Source of the DNA: Norana najaformis
Taxonomy: Eukaryota; Annelida; Clitellata; Crassiclitellata; Hormogastridae
DNA length: 64,000 bases
Assembly: GCA_964023275.1 (NCBI GenBank)
Contig: OZ029915.1
Span: 19,321,775-19,385,774 of the forward strand
Reading direction: 5' to 3'
Part shown: positions 1-64,000 of the stretch, piece after piece
Layout: every line of letters begins with the position of its first letter
Numbering within the stretch: the stretch's first letter is position 1
Notes under the pieces: model-generated
What the model was told of the DNA's origin: nothing
Databases searched by the model: none
Seen by the model: only the letters and a program-made list of their open reading frames with translations
Translations under genes and position numbers: made by a program

Positions 1-2720
1 CTGAGTAAAAAATTGTAATTAAAAAAGAACAGAAATTACTGATGTATGTATTTTTAATGTAACTGTTACACCAAGCAACAAGTCATATCTGATCATTATG
101 TCCAGTTATAAATGAGTCCTTGTACCAATTAGTAACTTGGCAGGCAATGTGGCTGATCATGGCATATACTCATGAAAATACTCATAAGATCAAAAAGTGA
201 AGGCTAAAAAGAAAGTATCCAGTGCAATTAGTTAAGTTAAATAAAAGAACAAAATTTTTAAATATATAATGTGCAAAACTTACCCATTTCAGAACCTGTC
301 ATTAAAAAAGAAGAGCAAAAACAAAAAATTAGTTGACAATTGGAAGTCTAAATATCTATCCAAACTTACTGAACAGCAGCAAATAATTTTGTTGCATTTT
401 ATAATAATTTTGTTGCATTTTATAACTGCAATATTTAAGAATGTAACCCTGAGATCAGCATTAGCTCAAGCCTTGAAGTATGTTGGACTGAAGCTATAAG
501 GCATATATCTTAACTATTATTATCACTATTATCAAGATGATACATTGCCCTAATAGATGAATTCACCTAAAGGGTTGGTAGCTGGAAAAAGATAAGACTT
601 CAATTGTTTGCTAAATGAGGTGAGAAAAAAAGTAGGGTCCCCTAAGGCTGTTGATAGTGCATTCTATGGATGAGGACCAGCATGCAAAAAGGCAAGAGAA
701 CCACAAGTCTTTATGGTAAGTTGGGACAAACAGTTGGCCACAGAAAGCCGATCTTAAGTTTGTTCTGTTGGGATTAAGCATAAGTGGAATGCACAAGTCA
801 ATGAGGTAGCCAGATGCTAGACCACAAAATGTGCCTCGTATACAAGGAAAGTAACTTTAAAGTGGATCTGAGCTGGAAAAGATAACCAAAGTAATTTTTA
901 AAACATCAATCTGCAACTGGAAATCTTGGAGGAAGCCAAAGAACATGGCGATTGACTATTTATGTTCTTAGTTATCATCATGTAAAATATGATGAGACTC
1001 TGTAACAGTCCTAAAACTGGACCAGTGCCACTGATGGTCAGATATAGAAGAGTTTATGATGATCATGGCATACTTATAGTATCAGAGATCGCTCTATTTG
1101 GACATGGCTTCTGCCGACTGTGATTATGAACAAACATTTGGTAGCCAGCAAGAAGCTGAACTGTTTGTGACTTCGTATTGTGCTCGAAATTATCACCCAG
1201 TGCCATAAAGGCACAATGTAAAGCGGAAGCTTCCGCCGCACAAGTAATTTTTGCATGCGTTGGGTGGCAGAATCTTCCGCCGCAGAAGCACTACGCAAAA
1301 AATTAAGGTTGTCAAGCTTGAGAATAGTTATAAACGTGGGTGGATAACCACCTTAGCCACTTTAAATTGATACACAATATTAATTGAGAAATTGCAGTTG
1401 CCAGCGCTTCAACTATAAAAACGGCTCTAGTAGCGCGATACGTTAAACGAGAAGCAGCGTGTACGCTGCTGTCCGTTATGAAATCACACAAAGGGGAACA
1501 TGGTACCATATTTTATGTCGCAACGAAGCAAACGTCCGTAAGCTTCAAACACTTCTTCCAGGTCCCTAACACGGGTATTTTTACTTAAACGGCCAATGAA
1601 CAGACCTCCCTCAACCCTTCGTGACATTTTCAAAGCTCAGTAAACTAGCATTAAATATAAAAACTAGGCAACCGAAGAGTCCATGACCGGAAATGCTTAA
1701 GCATAGATATTAACTTATAATATATAATTTGTGTAGCGCCATTTCACAATGTATGTACATGGTACGTATATGTCACATGCTGAATAACAGAAGGACCTAA
1801 GTGAACCGATGTTGATTTCGACATATTGGGAAAACAAGTTTGTGATTCTCTACTAAATCAGCTTTATTATATAAGATGGCTATTTTGTGGTTAGTTACAA
1901 ACTGAATAATTCATACATGTGGCCTCGTCGCCTTGTCTGATGATAGTTCAAAGAACTTATCCCACAGTACTAACGCTATTCCCGTGATAATCTTAGAAGC
2001 TTCAACAAAGTCAGCAGTTACTCAGCACCTTCTTCTTTCCAGTGATGTTAGCCCACACGTTTTCAACCTTTCTTCCTTGATCAGATCCTTATACCACAAA
2101 TCATTATGATAACTCTCCTATGCACTTTCTTCAGTATCTCAATGTCCTCTTTCAGCTATGGATTCCATGCTCGATGTAGTATTCCACCTGTAGCTTCACC
2201 ATTTATTTGTACTACCAGGCACTCTATGTTTTTCTCTGCTAACTACTGACTGTACTGTTAATCATACATGGGACTGTATTAGCATTTTCTGTTACTTCAG
2301 CTCATTGCCTTGAAAATTTTGCACTCTAACGCATAATCACTCCAAAGCCCCTTTCTCCCTCACTTACTTTCCATTTCATATGAAACTCTGTTTTGCTTTC
2401 AGCAAGCACTTTCTACATTAGAAGCCCTCTGCCAGTCCTGGAAACAGCTGAATATTCTTCTTTGAGCCTCTCACAGCACCTCCACTTCTTCATAAACTAC
2501 TGCTTTACAAAGTTTTATATAACACACACTTTTTGCCAGCCTAAACAAGGTAATTAGTCAAATACTGAGCCGCAGTGGAACGCAGCCTAATTAATCCGTA
2601 TTTCTTCAAATTTGTTTCACCTTCATTTTCGTTTCTCTTATACTGGTTGATGTTTGAATTACTATGTCAAGTTAATTTTTCATGTACTATCAAAAATTCC
2701 ATCTGAGTTTTGATCCTTTT
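1..2720. other. Intergenic DNA, nothing recognised
   Basis: AT-rich sequence downstream of the ATG9 3' end. Short open frames are present, but none has a recognisable domain, a splice-compatible neighbour or a transposon hallmark. I see no RNA gene or ordered repeat here. Confidence 0.5.
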
Positions 2721-2793
2721 CCCATGTTCCAATATTGGAACACTGGGCATGAATGGTACAAGACATTGACACGATCCATGCCTAAATTGGTAA

Positions 2794-3261
2794 GGGGCCG
2801 TCCATAAATGACGTCACGCACCTAGGGGATGAGGGGTCACACATCTATCATGATTTGTGACAAAGGGAAATGGGGTGTTTAAGAAATGTGACGTCACATC
2901 ATCACATCACACAGTTTGGATTGTTTTGAGTTACTGTTATTAAACATTTTTAATAATTGTAATGATTCTATCAGAGCTTTTCATTTTGTGGAATGCATAA
3001 TGATTGTAATAATTATACTCCCTCCATTTTTCTTCGTTCTACTATATAGTTTCAAGTATTTTTATACTTATAATTACTTTTATTTGATAATTATAAGAAA
3101 ATTTGCATATAACATTCTGGACATCTGTTTTTTTCGGGAGGGGGGTGGGCAGAGCTTTGTGATGTCATATTTGAGGGGGGTATGACTTTTGTGACATGTG
3201 ACGAGGGGGATGAGGGTCAAAAATCGTCCTAAATTGCGTGACGTCATTTATGGATGGCCCC
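2794..3261. mobile_element. Harbinger-like MITE (468 bp)
   Basis: Terminal inverted repeats begin GGGGCCGTCCATAAATGACG at the left and end with its near-complement (CATTTATGGATGGCCCC) at the right. TAA flanks both sides (2791-2793 and 3262-3264), the 3-bp TWA target duplication of PIF/Harbinger elements. The subterminal regions repeat GTGACGTCA and GAGGGGGATGAGG motifs. There is no transposase, so it is non-autonomous. It lies inside the piggyBac remnant and is therefore the younger insertion. Confidence 0.75.
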
Positions 3262-3751
3262 TAAGTACAGCAGCCCTTAGGCTATTTGCATATTTCATAG
3301 GCGAGTCTGCACAACTGTTCTCCAAAACTCTAACAAATCCAAGGACTGCTCAATTCCTTCTTCACTTCCCCTATATAGCTGCCAAGCACTGTGGACACTG
3401 GTCTCAATGCAGAACATAAGAACTGGCCACCACCATATCTTCGATCATATGCCAACATCATTGTCAAAGAAACACTCAAACATGGCTACTGGATCCGTAC
3501 AGCCAGTGTACTCCTTGGGTCGGAATTCAAATTCAGTCCACTTAGCTCCCAGACCTTCCTTCACCCATTGCCTCTGCTTCTCGTTTTAGCCTCATTGTTT
3601 AGAGCTGTGTACCAACAGCACCTGTCAGCTCCATGTTTGAATCGCTATCAGCAACAGATGCCTTGTCAGTTTCACAAGCGCCACTTTCATCCCCAGTGAT
3701 GCAATGCTTGCTACTGAGTTTGATGGTGATAACTGCAGCACTTTGATGCTG

Positions 3752-3955
3752 TCATCTACTCAGATTTTGTACACTTCCTCCAGTGTCTTCATCAGCACTG
3801 ACTTCTTCACTCTGGTCTGCATCTGGTGGAGGGTTGATGAAAATGTCCACACTGTCAAAATGACCATCTTCATCCAACTGATAAAGGACTTTCTTTGCTA
3901 ACTTCCACTTTCTGCAAGAGACAAAAAATATTTTGCATGTACATAAATTCGTCAA
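3752..3955 (-). pseudogene. piggyBac transposase N-terminal fragment
   Basis: A 67-codon frame that reads LDEDGHFDSVDIFINPPPD, an acidic stretch, then DTGGSVQNLS. This matches the N-terminal region of PGBD-type piggyBac transposases, where an FI(E/D)PPE motif is followed by DEDSG and NLSG. It is followed downstream on the same strand by a second recognisable piece (3451-3500). The frame between is not continuous and no catalytic core is present, so it is a dead fragment. Confidence 0.55.
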
Positions 3956-4415
3956 ATGCAGCTAAATTACATTGTACGCTGCCAAATAAGATGTGTTTAG
4001 GAACGTGTGGTTTCCAGAATCTTTACTGCCACTTATGCTCATCCAATAATGGAACAAATCATATAACTGAAAAATTCCAAACAAAAGTAAGTGATACAAA
4101 TTTTCAGACACTTTTGCAAAATATGAGTGATACTACAGTAACAATAACAGCAGATTGTAAGAAGATTTCTAATTAAATAAGTTTAAAATACATATACAGT
4201 ACTTCTTAGTCGCTATTCGTCAAAATTTCTTTCACTTGGACTTCCTAAAATAAGTAGTTTATAAAAATTTTTAGTCATTCAAAATAATATTTTATTGATA
4301 GATATTTTGGAGAAATCAGTTTAGAATGAAATTTACTCGTTTGCATTTGTGATGATGATGATAATTTGCAAGTTGGTAAATTATTTTTAATATGTTCCAA
4401 TAATGGAACACTGGG

Positions 4416-5740
4416 AAAAACAGGTTAAACTGCACTCTGCAGCCTGTATTATATGATATACAGCCTGAACTATAACTTTAGGCATGGACAAAAAATTTCC
4501 TCTTGTAAGTATGCATGTGTGCATATACACACAAAGTTATTAAGTACAGATTTATTTTTCTACTTTCATGACTTGAACAATCTTAAATTACATTTGTCTT
4601 AAGACTGGGATATCAACCCAGAACCACTAAACATATACTGTTCATACATAGACACACAGTTTATATATTTATATCAATAGATTCCAGTGAATATGAATAA
4701 TTCAGGTTTTAATTCACTTGAATAAACTCAGACTTTAAGCAAAAAACTCAACTTAAATTTACATGTTGACATATATACTGTACACGAGAGAAACCTGTAC
4801 AGAGCAGGAAAGAAACAAACCAGAGGACAGACTGTTAATATACACCTGCTACATTAATGCTTCACAGACAACAACCACTAGACTTTACCTAGCACCATAG
4901 CTTGACAGCACTGAAACTTAACAGCCATATGATATCTTTAGAACTTTTCTAGATTTTTAAAGATGACACTATCAGCACTGCTGTCAGACACAATCAATAA
5001 AGCAGACACAGTCAACACGAGGATTATCCACGATGGTAATTCCTCAGGAGACAGAAATCGAAAGTCTGTGAACACCCCTAAAAGCAGACACTAATGTAGT
5101 TTAACAACTAACATTTATTGTCTGGTCATACAGCACAGTAAATGTGGTCTGTAGTTGTTCACAGGATATAGACATGGAAATTGTCTGGCTTTGCAACAGC
5201 AAAGAACAGGCTCTGAAACAACAGAATTGATGTCTGCACATGAGCATTCCATTTTCAGGAAAAGATTACTTTTCTGAATGTTAATAGGTTAATAAGAAAC
5301 ACTCGAGTCTTTGATCATCAGAGCATCCTGGGCTGAACCTCAGCTGAAGCTGGTGTTGTCAAGTCATACAGCCCACTTGGAAGTGCTCTCTATGTGTTGC
5401 AGTATGAATAAATATTTCTTTTCTTAATTCTTAATTTCTAGAATGAACTCCCTCCATCTGCAGCTGAATCCCCATCACTAGGTGCATTCCAGACAGGAAT
5501 AATTAGTGAACTGTGCTTTGACAGATATCTGCAATGACACAGTACATTCGTACTTTTACTTTGGTATGTTTATCTTAATAAGATGTAGACTAACTATTAA
5601 AAACAATTGCATTATGTTTTATATTTCACTGTTTCTCAATTACTTTTGTATTTTCACTGTGTTAGTATTCTCACTGTTTCATTATTTTAATTGGTACCAG
5701 GTATGCATTTATGAAGACACTTTAAAACAGATTTAAAGAC
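4416..5740. other. Intergenic DNA, nothing recognised
   Basis: AT-rich DNA between the piggyBac remnant and a LINE 3' end. No domain-bearing frame, ordered repeat or RNA gene was recognised. Confidence 0.45.
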
Positions 5741-6022
5741 AGCAGCATGCACAATGATGTCTGCCGGTGTATTTGTACCACCAACGAAGGCTAGAATGGG
5801 CGATCGGGCCTTTCGAGTCGCTGGCCTGCGTGCCTGGAACAGCCTTCCGGCACCCATTCAGGAGTCCAAAAGTGTCAACCTCTTTAAAAAAACAGCTGAA
5901 ATTATATTTACTACAAAACCCTTAGTACTTGGGCTGACTTTTGACTTTATAAAGCTCCATAGAAGTAGCCTTCTACTCATGATGCTATATAAATTGTCGT
6001 CATTACAATTACAATTACACTA
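5741..6022 (+). mobile_element. LINE 3' fragment (CR1/L2-type RT C-terminus)
   Basis: The plus strand encodes GDRAFRVAGLRAWNSLP followed by a Ser/Lys-rich FKK segment. This is the conserved C-terminal signature of CR1/L2-group non-LTR retrotransposon ORF2 (GxRAFxxxGPRxWNSLP...FKxxLK). The fragment ends in a simple tail of ATTACA repeats at 6003-6018, as expected for a LINE 3' end. The rest of the reverse transcriptase is absent, so it is 5'-truncated. Confidence 0.75.
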
Positions 6023-6023
6023 G

Positions 6024-7005
6024 CATACTGCTCAAGGTCCAGCTCACTCAGATCACCTCAAGGGAAGCACACGAGCAACTTCTGCAATTCATGAATTGGC
6101 CTTCAAAACCATCTGAGACTTTGGTGCATTTTTATGTCTAGCACAGAGCCTAAATCAACAATCTATAATCCAACTGGGAACAGTTCAAAGAATTTTATCT
6201 TTTCTTTCTCTATACACAAGTACACCCTGTCCTACATGATTACGAAAAATAAAAATAAATTAACACACACACAACTGAAGTCCTGGTAGAACCTGAAAAC
6301 CCACTTCCAACATTACTGAAATAAAAAGTGTATAAAGAAAATATGAAAACTTTTTCAACTGTTTGTTGCTGAAACAAGAATAGAAACTGCACACATCTGA
6401 AACAGAATATCAATTTATACTGAATCAAATCTTCCAATTTTTGTAAGTAATCTTTGATTAAAATGACGTAAATATAATCCAGGCTTATAAGCGGCCATCA
6501 TCATCATCACCACCACCACCACACTGTGAGCTTATAGACTTGAAGCAGATCTACAGCTACTAATTTACATTAAGACCTCCTAAATTCTAGCAGATGCCAT
6601 CTTCTATGAAGCCAAAGATTAATTCCTTAGGAATGGATTAAGCAATTAACAACTAAAGTAAAACATTCAAAACTGAAAAGAACCATTTCTGCTGACCACT
6701 AACAGGTTAGCATAAAAATCTTTCAAGTCACCCCAATCACTTCACGACTGATATAAGACTGAGAGACCTGGGAGAAACAATGGAGATAGCAAAAACAGTA
6801 AAACATTAAGTTAACACTGGAACTGCATTAAATTAATCCAAACAAACTTGTCATGATAAAAAAATTGTTCAAGCTTGATATATAGTTAGACTGAACTCGA
6901 TCATCATTATCTACTGCTTCTATCAGACCGTCTGCCATTCTCTTATACATGTCTTCAACAATCTTTACAAATACTGTTACATTTTGCTAGCCTGATTAGC
7001 TACGG
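6024..7005. other. Intergenic DNA, nothing recognised
   Basis: AT-rich DNA with a short CAT/CAC-rich run near 6495-6525. No gene or defined repeat was seen. Confidence 0.45.
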
Positions 7006-7009
7006 TTCG

Positions 7010-7190
7010 CGTCCTGGTTGTGGCTTATTTCAGAGATTTGAATCTTGGGCTAGCACGGTCCATCCACGGGGACCTTAAATGGTGTGGTACCAATTCAAAT
7101 GGGCAGCAGTGGTGAAGGATCTTACCTGATTCATTCATCGAGTCGAGCCATGCAGTCGCTATAGAAAAACATGTACATTCACATTTGGGC
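7010..7190. repeat. Dispersed repeat, copy 1 (SINE-like)
   Basis: This segment recurs at 43918-44110 in the same orientation. Shared blocks include GTGGCTTATTT, GAGATTTGAATCT, AGCACGGT, ACGGGGAC and CAGTCGCTA(T/C)AGAAAAAC. Length and dispersal suit a SINE or a LINE 3'-end fragment. I cannot identify its family. Confidence 0.55.
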
Positions 7191-7239
7191 CAGCCTGTTG
7201 TGTGATGAAAGCCTTGTGCCACAGAACAAAGCAAATTGC

Positions 7240-7720
7240 CTAGACCTGCTAACTTCTACTTCACTGTAACTGTAAATACTAATCACTGATGCAGGACTGG
7301 ATGTAATATCCAAAAGGTTGTCTTTTGAGAATTTATGAAACTACTTGTGATGCTCCAATTTGTAATGTGCACTAATCAGCTGAAATTGACACAAAGGTCC
7401 AGTCTGTGGGGTCATTAGACATTCTGGTTCGAGTACAACCACGACAAAAGCAACCTGACAACTGATCAACCTTTCTGTGCAGGTCGTATGGCTTGACTGT
7501 GAACTGTCAGAGTCACATGACATACCATGTGATGAACCTCGAACACAGAGGTGACAGGCTGCAGTGTTGCCATACAACAACACCATTGCATAATTATAAT
7601 GAAGTGCCAAAGGTTGGCTAAACAAGTTCAAGAAGGAGAAGTCGCTCAACTTCTTGAATCTTTGTGCCAACCTCTGGAATGAACAAATAACCCAAACTAA
7701 GCATAAGAAATATCTCTGCA
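7240..7720 (-). mobile_element. Degenerate LINE 3' fragment
   Basis: The minus strand resembles the C-terminal part of the LINE seen near 39.6-40.0 kb. The segment rich in TGGTT, ACAACCACGACAAAAGCAAC and ACAACTGATCAACC on the plus strand matches the corresponding stretch near 39870. No intact reverse-transcriptase motif remains. The assignment rests on local similarity only. Confidence 0.35.
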
Positions 7721-7724
7721 ACAG

Positions 7725-9025
7725 AAAAATCTGTGCTCTTCAGTGCTCAAACATGTGGTCGCAAGAAGTTATTTATTTACATCAGACAGTCACCATAAGC
7801 AATTTGTATACTGCCATCTAAACAAACTAGCATGTCATATGAAAGCTACATGTGTATCATAATAAAGTAATAACAACAATAATGATGGTCTCTTGCCAAG
7901 CAAAAATCAGCAAGCATTAGACATTCCGTAATTCTTGCATTTCTCAGCGATCAGATTTACCTCGAGTTAGAAAAAATAATAACGACAATTACACAAAAAC
8001 ATTCCCTTCATTTTAAAGCATTTTGCCATTCCCATCCAGTGCAAATGTATCCGTATTCCATGTCACCATCATCATGTCAGACACGGAAATTTCATTCTGT
8101 ATCAAACAAGTCTTTCTAACTGAAATTTTTCCTCACTGTGAGATATGATCATTTGGGTTTAACATAATCGTCATCGTAAGTATTTCAAATTAACATTTTC
8201 TGGAAAGATTAAGGTTTCTGATCCTTTATAGCTCACAAATAAGGTGACCTATAAAACACATCCAACAGATGCAAGTCAAAGATAAGCTGCTGAACAAGTC
8301 AGATTTAACAACGGTAATAAGATCGAGTCAAAATTTCTCCTTATTACAAAAACGACACTTAAATAAACTGCTGAACTATCATAAATGTTCATAAAAGTGC
8401 AGGACATTCTGTCAATTACCATGGCAAAACAGTGAACAGCAGTTCCCATAGCAAGATACCACCACAATTCAGCACAGCATATAACAGTCAGGCAGAAAGC
8501 ACAAACATTCAGCAGGATTTGCACATCAATCTCAAACGTACAATTCTCAGGATCTACCAAAATGTGTAAAATCGGTACACGTTAAAACCAATATAATCAA
8601 TATCTACTCACAGATAAAGAGTTACTTCATTATTTCAGAAGTTACATTAGCATGTGATTAAATAAGAAAATGTGATTTTGTTAAAAAGCAACTTTTAAAT
8701 TTTATCAAACTTGGTTAGCATGGTAATGTCAAAGTAGAATTAAACTAACAGAATGAAACATAAAAGTTTTTTTTATAACTACAGACCACTCGATTTTACA
8801 AAAGGTTATGACATAGCATTCTGTTAAACTAAGAAACGTTGTTACATTGATGAAAATTCTTCCAACCTCAGAAAGCATCGCTATGCCAAGAAATTCTTCC
8901 AGACCAAGAAAATATTGTTCTTATAAATAAACATTATATCAATAAATTCTTATAAACTAAAGAAAATGTGGCTATGTAAAAAATTCTGTTAGACCACACC
9001 ACAGTTGGGCCCAAAGGCCAATAAA
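7725..9025. other. Intergenic DNA downstream of ATG9
   Basis: AT-rich DNA just past the likely ATG9 cleavage site. It holds short degenerate repeats of the form 'aagaaa...cttc' around 8830-8990, but nothing I can name. Confidence 0.4.
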
Positions 9026-9029
9026 CTGC

Positions 9030-9035
9030 TTTATT
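9030..9035 (-). terminator. Candidate polyA signal of ATG9
   Basis: AATAAA on the minus strand about 200 nt beyond the ATG9 stop codon at 9234-9236. It is the first canonical hexamer I noticed downstream. Cleavage would fall near 9010-9020. Confidence 0.5.
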
Positions 9036-9233
9036 TCAATCAAGAAGAGGTTGTAACACTTAAGCTTTTCACCATTACACTCAGAACAGCAAAGCTTATA
9101 CAATGCATTGGGTCATAACACTTATGTGTTATGAAACATCTTAAATAGAACAATTCCTAGACATACACACAGTTTAAAAATTGTTTAGACTTTGATTGCA
9201 GTGAGCTATGTACAGCTGACTCTACACCTCTTT

Positions 9234-9872
9234 CTAAGAAGAGACATTTTGCAAACCACCCAGCAGGTAATCCCTCTCAGCTGAAGTGCCTCTGCTTGTA
9301 GTCATCACTTCAGCACCTTCAGCTCCTTCTTGGATGTTTGGCATTCTTGCTGATGGCCCAGGTGGTGAGGATGGCATTGAACGAGCATTCACCTGCCAGA
9401 GTCGTCGAGCGCGCTCATCTTCATATGTTCCCACGTTTACATGAAACTGTTTCCAGTGGTGTAAATCATGCAGGTACAAGGCGCTGACACTCATCTCTGC
9501 AGAAAGGAGTTCCATCGTGCCCTCATCAAACCCCTGGTGACCAAGACTAGGCGCTACCTGGACCTTGTTAGGTGATAGGCTGCTAACAACAGCAGAAGCA
9601 ACAGATTTGCTGGAATCTGGAGCAACAGATCTGCTGGTCTCAGGAGGCACCTTCTGACGGGGGATGCCAGCAAAGAGCCCACTGCCGCCAATCATCGAGG
9701 ATGGGTAGTCCAGGTTGCGTATGGCTCCTCGCATAACTGTTGGGGGACAGACAGCAGTGGTTGATGATGTAGGGTCACTACAGTATGAGGGCCGCATGAC
9801 CAAATCAGACGCATACTGTTGACTCGGATAGACTAGACTCTTGTGAGCAGTGCTCAGCATGAGACTATTTTG
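9234..9872 (-). CDS. ATG9: ATG9 exon 19 (C-terminal tail and stop)
   Basis: Encodes residues 597-808. The acceptor TTTCTCTTTCAG is strong and entry is in phase 0. A Ser/Pro-rich, poorly conserved tail contains ALYLHDLHHWKQ, aligning with ALYMHQLHKQQ of human ATG9A. It ends TCT TCT TAG. The start codon 12 nt into the exon is not the initiator: the frame is open back to the acceptor. Confidence 0.9.
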   Translation of the reverse strand, partial: QNSLMLSTAHKSLVYPSQQYASDLVMRPSYCSDPTSSTTAVCPPTVMRGAIRNLDYPSSMIGGSGLFAGIPRQKVPPETSRSVAPDSSKSVASAVVSSLSPNKVQVAPSLGHQGFDEGTMELLSAEMSVSALYLHDLHHWKQFHVNVGTYEDERARRLWQVNARSMPSSPPGPSARMPNIQEGAEGAEVMTTSRGTSAERDYLLGGLQNVSS

Positions 9873-12800
9873 CTGAAAGAGAAATCAGATGACTTTTACA
9901 TAGTACAGCACTTACCACTGACTACTAAGAACATTCCATTCTAATGTGTGATTCATTACAACATCACAACACGTTATGCACATGATATAAATACAAAAGC
10001 TGCAAAATAAATCAATGGGCAGGATTTGCCAGATGAATTTGGTTATGCATAGCTGCAAATATAAACTATTTACAAATCAGCTAATTAACTCCATATGGTC
10101 TCTGCTGTGCGCACCGCTGCTGCTGATCACCTAGTTCTTAGGCTTTACCCAAAATCTCCATGCACAGTTAATGGCTTCTAAACAACTCTGGCCATGCTTT
10201 ATAAAGATACTTTAAAAAGTGCTTTATAAATACTCAAAGACATGCAAATCCACTCTTTCTTATGCACTAAAACTGGCCCAATAGAAACAGAAATTCACTC
10301 AGATAAATACACAAAATGCCAGCCAAAATGAACCACAGAGAAAGGTGAGCATAGCAAACTGACTTCTGGTGTTGCTGCTGAATACGAGGAATACATGAAG
10401 GGATTGTCCAGAGGTAATAAGCTCATCATTCCACCATCCTTTTGAACTACAACAGCAAATTACTACATCACAAATATGAAAGGTTTGCCAAAGCAACACA
10501 GTTCAAAAATCAGGTCAAGCAAGCAACAGTAAACTTTTAAGTGAAGCTTCATGGGTTTCGCTCATTAGATACATTTTGACTAGCAAACACAAAATTACAT
10601 ACAGACATACATATTATTATTGTTATTTTTTACCTGAGGTATGTATGATCCCTCAGGAATTAAAAATTCTCTGGAGAATGAAAAAGTTCTGGGATGACTA
10701 GAAATCGTCAAGATCTGGTGAAGCAAAATTACCCTGGAAGACAATAGCGTTACGGTGTTGGACAGCAATAGCAATGCGCTGGAAAAGATAACTGGTTTCT
10801 CTCATGTCACCAAATAATTAATTAGCAACATCTGTTGCATCACTGTCTAATGCACAGGCATCAAATAATGGGGCACCAAAACCAAGCCATAATCAGGTTA
10901 ATATTCAGAAAATAAGTCCTCTAAGACAGAGAAGCAGCTTCTGGTGGATAAGCAATATGAAAACATCTTAAATTTAGAAGGAAATGACACAAGTGGTTGA
11001 GCAGAATGAACCGAAAGAGAGAGAGAGAGAAAGTTTCAAATTCTAGGTCCAGCAACTGAAAAAGATCATTCACCAAGAACACAGGTTTAGTCTTACGTGT
11101 GAACAGAGAAATGCAATCAGAAAGCCAATGCAATGACAAGACCAGACATTTGTGTTTACTGAATCATCAACAACCAACAATCTAGACAGTTGCAACAGTT
11201 TCACCTAAGATATTACAAAAGCTGGCATCAAAGGGGCAATCCAGAAGGGACAAATGTCCTGCTACAGTATGGATTACCCTCCCAAGTAAGTGATATATAG
11301 GCGACTAATACAACGTGGTAAATAAGCTCAAAACTGGTTCAAAGTCAAGTATAATTTTGTACAAAATATATCCGAACAGTGAAACAATGATAAACCATGC
11401 AAACAATTTAAGTCTGTAAGGACAATAAGTTGTGTTTCATGTATGCCTTAAAGAGACTAAGGCCAGGAACTTGATTGAGGTCAGGCAGAAGAGTATCCCA
11501 TAATTTTTTTATAGAGAACTTCGTTACATTAGTAAAATGATTTAAGTACAGAAGTTATATGCTAACCCTTTGCATGCCAGATACTTTTAGCCCTTGCTCT
11601 GGTCTTGACCAGATATAGTTTGGGATTTTGGTCCATATTCCCCATAATGGTCAAAATTTTACATCATGTTTAGAAATGCATTTTGAACAAGGCTATGTCA
11701 TTTATTAGTTTGTATGTGCTTGTATTTTTTAGACAAGACAAGTTAAACATGATGGTATGGCATGTGTTTCAACATAATCTTTTACATTCTGCCAATGTTT
11801 TAAACAAAAATATTACTGATTACTTCCTTCAGTTACTACTAGGTCACAGTTTAAACTAGAGTTTATGTGTCTTTCTCTTGGCTGATTTGGTAGGAAACGG
11901 TAACCCAACAAAATCGTGCAGGACAAATGCGCGCCGACCAAAGCGCGCCGATGAAAGGGCATGCCGTCACTTTCACGCAAGACAAATGCGCGCCAACATT
12001 AGCACGCAAACAAGAAGACATAGAGCCATACGAAGAAATGACTATTTAATTTAGAAGACAAACAAACGCAAAACAAAAATTTGATGTCATATACTGTGAA
12101 ACAGCAAATAAGGTAATGTTTTTAAAGTGTTCGTTTACTAAATAAATTTTGTTATTTTTCCATTTTGTCAAATTGTTACATTATTCGCGATTCCGCGAAG
12201 GTACTCGAGCAATGGTACGTTGTCATATGTTGGAATTAAGGCTAGCAGGCATCGGTTAAGTTTGATATACTTTGATTTTGATGCCTATGGCTGTCTTAAT
12301 CCGGCGTATTTGGTATTTACAGTTTTCTTTGTTTATTCTGCACAAATACGAGCTTTGAAGTCTCCTCACATGAAGCAGTAATTTATAAGTTTCTTTCTAC
12401 CATTATTCTTACATCAAAGTGGTGGCAACTATCACGTTCACACCATATTATTGTGTATTATTCATTCCCATACAGTATATAAAGTTGCCGTCTTTATTCC
12501 AATCAATCAAGTGTTAAAGCGTTTAACCTTTGAAGTTAGTCAATCAAAGGGTTAATAATAGTCTATGCTGCGCGCTTTCGACTGCACTCATTTGACAGGG
12601 CTTATTCTACAGCGCGCAACTGACTGCGCACATTAGTCGTGCGCGCTAAGGACGGGGTGCCGTAGGAAACGCCAGATATTTTTTGGAATTGGAAGTTAAA
12701 CTTTCAGAAAATGGCAGCAAGATCTGAAAGATATGACTTAATGCAAGTAACTAAATGAGGCTATTGTGAATAGCATTGACTGTCTTCCCTTGGATCACAC

Positions 12801-15800
12801 TAGGTTTAAGCAACAGTGCAAAAACTTGTTTCATCTGCTAAATCTGCATATTTAACTAATTTAATAGCTGAAAGTTCTGCATGATCAAAAACTGTAAATG
12901 GCTTTGAATAAGTTATGATGTAGAGAGAAGTTAAATTTGTCCTCTGGCGTGTTCTTCACTACCGAAGAGCTTGTCAGTAAGTTCTTGGCCTTCTTTGCAG
13001 ATAAAAGTTTTGTATAAGGCTGAAATTTGCTGGTTACTCGGTACATGATAAATTTCTGCATCCTGGTTTTTCACCTCCTGTCTTAGACAACCCTCAGCCA
13101 AAAAATCCTGCAGAGGTTTGCAAACTCATCTTTTCTTCATCTGACAAGAGCTGCCTTCTGGACATCATTCCTCTTCTGAAAGAGTGCTTTGATGTTCTAG
13201 GTCCAACCATAACATCAACTATCAATTTCTCATTGCACGATGGATCCTTCCTGTCCATTTTTTTCTCAATCCACAGTTCATCCTCTGCTAAAGAAACCTC
13301 CACATGACTAAGCACCTGTCTGAGGCAACTGTCTGCTAACTCATTAATCTCTCCATTTCAGTCTGCATACCATAAATTTAATTCAACGGAATCTTCCCTT
13401 ATTGCTGTTCATAATGATATCATGTGCTCCAGGATAAGGGTAGGATCACAGGACTTGACTTGTTTGCTGCTTTTGATACTGTGGGCAATTCTTTTGCATC
13501 ATCTCCAGCACTAGTTTGGGGTTTCTGGCCCTGCCCCACATGGGTTTGTTACTCATCTTAGTCCACTCAATCACTATATCTAAATGGTTATTATTTGTCT
13601 AGTGATTTGTTGACATATGGCGTTCCAGAAAGTTCCACGTTTAGTCCTTTTTTGTTTACATAATACGCTGCACCGTTAGGTACATTGCTTGACAATCATT
13701 CACTCAGATATCATTTCTGTGCTGATGATACTGAAATCTACATTTAATTTGACAGTTTATCTTGTCACTTGTCTGTGCAGCTGTTGTCTACTGCCTTTGA
13801 GACGGCAAGTCTTGGCAAATAAACTCCTCCTTCACCCATCATGAACTGAATTTCTACTACTGGACACTCCACAGCAACTTAAGAAGTTTGCATTGCTTAA
13901 TTCTTTAATAATTGCTTAATTCTTTAATAATTGCTTAATTCTTTAATAATTGCTTAATTCTTTAATAATTGCTTAATTCTTTAATAATGGGTGACTTACA
14001 AGATGTAAAAATACTCTTTCCCAAAAGTCATTTTTTTGGGGCCAGGAAGTGTGGGAAGGGGATATAGGATGACAAGTCCAGAGTTAAAAATAAAGCATAC
14101 CTTGATTTTTGACTGTTTTCAAAAAGTGATCTTCTGTTTGCTGCGGCTTCCATTCAGGATTAGTCATCTGCATTAACAAACATTTTGATCAGTTTAGCAC
14201 CCTTACATTTTAATGAAATTCTCTTCATTCCTTACTTTAGACCTAATTCTTCAGTTACATATAGTCTTTAACTCAAATATTAAAGAACAGTCATATAAAA
14301 TTCTTTTTAGTGTTATCAAAATCAAATAGCATGCATGGTCTAACTGAAACATTTTTACAATTACATTAAAATTTTTAAGCAAGAACACCAGAAAGTCTTA
14401 TATATCTCCATGCGACATCGCTTAACCTGTACATAAATATGACACAGTTTGTACAAAGTATTTTACAAACACACACTGGTAAAATTTCTCACCATAATAA
14501 ACAGCCTGCAGTTTTATAGCTAAAGAACTTAAAAAGAAATTTCTGAAAATTTTAGAACAACAATTCTACACTGCAACTCACATTAAAGTGCATAAGGGAC
14601 AGCTCCGTTTTTCCAAACTCTGCTTGATGAACAGGATTCCTTGGAACATCTTCCGCCATTGTGGCATCTGGACCCCACTAAAATCAGAGCAAGAGATCCA
14701 GTTATCGCATCATCCACACAGCTCTATCCCCCACAGTGAATCAAATCAAACAAGCGAGTGCTGAACATCAGAGAAATTCCAAACAGGATTAAAGGCTGCA
14801 GAGCACAACTGTCAACCTGGCTTCATTTCAGTCTGGCTCTGTATAAATGAACAACTGCACTACAGAAGTCAGTAAATGAGAAAAGTTCAGTACGGTGAGC
14901 TGAAATAAAACAGACATCCATACGGAAAGCTAAGATGCAACTAAACAATTGCCAATTGTCTTCTGTCAACAGGTTTCAAGCATCTTAAGTAAGACTGTAC
15001 ATATCAAAACACTTAATAGAGCTCCTTTCATTACATCATAACAGCATTACACACATGGTTTTCTAACTGACCTAAACAAGTGCATTTTCAGGTAGTCTGA
15101 AAATGTCTGCTGATCAAAGTCTAATACAAAAGTACATCAGTATAATGGAAGACTGTTCCTAGATAAAGGCCCAGCAAAAGCGAAGACACAGTGGGCTTGG
15201 GCTGAAGTGAGGAAGTGTGGCACCTGCAAATCCCCGCAGGCAGCAGAATGCAAAGATCACTGATACATTGGTCATTCATGCTTCACATCATAACCAGAAT
15301 AAATGTTTCCGTCTGTATCACTGTTCACTAAAGCACCTTGATATCAGAGGATTTAATTTTAATCTTGTTTAAGATTATATAACCTTATTTAAGGAAAATT
15401 TGTATGAAGATAACTGTGCACCACATAAGCGGCAGATGCATACCAGCTGTGCACAAAGACCTGCACATTGTCACACACTGTCAGAGGCTTTTTCATCCGA
15501 TGAAGGCATGTAACAAACACGGCCCCTTCTTACTTTACTAATGCGACCTTCATTTATATACTGCAACACTGAGAGCAAACACTGGCCTCTGGATGTCCAT
15601 GTTTCTTGATGTCCATCATTGCAAAGGAGCAGACGTCACCAACTCCTGCAACCTCAACTGTGAAATTGTGGAAGAACTCGACAAAATCGTGTGCCTTGTG
15701 GCGAATGTTGAAGGCCAGGATGAAAGGAGTAAATATTGGACTCAGAAGTTCTTCAAGTACCATGACCTATGCAAAAAAAACAAGAAAGCAACACAACATA

Positions 15801-18800
15801 AGTTATTGTAATCATAATACATTTATATAGTCCCATTTAAGAACCTCAGAAAAACCTTCACTCCAATGAAAAGTTTTTAAAGTTTACAACAAAGGGTGAA
15901 AGTAAAATCACAATAATTTTCATATGTCTACAGTAAGGTAAGGTAATTACATCAGACCCTTCTTATATCACTAATGTTCATTCTAACTTATTTTGCCATG
16001 CATACACTGGCCTACCATATAGGTAGTAACTCTTGGAATCTGCACTCAATCTTGTCCATGCAAATTTGCACATCTTTTAGGCCTCATATAAAAGGCTATG
16101 AAAAATATAAAAAGAAACTTGACTAAGTTATCAGTTAACTTCTGTTAGAGTGTCTCTCTTGTTTGTCTTTACACAATCAATCTATGTTGATTTTCTGACA
16201 ACAATTTAAAGATTTTTGTCACCCTGAAGCCAATCATAGTTTTGCCTTGGTTGCATTCATAAGGTTGAAGCCATGCTTATACTCAACACTAGGTTTCAAG
16301 ATGCCCCAGTAAACCTAGCATATGCGTAGTGTTCTAATCAGCAACTTCTGAAGTGCCACTAACTAATGCCACAATATGACAACTGCAGTTTGCTACAGAT
16401 ACGATGAATTTAAAATGTCTGAGCCTTAGGAAAATTGGATTATGAAGATTAAGAATATGTCGAATAAAAAGGCAAACAATGTAATGTATATTAAATTATA
16501 TAATAAAAATCCTTTAAGGACAGAAACATATTGCAATGTTTTAACACGGCACTGCCTGTATAATACCAATTTGAGGGAGCTCCTGATTGGAAGGTACATA
16601 TTCACCTTCTAACAGTACAATTTCAGCAGTGAACAGCATAAAGCAAACCAAGCAAAGCTTGGAAAAAGGAAGAACACAATTCTGTTTAGATAAACTAGAC
16701 AAGAAACATACAACTATAATGATATAACTTGTTTTTAATATACTGAAGAGCAGTCCTGGAACCCTGGACATCATCCCAACCATCACCCAGCCATAAATCA
16801 CATATCCAAAACCTGGCATAGTCGTAATTCAGTGCCTTTATAAGGTTCTTAAAAGGCACTATACATGTGTTCATATACATACATATATATATATATATTA
16901 TATATATATATACATACAGAACTTCTAAGTAAGTATGTAAGTAGCCTTATTTGCATCTGTCAAGCGCACACAAAAAACAGATCAGCATCCAGATCTAGAT
17001 CAGCATAACCTTTAACTCACCAATGAATATGGAAAGAATTGGCTAAACTCGCGCACTACAATTTTTGTATGCATCTGGCCATTCCATGAATCAGGCAGAT
17101 AGTGAACATGTGCCTGAACAGCTCGCATCAACTTCTCTGGACAAAAAACTGTATTCTAAATTTAAAACAAAACAGGTCATTCATCAACCATTCAACTTCA
17201 ACATTTGATATGAAATTTGAACAAAACCTTTAGACACTTAAGTTAGGTTTTAAGTCATCCCATCACACAGCATTGAACCTTAACCTAGGAGTTAGAGGAG
17301 TTCATAATTCATGTTTTTAGTCAAACCTTAAAATGCAGTTAAGCTGACAACTGATCACCATTTTGGGACATTCAAGAAAAATCTGATTCAACAGAGACTT
17401 TTGTCTGCAAGTATGCACAGTTACTGGTATAGCCTCACATGACCGTACTAAGTGGTATTCGTCCAGAACGCTTCACAGTTTGATCACAGCTCAGGATCAT
17501 TAAAACTCCTTCCTTACTTGAATGAAGCAGGTACATCCAGCCCCTCATATTTTTTGCAAAGCAGATTTGCCATAAAGATCACTCTATTCTAAATAGCTTT
17601 CAAGGTGGAAGCAAGAAAGTCTTTGTAACATTTAAACAGATAGTTAGAACACAAGCTCTCAAGTTCTTGAAGTGTGCATAACTTTGGAAGTCATAATCTG
17701 CACTACGAGTGCCTCATATACATAAATCCAGTACACACAACACCTACCACCATCTTCTAAAGGTTCACAGCAGTTTTTAAAAGAACTATTACTCCTGTTT
17801 TCAAATTTACACACAGGCCACTAATGAATATCAGAATATCAGTCCAGGTTTCCCTCACAAAATGAACCCCAAAATGACTTACAGAAAAGAAACCCGTACA
17901 GACCTTAAAAACAAATATAGTACATCACTCATACTACAATGAGTCACTTACATATTGGGTACATTGTAGAGTTTGAAAATGGTAAAAAGAAGAACCAGAT
18001 CAATCAACCATCTTACCTCCTTTGGAATAAGCGCACGGGCGCCATAAAACACGGCAACAATGGCAGCCATTACAGCAGCAAAATCAATATTTCGAATCTC
18101 ATCATGCATCAGTTTCATAACGAAGAGAATAACCCCAGCAGCACCGGCCAGAAAACACACAAGACTAAAAGAACAGAAAGAGATGATGTATTTTAAGCAA
18201 TGATGGATAAAATATTTTTTCAGAGGAGTGAAAAGTGTTTAAAATTTAGATACTTTAAGTGTTTAAAATACTATTTAGAATATTTTTTGATTTAAGTATT
18301 TTACCCATCACTGCATGTAAATTTCATATCATATAAACTATAGCCATCACGACACACTCAACATCTCAATAATTACCGTATTTTCCGGAATATAAGATGC
18401 GGTTTTTTACACAAACTTCTAGGGATGCATCTTATTTAATGGTGCAACTTATGCGTGGAAATTTTATAAACGTTTTTGACGTAGCTATATATAGTCAGCA
18501 AAGACTGATAACGAAGTAAATTAAATTAAATCACATTTATCAAGCGTGGAACATACATAGTGAAAGCAGTACTAGGCTGACAGACGGCATCCATACCCAA
18601 CCTACAGAGTTCACAGTGCCTCTTGGCTGCTAGCCCGCCTAGTCCAGCACCCTCTGCCTCTGCGCACTCCACATCAGCCATGTCCCACGACCTACACCTC
18701 TGCCATATCATGCGACCTATGCATCAGCTACATCATGTGACCTCTCACAGCGTGCCCTAGAAAAGCAGGGTGTAGGGGCGCCCTGCAAAGCTTATGTGGC

Positions 18801-21800
18801 GGTTTTATTCAAAAGGGTGACAAAAGAGTGGCAGCAGCGGAGGTTGCGGCAGCGATGGGCCCAAGAGAAGCGGAGTGTGGGGACCCTGCCAAGCCTACTT
18901 GGTGTCTTTCTTGGAAGAGGCAATAAAAGAGGGGGTCAGCAAGCCACGCTGGGACGTGCGGGGAGGCTGAAAATTTGCTGCTATTTATTCTTCCCTCTAT
19001 ACACTACTGCCTTACTATCATTCAATATATTATCATTGGATGCCTTCAGCTGGCTGGATTTACTTATAGAACCAGGTAATTACTATCAAATCACAAATAA
19101 CAACAAATGTTGGAAATAATTAATTCAAAAGTGCAAAATAATTTTATTTCAACAAAGTTATATTTGAGCAATTATTTGCTAACCATGTATTTATACGGCT
19201 GTCGTTAGCAAATGTGCTTATACACATTGTGACTGGAAATCTGTGTATGAGTGCATCTTATATACCAGTGCAACCTATATATTGATTTTTTTTAAATTTG
19301 CAGTTTTTGAATCATTGCGTTTTATACTAAGCTGCGACTTCTAGTCTAGAAAGTATGGTACGATTATAATGTGTCAGAATGTACATGAATGTAGCCAAAC
19401 ATTTCTACACCACCTGCTAAGAATCTTTTGAAGGCACAAGAACACAGACTTGAATACAGAAATCTTAATATGCTAGAATTATTCAGCAAATTCTGTAAAT
19501 GATTAACTTAGATCCCAGAAAGATGAGGCATCTCAAAATAGCTATCATGGTAGTCAAAACCTAGTGATCCATATTACCATTATCACAATTACAGTCGTCA
19601 TCGTCATCATCACTGCTATTATCTACCTTCTCACCATCATCGTCACTGTCGTCGTCATCATCATCATCATCATCATCATCATCAGTAATAAGCACCATGC
19701 TAAAGACAGTTCAAGACACATTATAATTTTAATGCATATTTCTTTGGTGAATCACCATACCTCTGAGGTGGGTTAGGTCAGGTTATGCAATTTATGTCTT
19801 AGTTTTCTGTTCTACTGGATAATTTTGTATTGTACCGTATATCTCCGAGTATAAGTCGAGAAATTTATGTCTATTTCAGGGCGCCGAAAAAGAACTTCGA
19901 CTTATACTCGAGAGACAAAATAGACGGAAGATTTTCGGACCGAATATTCACCATTATGAAAATGGCCTTAAAAATAAACGCTCATTTTATTTTAGTTGTC
20001 TTTCTTTTTATATCGTTTTTCAAGAAAAATCACATTTCAACAAATTGCTGACTACATACAGATCAAAACAAAATATTCTTCTCTTATAACAATGTTATTA
20101 TATACCGGTACTTCTACAATATATTTCATGCATCGAAAACGATGTCCTTTATTATCGCTTGCTGAGACCTCCGCCAAAAGAAATCAAATATCATGGATAC
20201 GCGCAGTAATGTCGAGCAAGAGCAAGACCTAAAACATTGCTGTAGAGATGTGTGAAAAATGAGGGAGTCAGGCTGTGAGCCTAGCTGATAAACTGTTTGA
20301 AAGGGGAAAGTCGCTGGATATTACGTACGCAACGAGGGGGAGAGGACGATCGGATTTAGGCGATTTTGCGTACGGGTGCGTATGGCGAGGGGGTGGGTCT
20401 CGACAAAATGTGTACGTACGCAAAATAAATTTCCACATTAGCCTATTTATAACACTGTATTATCCTATAGTCGTCCGATGGAATTTATTACATTATATAA
20501 AAGCACAGATCTATAGCAAGATTTGACAGAACCCTGAAAAATTAATGGAATGCAGGTCAGAAAATTCGCCCTCACATCACTGCCATCGCCATCTGGATGT
20601 CGTCTTTGACCAGTCAGGCACTACTAAGGGGTGTAAGCCGACCCGCTAAATTAGTTCCTTCAGTTACAAGACTATATACATGTACCTTATGTGCATATGG
20701 TTTTGTAAATATGGAATGGATACATATATACCCATATTCGTATAGTCACCCGTTATAATTATATTCCCCACACAGTCTCTGCATGCTAGCCGAAGAAAGC
20801 TCCCTCTGTTAAATATATGATGGGTATGAAAATATAATTTTCTTTGCATACGTAATGTATGGATGGGCCTATATTATGAGGCTGTATATATGGGTTCGAC
20901 TTATATTCGAGCCGTCAATTCTGGACGCTTTTTTTCTCAAAAAAGTACACTTCGACTTATACTTGAATCGACTTATACTCGGAGATATACGGTATGTGAA
21001 TAGATAAGGTGCCGTGAAATCAAGTAAAACATACAGCAAATATTCTACATCCTGAACATCATCAGTGATCAATAGTACTGATGTCAAACATTAACTAAAG
21101 GGAATAGATTATTTTATGTTCAAAGATTTACATGTAAATTAAATCATCACAGTGCCAATATTGTGTTTCATGGGTTAAAATTCAGTGAATAGAATAGTAA
21201 TTAATTTTAATAAATTAATTTATTAATTTAATTTTAATAAAAAATACCTATTCTAAAAATGAACAGAAATAATTGACAAAACAGTTCAGCCACCATCATC
21301 TGTCTCAAGCCCCTCAATCTATTACTTCTCAGGTGTTTCATCCAAAACCGAAGTCTCATCTTTTCAATAAATTCCACTCTGATCCATCCAATCCACTGCC
21401 TACCCGTTTCTCTCAGCTTAAACACAACTCACCCTAACAGCTCCTTTTCCTTTCTCTCTCTGGTCTTCTGGCAATCAGGTTCTTGACATGGCATCTTTGG
21501 ACAACCCCACTGACTTGACACAGCGCTCGTGAATAAGCTGGTGCCCTGCACTTTGCTTTTAAGTAGTGGTTTAGAAATTTGGAGTTCACGATTATGATTC
21601 ACATACAGTTGGAGCCCATTAAAACAAGTTAATTCTGAATTTTAAGTTATTGAAAAACTTTTACATTAGACAACTGCTGCTGACAATTTACAAAGTTTAA
21701 AAAGTTCCAGTGTTCACTTTTCCTGTTTTACATACACCGCAACCTTGTTATAACACTGTCTTTGGGAGCCATAGCAACAAAGTGTTGTTAAAACAACTTT

Positions 21801-24800
21801 ATTTTCTATAGCTGAATTAATTCTGGGATCCATGTCCTCAACTCTGTTATATCAGAATCTGTGCTATAATGAAGCATATTACAATATGTCTCCAGCGTAC
21901 ATCAGTCCTTGACATTGACTTGGTTCTTATCAAATGCATACCTTCAGTTCTGTTGATCATACCAAAGCTTAAAGATCAAGATTAATGCTCAATAATGAAA
22001 CAGTGTGACAGTCAGCTAAACTAGAGAAAGATAAACAGTAACACATACTCTGCACAGATTACAACCAGTCTAGTTGAGAAGATGTCGATGTAACTCTTAG
22101 CGGGACGATAGGCACGATTCAGCCTATTGGATCCAAATGGAAACACAGACATCAGAACATGCACAACATGGACCTTCGCTCTTAAAACTCACATAAACCT
22201 TACTAAATTTATTATCATTATTATTACAAAAAATTTTAACTCACGTCAGGTTAGAATACATTTTTCCTAATATACAACCTGCAGATGATTCGATCATAAT
22301 TATAACTATTTTGCTTGCAGACAGCATGAAGATAGCGACAGTCTTCAGCACATTCTATTTATCTGGCAGGCATAACTGTTGCCAAAAGTGGTACACCCAC
22401 AAGCTCAAGGGAACTTGAATGCAATGTCAAGAAATAACTAAATTTATGCATATGCAAGCACATGGACACAGACACTTTCAGAGCATCATTTAATAACCAA
22501 GGGAATTACCTGGCATTCAGTTCGTGATCGAGTTCATTGAAATGGCGCAGATACAGGCGAGCATAAGGAGACCAACTCCGGACACTTAGGACACTAAGAT
22601 CTCCCCTTATGATCTGCAGAGAACAACGCAGAAACAAAACTTTGTGTACTGTAACCAAACATATATTTACATTTCATTAGCCTCTCACAACAACTGAGTA
22701 AATACTCGGCATGTTGTCAGAAACCAAAGCAGGATGTTGCATCCACTGGAGTGCATTCACATAATCAGACAAATCTGAAGATCAGAGGCTCACTGAGATG
22801 ATTAACAGTTCAACATATTTTTTATTATAAAACCTAAAACCCAAACCTCTTTTCTTTAGAGCTAAATTATTCTTAACTTTCTAATCAGCATGATATCTAC
22901 AGAATCACACTCTTTCTCAAGACACTAAATACCATAGTAATACAATAAACAGAGCAGGACATTTTATTCACTAAATGCATAACACATATCGCCTCTTTTT
23001 GTGATCTCAAGTCAGGAATGAAACAGGTTACAAGTGCTGTACAACTGAACAGGATGCAAAGGGCTCCATACCCAGAAGGAACAAATAGTCCCACTTAAAT
23101 TCCTTAGCAGAAGAAAAAACAAAGACTTAACTATTAAGTGCAGAACTGCCTGGAATATTTAAAACAGTTACATCTGCTTTTTAAATAGGCAGCCAACATA
23201 CCGGTACATATTTGAGGACAATGTAGATAATTTTCCATGTGAAAATGAATGGACACAGAAGAAGATTGACAACAGCAGTCAACAAAATCCTTCGAGACAA
23301 TCTACAAGAAGTTATAATATAATAACTTAAAGTTTTGATTAAATGAACTACGTTTGGTTTAGTTAATAACGGACAAATTTTAAAGCAAAATATCTTAAAA
23401 CTTATCCATTTGACTCAGTAATGCATCACAATAGGGAAACTCATTGGTGCCACATCAACAACACTAAGTAGGTGGCCACCTGATGTTCTTGACAACACAT
23501 GGTTGTACAGAGAAACTGTCAAGTGTGGTTAGTACTTGGATAGATGACCATCTGTGCAAAACCATTTGATCTGGTATTGTACAGACGGTCTCGGCCATTC
23601 ATCCGTTTTGGGCGGATAAATGACTCAACAATCCATCCATTTTGGGGCAGATAAATGAGCAATAACATAAGTTCATAGATTAAGATTGCTGTTGTTTCTA
23701 CTATGGCTGAATGACATTTCAGCATTCAGAAAATTGAATCATACAAATTTAGTTAAGGAAACAATAGCATAACTTTTTCATACACACTTTTTACTTAAGA
23801 CAGGCAAAAAAGAAGTAATAACTTCAAAGTCATATATAGTTTTGACAGCAGTAAGAGCGATGAATTAAAACACAGAGTGTACTTACTGATCACCCAGCTC
23901 TTTCCTCCTGTAGTTTGACTTGTACTCTTTCTTCAGATGCCAGCTGTTCTCAAATGGAGCCCACGGACCCCCTTATATCAAAATGCATAACAAGCACATA
24001 GCATCAGAAACATTAAAAGACACTGACAAATTCATATCTGATACATTAAAAACAGCGCAATTGTAATGTGTAATGCATTTAAACAAATAAATCAAAGATA
24101 AAAATTTTATCTCATGGAATTTAAAAAGAAATTATACATAGGAAATTATCTCATGGAATTTTGAAAAAATTACACATAGGAAATTAAGTCAAATAAATTT
24201 GTAAAAACATCAGAGACATCAGAAAAACAGCCATAAGTTTTTAAAAATTCATTTACTCACAGAACAAAATGAACTCCAGATTGGAGAGCAGATCATTTGT
24301 CAAATAAACACTAAAACAAAGTAATACAGATACAGCAACATAATTAAATGCATACTAATACAGAATTATTACATTGGTGCATCTTTAAGAATACTCTTGC
24401 CAGAAGCACATTAAGCCAAAACAAAATTTACAGAATGAGGCAGAAAAACAACTTTAATAATAATAACAATAATAATGGTTTGGAACAATTAGGAAATAGA
24501 TGGCAGCCCAAGCCTAAGCGACAATTTATAGGTCCCATTAACTGAGAACAAACAACAGGTTATGCAAACGTTAACCATGGACAGAGTCGATATTTTGGCA
24601 AACTTTTGTATAATAATTATTATTATTATTTACAGTAATAATTATAATAACAATAATAATGATAATAACAATAATAAGCAACTTCTGTAGTGCTGCTGAA
24701 CTGGATCTGTCAAATACTTTGTGGGAAATCATTCATGAAGGTAGTTAACAGTTGTCTGAACAAATAATTCAAGGAAATAATGTCTGAAGAAGGCCAATCT

Positions 24801-27800
24801 TAGTTCTTGAACTAAGTGGGATTGGATGATAAATAAAGGAAACAGACTGGGCTACAAATAAGTTAAGGAAAGAACACAGAACTGAGAAGAACGTCATCAC
24901 TGGATTCATGGACTTGCTAGAGGGCAGAACGCTGAAGCAAAAGAATACAACCAGTGTCTAATGCACAAGGCATCAACTGAGGGCACACCAAAACCAAGCT
25001 ATTCTCAGGTCAATATCCAGAACATCAGGTTACTGAGAGAGATGCAGTCTATGGCAGATAAGCCACCTTAAAAAGTAAGCCTTAAGTTGAGACCAAAATA
25101 ACATAAGAGACTGAGTAGAATGAATGCAATTTAGTGACGACAATTTATACAACACTGTAAGTAGCAAATTACTTCTCAGATGCTTTATAATGTCAATTAT
25201 CAGTGCAAATATTTAGAGTTACAAATAAAGAGAATTTCCATTGTTTTTTGAAAGAGTGAACATTTTTGAACTTTTGAATACATGCTCCAATCCTCAAGTA
25301 ATGAACATTATCAGCCAACTTTTTAAATGTGAGTAGCCCAGTTTTAAAATTTTTAACCCATTCAAGCTGGAGCTGCTTCGGAGTCAAGGAGTTGTAAGCC
25401 AGAAACTTGCAGCAAGTTTTCAAGTTGAGGCTTTTGTCAAACTGGAACTGACAAAATAGTCTAGCTCGATATAACATTTTTTTTTGCTACATTTCAGTTT
25501 GCACACTGCTGCCATATGCTGAAGCCAGCCAACTCAAACAAGCCCATTCATAACCCACCAAATAACCAAGCCAGACTTCCTAAAATTAATTTTGCAGTGA
25601 CCATTATTATTACTGAGCAATCTAACAATACAGAATAGCAAAAAATTGTCATCACTCTATAACACTAATATCTTCATCCATTGCCATCTTTTTCATCTAA
25701 TAAATGATTAGATGAAGAAAATTATGGTAAAGGATGCAATAAAATTTTATGGCAGTTGTGCAGAAACTCAAATTAGGTAGTGCAAACTAGTACAGCATAA
25801 TATAACTTAATTATTATTTTATTGCAAAAAATTCATACATCACATCTGACAGAAAACATGTCTAACAGAAAAAAGTTCTTACTATTTTCCAACACAAGGA
25901 ACATCAAATTTGATTTGCAGAACTGATTTGTTGATCATGGCTACCAAGTAGTTCTTAAAACGCAGCATCCTGTGATATATATCTAAAAATAACAACAAAA
26001 TCCCAATAAACATGATCTGCCTTCTCCATAGGCGCAGAGCCCATAGGTGTCCACTGCGCATTTAATATTTCTTTCCATGCTGCTCTGCTAGGCATTGTCT
26101 GGCACCAGTTTCTGAAAACTTTACACCATTCTCAATTTTATTCCAATCAGATATCATATATAATGCAGTTCCATTTACATGCAAATCCACTTACACTTAC
26201 TTACTTACTGTGGTTGCAGAATGCCTCCTATTTAACATGTGACATGTGTCAACATGTGATACAGGAACTAGCTGTGTAGCTCTATATGGCAGAAATTTTT
26301 AAAGTCAACACACACCGCAGTTGTCAAATTTCAAACCTTAGTCCTTCGATCGCTCCACTTGCATCTTTGGCTGAAATTGCCTACAAGTGTCAGATTCTTC
26401 TGGTGAATCTTCTTAGTTCACCAGTCTCTTTGTGACCCAGGGATATGCAAATCCTACTGTGATGGTCAACAGGTAATGTAGATGATCTTTAGTAGTTGTC
26501 AGTGGGCAGCTTTTGAACTATCAACTTACCTAATTTGTAACATAGTGTTAACTCAAGTAAAGACTTTGATTTCGTAATTATAATTAAATGAGTAGTTCAA
26601 TCACAACAGTACCTGAATCATCACAATTTCTATATGCATGAATCTATCAACGACATGTGTAACTCAAACTTTTAACTTAACACACGACAGACCACTGCTG
26701 CAAAATCTTTGCGCCCTCTAACAACACATAGACTCTTTCCTGCCAAAAAAGTTGACCAGTTAGAACCAGCCTTCTGCTAATATGCACAATCACTGGTTTT
26801 CCAAAAAAGCTGCTGATTCATCATAAAGTAGTCTTGACGTTTTCCAGCACGAATACTCACAATAAAATGCGCATTGGCAAGAGTCATTCCTGACGTCAGC
26901 ATTGCTGATATCACCCAACAATATGCTTGGCACCACCAGCCATTTACACCATCACACCACGCATTCAACACACAGCAGCCTGGTGCACCCACCAACCGCA
27001 AGCATGCGATCTAAGGTTGCATAGAGAAATCAATAACCCAATGACTCATGGATATTTCCTATACAAATGCCCATTTAAAACTTGCTGGCTAAGTAGTTTA
27101 ATATTACATTTACACTTTCCTTATACATTACAGAAACAGCACATCATACTGAACATGCATGGCAGTGTTGCTGCATGTGAAACATGTGTATCTGGAAAGA
27201 CAACATGTGTGCTGAGATACTGTTGAGATACAACAGGAAGTGCAAAGTTGAAAGCTGATATAGTGGTTATCAAATGAAAATCCAAGTCTTACCTAACTCA
27301 GTGAGTTCTGGCTTATGGATGCACATCTTTAAGTCTTTCTGGACTTCAAGAAGTCGTCTTTGCACCTCATGCCAAGTCATGTTTTCCAAATCACTCTAGA
27401 GAAAAAAGAAGTTAGCTAACTTGAACTGAAACATTTAATTACATAATCAGCAGCATAAGCTTCATTGGTTGCACAAGAATCTGACACTCATATCTGCTTA
27501 CCTCTCCACATGGAGACAATGCAATTGGTACCTACTGCTGAGAAAATCTACAGCTGAAATGCGTTGAACTCTACGCGACTTCCATCAGCACTGGAGCACT
27601 GGGAGATGCAGATTTAAGGTCTTCTCTAGTCATCTGACTTTATGACTACAAACCTGTTGAAACCTTCATCAGCATCAGGCCATGGCCTGATTATTCACAC
27701 AGTTTCACTCTTTTACTTTGTCCACACAGTGTTAGTGACTTGGATGTGAATCTGGATGAAGAACCATCAGTAGCAGCCCACAAAACTGTCTCAGCAATAT

Positions 27801-30800
27801 CTGCATCTACCAACTATGTAAGATACGGATCATATATGTCATTCAATACCACTGTGGACCTGGTTCACTTGTTCAGTCTGAAGCAAACTGACTATTGTAA
27901 TCTTATTATTGCAGGCAAGCCAAAGTTCAGTTTGTCCTCAGTTGCGCTGCCCAAGCTGTGGCCAACCAACCTACCAAAATACTTGCACAATGTGCAGTAT
28001 TTCTCACATATTTTCTGATATGCACAATGCACATATCAGAAAATATGTGAGAAATACTCCACTGGATTCTTTTCGAAGAACAGTCAGACTCCATGTCCCT
28101 CTGCTGGGACAGGTCTTGACTGATGCCATAAATTAAGAAGCTGTGTTTTTGTAATTTCCAGTCATCTAGACTTGCAAACACTACTCTCTCCCGTATATAG
28201 TGTGCCTGCATGAACCCACTTCCATAAATCAGCTCGAGGATAAGTGCCCTCTGTGAGACCAAAACTCTGGTTACATACCACATTTTCGCCGAATTACACA
28301 TAATTTAATAGATTCCTCATTAAATAAACTTTAAACATTTTAGTCCAATATACCAGTATAAATATTTCAGTTATTATCATGCTTTATAACTCATCAAAAC
28401 CACTTCAGAGAAACACATATTTGAAGACTGCACTGCACTAACTTTTATTCACTTCTTTACTAATTTTTGAGTTACAAAAGCTAAAACCTTATATATCATA
28501 ACATAAAAGCATGTACTCACTGAATAAATCTGTAATGCAGAGCAGTAGAAGGCTCTCATTTCCAAGTACTTAGAGAGATTGTAGAAGTTTTTGAAAATTC
28601 GAAAAACTGATAGAGCAATGCCGATTATCACACCAATGTAGGTAACAGTGTTAAAACTATGTAAAAGCAACACAAAAATAAAGAAAAGTATGATGAATAA
28701 ACAATAAAAGATTTAAATATTCAATCTTCCTTGCATTCAACCATTTCCTCATCACAGAACCAAGTCAAGTCTTCCTGTTCCCAGCTTTAAAGTGCACTTC
28801 TGAATTTTGTAAGAAGGACATTACCTAATTAGCTGTATTGTATTGTAAAAAATGCTAAAAACACAAGATGTCTTCCTTAAGGAAACCAACTGGGATTTGA
28901 AGCTTAATGTGGGCAAATAAAAAACGGTACTGAAGAACTAAATTTTATTTGCTGATAAACATAAATAATCAGCTCAATAGCCACCTCTATGATTCACCAA
29001 ATCAGATTAAATTATATGGTTCTAAGCATCTTTCAAAATAGGGCATAAGCTTATAACAGTCTTTGCACTCAACAGCACTTTACCTACTGACATTAATCAG
29101 CTTAACAGCCATCTTCAGGGGAGGCTCAAATCCGTACTCTCTGCATTACAAGCCAAGCCCTCGAACCAATCAGCTACCATGTCCCAGAGATTGCCTTATG
29201 TGGTTCTAAGCATCTTTCAAAATAGGGGTTAAGCTTTGCACTCAAGAGCATTTTACATTGGGTCCGTCATTAATCTTGATAAAGCTGTAGGAGCACTAAA
29301 GCAACTCCAAATGATAGAATCTTTGCTACAATTCCACACTCAGTCAAATGGGGGGACAGGGCACTGGTATTACCTCCTATGGCTCTGGTGCAATGCACAC
29401 TGCTGATGTTTTATTCTTCATTTCACTTACAGTTGGCTGGTTGTGAACCACATAGGAGAGCCAGATATGGTTCTATGCACACTGAACTATAAGAAAACCT
29501 AATATATAATCCCTCTACAGAACTCGGTGACAGAATTCTGCTGTGAATTTGTATCACTGTCAATACGATACATTAATTAATATCTAATTTAAATTTTAAA
29601 AATGGAATAAAACACATTTCATGACACTTATTAAAAAATTTTTAAATTCTGTCTGCTCTCTATACTGTTCTTTCACTGAACAATAGTAAAACATTTTTAA
29701 CTTGCAAGATTTTTATTACGTCGATGTTTTATTTCTCTCTAGCAGTCAAGATAGCTGTCACTGGCCTTTTAAAATCAACTTATCCACTGTCATCATGAAA
29801 GTTTATTTCACTATTATTTTCACTACTATAAATTGGGGTCTTGTTGCATAATTTTCCACACCAGTGATATTCAATAGCATATAATTTACCTTAACTGAAT
29901 TAGCCTTATAACACATGTACGAGAGTTACCACACAGCCTAATATCAATTTAGTATTCTAAGTCATTATGATCAATCTGCAAAATACCAGTGCTACCTCCA
30001 ACACTTTGTACTGAAATTAGCACATGTATTATAATGCAGAAACGAATGTACTGTGAATGTACTATAATAAGCCGATTGTATTATTATCAGTGCTACAAAC
30101 AATAATCTTAAACTGGGCTTAAAATGACAGTGCTACTCAACAAATGGCCTGTCACCTTCGCATTCAGATGTCAAATCTCAATGCACATCACATGAAAATT
30201 CACTAATTATTACTGGGCAACTGGAACAAGAATTGATCAGTCAGTGGATACCATTATCTGTGCTGCAGCTAGATGGGCTAACTGCACTTTTAGGACTGCA
30301 CTTTTAAGCATTAGCATTATGAAGACAAAGTGACCTTTACTTCACATTGTCTCACCATACTTCACTTACCCGACCATATATTCTCACACTACACTATGAA
30401 AAGAAGAAAGCATGGTGAATACCATTTAAGAACTTCACCCCCGTTGATTAACTCTGAACACCCGTCTTTAGAAGAAAATATCACATCCATGAGTACAAAA
30501 GCAAGCGTAATAACCACAACATGCCTATGGAAAAAAACAAAGAACACAGCTCACTAAAAATCTCATTGACAAACTCAGAACTGTTCAGTCTATCTGAGGT
30601 GCATGACTGGTTGAATCCAACAGTAGGCCTTAGAGTTACAGCTTCTATATATAAATACAGAAGGAGTGCTAGAAAGCAGGAGGAGCAAGGAGGCCATTTA
30701 TGTTCACTGCAAGATCCTGACGGGAAGAAGAGCAGACCCTTAAGCAAGCCCCTGAGAGGCAGCCATGTGTATGAAGTGTTAGCAAATCAATTTATTTATC

Positions 30801-33800
30801 CCTGGCTTGTGAGGACACGTGGCCAGTCCTCTCTTGTCCCTGATCTTCCCGTTGACAGTGTACGATGATCAGTCTACTCTCTATAGCAGAATTTGATAGG
30901 GTGTATGTGGAGCAAAAATCTTGAAACAAATACCTGCCTTGGTGGGGATTTGGACCCCTGACCTTACGACTGACAGTCTAGCACACCAGCCACTAGGCCA
31001 TCGCACAGCCCCCAAGAGACCGACAGCAGGGTATTAAATGAGGTTAAGAGTTGGAAATATCAGATCAGCAATAAAACATGGCTGTTGAAAAATAATGTTA
31101 TGAAATGTAATCTAAGTCCCAAACTGTCAAACGATAATGAGAATTCATTGCCATGTAAAGGACGCATATTACCTGGATTAATATTCATAAAAGGTCATAC
31201 ATTAATATCCATACAACAGATTTAGCCATCAAAGATCATCCTCAAACCTATCTTTAAAAGAACATGATAAAATTTTACACAAGCTTTATAAATTCTACTT
31301 ATAATATATAATATATATTTAACATAATATTTAATATAATTATAACATAACACCTATTAAAACTATTTCTAATAATTCAAGCTCAAATTTAATAAAATAT
31401 TCATAAATTCAAATTTAATATAATATTTAATATAACCATTTAATATAATTATTTAATATACCATATAAAATTTATTGTTATTTAATATAAATATACAAAT
31501 GTATTTTCATAATGCTACAAAGACGCTCAGTTATATGATAGTCATAACACTATATCACAATCAAAGCAAAGAGAAGAAATATACAAAGAACTCACACTAG
31601 CTGGCAAAAGTCTTCCATCAGCATACACCCAAATCCACCTCGCTGATGATAACGGTAGACTCTCGTAAAGAACTTATCCAAGTCCTCAATATGACTCCAG
31701 CGAGCTAGAGAGAATATAAAAACAGAAAAAACACATTTTATAAACTGACGTTAATATTTTTAAAACTACAAATATCAAAATTCAAAAACAAAGAATCTGA
31801 ACTCTTGACTGAAGAAATCTCCATAATGTTACTAATCACTTAATACAAAGTAACCATTTTATTTAGCTCAAAAGTTAATTATTGCAGTTGTTTGGTGTGC
31901 TACCAGCCAAGATGGTGATGATATATAAATATGTTTTTAATAGTATAAGACTATGCCATATGAGTACTGATCTATGAGAGAGTTGTTGAAAAAGTTCAGT
32001 AGATTTAGCTTGGTGATGCATTTTGTAGCCCACGCTAGCCCGTGTTAAGGTCTTTTGTGAAATCAAAATGTCAATGTTGACAGTAAATGACACAGTTGAA
32101 ATTTGGTACATGAATTCACCATAACAAGGACTAATTGCGGTGCAAACTGCATGTTGTGGTCTTGATCCTAACCCCCAGAACCACATCAGTGAAGTTCGTG
32201 ATTTTATCATATTTGCAAACTTTTACTGATAAAATTTTATCGTATTTGTGAACTTCTGACAGTAAATGACATAGTTGAAATCTGGTACATGAATTCACAA
32301 TAACAAGGACTAATTGTGGTGCATATGGCATAGTCTCATGCTATTAAAACATATTTATATATCACACAAAACTGCGATAATTAGCTTTTGAGCAATGTTT
32401 GCCTTTCCGTATCTTTGAAAGGGTGGGAGATACCCTGATGATAAATGTATTTTATAATCAGCACAAGAAATTGATTAGAAGCTGTAAAATTCAGGTTTCT
32501 ATCTTTATTACTTCCGCATTTATAGCAAGTCAAAGTTCGTCAATCATTCAATTTTTTGCAAAGTCACGAAACGGCAAGAAAGTTTGAAATTCTGTAATTC
32601 CAACATTTTTTGAGATAATCAAGTAAAATCTTCAGAAATTCCTTATATCTGTTAGTAGAACATGTGTGTCAAATTTCATCAAAATCCAAGATGGTGTGGT
32701 GTACACCTCTGGTTGATTTGACGTGGAATGACCCTTCTAACAAACATCTCCACAGCTTTCCAGACATTATGTCAAAGCGCAAAAAAACAATTCCTACATA
32801 GTTCATTTGTTCTGAAGCTCAGACCGGCAAATGATTAGTAATACAGTGGACATATCCCTGCCAAGGCAGTAGCTGATTAGACAGTGCTCTGCTTGTAATT
32901 TGGCAAGTATGGGTTCGAGCCTCACCCGAGACAGTTACTGTGTAGGTACTTTGGGCAAATCCTTCATTCACAATTGCTCAGTGCCATTGATTGATGCTTA
33001 GTCATTAAATAGTTGAGCTTATTAAACGCAGAAATGAGCTTATTAAATACAGAAATAATAATAATAGCATAAAAATGTACTAATCAAAGAAAACATATAC
33101 TGGCACCATGTAATGTTTACTTTTCAGTCAATGAGCAGCAAAGGTTGATCTTGAACCTTTAACAACTGTGCATCTGGAGGGATCGTCTTGAAGGAAATGC
33201 TCTAAGCTCATTCATCAGCCTCAGATATCAAAATAATTTAGCAAAAATTAATTTCTGTAGTTGCTGTTTAACGACACTGTGTCATAACAAAGATGATTAG
33301 AGTTGCCCTCCTCCTTTATCCAGGCCTGGAACTGGCACTGCCCGAGTACAGCAGTGGCAGAGTTGGCAAACATTAACAGTGCCAATTAGAATGTATGGGT
33401 TAATACTTATACTTCTTAACTTTTTTAATATAAGACGACACCTGAGAAACCTGACTACAGTTATAAAAACTAATAAGTAAGAAAGACCAAATGAGACAGA
33501 GAGGCAGTATAACATGGTCAGTGGTGTTGAAAGCCTCTGCCGCATATGTCAGAAAGCTAGAAAATTCAAAATAATTATGTACATTCCAAATAAATAATAA
33601 AGATATAAATTCATACTATTTTCTGCATGCATCTCAACAGAAATTATCAACATCTCAAAGTTACTTTACACAGGTAATTTACATGTACATTTATCCTGAT
33701 CTGGCATGACTTGGATTATCGTATCCCGTGGTGGTTCCTCATCATTCTCATCATCCATGTCAACAAATGGTACATAAGGTGTCTTTAAAGTTCTATCCAT

Positions 33801-36800
33801 TTCTGCTTCAATATCTAGCACAAAAAAAAACAAAGAAAAGATTATGACAAATATTATAAACAATAAGTAATGTTATCAGACATGTAAAAAACATTATGAC
33901 AAATATTATAAACAATAAGTAATGTTATCAGACATGTAATTTTCTGGAAATTCCTGAAACTCCTCAGCAGTATTCTCCAACCAACAACATTCAGACAAAC
34001 TGCCACGTGCTAAAAGGTTTAAACCAATAATATTCATTTTAAAGTCACAGTTCAAAATTCATTTTAAAACAAATTAATAATCAGTTGGCCTCAGCTTATA
34101 TAATCCAGTGATGTCTCACAGTTATCAAAATTTAAAAACTCTTTACTTGCTTGATTACTGACAGACAGAACTTCAACTCCTATCTCCAGAGCCCCTCAGT
34201 GTGACAGCCTCAGATTCATTCAAACCCTTCTCACACACAAAGGAAATTCTTAAATTAAGTGCACTACATTCACCCACACAGATGCACATCTAGTCTTAGT
34301 TACTTTAGAGTGGGTCTACTTTTCTCAAATAGCACTGTTGTAGCCAACTTCAATACTTTGATCTCTAGTACCCTTTTGCTTGGTCTCTGACAAGATCAAG
34401 TGCAGTCATCAGGATTTCAGCTGCTGTTGCTTCAAAAGTTTTTCTTTATATTTTGCTCCATCAAAATTCTGCATTCTCTTCTACATCTCTAACATCTTCT
34501 ATAGATCTAGAAAACAAGAACCTTTCAGACACAGAATACAAAGTGCAGACTGATGACATGTTGCTAATCAATAAACTAACTGCAATTCTTGGGGAGATAA
34601 CACAGACAATGATGTGACAGACATAGCCTACTACAGAATTGTAATTGCAGTGGAAGTACCAAAAAAGTGGTCACTTGGGATCAAAGGACTAACAATTGCA
34701 TAATAATAATAAAATTTAAAAAAAATAAAATAAAATAATAATAATAATAGTGTATTGCTCTGCTGGTTTGTGACCACCTTCAGCTGTGCTAGAACTATTT
34801 CACTGGCCAACACATAATTTGTTGCCTCAAATGTTAGAACTGTTTCTGGGTATATTTGACCTGCTGATTCCAGAAAAGGCACCAGTTTTCTCCCAGCAGG
34901 TCTATTTTTCGAGATATAGAACATTATGCCATATACCAGTCCTTGCCTCTGCTCGCCCATAAAACATAAGGCTATAGCTATAATTATGTAGTGCTCAATT
35001 TATTATGTGATACACTAAATAAAAATAATAATACAAATACTTAAAAGAAAATGGTAGTACCTGAAACTGTACTTATATGATACCAAACAGAACAAGTTTG
35101 TTATAAAAATTTCAAGTCATTCGACACCGAAGAAGCTCCTTTTGTACGATTTCCGAGTGTGGCATCTGCCGGAACAATCGCGCATAATATTCCAGCAATA
35201 GTCTGCCATCATGTGTGCATCCCATCTTCCTTGATATCGATTTTCCATTGTTTTGATGTCTTGGTGAAATCTTTCACCTTGCTCTTCGCTGAAGTCACCA
35301 AGATTCTCTGGAAAGCGATCTAAGTGACTGTGGAGATAATGGACTTTAATGCTCATGTTGCAGCCAAGCTTGTTGAAATGAAGAAGCATATCCTCTACTA
35401 GTTGTGCATAATTGTCTGCCTTCTTGTTGCCAAGAAAATTTTTAGTTACAAGAACAAAGGAAGACCAGGCACAAGATTCGATTTCATTCATTGATGGTAT
35501 GAAAAGTGGGTCATTCATAAGTTGCCTGATCTGTGGACCATCGAAGATTCCAGCCTTCAATTTTTCCATTGTAATTCCTGGTAACTTGTGTACTATGTAT
35601 TCGAAGCATGAACCTTCTTTATTCAAAGCCCTGACAAATTGTTTCATCAGGCCTAGCTTTATATGTAGTGGTGGCAGTATGATCCTATCTCGTGTCACCA
35701 AAGATTCCTTGATTACATTTTGAGCTCCAACCACCATGTCTTTCCTCGAAGGCCAATCTTTTCTTGTCCAATGTTCATGCTTGGCTCTACTGTCCCAAAG
35801 ACACAAAAAGCAGGGATACTTTGTGTAGCCACTTTGTTGACCAAGGAGGAAATTTACCATCTTCAAGTTTACATAAATTACCCATTGATGTTGTTTGTAT
35901 TTTATCTTTTCCAGTACTAAAGAGATGGCATTGTACTCTTCTTTCATCCTGGTGGAGTGACCGATTGGAATAGAACCAAATTTGTTGCCGTTATTTAAAA
36001 GCACACATTTCAGACTACGTTTTGAACTGTCGATAAAAAGACGCCACTCATCTGGATTGTAATCCGACAGACCAATTTTCTTCAATAAGTTGCTGAAATC
36101 ATTACAGAATACTAGGTTGTTGTCTTCGGTAAAGAATGGCAGCAAATCCTTTTCTCTGTTTCTATAAATTGTAATTTTCGTTCCAGGCTGAAGTGCATTC
36201 TTTTCCTTTAGTCTGGACGCAAGCAATTCAGAGGACTCTTTGGAAAGATTTAAGTCCCTGATCAGATCACTCAACTCTTTTTGGTCAAAACGTTCACTGT
36301 GTGAAGTTGATTGGAAATCACTGTCACTGCCCCCACTTTCTTCACTTTCGTCATCTTGTCCGATATTGGACATGCAAGTTTCATCGTCTGAGAGCTGAGG
36401 TAGTTCGCGAAAAGGTGGAACTGGTACAATATCCGAATGCGGAACAGGTCTCCTGGCTGAAGGTATATCAGGGTAAGACAACTTGTGACGATTATTTCGA
36501 TTGATGCCTATGATATTAACCATACAAAAGTAACAGTCGTCGAAGTGGTTTATCTGTTCCCTCCAAACCATCGGTACACCAAATTTCAGGCAGCTTCTCT
36601 TTCCAATTGTCCAGTGGCGCAATTGTTCAATACAAGTTTTGCATACTGTATGAGGAGCCCATTGCTTATCTTGATCTCCAAGTACGACACCAAAATAACC
36701 TACATATGCTCTTTTTACAAACTCAGAAATCGGTTTCCTCTTTGCTTTTAGTGTGTATTCCCCACAAATGTAGCAGAATATGTCTGGATGGTTAATGCAG

Positions 36801-39800
36801 CTCCGTCTGGAAGTAGCCATAACCTTAAGGATGTTCGCATCTGAGGAATTAAATGACTAGCCCAAAAAATAGTAAGAACATGTAGTTATTTAATGCTCAC
36901 ATTCACAGATTGTTCTTGCGACCAACTCTTAATATGCCCTAAGACGACTGCGGCTGCTCTAGCTTTCAGGAGGCGGTTTATATAGGCTATAAATGCTGAC
37001 TTCAGCATAATCTATTTACATAGTTCGAAACCATGAAACGCTGTATAAGCACAAATAAATTCTAAATGAGGCCATGAATTTAGTGCTGAGTAAGCTGTAG
37101 GCTACGGAATAGTTATTTCGTTGAATCAGCAATATCTCAGCACGCGCAAGATATGCTGATTTTACATTATAAGGATGTAGGCATTATATGAATCAGCAAG
37201 AATTATAATTAGCCATAAATAAAGCTTATTATGACATTTTAGTTTTGCCAAAGACATCGTTTAAAGAGTGGACTGGGTTTTCTTTACAAAATCGACGATA
37301 TCTCAGAAACTAGACCTGATGCACTCAATCCAATGACATTTTCTGAATCAGCGCCCAAAATTACCCCAAGAACAGGTCTAAAACCGAAGGCAACAAGAAA
37401 AAAAATTTTTTCTGTTGGCCAGTGTTTTTATTCTCCAGAAATTTTTTTAAAGCCCTGAGGAATCATTTCTACCTCAAACCATTAATTACTTTTATAAACA
37501 ACATCCAAGATGATCAAAACACTAAACTACTGAGAACTATTTTTATATAACCACTAGATATATTTATATAACCACTATAATGAGAACTATTTTTATATAA
37601 TCCCTATATAATATTTTTATATAACCACTATAATGAGAACTATTTTTATATAACTTATAACACAATTTTAGTAATAACATTATTACCTTTGTGACTTAGC
37701 TTTCATTGGGCACAGTAGTTTTTTATGATGTTTTAAATCATATCAAACCCATGGTGGGGCTAGCCAACCTTGAACAATACGAAGCCATAGCCTTGATGAA
37801 ACCTGCAACTTTGCCCTTAAACTGTCTTGTTGTCTGGCAGCAGTCATTATTTATAGACCACAGCTACAGACGTTTTTCTTCGTCAAACAACCTGGATTCC
37901 AGTCTTAGAAACATTATGCAGCTACATTCTTACTTTGCTTCTGAACAAGATCTATGGACACCAAGCTATGCCAGACTAACAGAGCATAACATTAGGCAAA
38001 ATGTTTTGATTCCTGAAGAGCACTAAATGACTGATTCACATTTATCCTAACCAGGATCACAAAGATGCATCTCATTTAATCAAAAACAAACTTATAAAAC
38101 AACAGCAGCTTAAATCCTGGTGGCTACTTGATGAAGTCAATTAATCTGGTGAAAAACTGCTACAAATTCCTGAAGTTTCTGCTTAAGCTGCATGGTAGAA
38201 ATTAAAGGAATAAAGATTTTTGTAAAATACAGCCCGTGTTTTCGAGTCTATTCTCAGTAGATACTCAACTACTTTTCATTCCATCATTTGCTAAATGCTT
38301 TAATGTAAGCCTTCAAACAGTCATATGTTACTATATACACTGCATATACTACTGTCGGCTGGTTGCTCGCTACTTGTTGGTCACAAGATTGAACTGCAGC
38401 CACTAGATTATCAATAAGTAATGCATACATAGTTTATATCTGTAGCAAAAATGTTACAGTAGGACCCCATTTATGTGCAGTCACTGGGTGTTAACAAAGC
38501 GTGAGTTGAAAGGGCTATGCTGAAATAAAGGCCATGCTGAAATACAGTAGTGTATATTTTACGTAAGTCTTAGTGTGGTTAGAAAGCTTAAAGACATAGG
38601 CTTTCTGGTGTAAAGACACTAGCACTATAGCCTTCTACCAGACGATTCTGCCCAAATACTTTGAAAGGCAACATAGCTGTCTTGTTACTGGCAAATATGT
38701 AAGTGATTTAATACCAGACAATTTATGTTTCTGGCTATGTTAACATTGACTGTTTCTAGATATCATTTTAAAGGTGAAATCCTGTCAATCAGACTGCCAA
38801 GCCTATAAGTAGGCAGCTGTTGTAACCTTGGCTGAGTGAGCAAGCAGCTAAGCTCCTGTCAGAGGCAGGGTGGGCTGCTGGTTTTGGGGAGAGGAGACAT
38901 TTGCAGCTATATTAAGTGCATCTACTTTGGGCCTATGCTGCCCTCTGTACAGCTTAAATCCAGCTGCAGCCAGCAACTGTTGCCACCTATTGAGACAGCT
39001 GCTACAGCTGATACAGGCTGTCTAAAATAATCACAATGAGAATGAATACATGGAGTAGCCAGTGCAGCATGTGTATTGATTGTATCGCAGGCTAACGTGT
39101 CTCATGTGTTAAACAGGTATTAGCAGGGGCCTTGATGCCACCATGCATTAAGCGGATTCACTATATACAAGTCGCATGTAAACAAGACTTCACTGTATCT
39201 GAAATAAAAACTGATGTGACTAAATAGTGAAATACACAATATAATGGCTTCCGATACACTACTAAAACTTAAGCAACATCAAATGAGGCAGCCTACAAAA
39301 CCTCATTTAAAACACTGAAAGACAGAAGTCAGCAGACAAGTTTATTTTAGAGCTTAAAATAAAATAATCATCCAAAAGGCCACATGTAAGTCAATACATG
39401 CACTTAGTCTAATTTAGTCTAATTTAAAGTTAGCTGTCAATGAATTGCAGGACAATTAAGTCAAGCAGGCAGGAAGACTGAAAACATCTATATGATAAAA
39501 GGCTTAGAAACATAGGCAGTCAAGGATTACACATATGGATGAAACTATACGAATTTTTTAATTGACCAGCAAATTTAAGCCCATATTATAACTGTAATTA
39601 GAAACTTCTGTAGCATCGGTCTATATGTAACGCACAAGATATCAACTGATGGCACACCAAAATCAAGCTGCAGTCAGGTCAATATCCGTAAAGTCAGTCC
39701 AATGAATCAGAGGTAGCCTAGAGTGGATAAGTCAACTGAAAAGGCGAGTCTTGAGCTGAGACAGAAATGACACAAGAGACTAAGCAGAATGAACAGCTGC

Positions 39801-42648
39801 AGGAAGAGAATTCCAAAATTTAGATTCAGCATCCAAAAAAGCTCATCCAACGATAACAGTTCTAGTTTTTGGCACAACCACAGCAACAGACAGACAACCT
39901 GGTTGAATAACGACACATCTGGGGAAAAAGGATTGATTTAAGTAAATATTGTGGTTGGCCAGAGTTTAATGTTTTATAAATTATAAGCCCCAGTTTGAAA
40001 GAAATCCTTTGCTGAACAGGAAGCCAGTGCAAATATTTAAGCATAGGCTTTATATGCTCATATTTTGATATTTTGACATATTAGTTACTGTTCCATCCAA
40101 AGGGTTCTAAACACTTTGGTTTCCTTATGTTTGACTTTGTCATGCCAGGAAGAGGCAAGTCAAAGTAATCAAGGCAACTGAAGACCAATGCATTTGCCAA
40201 AGATATCCTTAAGGACAAGGAGACGTTGCACCTAATTCTGTGTATGTCACGAAAATTTATAGGTATGACGACTTACAAATACCATTTACATAGTCGGTGA
40301 GAGACATAGTAGAATAAAAAAACAAAGCCCAAGTTACAAACAGCAAAGGCAAATGAACAAGAGAGTCACCCAGTTTGAATTGCTCGAATCTTTAAAACTG
40401 GGTGACTTCGGTTGGCTTATGCTGCTTGTAACTTGGGCGTTGTTTTTTATTCTACTATTATTCTACTCAGCTGTTGTGGAGTGCCCAGTAGTAAAAATTC
40501 AGTTTTCGACAGGTTCTGCAGGATTTTGCTATGTGTTTGAAAGGTGATAAGCTATTTCATGTCAAACTGTTCCAACATATGAAGCAATGCTGAAGAAGAA
40601 TGACTAGTTACATGAAGATGAATATTAAAGTCACCTATAATCACTATTTCAGAAGGAGAGGAAATCAAATATTCAAGTAGTGACTGAAATTCACTCATAA
40701 AGTCAGTCAGAGAGAGGGATGGAGGGCAGTAAATGTTCATATGCAATACCTGGTTGTTGCCAGAAATAAGAGTAGCAGCTAGGACCTCAAATGACTTTGG
40801 TGCTGGAATAGATCAAATGAACCTAGGCAATGTTAGATAAAACGTCAAAAGAACCACCTTTACCATTCCACTGCTGCTCATTCAAAATAGTAAAAAAGGG
40901 GGCATAAGATTAGAAATGAATGCTGGTGTATCACACAAGGAAATCTCACAAAAAAGTGTGCAGCGTTGCGGCTTTATTATAAATAAAGCAAATATTTAAT
41001 TGACCAATATCCAGACTCTGAATTCTCACTGGTCCAGGATTACTTCAGTATCACCTGCCAAAAGAAGTAACAGAAGCAAATACAAGGACAACCAATGACG
41101 AATAACTGAAGATGTTTAACATGAGTTTGCACTAAACACCGGAAGGAAAATAACGTTACTGGTAGCACACAGCAGCAGCACATATGACTGAATAGAAAAA
41201 GCAGCACCAAGAACCAGGTAATAGGAATGGGCCTGAGCCAAGTTCCAAAGAAGACCAGACTGCATTGATGCATGCATGAATTCAATAACAGACTTAGTCT
41301 CTGTCAGTTCTGACAAGGAGCAGAAAGGAGCAGAGCACTATACGGTAAAAAAAAACAAGCAATGTAATGGGCTAGTCATAATGAGAAACACAGAAAGCCG
41401 TTATTTCAAGATGTGCTAAGATGCAATGAATTTCAAATTCGTTAATAAATACTGTTCCACAAATTTCAACAAAAATATGGTTTACCAAATCATCATTACT
41501 ATTAATGACAACAGATAAATTAGCATTCCACACAAAAGACATTACTTTCTTCTATATTAAGTTGTACTTAAACAACAGGCAATCTTCAAATAGTCTAGCA
41601 TTGGGAATCACCTGAATAAAGCAGGAGGGCAATGCTAATCATCTCAGCTATGACTGCGTCATTATACAGTAACTACCTAACAGGTAATCTACTTATTTAA
41701 ATGAGGTAAGGTAAGGTCGATGTCAACAGCCCTGGCAGATATAAGAGTTGAAATTTTTAAGGGCATATTTATATAGCATCTCTTCAAGAAAACTCATCAG
41801 AAGTGCTCCCGACCTGACAACACAAGACAACAAACAGAAGTTGTTAACACAGGATACAACGGGATACAATCTACAGACAATATCCTGTAGTACGGCTCAA
41901 TCCAACTATTGTATGGTAAAGTGGAAGTAGAAATCAACATTGATTCAATAATATGAGAACATTTTTGACAAAATGCTTTTGGACCATGGTAACAGAAAGC
42001 AACAGAGGATTCTACATAAATCATGGAGTGGGACAGGCAAAGAGAGGGAAGTGGAAGTTGAGGGAGGAAGAGAGGAAGAAGCAGGGGAATGGGATACTGG
42101 GTAGAAGACACTGAAGAGTGGAGGAGTGGTGGGGAAGAAAACTGAGAGGAGAGTGGAGTAAGAGGGAGAAATGGAAAGCAAAAAAAATTTAAGAGGCATG
42201 GGAGAGGAAAAGGCAGATAGGGGGAATGGAGATTACATATGGAAAACCATGGGAAGGGTAGATTAGGATAGATTATTGGATAAAGGGGTGATTGGGAGTG
42301 AAGACAGATGAAGAATCAGATTAAAAAATGGAAAGCAAAAGGGGATTTTATAAATGTAATAAAGGAAGTGAGACAGGTCAGGAAGGGCAAATTGGGGCAG
42401 AGATATGGGGAAGGGAAATTGGGGAATGGAAGAGTTGTGGTGGAGAGAGAAGGGCAAAAGGGAGAAACAGGACATGCTGTGGTGGAAGCAGGCACATGGG
42501 TCTGCCAGGAAATAAAGACAAATGGTAAACACAGAGAAACGGCTGCTTGTGATTGACCCACTTAAAAACAATATGGCCGCTGCAAACTATGAAAGAAATT
42601 AGAACACTGACACATACCAGAAGCTATCCCAGTTATTAAGTGAGTCAT
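9234..42648 (-). CDS. ATG9: Autophagy-related protein 9 (ATG9), 19 exons
   Basis: ATG9 is the transmembrane lipid scramblase that travels on Golgi/endosomal vesicles, seeds the phagophore, and works with ATG2 in membrane growth. Nineteen exons join in frame to 808 codons (human ATG9A has 839). Landmarks in order: an acidic N-terminus with a YVPF tyrosine sorting-type motif; W-HIEDLDKFF-RVY (residues 56-75); TM1 (about 92-110); TM2 (about 131-146); TWHEVQ (about 177); FILFWGP (about 250-257); TM3 (about 288-312); RHFNEL (about 339); TM4 region (377-422); FCPEKL; LEELLSP (474-480); FHNFTVEVAGVGD (about 502); HGHPE (526-530); GKTELSLMHF; and a variable C-tail with ALYLHDLHH. The family assignment is firm. 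The first exon and the 35-bp exon 18 are less certain. Intron 1 contains a complete DNA transposon. Confidence 0.93.
10634..10668 (-). CDS. ATG9: ATG9 exon 18, 35-bp microexon (candidate)
   Basis: Exon 17 ends in phase 1 and exon 19 starts in phase 0, so a linking exon is required. This one fits exactly: a pyrimidine-rich acceptor ending CTCCAGAG, 35 nt encoding FLIPEGSYIPQ, and the donor CAG/GTAAAA. Support is phase and splice consensus only, because the ATG9 tail is not conserved here. Confidence 0.5.
10836..11530 (-). mobile_element. Degenerate LINE 3' end(s), L2/CR1-type
   Basis: The minus strand holds a C-terminal ORF2 signature near 11440-11525 (LWDTLLPDLNQVPGLSLFK) and a second block at 10921-11139 containing SLHWLSDCISL, a decayed LHWLPV motif. 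The 10836-11010 part matches the LINE 3' region seen at 24957-25130 and 39640-39770 (shared CACCAAAACCAAGC and GGTCAATATCC). Several stops and shifts are present. It probably represents one or two overlapping truncated insertions in an ATG9 intron. Confidence 0.55.
11899..12661. mobile_element. MULE-like non-autonomous transposon (763 bp)
   Basis: A perfect 9-bp direct repeat GTAGGAAAC flanks the element (11890-11898 and 12662-12670). The ends are short inverted repeats, GGTAACCC at left and GGGGTGCC at right (6 of 8 pairing). Both subterminal zones, about 100-140 bp each, are studded with GCGCGC motifs (for example ATGCGCGCCGACC on the left, GTGCGCGC on the right) and are far more CpG-rich than the AT-rich core or the surrounding intron. 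No transposase is encoded. A 9-bp duplication is typical of Mutator-like elements, but the family is inferred from this alone. Confidence 0.65.
12950..13870 (+). mobile_element. Degenerate L2-type LINE reverse transcriptase
   Basis: On the plus strand a broken frame reads KFLAFFADK near 12990, LLDIIPLLKECFDVLG near 13150, TSTINFSLHDGSF, then near 13620-13740 LTYGVPESSTFSPFLFT and HFCADDTEIY, a variant of the YADD catalytic box. This order matches the L2/CR1 ORF2 linker and palm. Numerous stops make it an old fossil. It lies antisense in an ATG9 intron. Confidence 0.65.
13893..13987. repeat. 19-bp tandem repeat, 5 copies
   Basis: Five exact head-to-tail copies of TTGCTTAATTCTTTAATAA just after the degenerate LINE. 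The exact identity implies recent expansion. Confidence 0.9.
14101..14167 (-). CDS. ATG9: ATG9 exon 17
   Basis: Encodes MTNPEWKPQQTEDHFLK and neighbouring residues (563-584), aligning with ITNPGWQPP...FL of human ATG9A. Acceptor AATGCAG; donor CAAG/GTATGC. Ends in phase 1. Confidence 0.88.
14582..14677 (-). CDS. ATG9: ATG9 exon 16
   Basis: Thirty-two codons (531-562) ending GKTELSLMHFN, the conserved block of ATG9. The acceptor GATTTTAG fixes the start at TGG in phase 0. The donor is AAT/GTGAGT. Confidence 0.92.
15587..15766 (-). CDS. ATG9: ATG9 exon 15 (core block, GC donor)
   Basis: Sixty codons (471-530) with LEELLSPIFTPFILAF, FHNFTVEVAGVGD and MDIKKHGHPE, the best-conserved part of ATG9. 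The only donor that keeps frame with exon 16 is GAG/GCCAGT, a GC-AG intron. The nearest GT sites would give the wrong phase or are very poor. Confidence 0.93.
16880..16914. repeat. (AT)n microsatellite
   Basis: A nearly pure AT dinucleotide run, self-complementary, in an ATG9 intron. Confidence 0.9.
17021..17155 (-). CDS. ATG9: ATG9 exon 14
   Basis: Forty-five codons (426-470): FCPEKLMRAVQAHVHYLPD then W-NGQMHT and EFSQFF, aligning with FCPEQLLRVILAHIHYMPD of human ATG9A. Phase 0 at both ends; donor TTG/GTGAGT. Confidence 0.93.
18017..18164 (-). CDS. ATG9: ATG9 exon 13 (TM4 region)
   Basis: Residues 377-425. Two hydrophobic stretches (CFLAGAAGVILFVMKLM and FAAVMAAIVAVFYGARALI) flank HDEIRNID, matching the ATG9 segment between FFAGSILAVLIAL and CRSFIPD. 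Acceptor TTTTAG; donor GAG/GTAAGA. Confidence 0.93.
18374..19360. mobile_element. pogo-like non-autonomous element A
   Basis: Ends begin TACCGTATTTTCCGGAATAT and, in reverse complement from the right, TACCATACTTTCTAGACTAG. They are imperfect but alignable inverted repeats bounded by TA. Subterminal copies of GTGCATCTTAT and GGTGCAACTTAT recur near both ends. The core is GC-richer and has no transposase. TA duplication and TACCGTAT ends suit the Tc1/mariner-pogo group; the subfamily is unknown. It is more diverged than its neighbour element B. Confidence 0.65.
19645..19684. repeat. (ATC)n microsatellite
   Basis: A tandem ATC run, part of a wider CAT/ATC-rich stretch from about 19565. Confidence 0.9.
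19833..20994. mobile_element. pogo-like non-autonomous element B (1.16 kb)
   Basis: Perfect inverted repeats of 27 bp run from TACCGTATATCTCCGAGTAT at the left to its exact complement at the right, bounded by TA. Extra inverted copies of CGACTTATACTCGAG lie just inside each end, so each terminus can fold on itself. The core has short frames but no DDE transposase. The perfect ends mark it as younger than element A, with which it shares the TACCGTAT start and layout. Both lie in the same ATG9 intron. Confidence 0.8.
21455..21600 (+). repeat. SINE-like repeat (GATTAC-tailed family), copy 1
   Basis: Shares CTTCTGGCAATC, CCACTGACTTGACACAGCG, TGAATAAGCTGGTGC and a terminal AGAAAT...ACGATTATGATT with the copy at 47885-48030. 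Confidence 0.65.
22049..22123 (-). CDS. ATG9: ATG9 exon 12
   Basis: Encodes LNRAYRPAKSYIDIFSTRL and following residues (352-375), aligning with LNRGYKPASKYMNCF of human ATG9A. Donor GCAGA/GTATGT; phase 2 at both ends. Confidence 0.93.
22510..22613 (-). CDS. ATG9: ATG9 exon 11
   Basis: Thirty-four codons (317-350) containing VRSWSPYARLYLRHFNELDH, aligning with ARCWSLYGRCYLRHFNELEH of human ATG9A. Acceptor TTCTCTGCAG; donor CCAG/GTAATT. Confidence 0.95.
23202..23301 (-). CDS. ATG9: ATG9 exon 10 (TM3)
   Basis: Residues 284-316: LSRRILLTAVVNLLLCPFIF, then WKIIYIVLKYVP. This is the ATG9 transmembrane segment starting LSNRILWIGIANFLLCP in human. The donor CCG/GTATGT keeps frame with exon 11. Confidence 0.94.
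23887..23971 (-). CDS. ATG9: ATG9 exon 9
   Basis: Encodes GPWAPFENSWHLKKEYKS and RRKELGD. With exon 8 it completes the FILFWGP motif across the splice (T/GG codon). Donor CA/GTAAGT. Confidence 0.94.
24107..24186. repeat. Imperfect tandem duplication
   Basis: The unit ATCTCATGGAATTT...ACATAGGAAATTA occurs twice in a row with a few substitutions. Intronic. Confidence 0.8.
24261..24310 (-). CDS. ATG9: ATG9 exon 8, 50 bp
   Basis: Encodes VYLTNDLLSNLEFILF (239-254), aligning with VFFTRGLKYNFELILF in human ATG9A. Acceptor GTTTTAG; donor TTCT/GTGAGT. Too short to see without its neighbours; phases match both sides. Confidence 0.92.
24610..24676. repeat. AT-rich foldback (TAA/TTA)n
   Basis: A (TTA)n run followed by (TAA)n, able to form a hairpin; simple-sequence origin. 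Confidence 0.7.
24678..25140 (-). mobile_element. LINE 3'-end fragment
   Basis: Starts (plus coordinates) with CAACTTCTGTAGTGCTGCT, the degenerate form of the LINE 3' terminus GGCGCTATAGAAGTT read on minus. It shares CACAAGGCATCAACTGA, CACACCAAAACCAAGC and GGTCAATATCCAGAA with the LINE at 39.6 kb. No open frame is left. Confidence 0.55.
25883..25982 (-). CDS. ATG9: ATG9 exon 7
   Basis: Residues 206-237: IYHRMLRFKNYLVAMINKSV then LQIKFDVPCVGK, aligning with IYHRILRFQNYMVALVNKSL of human ATG9A. The start of the exon completes an Asp codon with exon 6. Donor TA/GTAAGA. Confidence 0.95.
27293..27395 (-). CDS. ATG9: ATG9 exon 6
   Basis: Residues 171-204: MTWHEVQRRLLEVQKDLKMC, then IHKPELTEL, aligning with CTWQEVQ...ICIHKRELTEL of human ATG9A. 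Acceptor CTCTAG; donor TTAG/GTAAGA. Confidence 0.95.
27760..28130 (+). mobile_element. Possible decayed LINE RT fragment
   Basis: LVHLFSLKQTDYCNLIIAGK resembles the CR1/L2 motif SRLDYCNSLLAG that follows the RT palm, and LPKYLHN follows. The similarity is weak and stops when it reaches the perfect hairpin at 27997-28057. Confidence 0.3.
27997..28057. repeat. Perfect 26-bp hairpin, 9-nt loop
   Basis: Left arm 27997-28022 and right arm 28032-28057 are exact reverse complements, with loop CACAATGCA. The arms start GTATTTCTCACATATTTTCT. Intronic in ATG9, between exons 5 and 6. Confidence 0.95.
28521..28656 (-). CDS. ATG9: ATG9 exon 5 (TM2)
   Basis: Residues 126-170. YIGVIIGIALSVFRIFKNFY is the second membrane segment, then YLEMRAFYCSALQI, aligning with YWEIHSFYLHALRI of human ATG9A. 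Acceptor TTACATAG; donor TCA/GTGAGT. Confidence 0.93.
29012..29270 (-). repeat. tRNA-derived SINE with duplicated tail
   Basis: On minus, a tRNA-like head (GGGACATGGTAGCTGATTGG; later GGATTTGAGCCTC as a B-box-like element) is followed by a tail ending in CTTAGAACCA. The tail segment TGGTTCTAAGCATCTTTCAA occurs twice (plus 29018 and 29201), flanking the head. This suggests a dimer or nested copy. Confidence 0.6.
30423..30524 (-). CDS. ATG9: ATG9 exon 4 (TM1)
   Basis: Residues 92-124. HVVVITLAFVLMDVIFSSKD lies where ATG9 has FVV..TTFL..CVDYDILF, then CSELINGGEVLK. The acceptor TTTTTTTCCATAG is very strong and the phases (2 in, 2 out) match exons 3 and 5. The donor TG/GTATTC is weak. Sequence similarity alone is modest; position, membrane character and phase carry the call. 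Confidence 0.72.
30830..31020 (-). repeat. tRNA-derived SINE
   Basis: The minus-strand head looks like a tRNA: GGGCTGTGCGATGGCCTAGT (A box), then GGGGTCCAAATCCCC (B box and T-arm), continuing into a non-tRNA body. Not a tRNA gene: the acceptor stem does not pair and a SINE body follows. Confidence 0.7.
31290..31500. repeat. AT-rich degenerate tandem region
   Basis: Repeating AATATTTAATATAA-type units, almost free of G and C. Confidence 0.7.
31596..31704 (-). CDS. ATG9: ATG9 exon 3
   Basis: Residues 56-90: RWSHIEDLDKFFTRVYRYHQ, then GGFGCMLMEDFCQL, aligning with PWHHIENLDLFFSRVYNLHQ and NGFTCMLIGEIFEL in human. Acceptor CTCTCTAG; donor AGT/GTGAGT. Confidence 0.95.
31919..32364. mobile_element. 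Inverted-repeat element with internal duplication
   Basis: Arms 31919-31962 and 32322-32364 are near-exact inverted repeats (start TGATATATAAATATG, inner AGACTATGCCATATG). Inside, a block of about 60 bp (GTAAATGACACAGTTGAAAT ... GGACTAATTG) occurs twice in direct order (about 32083 and 32263). No coding capacity and no clear target duplication. Probably a MITE; family unknown. Confidence 0.5.
32870..33063 (+). repeat. tRNA-derived SINE
   Basis: Head with CAAGGCAGTAGCTGATTAGA (A-box region) and GGGTTCGAGCCTCACCC (B box and T-arm), body with GGTACTTTGGGCAAATCCTT, a motif shared by many SINE 3' bodies, then repeated GAGCTTATTAAA(C/T)(G/A)CAGAAAT tail units and an (ATA) run. Confidence 0.75.
33683..33814 (-). 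CDS. ATG9: ATG9 exon 2 (acidic N-terminus)
   Basis: Residues 12-54: IEAEMDRTLKTPYVPFVDMD, DENDEEPP, then IIQVMPDQDK, resembling the acidic ATG9 N-terminus before the W-HIE motif. YVPF fits the YxxPhi sorting signal that human ATG9A carries near its start. Acceptor TTTGTGCTAG; donor ACAT/GTAAAT. An in-frame Met (residue 16) could be an alternative start. Confidence 0.85.
33841..33939. repeat. 47-bp direct duplication beside ATG9 exon 2
   Basis: ATTATGACAAATATTATAAA...GACATGTAA occurs at 33841-33887 and 33893-33939 without change, just upstream of the exon 2 acceptor. Confidence 0.92.
34703..34750. repeat. (TAA)n-rich microsatellite
   Basis: Two TAA runs with an A-rich middle, next to transposon copy 1. 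Confidence 0.85.
34999..35004 (-). terminator. polyA signal of transposon copy 1
   Basis: AATAAA on minus, 113 nt after the transposase stop; the same position as in copy 2. Confidence 0.65.
35117..36820 (-). CDS. Transposase-like protein, 567 aa (copy 1)
   Basis: Intact single-exon gene from a family found in many invertebrate genomes, usually annotated only as uncharacterised. Residues 8-99 carry paired cysteines (C16-C19, C60-C63, C96-C99) suggesting a zinc-binding, DNA-recognition head. Residues 144-182 are acidic and Ser-rich. The C-terminal two-thirds resembles a DDE nuclease core: FIDSSK (D264), a CFLCLWDS insert with Cys pair (337, 340), LPPLHIKLGLMKQFVRAL, then GERFHQD (E516). Residue 318 is Asn in YVNLK, where copy 2 has Asp; if this is the second catalytic acid, this copy may be inactive for cleavage. 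The DDE assignment is my inference from motif order. Twelve residues differ from copy 2. Confidence 0.8.
   Translation of the reverse strand: MATSRRSCINHPDIFCYICGEYTLKAKRKPISEFVKRAYVGYFGVVLGDQDKQWAPHTVCKTCIEQLRHWTIGKRSCLKFGVPMVWREQINHFDDCYFCMVNIIGINRNNRHKLSYPDIPSARRPVPHSDIVPVPPFRELPQLSDDETCMSNIGQDDESEESGGSDSDFQSTSHSERFDQKELSDLIRDLNLSKESSELLASRLKEKNALQPGTKITIYRNREKDLLPFFTEDNNLVFCNDFSNLLKKIGLSDYNPDEWRLFIDSSKRSLKCVLLNNGNKFGSIPIGHSTRMKEEYNAISLVLEKIKYKQHQWVIYVNLKMVNFLLGQQSGYTKYPCFLCLWDSRAKHEHWTRKDWPSRKDMVVGAQNVIKESLVTRDRIILPPLHIKLGLMKQFVRALNKEGSCFEYIVHKLPGITMEKLKAGIFDGPQIRQLMNDPLFIPSMNEIESCAWSSFVLVTKNFLGNKKADNYAQLVEDMLLHFNKLGCNMSIKVHYLHSHLDRFPENLGDFSEEQGERFHQDIKTMENRYQGRWDAHMMADYCWNIMRDCSGRCHTRKSYKRSFFGVE
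36978..36984 (-). promoter_or_regulatory. TATA box of transposon copy 1
   Basis: TATATAA on minus, about 160 nt before the transposase ATG; conserved at the same place in copy 2. Confidence 0.6.
37530..37652. repeat. Tandem repeat, about 40-bp unit, three copies
   Basis: Units of GAGAACTATTTTTATATAA followed by CCACTATAAT-type spacers, imperfect. Confidence 0.85.
39595..41040 (-). mobile_element. L2-type LINE, internally deleted
   Basis: Reading on minus: SLDIGQLNIC and AATLHTF near 40.95-41.03 kb (start of the endonuclease domain), NIYCPPSLSLTDF and EIVIIGDFNIHL at 40.60-40.75 kb (endonuclease core, GDFN box), then LHWLPVQQRISFKLGL at about 39.99-40.04 kb (RT C-terminal region), and the 3' end CGATGCTACAGAAGTTTC near 39605. 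The catalytic RT palm is missing, and a foldback element sits between the two parts. Several frame breaks. It lies in ATG9 intron 1 in the sense orientation. Confidence 0.75.
40306..40458. mobile_element. Foldback (hairpin) element, 153 bp
   Basis: The outer arms (ATAGTAGAATAAAAAA and complement) extend through AAGCCCAAGTTACAAACAGC with two mismatches. An inner palindrome, AGTCACCCAGTTT paired with AAAACTGGGTGACT, surrounds the centre. The element folds almost end to end. It is inserted in the LINE. No clear target duplication. Confidence 0.8.
42000..42475 (+). repeat. Purine-rich tract
   Basis: A long G/A-biased stretch (GGGAAGTGG, GAGGAAGAG, GGGGAATGG units) with few pyrimidines; a degenerate simple repeat upstream of ATG9. 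Confidence 0.6.
42618..42648 (-). CDS. ATG9: ATG9 exon 1 (candidate initiator exon, 31 bp)
   Basis: Acceptor TTACTTACAG is followed directly by ATG, ten codons (MTHLITGIAS) and the donor CTG/GTATGT. Phase 1 joins exactly to exon 2, making an Asp codon. Because it has an acceptor, a 5' untranslated exon must lie further upstream; a donor AAG/GTGAGA at 43507 is a possible end for it. Not supported by homology, so the true start may differ. Confidence 0.45.
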
Positions 42649-43799
42649 CTGTAAGTAACAGACTAACAAAAGTTTTTAAAATACTTTTACTGGTGTCAAT
42701 AAATGAAGAAATCACAGAGTAACACAAAGGTATCGATAAATTATGAAATCGGGTAATTTCTGTGATGCAAATAAGAATGTGCCAATCGCTAAAAGCGGAG
42801 AAACTAAGCCTTGTGCAAATGTACGGTGCTCAGTATATCTTCAATATCTACAATGACCATTCACTCAGTCTAGTTGATCGACTTAACATCATTCCAGTCT
42901 CTAATGATTACTATAGATAACATGGGTTTTAAAGTTTAAACAATTGCATGTCATGGTATTAAAGTTTCAAAAAAGTTTTATATGGTGAAAGCTTCACTGA
43001 AAGTAAGTGAAAGTTTTAAAAAGTTCCGAAAGTTTGGCCAAAGCCTGCAGAATGCGGGTGAATAGGATCATAGTATACACCAGTGGAGTCATTTTCCATT
43101 TTTAATTAAACTGGAAATTCGCGTTAATTTATTTTATTGCATTGCTGGTTTGAAGAAATGGTAACATATACCAAAATAACGTTTTACCAAAGACAAAGAC
43201 GATCCGAAGCGAGTCTAAAGCCATGTAAAACTCGCACAATCCTACTAACCTGACAATCTAACCTGGACAACGCAAGTGCAAATTACTGCGCAGGTAGCAG
43301 CTGGATAAAGAAAGAGGCAACTCTGTTCGAACTCAAGTCAAGTCCCAGGTACTAAAACTCTCACGAGTTGATAGACAAAGAATGCAGTTGATGGAAAAAC
43401 AAACAATGAGCACGCAGGTGGTACAATATAGACGGCCATGAACTTTAGCTATTCATCTGTTTGACCCGTCAACAATGAATGGCAGAGCAGAGCTGAAGGT
43501 TCTCACCTTATTTGGCCTCAGATTGGTTGAACTCAAACTTCCAAACTGAAGATGAATCTTCCGCCGAAGCGACAGTCTCAGGTGATAGCAAAAACTCAGC
43601 ACCACTGTTCGTAACAGATGATTTTATAAGATAATCGCCAATAATAAACCCGCATTTCTATCTCCAAATTCTGCTATCAAAATACAACGCGTTGATTCAT
43701 GGGTAAATACTATGTATACAAAATATAAATTGGCCAATTGACAAAATCTCTAGCGCTATACTACACATAAGTAAGACAATCAGATATGATCTAATCTCA

Positions 43800-43905
43800 G
43801 AACTTCTATAGCGGTACTATATTAGGCATTAGGCATCAATCGATGGCACTCTAAAATAGAATAGAAATTCGAGCAATTTCAAGGGTAAGTCCAATCAGAC
43901 AGAAA
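43800..43905 (-). mobile_element. LINE 3'-terminus fragment
   Basis: Contains ACTTCTATAGCGGTACTAT and GGCATCAATCGATGGCACTC, the 3' end of the local LINE family read on the opposite strand. Confidence 0.5.
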
Positions 43906-43917
43906 GACAGCTTAAGG

Positions 43918-44110
43918 TCGTGGCTTATTTTAGAGATTTGAATCTAGGGTCAGCACGGTTCGTACACGGGGACATTAAATAGTTTGGCGCCCATTTAGAC
44001 GGGTAGCGGTAGTGAAGGATCTCACTACAATTAATTAATTGAAACAATGAGCACGGTCGAGCCCATACAGTCGCTACAGAAAAACGTGTGTATTTACATT
44101 TACATTTAAG
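43918..44110. repeat. Dispersed repeat, copy 2 (SINE-like)
   Basis: Partner of the repeat at 7010-7190. It ends in ATTTACATTTACATTT, a simple tail. Confidence 0.55.
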
Positions 44111-44314
44111 AAGGATAAGCATAATGAAACAAACCGATTAAAGTCAATAACAGAATGCAAAGTCGTAGCAGAGCGAACAGAATACGGAAATGCACCCCAG
44201 AATTGTGGATCAGCGACAGAAAAAGCCCGGATGCTAAGTGCAGTATTCACGTGGTTGGCAAGAGAAAGACAATAAGACCACCCATAAATGTAAAATGTAA
44301 ATGAACGTGTTCTT

Positions 44315-44729
44315 CTATAGCGACCGTATGGCCTCGACCCTGCTCGTTGTGGAGTAATGATAGTTCTGAGACGTAATAGTATTCGTAATCGTAAGTCTGA
44401 GATCTCTACAGAATGCTAAGTCGCGGGAACCAGCTAATTCACATTTGCTCAGACAAAACATTACACCTAAATTGCGGACAGGAGAGTTAGTATTAAAGGT
44501 GTGTGTGAAAGCAAGTCTAGGGACAGATAGAAAGGGCAAGAATTTTCCTGAGCTGGTCACGTAGGCCAATAACTATGAATTCGGTTTTAGATGGGTTCAG
44601 GCACAAGAGATTAGATGTCATCCAGGAGGAGATTTGTTCAACCACACGAAGTAGATGATCTGTAGGGTCGCTGAAACAAATCGGAGAAAAAGAGATAAAT
44701 AACTGGATGTCGTCAGCGGACAATGTCAA
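44315..44729 (-). mobile_element. L2-type LINE RT fragment
   Basis: Minus strand encodes SADDIQLFISF (a YADD-box variant), WMTSNLLCLNPSKTEFIVIG and VRNLGVMF, the standard order from RT palm to thumb in CR1/L2 LINEs. It is split over two frames and truncated at both ends. Confidence 0.8.
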
Positions 44730-44779
44730 CTGAGGATGCTTAAATAATTAGTGAACTGAACTGGCTAGGTAAACTGCCT

Positions 44780-44925
44780 CCCTGACTCTTGATTCTTAAC
44801 CCGGAACCTTTTCGGATCCTCATACCTAACGATTTTGTTTTGATTGAGCGAATGTGAATAAGGTGGTTTCCGCTACTTAGCTTTCGTTGGGCGCTGTAGA
44901 AATCTCTTATTTGTGATTACGATAT
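44780..44925 (+). repeat. SINE-like repeat (GATTAC-tailed family), copy 2
   Basis: Shares CCTGACTCTTG, GATTTTGTTTTGA, GACTGAGCG-like, TTAGCTTTCGTTGGGCGCTG and TAGAAATCTC...GATTACG with the copies at 48880 and 55530. Confidence 0.7.
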
Positions 44926-45493
44926 GCTGAAGCTACTTCGGATGACCAGAATATAGTGTCTCATGGGCAATTACACCAATTTTTAAACTATGCCTAATTC
45001 TTTGCTCACCAGAGAGTCAATACATTGATTTAAGAACTGGGTTAGTGTGATCACACTGGCCAACAGAAAATTTTTTTTTCTTGTTGCCTTCAGTTTTAGA
45101 CCTGTTCTTGGGGTAATTTTAGGCGCTGATTCAGAAAATGTCATTGGATTGAGTGCATCAGGTCTAGTTTCTGAGATATCGTCGATTTTGTAAAGAAAAC
45201 CCAGTCCACTCTTTAAACGATGTCTTTGGCAAAACTAAAATGTCATAATAAGCTTTATTTATGGCTAATTATAATTCTTGCTGATTCATATAATGCCTAC
45301 ATCCTTATAATGTAAAATCAGCATATCTTGCCGCGTGCTGAGATATTGCTGATTCAACGAAATAACTATTCCGTAGCCTACAGCTTACTCAGCACTAAAT
45401 TCATGGCCTCATTTAGAATTTATTTGTGCTTATACAGCGTTTCATGGTTTCGAACTATGTAAATAGATTATGCTGAAGTCAGCATTTATAGCC

Positions 45494-45500
45494 TATATAA
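45494..45500 (+). promoter_or_regulatory. TATA box of transposon copy 2
   Basis: TATATAA 157 nt before the transposase ATG, identical in copy 1. Confidence 0.6.
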
Positions 45501-45656
45501 ACCGCCTCCTGAAAGCTAGAGCAGCCGCAGTCGTCTTAGGGCATATTAAGAGTTGGTCGCAAGAACAATCTGTGGATGTGAGCATTAAATAACTAATGCT
45601 CTTACTATTTTTTAGGTTAGTCATTTAATTCCTCAGATGCGAACATCCTTAAGGTT

Positions 45657-47360
45657 ATGGCTACTTCCAGACGGAGCTGCATTAACCATCCAGACATATT
45701 CTGCTACATTTGTGGGGAATACACACTAAAAGCAAAGAGGAAACCGATTTCTGAGTTTGTAAAAAGAGCATATGTAGGTTATTTTGGTGTCAAACTTGGA
45801 GATCAAGATAAGCAATGGGCTCCTCATACAGTATGCAAAATTTGTATTGAACAATTGCGCCACTGGACAATTGGAAAGAGAAGCTGCCTGAAATTTGGTG
45901 TACCGATGGTTTGGAGGGAACAGATAAACCACTTCGACGACTGTTACTTTTGTATGGTTAATATCATAGACATCAATCGAAATAATCGTCACAAGTTGTC
46001 TTACCCTGATATACTTTCAGCCAGGAGACCTGTTCCGCATTCGGATATTGTACCAGTTCCACCTTTTCGCGAACTACCTCAGCTCTCAGACGATGAGACT
46101 TGCATGTCCAATATCGGACAAGATGACGAAAGTGAAGAAAGTGGGGGCAGTGACAGTGATTTCCAATCAACTTCACACAGTGAACGTTTTGACCAAAAAG
46201 AGTTGAGTGATCTGATCAGGGACTTAAATCTTTCCAAAGAGTCCTCTGAATTGCTTGCGTCCAGACTAAAGGAAAAGAATGCACTTCAGCCTGGAACGAA
46301 AATTACAATTTATAGAAACAGAGAAAAGGATTTGCTGCCATTCTTTACCGAAGACAACAACCTAGTATTCTGTAATGACATCAGCAACTTATTGAAGAAA
46401 ATTGGTCTGTCGGATTACAATCCAGATGAGTGGCGTCTTTTTATCGACAGTTCAAAACGTAGTCTGAAATGTGTGCTTTTAAATAACGGCAACAAATTTG
46501 GTTCTATTCCAATCGGTCACTCCACCAGGATGAAAGAAGTGTACAATGCCATCTCTTTAGTACTGGAAAAGATAAAATACAAAGAACATCAATGGGTAAT
46601 TTATGTAGACTTGAAGATGGTAAATTTCCTCCTTGGTCAACAAAGTGGCTACACAAAGTATCCCTGCTTTTTGTGTCTTTGGGACAGTAGAGCCAAGCAT
46701 GAACATTGGACAAGAAAAGATTGGCCTTCGAGGAAAGACATGGTGGTTGGAGCTCAAAATGTAATCAAGGAATCTTTGGTGGCACGAGATAGGATCATAC
46801 TGCCACCACTACATATAAAGCTAGGCCTGATGAAACAATTTGTCAGGGCTTTGAATAAAGAAGGTTCATGCTTCGAATACATAGTACACAAGTTACCAGG
46901 AATTACAATGGAAAAATTGAAGGCTGGAATCTTCGATGGTCCACAGATCAGGCAACTTATGAATGACCCACTTTTCATACCATCAGTGAATGAAATCGAA
47001 TCTTGTGCCCGGTCTTCCTTTGTTCTTGTAACTAAAAATTTTCTTGGCAACAAGAAGGCAGACAATTATGCACAACTAGTAGAGGATATGCTTCTTCATT
47101 TCAACAAGCTTGGCTGCAACATGAGCATTAAAGTCCATTATCTCCACAGTCACTTAGATCGCTTTCCAGAGAATCTTGGTGACTTAAGCGAAGAGCAAGG
47201 TGAAAGATTTCACCAAGACATCAAAACAATGGAAAATCGATATCAAGGAAGATGGGATGCACACATGATGGCAGACTATTGCTGGAATATTATGCGCGAT
47301 TGTTCCGGCAGATGCCACACTCGGAAATCGTACAAAAGGAGCTTCTTCGGTGTCGAATGA
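45657..47360 (+). CDS. Transposase-like protein, 567 aa (copy 2)
   Basis: The same protein as in copy 1, with Asp at 318 (YVDLKMVNFLLGQQ). D264, D318 and E516 are therefore all present and this copy could encode an active enzyme. The N-terminal Cys pairs (16/19, 60/63, 96/99) and the central C337-C340 pair are kept. The first ATG follows a leader of about 160 nt after the TATA box; upstream the frame is not open with another Met. There are no introns, and the gene fills 65 percent of the element. I do not know an experimentally described member of this family. The transposase role rests on its complete inverted-repeat frame and motif layout. Confidence 0.83.
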   Translation: MATSRRSCINHPDIFCYICGEYTLKAKRKPISEFVKRAYVGYFGVKLGDQDKQWAPHTVCKICIEQLRHWTIGKRSCLKFGVPMVWREQINHFDDCYFCMVNIIDINRNNRHKLSYPDILSARRPVPHSDIVPVPPFRELPQLSDDETCMSNIGQDDESEESGGSDSDFQSTSHSERFDQKELSDLIRDLNLSKESSELLASRLKEKNALQPGTKITIYRNREKDLLPFFTEDNNLVFCNDISNLLKKIGLSDYNPDEWRLFIDSSKRSLKCVLLNNGNKFGSIPIGHSTRMKEVYNAISLVLEKIKYKEHQWVIYVDLKMVNFLLGQQSGYTKYPCFLCLWDSRAKHEHWTRKDWPSRKDMVVGAQNVIKESLVARDRIILPPLHIKLGLMKQFVRALNKEGSCFEYIVHKLPGITMEKLKAGIFDGPQIRQLMNDPLFIPSVNEIESCARSSFVLVTKNFLGNKKADNYAQLVEDMLLHFNKLGCNMSIKVHYLHSHLDRFPENLGDLSEEQGERFHQDIKTMENRYQGRWDAHMMADYCWNIMRDCSGRCHTRKSYKRSFFGVE

Positions 47361-47472
47361 CTTGAAATTTTTATAACAAACTTGTTCTGTTTGGTATCAT
47401 ATAAGTACAGTTTCAGGTACTACCATTTTCTTTTAAGTATTTGTATTATTATGTTTATTTAGTGTATCACAT

Positions 47473-47478
47473 AATAAA
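47473..47478 (+). terminator. polyA signal of transposon copy 2
   Basis: AATAAA 113 nt after the stop codon. Confidence 0.65.
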
Positions 47479-47884
47479 TTGAGCACTACATAATTATAGC
47501 TATAGCCTTATGTTTTATGGGCGAGCAGAGGCAAGGACTGGTATATGGCATAATGTTCTATATCTCGAAAACTAGACCTGCTGGGAGAAAACTGGTGCCT
47601 TTTCTGGAATCAGCAGGTCAAATATACCCAGAAACAGTTCTAACATTTGAGGCAACAAATTATGTGTTGGCCAGTGTCATGTTTAGAAGTAATCTTATCT
47701 GCAATAGGCTAGCCATAGAAATTGAATTCTGAACTTTAAATCTTTGACAAATTTGCTTTTGTGACACCAACTGATTATTGCTTAGGCCTAAGCTATGTTG
47801 GATTTATTGGAATTTACACAACAGTACAGCTATTTTTCTATAACTTTATAAAAAGGTAACCTAAAACTGAAATCTGTCTAATTC

Positions 47885-48030
47885 CCTCTCTCTGCAGTCT
47901 TCTGGCAATCGGACTTTGTTCTTATGGCATCTGTGGGCAACCCAACTGACTTGACGCAGCGGTCGTGAATAAGCTGGTGCGCCTAGCTTTAAAGTAGCGC
48001 TTTAGAAATTCTCGAGATTACGATTACGAA
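47885..48030 (+). repeat. SINE-like repeat (GATTAC-tailed family), copy 3
   Basis: CTTCTGGCAATC, CAACTGACTTGACGCAGCG, GTGAATAAGCTGGTGCG, then AGAAATTCTCGAGATTACGA and GATTACGAATACGA. Closest to the copy at 21455. Confidence 0.7.
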
Positions 48031-48879
48031 TACGAATTATTCATATATTAAGCGTCGTAATTTTTTCTGAATGTCTTTTATAATGCTTTGCCTTCTATTG
48101 CATTGTGCTAATGATGTCGGAAGCGCTTGAGGTAGGCCTAGTAGTTTGCGAGGTTCTCTGTTTTTGTGGAATAAGTTTAACAAAGTGCCCAAGAAATGTA
48201 TCAAATCGACGGTAGGCTACTCGATTTTTGCAATGATGAAGAAGAAAGTGTCGCGAGAGATTTACTTTACAGACGTTCGGAACAATTGAAGTTTTATGGT
48301 TTGCCGCAACTGGCTAAATAAACGTAAATGCAGGCTACATGTTTATCCTTCGCTCTAGACTTAAAACTTGCCTCTTCCAGTCTGTTTATGTTTCTCTGTG
48401 TTTCTCGTAGGCCGGCTTTAATGTGCACTACTGAACTTTGCGAAGGAGCATTATCGAATTCTGTTGCATTAGGCCTATAATGTATGCTTGTATGCAATCG
48501 TATTGCATGTTTGTATGCAAGTGTTTAAAACATGGAATTTATTTCCATTAATCGAAAACACACATGTTATTGCTTCAAACGTAAATTCTAAAGCAACTCA
48601 GAAACATTTTTCAACAAGTAGGCCTACAGAAAGGTTAATCAGTTAAAACAAATTTATTAATAAAAGATAAAAACATTTACTGTTTCTTCTCGTCACCCTT
48701 CATGTTTCGCTTTTTGTCCTATCGATATGTGTTCACTTTGCATTATCAGATAACTGTTAACTGTCAAACGTTAAGCTTTCGTTCGACTTCAAACGGGTCT
48801 TCTTTCTACGACTGACTCACTCGTTTGGGAGTAATTCTCTGTCAGTAAAACTTCAAAGCCTGTCTTGCTGCCCACCTGC

Positions 48880-49018
48880 CTGACTCTTGGATCTTGACCT
48901 GGAATCGAACCCTTTTGCCTATCGAATTTGTTCTGACTGAGCGCCTGTGGTTAAGCTGGTTCCCGCGACTTAGCTTTCTCTGGGCGCTGTAGAAATGTTG
49001 AGATTACGATTACGATTA
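48880..49018 (+). repeat. SINE-like repeat (GATTAC-tailed family), copy 4
   Basis: GGATCTTGACCTGGAATCGA, GACTGAGCGCCTGTGGTTAA, TGGGCGCTGTAGAAATGTTG, then GATTACGATTACGATTA. The reverse complement of GGAATCGAACCC matches a tRNA B box. Confidence 0.75.
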
Positions 49019-49019
49019 A

Positions 49020-49655
49020 TAAGACCCATGACAGGTCACGTCTTCAGTAGGCGTCATTATGACGCAGTTTCTAGCAATAGGGTGTTAGGCCTAAATTAAA
49101 GCCATGTAGAGCCATGTTTTGTGCGGCCTATTAATTGTCTTGTCTTTAGCCATCTTAGGTCCGAAGGTTAGCCGGGGCTATTAATTAAGTAAGCCTACTT
49201 GAATTTTAAAACGTTTAATACGTACAGTATACTGCGTAACACGTGCAATAGGTTACAATCTCGCTTGTTGTTTACACAACGCCGTGGAATAATTTACAAG
49301 ACATCTGTTGTCGAATAACAAGGGCGCGACTTCGCAAACCGAAACTCGTTTCCATGTCAAGTATGAATAGCATGCAGCAAATGGTTCTTCCAGCCACAGT
49401 GGGACCAGAATGATCAAACAAGTTCAGCACAGTGTAGCAGCAGCTGGTCTAGAATATTATTCGCCTATAAATAACACTAGTGTTGTCTTAGTAACGATGC
49501 TTATATACTGCATTAAATTATGCTGATTTAACAAACGAAAAGGCGAAACCAACTTGAGTACAAGTATGCTTATTTGTTCTGGATTAATATATTGTGAACA
49601 GACGTAGTTCCACTGAGAATTGTTTAGGTTTCGACAAATGAATCACGCCTACAAT
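49020..49655. other. Receptor gene 3' flank
   Basis: Contains several AGGCCTA motifs and moderate CpG. It probably includes the receptor 3' untranslated region. I see no canonical AATAAA near the stop and no other feature. Confidence 0.4.
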
Positions 49656-49661
49656 TCTGGC

Positions 49662-50087
49662 TTAAACAAGATCTTCCTTGATGATGTCTTGTTCGTCATC
49701 GTCTTCTTCCGCTTTTCCTTCCTGACGTTTTTCGTAGTCAAACTCCTCATTGTCAGCATCATGCTGTATGAAACCATAGCTATCGTTTCCCTCCCCACAT
49801 CGAACTGCAAACTCCTTATCCTGGTCCTTTAGCAAGGTCTCCTTAGACTGTTCCGTGCCAAAGCCGTTGGCATAACCTCTGTCGACTGGGGTGATTCTTG
49901 TTGGGCTTTCTCTTCGCACATCTAGACTGTCCACTTGACTCGGAGCTCCTTTCGTCTTTGACTGGATATCATCCTTGCCCGTGCTGTTTAGGCTCATCTG
50001 CTCCGACAGAATAACAGTCGACGTCGGGGCACGCATCGACACCTGTCGGTTATCACGCCAAGATCTGACCTTCTTCTTCACCATGCT
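49662..50087 (-). CDS. GPCR C-terminal exon (cytoplasmic tail, stop)
   Basis: Acceptor GGTTCAG, phase 0. [13 protein letters not shown] is the basic end of helix 8, followed by a Ser/Thr-rich, then acidic tail ([15 protein letters not shown]). Stop TAA at 49662. Confidence 0.9.
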   Translation of the reverse strand, partial: SMVKKKVRSWRDNRQVSMRAPTSTVILSEQMSLNSTGKDDIQSKTKGAPSQVDSLDVRRESPTRITPVDRGYANGFGTEQSKETLLKDQDKEFAVRCGEGNDSYGFIQHDADNEEFDYEKRQEGKAEEDDDEQDIIKEDLV

Positions 50088-53000
50088 CTGAACCTTTTGC
50101 GCAAAAATGATACAACGACGACGTGATTACAGATTTAGCATTTTCAGTTTAACGGTATGCAGTAAGTCTTACATTTAGACAAGGTAAGGTAAGTTAAGAT
50201 AAGCTAATGTAGGCCTAAGGTAAGGTGAAGTAAAGTACGGTAAGGTAAGATGAGGTAAGGTAAGTTATGGTGAGGTAAAATGAGGTAAAGTAAGGTAAGC
50301 TGAGGCGAGATAAAGACGAGGTGAGGTTGGATGAGGTAAAGTAAGGTCAGGTATGGCACGAATCTGGGGTTCATGGTATCTCATCGATTAGCCATACTCT
50401 GTGTCCTCTGGGCAGTGTTACAACCGTGGATGGATCTTCTGGCTGATGCACAAACACGTCAGCAACAATCCACTAAATGGGCGACCTTCCCTACAGGTCA
50501 CATAACACGAGGGTAATTTGTCAATTTCCCTTGTCTCCATTGGGTTCGAAGTGGAAAGAGGCCGGCGGCGCATTTGTAGATTTGTAGCCATTGCGTTAAT
50601 TAAAATAGGTTTCCCGTGGATGTTTTGCAATGGTGTGTATGTGGGCATTTCTATAGCGCCGTTCAAGCATCTAGCAAAAACGTTGCAATTTTTATTAATT
50701 AGCAACTTCTATAGCGCCGATACATAATGCACAAGGCATCAACCGATGGCGCACCAAGCCGCAAAATGAGAATAACGCGTTGGCGTACTGGAGAGAATGT
50801 ATGGGTATATCGACCATCCTGTAATTCTCTTCGCACTGTGGAAGTAATTAGGCACGATTGCTGAGAAACATTGTTCAGTTAGTCAAATACTTTTAGCCTG
50901 TTTGTGAAATTTGTGAAAATGTTTGGGTAGTTCACGCTATGAAAAGCCAAGTAACCAAATAATGTGGATGGGTTGAGCCCAGTTGTCCTACAGAAGTTTA
51001 AACCTATACTTGTTCATTTCTCTACCTCTGCTTTAGTATTGGTAGCCAGAATCATTGGTTGATGCATGAGTGGGGGTTACCTAGTCACCGTCCGAGTTTT
51101 AATCACGTTCCTTCCCCGAGGGTCTCTTTTGGGAGAGGTCGATAAGTTCACACAGGAAATTAATGCGTATTCGCAACTGTCATTAGATAGCCTACACCGC
51201 ATAGTGAAGATGATCAACTGTCCTTCCCCTATCAATGGCGGTATAAGCGAATGCCTACCTCAAAGTTAGTAAAGCAATAGATGATCGCCACAAACAGGCC
51301 CTGAACACAAAGAAAACGTTAATTGCAACAGTAATTTAACAAGATACACGAAATTCAATGAATGAATGAATCAACAAATAAATCAATGAATAAATGAACG
51401 AACGAACGAAAGAACGAACTAATGAGTAACGAATAATGAATGCATGAATGCTAAAATGCAGGAATGGATACATGAATAAATTAGTCGATCAATCCATCCA
51501 TCGATTCATCCATCCATCAATCCATCCATCCAGCCATCCATCCAACCATCCATCCATCCATCCGTCCGTCCATCCGTCTGTCTGTCCATCCATCCATCCA
51601 TCCGTCTGTCCGTCCATCCATCCATCCATCCATCCATCCATCCATCCATCCATCCATCTATTCGTTTAATTGTTCATTCATCCATCCTCAATCCGACCTT
51701 CATAGCGATGACCGAAAGGCAAATATCTTTTCATATCGAAATGCGCTGCGCGTATAGCAGCACCTGAGAAATGACTGATAGTATCCTCTCTGAAGGGGGC
51801 TCACCTGGAAAGATTGGAGAATGGCATTGATATACTCGAACACAATCTGTTTGTCAGGCGAATAGAAGAGAAGCAGATAAGTAATTCCAAGCAACGGAAA
51901 CAGAATCAGAGTCGCCTTAGTCGTCTTCCTGCACAATTAAATGCGTCCATTTTATCAGATTATGTTGGCTCGTCGAAACATTAACTGGAATGGCCTTAAT
52001 TAGTAGGAAACTACGCGAAACATGTCATTTAAAAAGAAAAGCCACTAATAGTTACCACAGTAGAGCAGCCAAACGTTAACGGCGATATCTCTTAATCGTA
52101 GAAAGTGGGGTTTCTGGGGTTTCTGTAAACCATGTATACCCTGGCACCGATTGACTCGAAATCTGACAGGAATGATAACGTTGTTGATCTAAAACTTTTG
52201 GAGCTATCGGATTATCAGTGGCGCCCTCAATGGCACCCAACATAAATACGTTTTAGTCAGTTTTTAATTTCTCAGGGTTGCCTATATACACAGGCCCAAC
52301 ACGATTAATGATTTTTGCGCACTATGGTTTAAAATTTGTAGAAAATGACCTCTGCAAGGTCTGTGTTTTCACGAAGGTGAACGATTATTGTCTTTCGACA
52401 ATCAAATAATTTCCTTTTATATCTCAAAACATGCCAAGTATTATTTGAATAAGAATCTTTAGCAGAGTTTGATTAGAAGTTTAATTAAGTCTGGTTAAAT
52501 TTTAGAACGAAAAATGTAGAAATTATGCTTAAACTGTAACTAAATCAGTTAGTAGAGTTTTGCGCGTTGTAGCTTAGGCCTATATGGTAGAAAATATTAA
52601 GTTCCACAAAGAAACTTAACATTTCCTATCATATAGATATTTTTCTGCAAAAACAAAAAATATTCTTAATTACGTTGTACAACCAAAGTGCCATGCCAAT
52701 TTTTGTGTTTAATAACTTTTAATAATTTTAGTATAAAATGATACGGAGACTTGGTCTCATAATGTGCATTATTGAAAATTTTGAAATTTTAAAATTAATT
52801 GCAACTTTAAGAATAAAACGAATAATTATCTTAAAAGTTTATTTATCACTATAACCCACTGGAAGCGTGATAACTAAATACGTGAATTCTATGAGTGATG
52901 AAATTCTAAGTAAATATGCATTCAAATATATTAATTAAAACAAATCGACCAATTCATAGACAGCGAGAGCAGTTCAGGGCTGATCGTCAGTGCAGAAGTC

Positions 53001-56000
53001 CAAGTGTTCCTGCGTGACTTTTTACACTCAAAACCCACCAGTGGATTATTGACTCTGACAATTCTGTCTGAGTGGTCTTAGCTGTTAAACGAAGCCAAGT
53101 AGGTTATGGCAACGATCAGAACCCAACAAACACCAGCAAAGTCGATAGAATTTTCACTTGGCTTGGCTTATATGCTTTTATCTACGTCTGAGTAATCAAT
53201 ACATTTTAAAACGCCCTGGTTTAAGAACGCGTATTAAAGGTAGCACAAGAAAAAAAATGACATGTTAAATAACAACAATTTCAGCGATAATACTTTTTAA
53301 AGCTATTATTGACTAGTCATCTGCCCCAGCAGTAAGCTTTAAACAGTATTTAAAAATATACTAAACGATTGACTACTAAAATAATTATTTAAGTGCACAT
53401 AATATATTCCATCTGAACTTAAACAAATCGTTTTTTTCATGAGTGAGAACAGTTCCTAGTAGGCGGCACTTCATCTTTGGTTGGGTGTTTACGATTACTG
53501 AATGTTTCTACTACCTGTAGAGTAAATGTTGCGATGAACTTGAGGCTTTCAGTTTTGTCCAAAGAATCCAGACAGTGCTGGCTAAGAAAATGGTGTTGAC
53601 CTATTAACAGACAGAATTCTAATGCATTTCAACGATATCAATCTTCTAAATTCTAAAGAAAAAAGGTCACAAATCTTTACCTAGAAACAAACTCGTTAGC
53701 GATGATATGAAACTCATTAAACTTTGTTGGGGTATGGCTTTAGATCTTTTTCTTTTTTAACCAAAGAAACGAAAAGAAACCAAAGAAAGAGAAGAGGAAT
53801 GATCAAACAGGTTTAATTCACTGTATTCAGAGGATTGGAATAAGTTGAATTAATGAAACCGTTTCTTGACCCAACAAATTCCATTACAGACAATATCACA
53901 TAATGCAAACTTAGGCTTTCTGAAAGACAATTCAAAAGGTCTAAGTTCTGCTGAATAATGGATTGCCCCATTTATAGAATAAATTCTTTTGCCAACAGGT
54001 TTTCAATTTTAGCATTCATAATTGGTTTGGCAATTATTTTATAATGTTTCTGATCAGTTATTTGGTCACATGAGGATTTTGCACGATTTCGCTCATTCGG
54101 ACTTTCAATGTGACCTAGCATTCGTTCTTGGAGTTATTATCTGCTTCGCCGTCGTAATTGAGGTTTGTTAACGGTGCTCGGAATTTTGTTATCGAAGTCT
54201 TATGCTTCGCCAGTGGACTCGTCTTCCATGAGGGGTTTCAGGTTGCTAGATGGACAGTGTCAAGCTCCCATTATATAGGCCAAGAGAGTCCTTGAACTGC
54301 TGCTGACCGTTCTACTGCGGAGACGCCCGACCAATTGGTCGGCTGCTGAAGGATGTCGTTCTCCGTAAACCTGTTGGTTGCGGGATGTCCGGACGCAGCA
54401 TCTTTCACCATCGCCGAGGGATTGCAAGCCTCGTCGCCTGTCGTCGCTCCCGTTTCATCGATGTCGCATAGTACAGGAACTCTGAACATGGTGTCTACTA
54501 TTAGCTTTGAATGGGAATCCCTCGGTTTGGCTCTTCGTGTCTGCGGGAGTTCGCCAGTATAGGGTGACTTTTCTAGTTATCCGAGCACTGTTCGCTTCTT
54601 GGTAAATTTTTTGTTCTTAGCGACATTAACTGGGCTGGATCAGGCAGCGCTTTAAATGCCGGTATAGTTAATCTAATCTAATCTAAATACTTCTATAGGG
54701 CCGTTATGATGCCCAGGGCATCAGCCGATGATCGCTTCAAGTCAAAGTCGCAATCCAAATCAAAATCCATTGGAGAAGCCGGGTCAAATTCCAATAGGTT
54801 TTTCTGACCTATCGGAATCTGACCAGGCTTCTCCAAACCCTTTGTGAAACTTCCTCTGGATCTCCCATTCGTGGAAACGCGAACCTAATAATACTAATGC
54901 ATAAGAAATCGGTTTTCTCTAGTAACAGCTACACAGAGATTCACTTGCATAAGTATTCAAAATATATTTATTTTATGATAACACATGTACATTACGATAC
55001 TTTTTCGGTTTGTTCGGTAAACAGACGAATTTAAAAGAATGGAACCAACTTGGCTTAATTTTAAGGTCTTGATAAGGTGTTGTGAGGTTGCCTGGAAAAA
55101 TCCAGTTTGAGATCTTGCCAACATAATCCGTAGACTAATTTTCAAGTCAGTCAGATAAAGGTTATCGAATGTACAGAGGTTAATTAACCTCCACTTCTTA
55201 TGCTCATAATTAAGAGACAAATTTTATGTCAAATCTGTGAGCACATTTTCACGCCAAAATTAAGTGTTACTCCAACTTTGCAATGTCATTTAATTGTTTC
55301 AACGTTTCTGCTGCCTATTTCTGTTATTCTGGAGAAGAAGTTCGACTGGGTGCCACTAAGACAATTAAACACAAGATAATATGCAGCAGACTTAAGCTGT
55401 TTAGGCTACGCAGTGATTGGCAAGAGCTTTAAGTTTAATAATAGTCGATGTCAGAACGATAATATTCATACATAGGTACATATTTACATCTATGCATGTA
55501 TTCATGCATACTGCCATCAATATATGCATAACTTTTGGATCTTGACCTGGAACCGAACCCTTTTCGCCTATCGATTTTGTTTTGACTGAGCGCCTATGAA
55601 TAAGCTGGTCCCCGCGGCGCGGCTTTCGTTGGGGGCTGTAGAAATCTCGGAATTACGATTACAATTATTCCAGGGCGTATTCCGAACTATTCATAAACAC
55701 ACTGAAGGCGCCAAACAGCAGCAGATGTTGTCTCTGCAGAATTCAGTCTATCTCGATGGGTCAAAGGTCAAGGAGCTGGTGATTTTTGATGAGGCAGACT
55801 TGATCAAATGGAAATAGAAACGCAATTTGACATTTCAATCAATTGCTCAACTCAGTTTATCTCATTAGTATGAGTTTATTACTACCTTATTTAGTGTAAC
55901 TAAACTTAAGTTTTTGATAGGTACTTCTGATTTTGACTTCTTTCAGGCTTAAAATGTTATTCTGTATCTCTAACAAGTACGTCCGTATACAGGGACCCAC

Positions 56001-57349
56001 TCAAAGAAGCAGAACACATATATAAATACATACAAATACAATTAACATACATATAAACATTCATTCATGCATAGGCGTACATGAATGCAAACATGCATTT
56101 ATACAATATGCATACCTACTTGCATAATATATACGTACATACATGCAACTATACATACATAGGCCTACAGGCATATATACATACATAAGTACATTCATAC
56201 CTACATACATACATATATAGGCCTACAGACATACATGCACGCATAGATACATACATACGCAAGTATACTGGTACCTACACACATAGGTACATATATACAT
56301 CTATGCATGCATTCATGCATACTGCCATCACATCAATATATGCATAACAGTCAATGTTTTATGCAGTCCAGAAAAGCAATTTCAACTCAGTAATTGAGAC
56401 GGCACAATAATTTTATGAGTAAAGCTGGCTAGAAAGTCTTATCGCAAATATGCACAAGAGGCGAGAGAATTAGGTTGCGCCGCTTCTAGTTCTTTTATTG
56501 TCACGAATTGCATTGTAAAGAAGGCTTCAAACCCGAGCGATGCATTCACGGAGAGGTAATAACAGTCGAAGATAGCGCTCTTGTTATGCGTGTTGAATAA
56601 GCAAACAGGTATATTATTTAATTATCGAAATGCGCAGAAGTAATACGTACAACCTGTGTTGCATTATTCTCATCAACTGAAGTAGGTAATTGAGAGATAT
56701 GCGCAGAAAACTTTCAACTGACTTTAAAACAGCTTGTACCTTCGGCACTCCCTCACTCTAGAAGTCATTCCAATTTAGAAGCTTATGCCTGCAATCTTTG
56801 ATTGCATCTTAGTTGGTGGATCAACTTGCCATGACGCTTTTGTGAATTTTAGCCTTTATTTTTGCATCTTACTCGACCTCACGGCCTTCAAGGATAAGAA
56901 AGCCTTTTTCTTCTCTCAGAATTGCGACAAAATGTTCTTGCTCACTAAAATGCCTTTAAAATAAACATTTAATCTTAATAGAGATTGAAAGACAGTTAAT
57001 GAGAAACAATAAACTGATTCGTGATTGAACCGTCTATTTAAACGGCTGCCTACAGACAATGCAATTCTTCTGAGCACTATGTTAGAACCTCACCATGGAT
57101 ATAGCACCTCTTGAGCGCCTTTCTCAGACGCACACAGTAGGATGCAATGCATATAACATCCATGCACAATCATTGCTTATTTCACAGTTGTACATCGAGA
57201 CTTACCACAAGAACGATGAAAATCGGAGCAATGTAAATGAAATCGTAGTTGGAAAACGTATATAGATTTATGCACCTGCGCAAAACAGAACAGCATGAAC
57301 TCTAACGACTTATTTAATTTGTTCTACTACTACTACTACTACTACCACC

Positions 57350-57424
<75 letters not shown>

Positions 57425-60400
57425 GACTGTCTACATACAGGCACTATTGCTTTTATGTAAACCAAATTGCCATGGTCATTACATAGAAATACCCAACAGG
57501 TTCAGAACCGCGATCGTTAGATTCCAGGCCAAGCAAACTATCGAACAGAAGCCGGGTTGCTGCTCGCTAAAATGTTATAAGCAATTTTATAAATGCTCGC
57601 CCATAATTATATCATATTTTCTAAATTGATATAAATTGTCTTTAGAACAGACGCTCAATAGACCAGACGAGAAAAGGCCTGACGGTCTAACCGTCGTTCT
57701 ATGGCGGACGGGATGCGCTTTGATATGCGATACCACTGTACAAGACACAGGCTGTATCTGACCTCCCGTCCACATCGACCTCAGCTCCCGGCGCAGCCGA
57801 ATTGGCAGCAGATAGGAAGTGCGACAAATATAACAGAACTACCACTTTGCCCCTTTGGTGTTTGAGACTCTCGGCCCAGTCGACCGCAGTGGCCTATTGT
57901 TCGGTGCAGTTAGGGCGCTGTCTCTCTCGCATAACCGGTGACACGAGAGAAACCAGTTATCTTCCCAACGCATTGCTATCACAATTCAACGCTTTAACGC
58001 TATTGCCTTCCACGGTACTTTTGCTCCGCCAGATCTTGACGATTTCTAGTCGTCCCAGTAGTTTTTCATTCTCCGGAGAATTTTGTAAGTCCTGATGGAT
58101 CATATATATAGCTCGGGTAAAAAATACTACTACTCTATTATTGCCAACAATATTATATATATATATATAATATATATATATATATAATATATATATAATA
58201 TATATATATGGAATCAGCAGCTAAATTTTACCAAAAGCAACAGGTAGACAGTAACAGAATATATTGAAGTTTTTAATGTGCCATGGACTAGACTACACGT
58301 TAAGTCGCATAACATGAATCTGTTCCTTTGCGTTATGTGCAAAAGGCTTATTGAATATGACATAGCTATTGTTAATCTTCACTCGGAGGATCTACTAACC
58401 GTTAAATGGACTTAACTGTCATCGAACCAACGTCATAGTATTACAAACAAGTGCGTGTGTCACGTGTTTCACAGCCCTCATGTAAGCCAACCTTGAGCTT
58501 ATCACGGACTACGTTGTGTGCACATTTTCGCAGTAGGTGGCACTTTAACAAATATAATCTTATATTAAATATAGAATATGATAGCTATTGCAAAGCGTTC
58601 AATCTATATATTGCCTTTGTACGAATCGATATAGCAGAGCTATTTCGTCTACAGTTTTTGACAGTGGAAACTAACAGTTTTTGAGGTAAAATCGATTGAA
58701 GTATTGTTGCCCATATGATTTACCCGAGTATAACCTTATACCCGAATGAAAATCCACTCGTCCAAGCAAATTTTCTGGCTGTCGTTGATTACTAACATGC
58801 CTAAGCGATTCCTATCAATTATGTTCATGACTAATACAAGTGTCTGCTTGTGACAGACATTACCAAGACCAGAGGGAGAACTGGACATTTATAATTATCG
58901 GATTTGTATAGGCGCATGCGTGCGGTTAGTTAGTTATCCAGGCACTTAATATAGAGCCTTTTTGGTACCTGACAAAAGCGCCACCTACGCTAGCTTAAAT
59001 TATGTTAAAATCATTAAGAGGAAAGCGTTCTTCATCAAGAAATTAATTAGAAGTCACTACTGACGGCCCCCTCACACAGGCAAAGCCCACCCGAAGGAAC
59101 CCCATCCAGAGACAATGACAGTGGCTCAGTAAAGAGCTCTAGAGAGCAAAAGCCATATTCGGTTAGATTACTGTCCATTTACCTGATTTAAATTACTGTT
59201 TATGCGCAGAAAATTCTTTGCATTTTATGTAGCAAATAATGCAGCAGTAAACAATGCTATCTCATGGTAATACCAAAACTTAGGACTGCAGCATACGTGG
59301 GAACTGTAACACATTTCTTATTGCGGACTCTATGTGGAGATATAGGTCAAACGCGGTAGGTCGTATAGACTACGTTGATTAGAACTTATGTGTTCTGTGA
59401 TGCATTCGTGTTTATTTATGAGTAGCAGGGTCCTAATTGCTAATCTGTGGGGGGGGGGCTTACGGTCGTTCTACGGTTGTCGATCAAAAGGAGTGAGGGG
59501 GAGGAGAATAAGCCCTGGAACGACCGTTCAAGCTCTGACGTCGGAGTCGCAGCAGCAGCAGCAGTAAAAACGGTTAATTGAATAAGGAAGCGCGGCAGCC
59601 TTTGATCGTGACCGGTTGCAATCTTAATTACGAAAGTATCGCATGTGCTTTTATCGTTGGACTGTCGTGCGTCGCTCGTTCTGACCTGCGATCAGAGAAC
59701 GCACAATTAGCTTCATATCGTTTCTACTTCTGGCCGGTAGAGAAGCCGACAAGACGGCACGCCCCTAACGGAGCCTCCGTTGCCACTGAAGACGACGCCA
59801 TTAGGCTGCTCGGAACCAGCGTGCGGACTAAATTATTGGTCACTGCTGCCACAGGTGCTCGTACCTACCGGTTACCAGATTGCAATCTAAAATTAATGTC
59901 GTCATTGCTCCGGTGCCAGCAAATGCTAAAGGACGCATGCGCCTGCGGCAGTGCTTGGATTTAAGGGCGTGTTAAGTCAGTTTTAAGTGACAGTTGACCG
60001 TTGGCCAATTAAGGGAAATGCAGTCCTAGCACCTGAGACACTAAACCAATAGACGACGTCAGTTGGACTTATTATATCGGCGTTCATTTGCTTCGCTTGT
60101 CAATACTCATACTTTATAGTCCTTAGCCAGGCTACACAACACATGCATCTCCATATCTACACACACTCATCTGGTCATATAGGGTATGTGTATATGTATA
60201 TATATATATATATATATTTTCTGAACACACAACTGAATGTAATTTCGTGCACAATGCTCTTCAGTGCACTCATTAATTTAGTAGTCTTATTTAAATTGCT
60301 CAAATTTACAGCCACCCGTTCTTCATGTATCTTATTTTTAACTTGCCACGCACACCACGCACAGTCCATTTCCATTCAATTCATCTCCCTAAAACGTCCT

Positions 60401-60537
60401 TCAGTCTGTGCAAGCCCATAATCATCTGCTATATAATATTTCTGCATATATGCAGATTTCGGCAGCAACGCTGCACAGTGAATTTCAAGAAACCCTTGCT
60501 TGGTTAGTTCAACCTTCACCTGTCCGTGTCTCTTCAT

Positions 60538-60623
<86 letters not shown>

Positions 60624-62157
60624 TGCAAAGTTTGGTTCCTAACTTAAAACTAAACTGTAAAATGTCTCTGTCAATACCTTGATGTCCTTCAGGTCTAAAC
60701 TCAAGACTCGTAAGATTCACCGTAGCCTAACTTCTTGTCTCTCTTAGCTATCGCAGTTCGACATGGCTTCTCCAACGGATTGTGATCTTTGATTACGATT
60801 TCACTTGAATCAGCTATCGACTGATGCCTCGTGCATTATGCTAGCGGCTTTATAGAAGTTATTAGAATAGAATGCATCACTCTTTAATCTGTTTAAAGTG
60901 ATCTCGTATACTAACTATGCAAACATATACTATTATTACCAGCATGCTTGTATAGACTGTCTGGTATACGTCCACTGTGGGCTATATATGATTCGAATAG
61001 ACATTTATCCATTGAAGCAACGCCGATTACTTTAATACTCTATAAATTACTGCATATATATATATATGTATGACTTTCTTTGTCGCTATGTAAATTGTGC
61101 TTTTCTGTGCTTTGGCTCATTAACGTCTGCTGTCGCCAAGTATGACGCTTATTAACGCACAGTTGATCTTGAAGACTAAACGATGTGGGTAGCGATAATA
61201 GTTTTCTGCGAAACTGAGTAGAAATTAAGGCCATCGGAGCAAAAGGTCTCTCGCCCATCGAACTGCGTTATCGCTCTACACAAAGGGCGAGAGACGAACA
61301 GACTTCCTCCCTACAGCAGGAAGTGAGAATAAGACGGATTGACAAGAGGAGGAGAAGGAGAAGGAGAAGGAGGAGGAGACTGAGCAGGAGAAGAAGGAGG
61401 TCAGGAGAAGGAAGGGACTTAGGAGCAGGAGAGTGTGTGTCACCGAAGGAAGGACAGTGGAAGAATGGGTGTGTTTTTGACGAGAGCCATTGGTGTAGCA
61501 ATTATCAGCGATCGTAAATTAGGTCATTTAATTAGTCGATGGAAGAGTTCAAGCTAAGGACGGAAAGAGGAATCGGAAGAAGGAAGGAGAAGAAGAAAGA
61601 AGAGGAAGAAGAAAGAAGAGGAAGAAGGAATAATGGAAAGGAGGAAGAAGAGAAAGGAGGAAGAAGAGGAAGACGGAAGAAGAGGAGGAAAAATAATATG
61701 AGAAACGCGGAAGAAGGATGAAGAGTAGGAAGAAGCAAAAAGAGGAAGGAGGGAGAAAGAAAGAACACATAGAAGATCAGAAGAGGAATAAACGAAGCAA
61801 GATCAGGATGAGAAATAGGATGTCTTGTAGGACAAATGAGGAGAATGAAGAGGATAGAGGAAAAGGAGGAGTAAGAGGAAGAGGAAGAGTTGTATAGTGG
61901 TGCAAAAACATATATTAGAAAGAAAAGTCTCTACCGTAATAAAATTTTGGCAATTCTTTCGCACACGTAAATGCGCAGGAATAAGAAATAGGCGCAATAT
62001 AAAGCTTCAGCGTTAGTTGCATACAATACTGATGATGATCACGACGACAACAATAACGCCGACGATGATAATGAATTATTTCCAATTCGTACTCACAAGA
62101 CACTGTCCTCTCTCCACCTGACAATCGCCCAGGCTATAGTAAAGACCGCAGGAACAC
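49662..62157 (-). CDS. Class B (secretin-family) GPCR, 3' part
   Basis: Six exons join in frame and encode the second half of a seven-helix peptide-hormone receptor of the plasma membrane. Visible parts: the end of TM4 ([12 protein letters not shown]); extracellular loop 2 with its conserved Cys (LCIN); TM5 ([19 protein letters not shown]); intracellular loop 3 ([10 protein letters not shown]...LLYR); TM6 ([17 protein letters not shown]), with the PLLG signature; TM7 ([19 protein letters not shown]), with the FQG-VA-IYCF signature; helix 8; and a tail of about 130 residues ending in an acidic stretch and EDLV. The family is certain. The ligand class (DH44/CRF, PDF, PTH-like and others) is not decidable. 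The N-terminal hormone-binding domain and TM1-TM3 lie beyond the window. It is transcribed in the same direction as ATG9, about 7 kb upstream of it. Confidence 0.92.
50180..50358. repeat. Degenerate GGTAA pentamer array
   Basis: About 180 bp of AAGGTAAGGTAAG-type units with scattered changes. On the receptor's sense strand this is a CTTACC pyrimidine-rich run, 90-270 nt upstream of the last exon's acceptor. Confidence 0.85.
50640..50765 (-). mobile_element. LINE 3'-terminus fragment(s)
   Basis: Contains TTTCTATAGCGCCGTTCAAG and, at about 50703, ACTTCTATAGCGCCGATACA followed by GCACAAGGCATCAACCGATG. Two copies of the local LINE 3' end read in reverse. Confidence 0.55.
51259..51300 (-). CDS. 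GPCR exon, TM7/helix 8 (42 bp)
   Basis: [14 protein letters not shown] between acceptor TTGTGTTCAG and donor GAG/GTAGGC, phase 0 at both ends. The near-invariant G-FVA-IYCF-N-E signature of class B receptors. Confidence 0.93.
51358..51430. repeat. (GAAT/GAAC)n microsatellite
   Basis: Tetranucleotide run of AATGAATGAATC and AACGAACGAAAG type. Confidence 0.9.
51488..51685. repeat. (CCAT)n microsatellite, about 200 bp
   Basis: CCATCCATCCGTCCGTC-type array with interruptions. The open frame across it is an artefact. It lies in the receptor intron before the 42-bp exon. Confidence 0.95.
51805..51928 (-). CDS. GPCR exon, TM6-TM7
   Basis: [20 protein letters not shown] then [16 protein letters not shown] is the class B TM6 signature. 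Acceptor TTGTGCAG; donor CAG/GTGAGC. Confidence 0.95.
53515..53600 (-). CDS. GPCR exon, end of TM5 and loop 3
   Basis: [20 protein letters not shown] then SSSQHLLY, with Arg completed at the splice. Matches the class B pattern VN-xFL...WTKLRAS...YR. Acceptor GTTAATAG; donor ACAG/GTAGTA. Phase 0 in, 2 out, fitting both neighbours. Confidence 0.88.
54250..54620. other. GC-rich segment of unknown nature
   Basis: A compositional island inside an AT-rich receptor intron, with open frames on both strands and no recognised domain. It may be part of a repeat I cannot identify. Confidence 0.35.
54685..54745 (-). mobile_element. LINE 3'-terminus fragment
   Basis: ACTTCTATAGGGCCGTTATG and GGGCATCAGCCGATG match the LINE 3' end seen elsewhere in reverse. 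Confidence 0.45.
55530..55668 (+). repeat. SINE-like repeat (GATTAC-tailed family), copy 5
   Basis: GGATCTTGACCTGGAACCGA, GACTGAGCGCCTATGAATAA, CTTTCGTTGGGGGCTGTAGA, then GGAATTACGATTAC. Very close to copy 4. Confidence 0.75.
56010..56345. repeat. Degenerate (ACAT)n array
   Basis: Over 300 bp of ACATACAT-type units with interspersed GCAT variants and two AGGCCTACAG inserts. Confidence 0.85.
57206..57275 (-). CDS. GPCR exon, loop 2 and TM5
   Basis: [20 protein letters not shown] then VLV. The first Cys is the loop-2 cysteine that bonds to TM3 in this family. Acceptor TTTTGCGCAG; donor GTG/GTAAGT. Confidence 0.88.
57322..57422. repeat. (CTA)n then (TAA)n microsatellite
   Basis: Adjacent trinucleotide runs changing from CTA to TAA. 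Confidence 0.95.
58150..58210. repeat. (AT)n microsatellite
   Basis: AT run with TAAT breaks; self-complementary. Confidence 0.9.
58215..59440. other. Receptor intron, nothing recognised
   Basis: Single-copy-looking DNA between exons of the receptor gene. No domain-bearing frame or ordered repeat. Confidence 0.4.
59449..60000 (+). other. CpG-richer island with 128-codon frame
   Basis: Begins with a run of G, then (GCA) repeats, then an open frame at 59578-59964 that is balanced in composition and CpG-rich. The protein shows no known domain. It could be an unrelated exon, an alternative receptor promoter or an old repeat. Coding status is not supported beyond openness. Confidence 0.3.
60189..60218. 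repeat. (TA)n microsatellite
   Basis: Short pure TA run. Confidence 0.9.
60540..60616. repeat. (TC)n microsatellite
   Basis: About 75 bp of nearly pure CT dinucleotide; open frames on both strands are artefacts. Confidence 0.95.
60755..60870 (+). mobile_element. LINE 3'-terminus fragment, forward orientation
   Basis: ATCGACTGATGCCTCGTGCA and GGCTTTATAGAAGTTATTAG resemble the LINE 3' terminus in forward sense. Confidence 0.5.
61330..61900 (+). repeat. 570-bp polypurine tract
   Basis: GGAGAAGGAGAAG-type repeats, broken by a mixed stretch at about 61420-61560, then GAAGAAGAGGAAG runs. On the receptor's sense strand it is a long polypyrimidine tract, roughly 200-770 nt downstream of the TM4 exon in the following intron. 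Confidence 0.9.
62097..62157 (-). CDS. GPCR exon, end of TM4
   Basis: [19 protein letters not shown], preceded by a Gly codon split across the splice, as in the GWG-P motif of class B receptors. Acceptor TATTGTAG; donor CTT/GTGAGT. Phase 1 in, 2 out, matching the next exon. Confidence 0.9.
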
Positions 62158-62227
62158 CTACAATACAATACAATACTATATAGCATTATACAGTACAGTA
62201 AGCTACAGTACATAACAGTGTATACAA

Positions 62228-63345
62228 TATGTAATGTAATGTAATCAAAAATTTATAAAGCGCCACTTCGAGGTAAACTCCTCAGAGGCGCTCCCGGCCC
62301 TACAGCCCAGAAGCACTGGGAAATAGGAAGGTCTTCAAGCGTTTGCGGAAAAGAGGGGGAGATAGACTAAGAAGTCCTGGGGTAGGTCATTAGGAAGCCC
62401 ATTCCAAAAAGCGGGACCTACCACACAAAACTTCTGCGCTGGGCCGTAGCTGTTCGGACCGATGGGACAAGCAAGTCACCCCGTACCGCCGAACGAAATA
62501 GTCTACGGCCCGGAATGGAGGAGGCCAGAACACAGAGCTCCCTAAGATCAAATGGGGCGCAACCTAAGAGGCAATTACGTACAAGAACCAGGATTTTAAA
62601 TTTTATACGCTCCTGGATAGGCAGCCAATGAAGCTCCTCTGAAATGTAAGCAGAGATGTGGCCAAGCTTAGGGATATCTCCGATCAGACGAGCAGCAGCA
62701 TGCAAGACAGATTGCAGTTGCGATATGCAGGAGAGACTCAAGCCAGCAAAGACAGCATTGCCATAGTCAATCCTGGAACAAATAAATGCATGGACCAGAA
62801 CGGTAGCAGCCTGGGTCGTAAGAGAGTGGCGGATAGTGCGCAGTTGACGCAGGTGGTAGAAACACGTTCGACAGACATTATTCACATGCTTCCTCAGGGT
62901 AAGTTCCTGATCCAAAATTACTCCTAGATCACGGACTGAGGAAGAGAAGGAGATATCAGGGAAGAGCCTAAGTAATCTGGCCAGATCAAACTTAGAAAGC
63001 TGGGCGCGGCTGCCAAACGAGATAAACTGGGTCTTACCAGGGTTCAGACGCAGACGGTTTGAGTTCAACCAGGCCTCAAGTGCTTCCGACGCCCGAAGCA
63101 TTTGGTGAACTAAAGCGACAGATTCACCTGCAGGGCCATGAATATATGCCTGGATGTCATCAGCATACTGGTGAGACACTACCCCGGTTGGAGACAGAAT
63201 AAAGCCCAGGTCAGCCGTATATAGAATAAAAAGTAAGGGAGCTAATACAGAGCCCTGAGGGAGACCCAAGGAGACCGAGGACCAATCAGAACGTGTTGAA
63301 CCAAAGATCACAAATTGAGAGCGGCCAGTTAGGAATGAACGGAAC
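62228..63345 (-). mobile_element. L2/CR1-type LINE, 3' third of ORF2
   Basis: A long minus frame holds SWFRSFLTGRSQFV, GLPQGSVLAPLLFILYTADL, the catalytic HQYADDIQAYIHG, WLNSNRLRLNPGKTQFISFG, VRDLGVILD, CSRIDYGNAVFAGL, LHWLPIQERIKFKIL, and, after a frameshift near 62430, VVGPAFWNGLPNDL and RKRLKTFLF. This is the RT palm through the C-terminus. The 3' end has a TTACATTACATTACAT tail. The RT portion is nearly intact, so it is the youngest LINE here; it is 5'-truncated at a minisatellite. Confidence 0.88.
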
Positions 63346-63352
63346 CATGAAA

Positions 63353-63461
63353 GTGCAATGCAATGCAAAGTGCAATGCAATGCAAAGTGCAATGCAATGC
63401 AAAGTGCAATGCAATGCAAAGTGCAATGCAATGCAAAGTGCAATGCAATGCAGTGCAATGC
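63353..63461. repeat. 17-bp minisatellite, 6-7 copies
   Basis: Unit GTGCAATGCAATGCAAA, almost perfect, directly abutting the 5' truncation point of the LINE. TGCAATGCA-like sequence continues, more loosely, to about 63560. Confidence 0.92.
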
Positions 63462-63623
63462 ATTACTGTACAATGCATTAAAATACTATAGGTATTATGC
63501 GTACCAAACAGTACAAAACATGACAGAGCCATGCAATGCATTGCAGCAACACAATGCAGTGTAACCTATTGTAATACAATACTATACATCATACGATCAA
63601 AGTAATATAGGATTCAGTCATGC

Positions 63624-63938
63624 GTGACGACCAGATTTAAAAGCAAACCTCTCAAAAGAGCTAGAACATGGCTGTCTAAAAATCTAAATATGCGCGTCTT
63701 AATTCAAGCTACAGATGTTTTCGGAGCTGTTTCTGGCGGATCAGGTAAGGTTTTTATTGGGATAGTCTTAATTAACAAAGACGGTCCAATGCGCACGAAA
63801 TCACGCTTTGGTCGAACGATGGTTGCGACAAGTAGGTCCGCTCAAGTTTCAGATGTAGAGATTGCTGACTGTCTCGAAACATATAAGAATAGACATCTAG
63901 ACCTTGAGGAATACAAAGTGCCCCGTGGTGTATTCTAA
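63624..63938 (+). other. 104-codon open frame, unrecognised
   Basis: Starts MTTRFKSKPLKRARTW and ends VPRGVF; contains VSGGSGKVFIGIVLINKDG. Composition is protein-like, but I recognise no domain, and there is no flanking splice partner or promoter. It may be chance or part of an unknown element. Confidence 0.25.
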
Positions 63939-64000
63939 AGTAAATAAGTAAGTAGATTTTTATTAATGTAAGGACAAACGCTCACATTTTACTAAATAGA

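What the first reader, a model, noticed from the sequence alone, without database searches (positions are those of the whole stretch)
34801..47676. Two complete, near-identical transposons in inverted orientation with intact genes
The copies at 34801-37424 (minus) and 45054-47676 (plus) differ by one base in length and by 12 residues in a 567-codon gene, and each keeps full ends. Target duplications differ (TTT, TCA), so these are two separate, recent insertions about 7.6 kb apart. Intact genes and matching TATA and polyA signals imply a family active in the recent past, perhaps still. The transposase-like family is common in invertebrate genomes but I know of no experimental description.
Basis: partly seen in the sequence, partly recalled or inferred. 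Interest (0 to 1): 0.75.

Follow-up and report, generated by a model that had tools for sequence, protein, structure and literature searches.

The report
Young Chapaev3-type transposon burst, 1,400 copies
The two elements belong to a very young cut-and-paste "jumping gene" family of the Chapaev3 kind that has over a thousand nearly identical copies in its host genome, and about a quarter of the copies in a sampled stretch seem to have lost one end, in a way that suggests half-finished jumps.

Summary
In detail: two complete 2.62-kb elements, inverted, 7.6 kb apart, 24 substitutions, different 3-bp target duplications, unrelated flanks. A 25-mer from the transposase core has 1,433 exact matches in the 608-Mb genome. 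Of 41 copies compared, 38 keep the 567-codon frame and 39 lie 0-0.34% from the majority; A and B are the most diverged. The pair is not special: copies on C1 are spaced as chance predicts. CACTGG...CCAGTG ends, A|TWA|T targets (80 of 100 listed left flanks TWA), C(2)C, LH and H(4)H motifs and size fit Chapaev3 (PMC4079192). "Intact genes" needs correcting: copy A has Asp318Asn at the presumed second catalytic residue (4 exact matches genome-wide), so A is probably no working source. Unexpected: 15 of 55 consecutive core-bearing copies on C1 lack one end (11 junctions seen, 4 presumed). Of 21 one-end losses examined, 14 carry 7-66-bp target duplications abutting the break, with the intact end mostly at a canonical target. 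One-ended integration, or one-ended cutting with templated repair, explains this best.

The parts
34801..37424 (-). Copy A, full-length element (2624 bp)
   Evidence: CACTGG/CCAGTG ends and 99% identity to copy B
35117..36820 (-). Transposase ORF of copy A, 567 aa, with D318N
   Evidence: the ORF listing; residue differences
35867..35869 (-). Codon 318 of copy A: AAC (Asn) in place of GAC (Asp), presumed second catalytic acid
   Evidence: 25-mer with AAC matches exactly at 4 places in the genome, one of them this one; the 25-mer with GAC at 1,433
34798..34800 (.). TSD of copy A (TTT), first copy
37425..37427 (.). TSD of copy A (TTT), second copy
45054..47676 (+). Copy B, full-length element (2623 bp)
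45657..47360 (+). Transposase ORF of copy B, 567 aa; D264, D318 and one of E512/E513/E516 are candidate catalytic acids (by motif and spacing only); C337-x2-C340, L385-H386, H494-x4-H499
46608..46610 (+). Codon 318 of copy B: GAC (Asp)
45657..46001 (+). N-terminal Cys-rich region (C16/C19, C60/C63, C96/C99), possible Chapa-type zinc finger
   Evidence: Sub-threshold Pfam zf-AD match, 17.6 bits against a cut-off of 28; motif positions
45051..45053 (.). TSD of copy B (TCA), first copy
47677..47679 (.). TSD of copy B (TCA), second copy
45054..45179 (+). 5' terminal inverted repeat of B: first 12 bp perfect, about 126 bp at 68.5% identity
47560..47676 (+). 3' terminal inverted repeat of B
45494..45501 (+). 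TATATAAA string upstream of the ORF (promoter role not tested)
47473..47478 (+). AATAAA string downstream of the ORF (role not tested)

Best explanation
A and B are two full-length copies of one young DNA transposon family of the Chapaev3 kind (CMC group). A 567-aa DDE transposase, probably with an N-terminal zinc-binding region, would bind the ~120-bp imperfect terminal inverted repeats, cut at the CAC/GTG ends and join the element to a target with a 3-bp stagger, preferring A|TWA|T; gap filling gives the 3-bp duplication. Shown: ends, TSDs, target preference, copy number, near-identity, open frames. Inferred: the chemistry, zinc binding, promoter and polyA roles. Copy A probably makes no working transposase (D318N) but could still be moved in trans; B keeps the acid but has ten residues off the majority and is untested. 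Activity today is not shown.
For: 1,433 exact matches of a 25-mer from the core, 0 for the reversed control; 1,404 for a 25-mer at element position 2257; 1,386 5'-end and 1,349 3'-end matches with up to one mismatch, reversed controls 2 and 0. Of 41 copies, 38 have the full frame and 39 lie 0-0.34% from the majority; 148 of 167 derived states are singletons. 3-bp TSDs exact in 33 of 36 both-ended copies with unmutated end motifs in the 55-copy C1 set and 37 of 50 in the score-selected set. Left flanks: 80 of 100 TWA, 93 of 100 A before it. Copy L014 lies in a tandem repeat; four other units in its flanks (5-9 mismatches in 37 bases) show the unoccupied site with one trimer where the filled site has two. 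C(2)C, LH, H(4)H present, as given for Chapaev3 in PMC4079192 (sections 3 and 14 read in full). D318 to C337 is 19 residues, as D708 to C727 in mouse RAG1 (RAG1 numbers recalled).
Against: No profile library or solved structure recognises the catalytic region; the single-sequence structure model was too poor to use (mean pLDDT 35). No independent relative could be aligned, so the catalytic residues rest on spacing and motifs. A and B themselves have AAA and TCA duplications, not TWA. 13 of 50 score-selected both-ended copies lack an exact 3-bp TSD (two of these have 4 or 5 bp), and 3 of 36 in the C1 set. The rarity of D318N among near-identical copies says nothing of selection.
Confidence: 0.88

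Rival explanations
1. An animal EnSpm/CACTA family rather than Chapaev3: same DDE/CMC chemistry, CACTG ends and 3-bp TSD without sequence preference.
For: CACT(A/G) termini and 3-bp TSD are also CACTA features (Table 1 of PMC4423477, passages); no phylogeny could be made here.
Against: The A|TWA|T preference is what PMC4079192 reports for the Chapaev3 elements it examined; CACTA targets are listed as variable. Length 2.62 kb and one 567-aa frame are close to Garfield_BM (2,289 bp, 556 aa) and Merrow_PM (2,451 bp, 78 + 484 aa).
Confidence: 0.1
2. The pair is part of a larger duplicated block, not two insertions.
For: A and B share four derived bases; two of them are in no other of the 41 copies and two in one other each.
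Against: Different TSDs and flanks that do not match each other; over 1,400 core matches elsewhere. A pair that does look like a segmental duplication (C1:7785369/7810156, both flanks shared) looks different.
Confidence: 0.01
3. For the one-end losses: not one-ended integration but later damage. Transposase cuts one end of an inserted element; the broken flank copies past the unoccupied site on the homologous chromosome, then joins the resected element by microhomology. The product is the same.
For: Predicts the same structure: flank, TSD, some of the far flank, truncated element, TSD, flank. In rice, excision repair commonly adds filler DNA while insertions are generally precise (PMC4423477, abstract and passages).
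Against: Needs an unoccupied homolog at the right moment; it would also give simple end losses without duplication, and 7 of 21 do lack one, so it is not excluded.
Confidence: 0.4
4. The truncated copies are assembly errors between near-identical repeats.
For: Over 1,400 near-identical copies are hard to assemble; no reads could be inspected.
Against: In 14 of 21 the duplication abuts the break and the intact end lies mostly at a canonical target; the breakpoints of these 14 all differ; no N in the 62 copies. A false join would not create a matching target duplication.
Confidence: 0.05

Closest known systems
Chapaev3 transposons (Merrow, Garfield, Conan; PMC4079192)
   Same: CAC...GTG ends, 3-bp TSD with TWA between A and T, C(2)C / LH / H(4)H motifs, about 560-aa transposase, 2.3-2.5 kb; one uninterrupted frame as in most Chapaev3 (Merrow and Garfield have two exons)
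   Different: Those are from other named hosts; I had no sequences to compare, so identity with an already described family is not excluded. The one-end-truncated class with long target duplications is not in the sections and passages I saw.
EnSpm/CACTA (CMC group)
   Same: CACT ends, 3-bp TSD; [quoted passage not shown]
   Different: Targets listed as variable; a second ORF is noted for CACTA (PMC4423477, passages)
Transib / RAG1
   Same: C(2)C and H(3-4)H motifs (PMC12730594, passages); D to C spacing of 19 residues (RAG1 numbers recalled); the Chapa zinc domain is reported in Chapaev, Chapaev3, TransibSU and RAG1 (PMC4411706, passages)
   Different: No match to RAG1 models in Pfam or to PDB chains; 3-bp, not 5-bp (recalled), duplications

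Membership tests
Chapaev3 | 5'-CAC...GTG-3' terminal inverted repeats | tested here: met
Chapaev3 | 3-bp TSD | tested here: met
   33 of 36 both-ended copies with unmutated end motifs in the C1 set; 37 of 50 in the score-selected set
Chapaev3 | TWA target between A and T | tested here: met
   80 of 100 left flanks TWA, 93 of 100 A before it; among 37 exact TSDs 25 TWA, 32 A before, 33 T after. The two window copies are exceptions in the trimer (AAA, TCA) but keep A and T around it.
Chapaev3 | C(2)C, LH and H(4)H motifs with DDE | tested here: met
   C337/C340, L385-H386, H494/H499; the DDE assignment itself is by spacing only
Chapaev3 | N-terminal Chapa zinc domain | tested here: inconclusive
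   Three Cys pairs; only sub-threshold Pfam zf-AD and DZR_2 matches
Chapaev3 | Position in transposase phylogeny | not testable with these tools
   No named Chapaev sequences held; no relatives confirmed in viral or prokaryote collections
EnSpm/CACTA | 3-bp TSD without sequence preference | tested here: not met
   Strong A|TWA|T preference
Transib/RAG1 | 5-bp TSD (recalled) | tested here: not met
   3 bp; one copy of 50, L042, has 5 bp
Family dominated by MITEs or other non-autonomous copies | Many more ends than cores | tested here: not met
   1,386 and 1,349 ends against 1,433 cores; derivatives with changed ends would be missed

The most novel reading that the evidence does not exclude
A substantial share (order of a quarter) of this Chapaev3 family's insertions are one-ended: transposase joins a single transposon end to a canonical A|TWA|T target by cutting only one strand; the exposed 3' end of the target is extended by tens of bases, switches by microhomology into the broken, unjoined end of the element and seals it. 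This leaves truncated copies with target duplications of 7-66 bp, much as in LINE 5' truncation but from a DDE transposase.
Probability: 0.4. Interest if true: 0.68.

Novelty: new member of a known kind. Interest (0 to 1): 0.5.

Why it matters
Chapaev elements are relatives of the CACTA and RAG/Transib transposases, and my searches of the held library showed no assay of one. A family with over a thousand near-identical copies, 38 of 41 compared ones with an open frame, and a natural D318N copy beside a D318 copy, is a practical starting point for one. If the one-ended class is made during integration, it shows how loosely this enzyme couples its two ends and how a DNA transposon can scatter dead copies and short duplications through a genome.

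Tried and rejected
Larger duplicated block: rejected (flanks, TSDs). Local hopping: with 94 score-selected positions, 4 pairs within 15 kb against 0.2 expected looked like clustering; with the fuller C1 list the number is as chance predicts, so I dropped it as a selection effect. Inverted bias of close pairs: 10 of 12 neighbour pairs under 60 kb on C1 are inverted, one of the two direct ones being a likely segmental duplication; too few to claim. MITE burst: end counts do not exceed core counts. Purifying selection among copies: 91 nonsynonymous and 35 synonymous changes, dN/dS 0.65, p = 0.03, but the 41 copies were mostly picked by similarity to B, so I draw nothing from it. Paralogous unoccupied site for the copy in a LINE-like repeat (C1:4081691): no match with up to 3 mismatches. 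Relatives in viral and prokaryote collections: none confirmed. Structure: mean pLDDT 35, so no fold search was made. Rfam and tRNA scans of the window: nothing.
Full report
The observation. In element orientation A (34801-37424, minus) is 2,624 bp and B (45054-47676, plus) 2,623 bp; they differ by 24 substitutions in 2,622 aligned bases plus short indels and by 12 residues in a 567-codon frame. The TSDs are AAA (TTT on the plus strand) and TCA, each with A before and T after. The 400-bp flanks of A and B gave no match to each other. The termini share 12 perfect bases and a longer inverted repeat of about 117-127 bp at 68-70%.

The family. The window lies in a 608-Mb genome of 17 contigs, unnamed; that it is an animal's is inference. 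A 25-mer over codon 318 has 1,433 exact matches and none when reversed; a 25-mer at element position 2257 has 1,404; the 5'-end pattern 1,386 and the 3'-end pattern 1,349, with up to one mismatch. At 2.62 kb each 1,433 copies would be about 3.8 Mb, 0.6% of the genome. I compared A, B and the 39 other places listed (40 scored, by similarity to B, of 1,209 first-look candidates): 38 of 41 keep the full frame; 39 lie 0-0.34% from the majority, A 0.65% and B 0.57%; 148 of 167 derived states occur in one copy only. This is a star-like, recent burst. With an assumed neutral rate of 1-5 x 10^-9 per site per year the mean of 4.7 changes per copy (39 copies) would mean roughly 0.4-1.8 million years; the rate is my assumption. 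A and B share four derived bases and are the most diverged of the 41, so they are an older pair or sublineage. Their closeness is not remarkable: over 47.6 Mb of C1, 108 positions give 8 neighbour pairs within 35 kb, 8.1 expected.

What it is. PMC4079192 (introduction and section 14 read in full; [quoted passage not shown] for the silkworm Chapaev3: C(2)C, LH and H(4)H motifs and a 3-bp TWA duplication between A and T, found also in all Chapaev3 elements its authors examined. Here: CACTGG...CCAGTG; C337/C340, L385-H386, H494/H499; 100 listed left flanks with 80 TWA and 93 A before it. The listing holds the first 100 exact matches, with A at -12, from C1 to C3; a few share flanks and are not independent. 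The N-terminus has three Cys pairs and sub-threshold Pfam zinc-finger matches, which may be the Chapa domain of PMC4411706 (passages), not proven. Asp318 is 19 residues before C337, as D708 is before C727 in mouse RAG1 (recalled). No library hit supports the catalytic region directly.

The corrected claim on intactness. Copy A has Asn at 318 (codon 35869-35867, minus). The 25-mer with AAC matches at 4 places in the genome, that with GAC at 1,433. If D318 is the second catalytic acid, A's protein is dead. Copy B keeps D318 but differs from the majority at ten residues; whether it works cannot be told.

How insertion goes. Copy L014 lies in a tandem repeat. Four other units in its flanks (5-9 mismatches in 37 bases) show the unoccupied site with one trimer where the filled site has two: insertion with a 3-bp duplication and no loss. 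For a set not picked by score I took the 2nd to 56th core matches of the list on C1 (the first, near the contig end, was left out): 55 copies, five of them read before (L040, L044, L021, L033, L025) and 50 read at both expected ends. The set needs an exact core 25-mer, so copies cut beyond the core are missed, and two of the 55 (7785369, 7810156) are a likely segmental duplication. Forty have both ends, four of these (1986185, 3629819, 3951564, 9370434) with altered end motifs, judged by eye; of the other 36, 33 have exact 3-bp duplications. Fifteen lack one end at the expected place: 11 with the junction seen, and 4 (15286009, 22987458, 24105356, 25841042) without, so for these an inserted stretch is not excluded.

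The truncated class. Junctions were examined in 21 one-end-truncated copies: 11 of the 62 fetched score-selected copies and 10 others of the C1 set. Fourteen carry an abutting target duplication of 7-66 bp: L037 9, L043 11, L046 24-27, L054 8, L062 60-66, L064 29-35, L049 13-15, L053 56-57 with 2 mismatches, L060 40-42 with 1, and C1 copies 1470720 9, 2303819 15, 3581455 31-35, 9618744 20-26, 11558977 7 (the higher figure counts bases shared with the element and in some cases a mismatch or two). Seven do not: L040 and 8427876 (in repeats), L047, 8982787, 4658412, 8170670, 910584. Of the 50 both-ended copies none has an exact abutting duplication of 7 bp or more. As a control, 42 of 3,782 random pairings of left and right flanks share 7 or more bases anywhere in 60. 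In the 14, the intact end lies at a normal target: A before the trimer in 13, T after it in 13. The breakpoints of the 14 all differ (5' 20-289, 3' 2378-2566). One to six bases are shared at the break, some with a mismatch; this is a best-fit count without a chance control, so microhomology is suggested, not shown.

Reading. A normal double-ended insertion would not place bases from beyond the 3-bp stagger on the other side of the element. Either only one strand of the target was cut and joined (one-ended integration) and its free 3' end was extended along the intact strand before it joined the broken element, or an inserted copy was later cut at one end and repaired from an unoccupied homolog. 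I cannot separate these. In rice, insertions were reported as generally precise and filler as a mark of excision (PMC4423477, abstract and passages). My searches for one-ended insertion of cut-and-paste elements (listings only) showed no title or abstract start on this class, which is weak evidence of absence.

Verdict. A real, ordinary-in-kind, very young Chapaev3-type family, found through two of its less typical members. The family, not the pair, is of interest, chiefly for its size, youth and the one-end-truncated class.

Noticed in passing
C1:4028807 and C1:4081691 (L095-L098): Two copies 53 kb apart, inverted, share the same left flank (LINE-like by eye) but have different right flanks; the first lacks a matching TSD.
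   Followed up: partly
C1:910584 (L071, L156, L157): Copy whose 5' end sits directly after 17 bases matching the reverse complement of the family's 3' end, so it seems inserted in another copy; its own 3' end stops at about position 2611.
   Followed up: partly
C2:9664212-9677308: Three copies in a row with the same right flank and a 5.2-kb period, the second and third also with the same left flank: a tandem array of element plus about 2.6 kb.
   Followed up: no
C1:58976816 and C1:59050193: Two copies 73 kb apart in opposite orientation with the same 12-base left flank.
   Followed up: no
L034, L035 (C10:781811, C10:772785): Inverted neighbours, both with a stop at codon 443 and mismatched TSDs, sharing derived bases; may have exchanged flanks.
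   Followed up: partly
L010, L015, L016, L017, L022, L030, L034, L035, L036, L039, L048: Eleven full-length copies of the score-selected set whose flanking trimers do not match; two more differ by length, L063 with 4-bp and L042 with 5-bp duplications.
   Followed up: partly
62418-63473 (minus): 351-aa open frame that reads like the reverse transcriptase end of a LINE (by eye).
   Followed up: no
44410-44460, 44812-44923, 48905-49016: Diverged repeats on either side of copy B; part of B's left flank also occurs beside L015, L018, L020 and L025.
   Followed up: no
51441-51704: Array of short ATCC-type tandem repeats.
   Followed up: no
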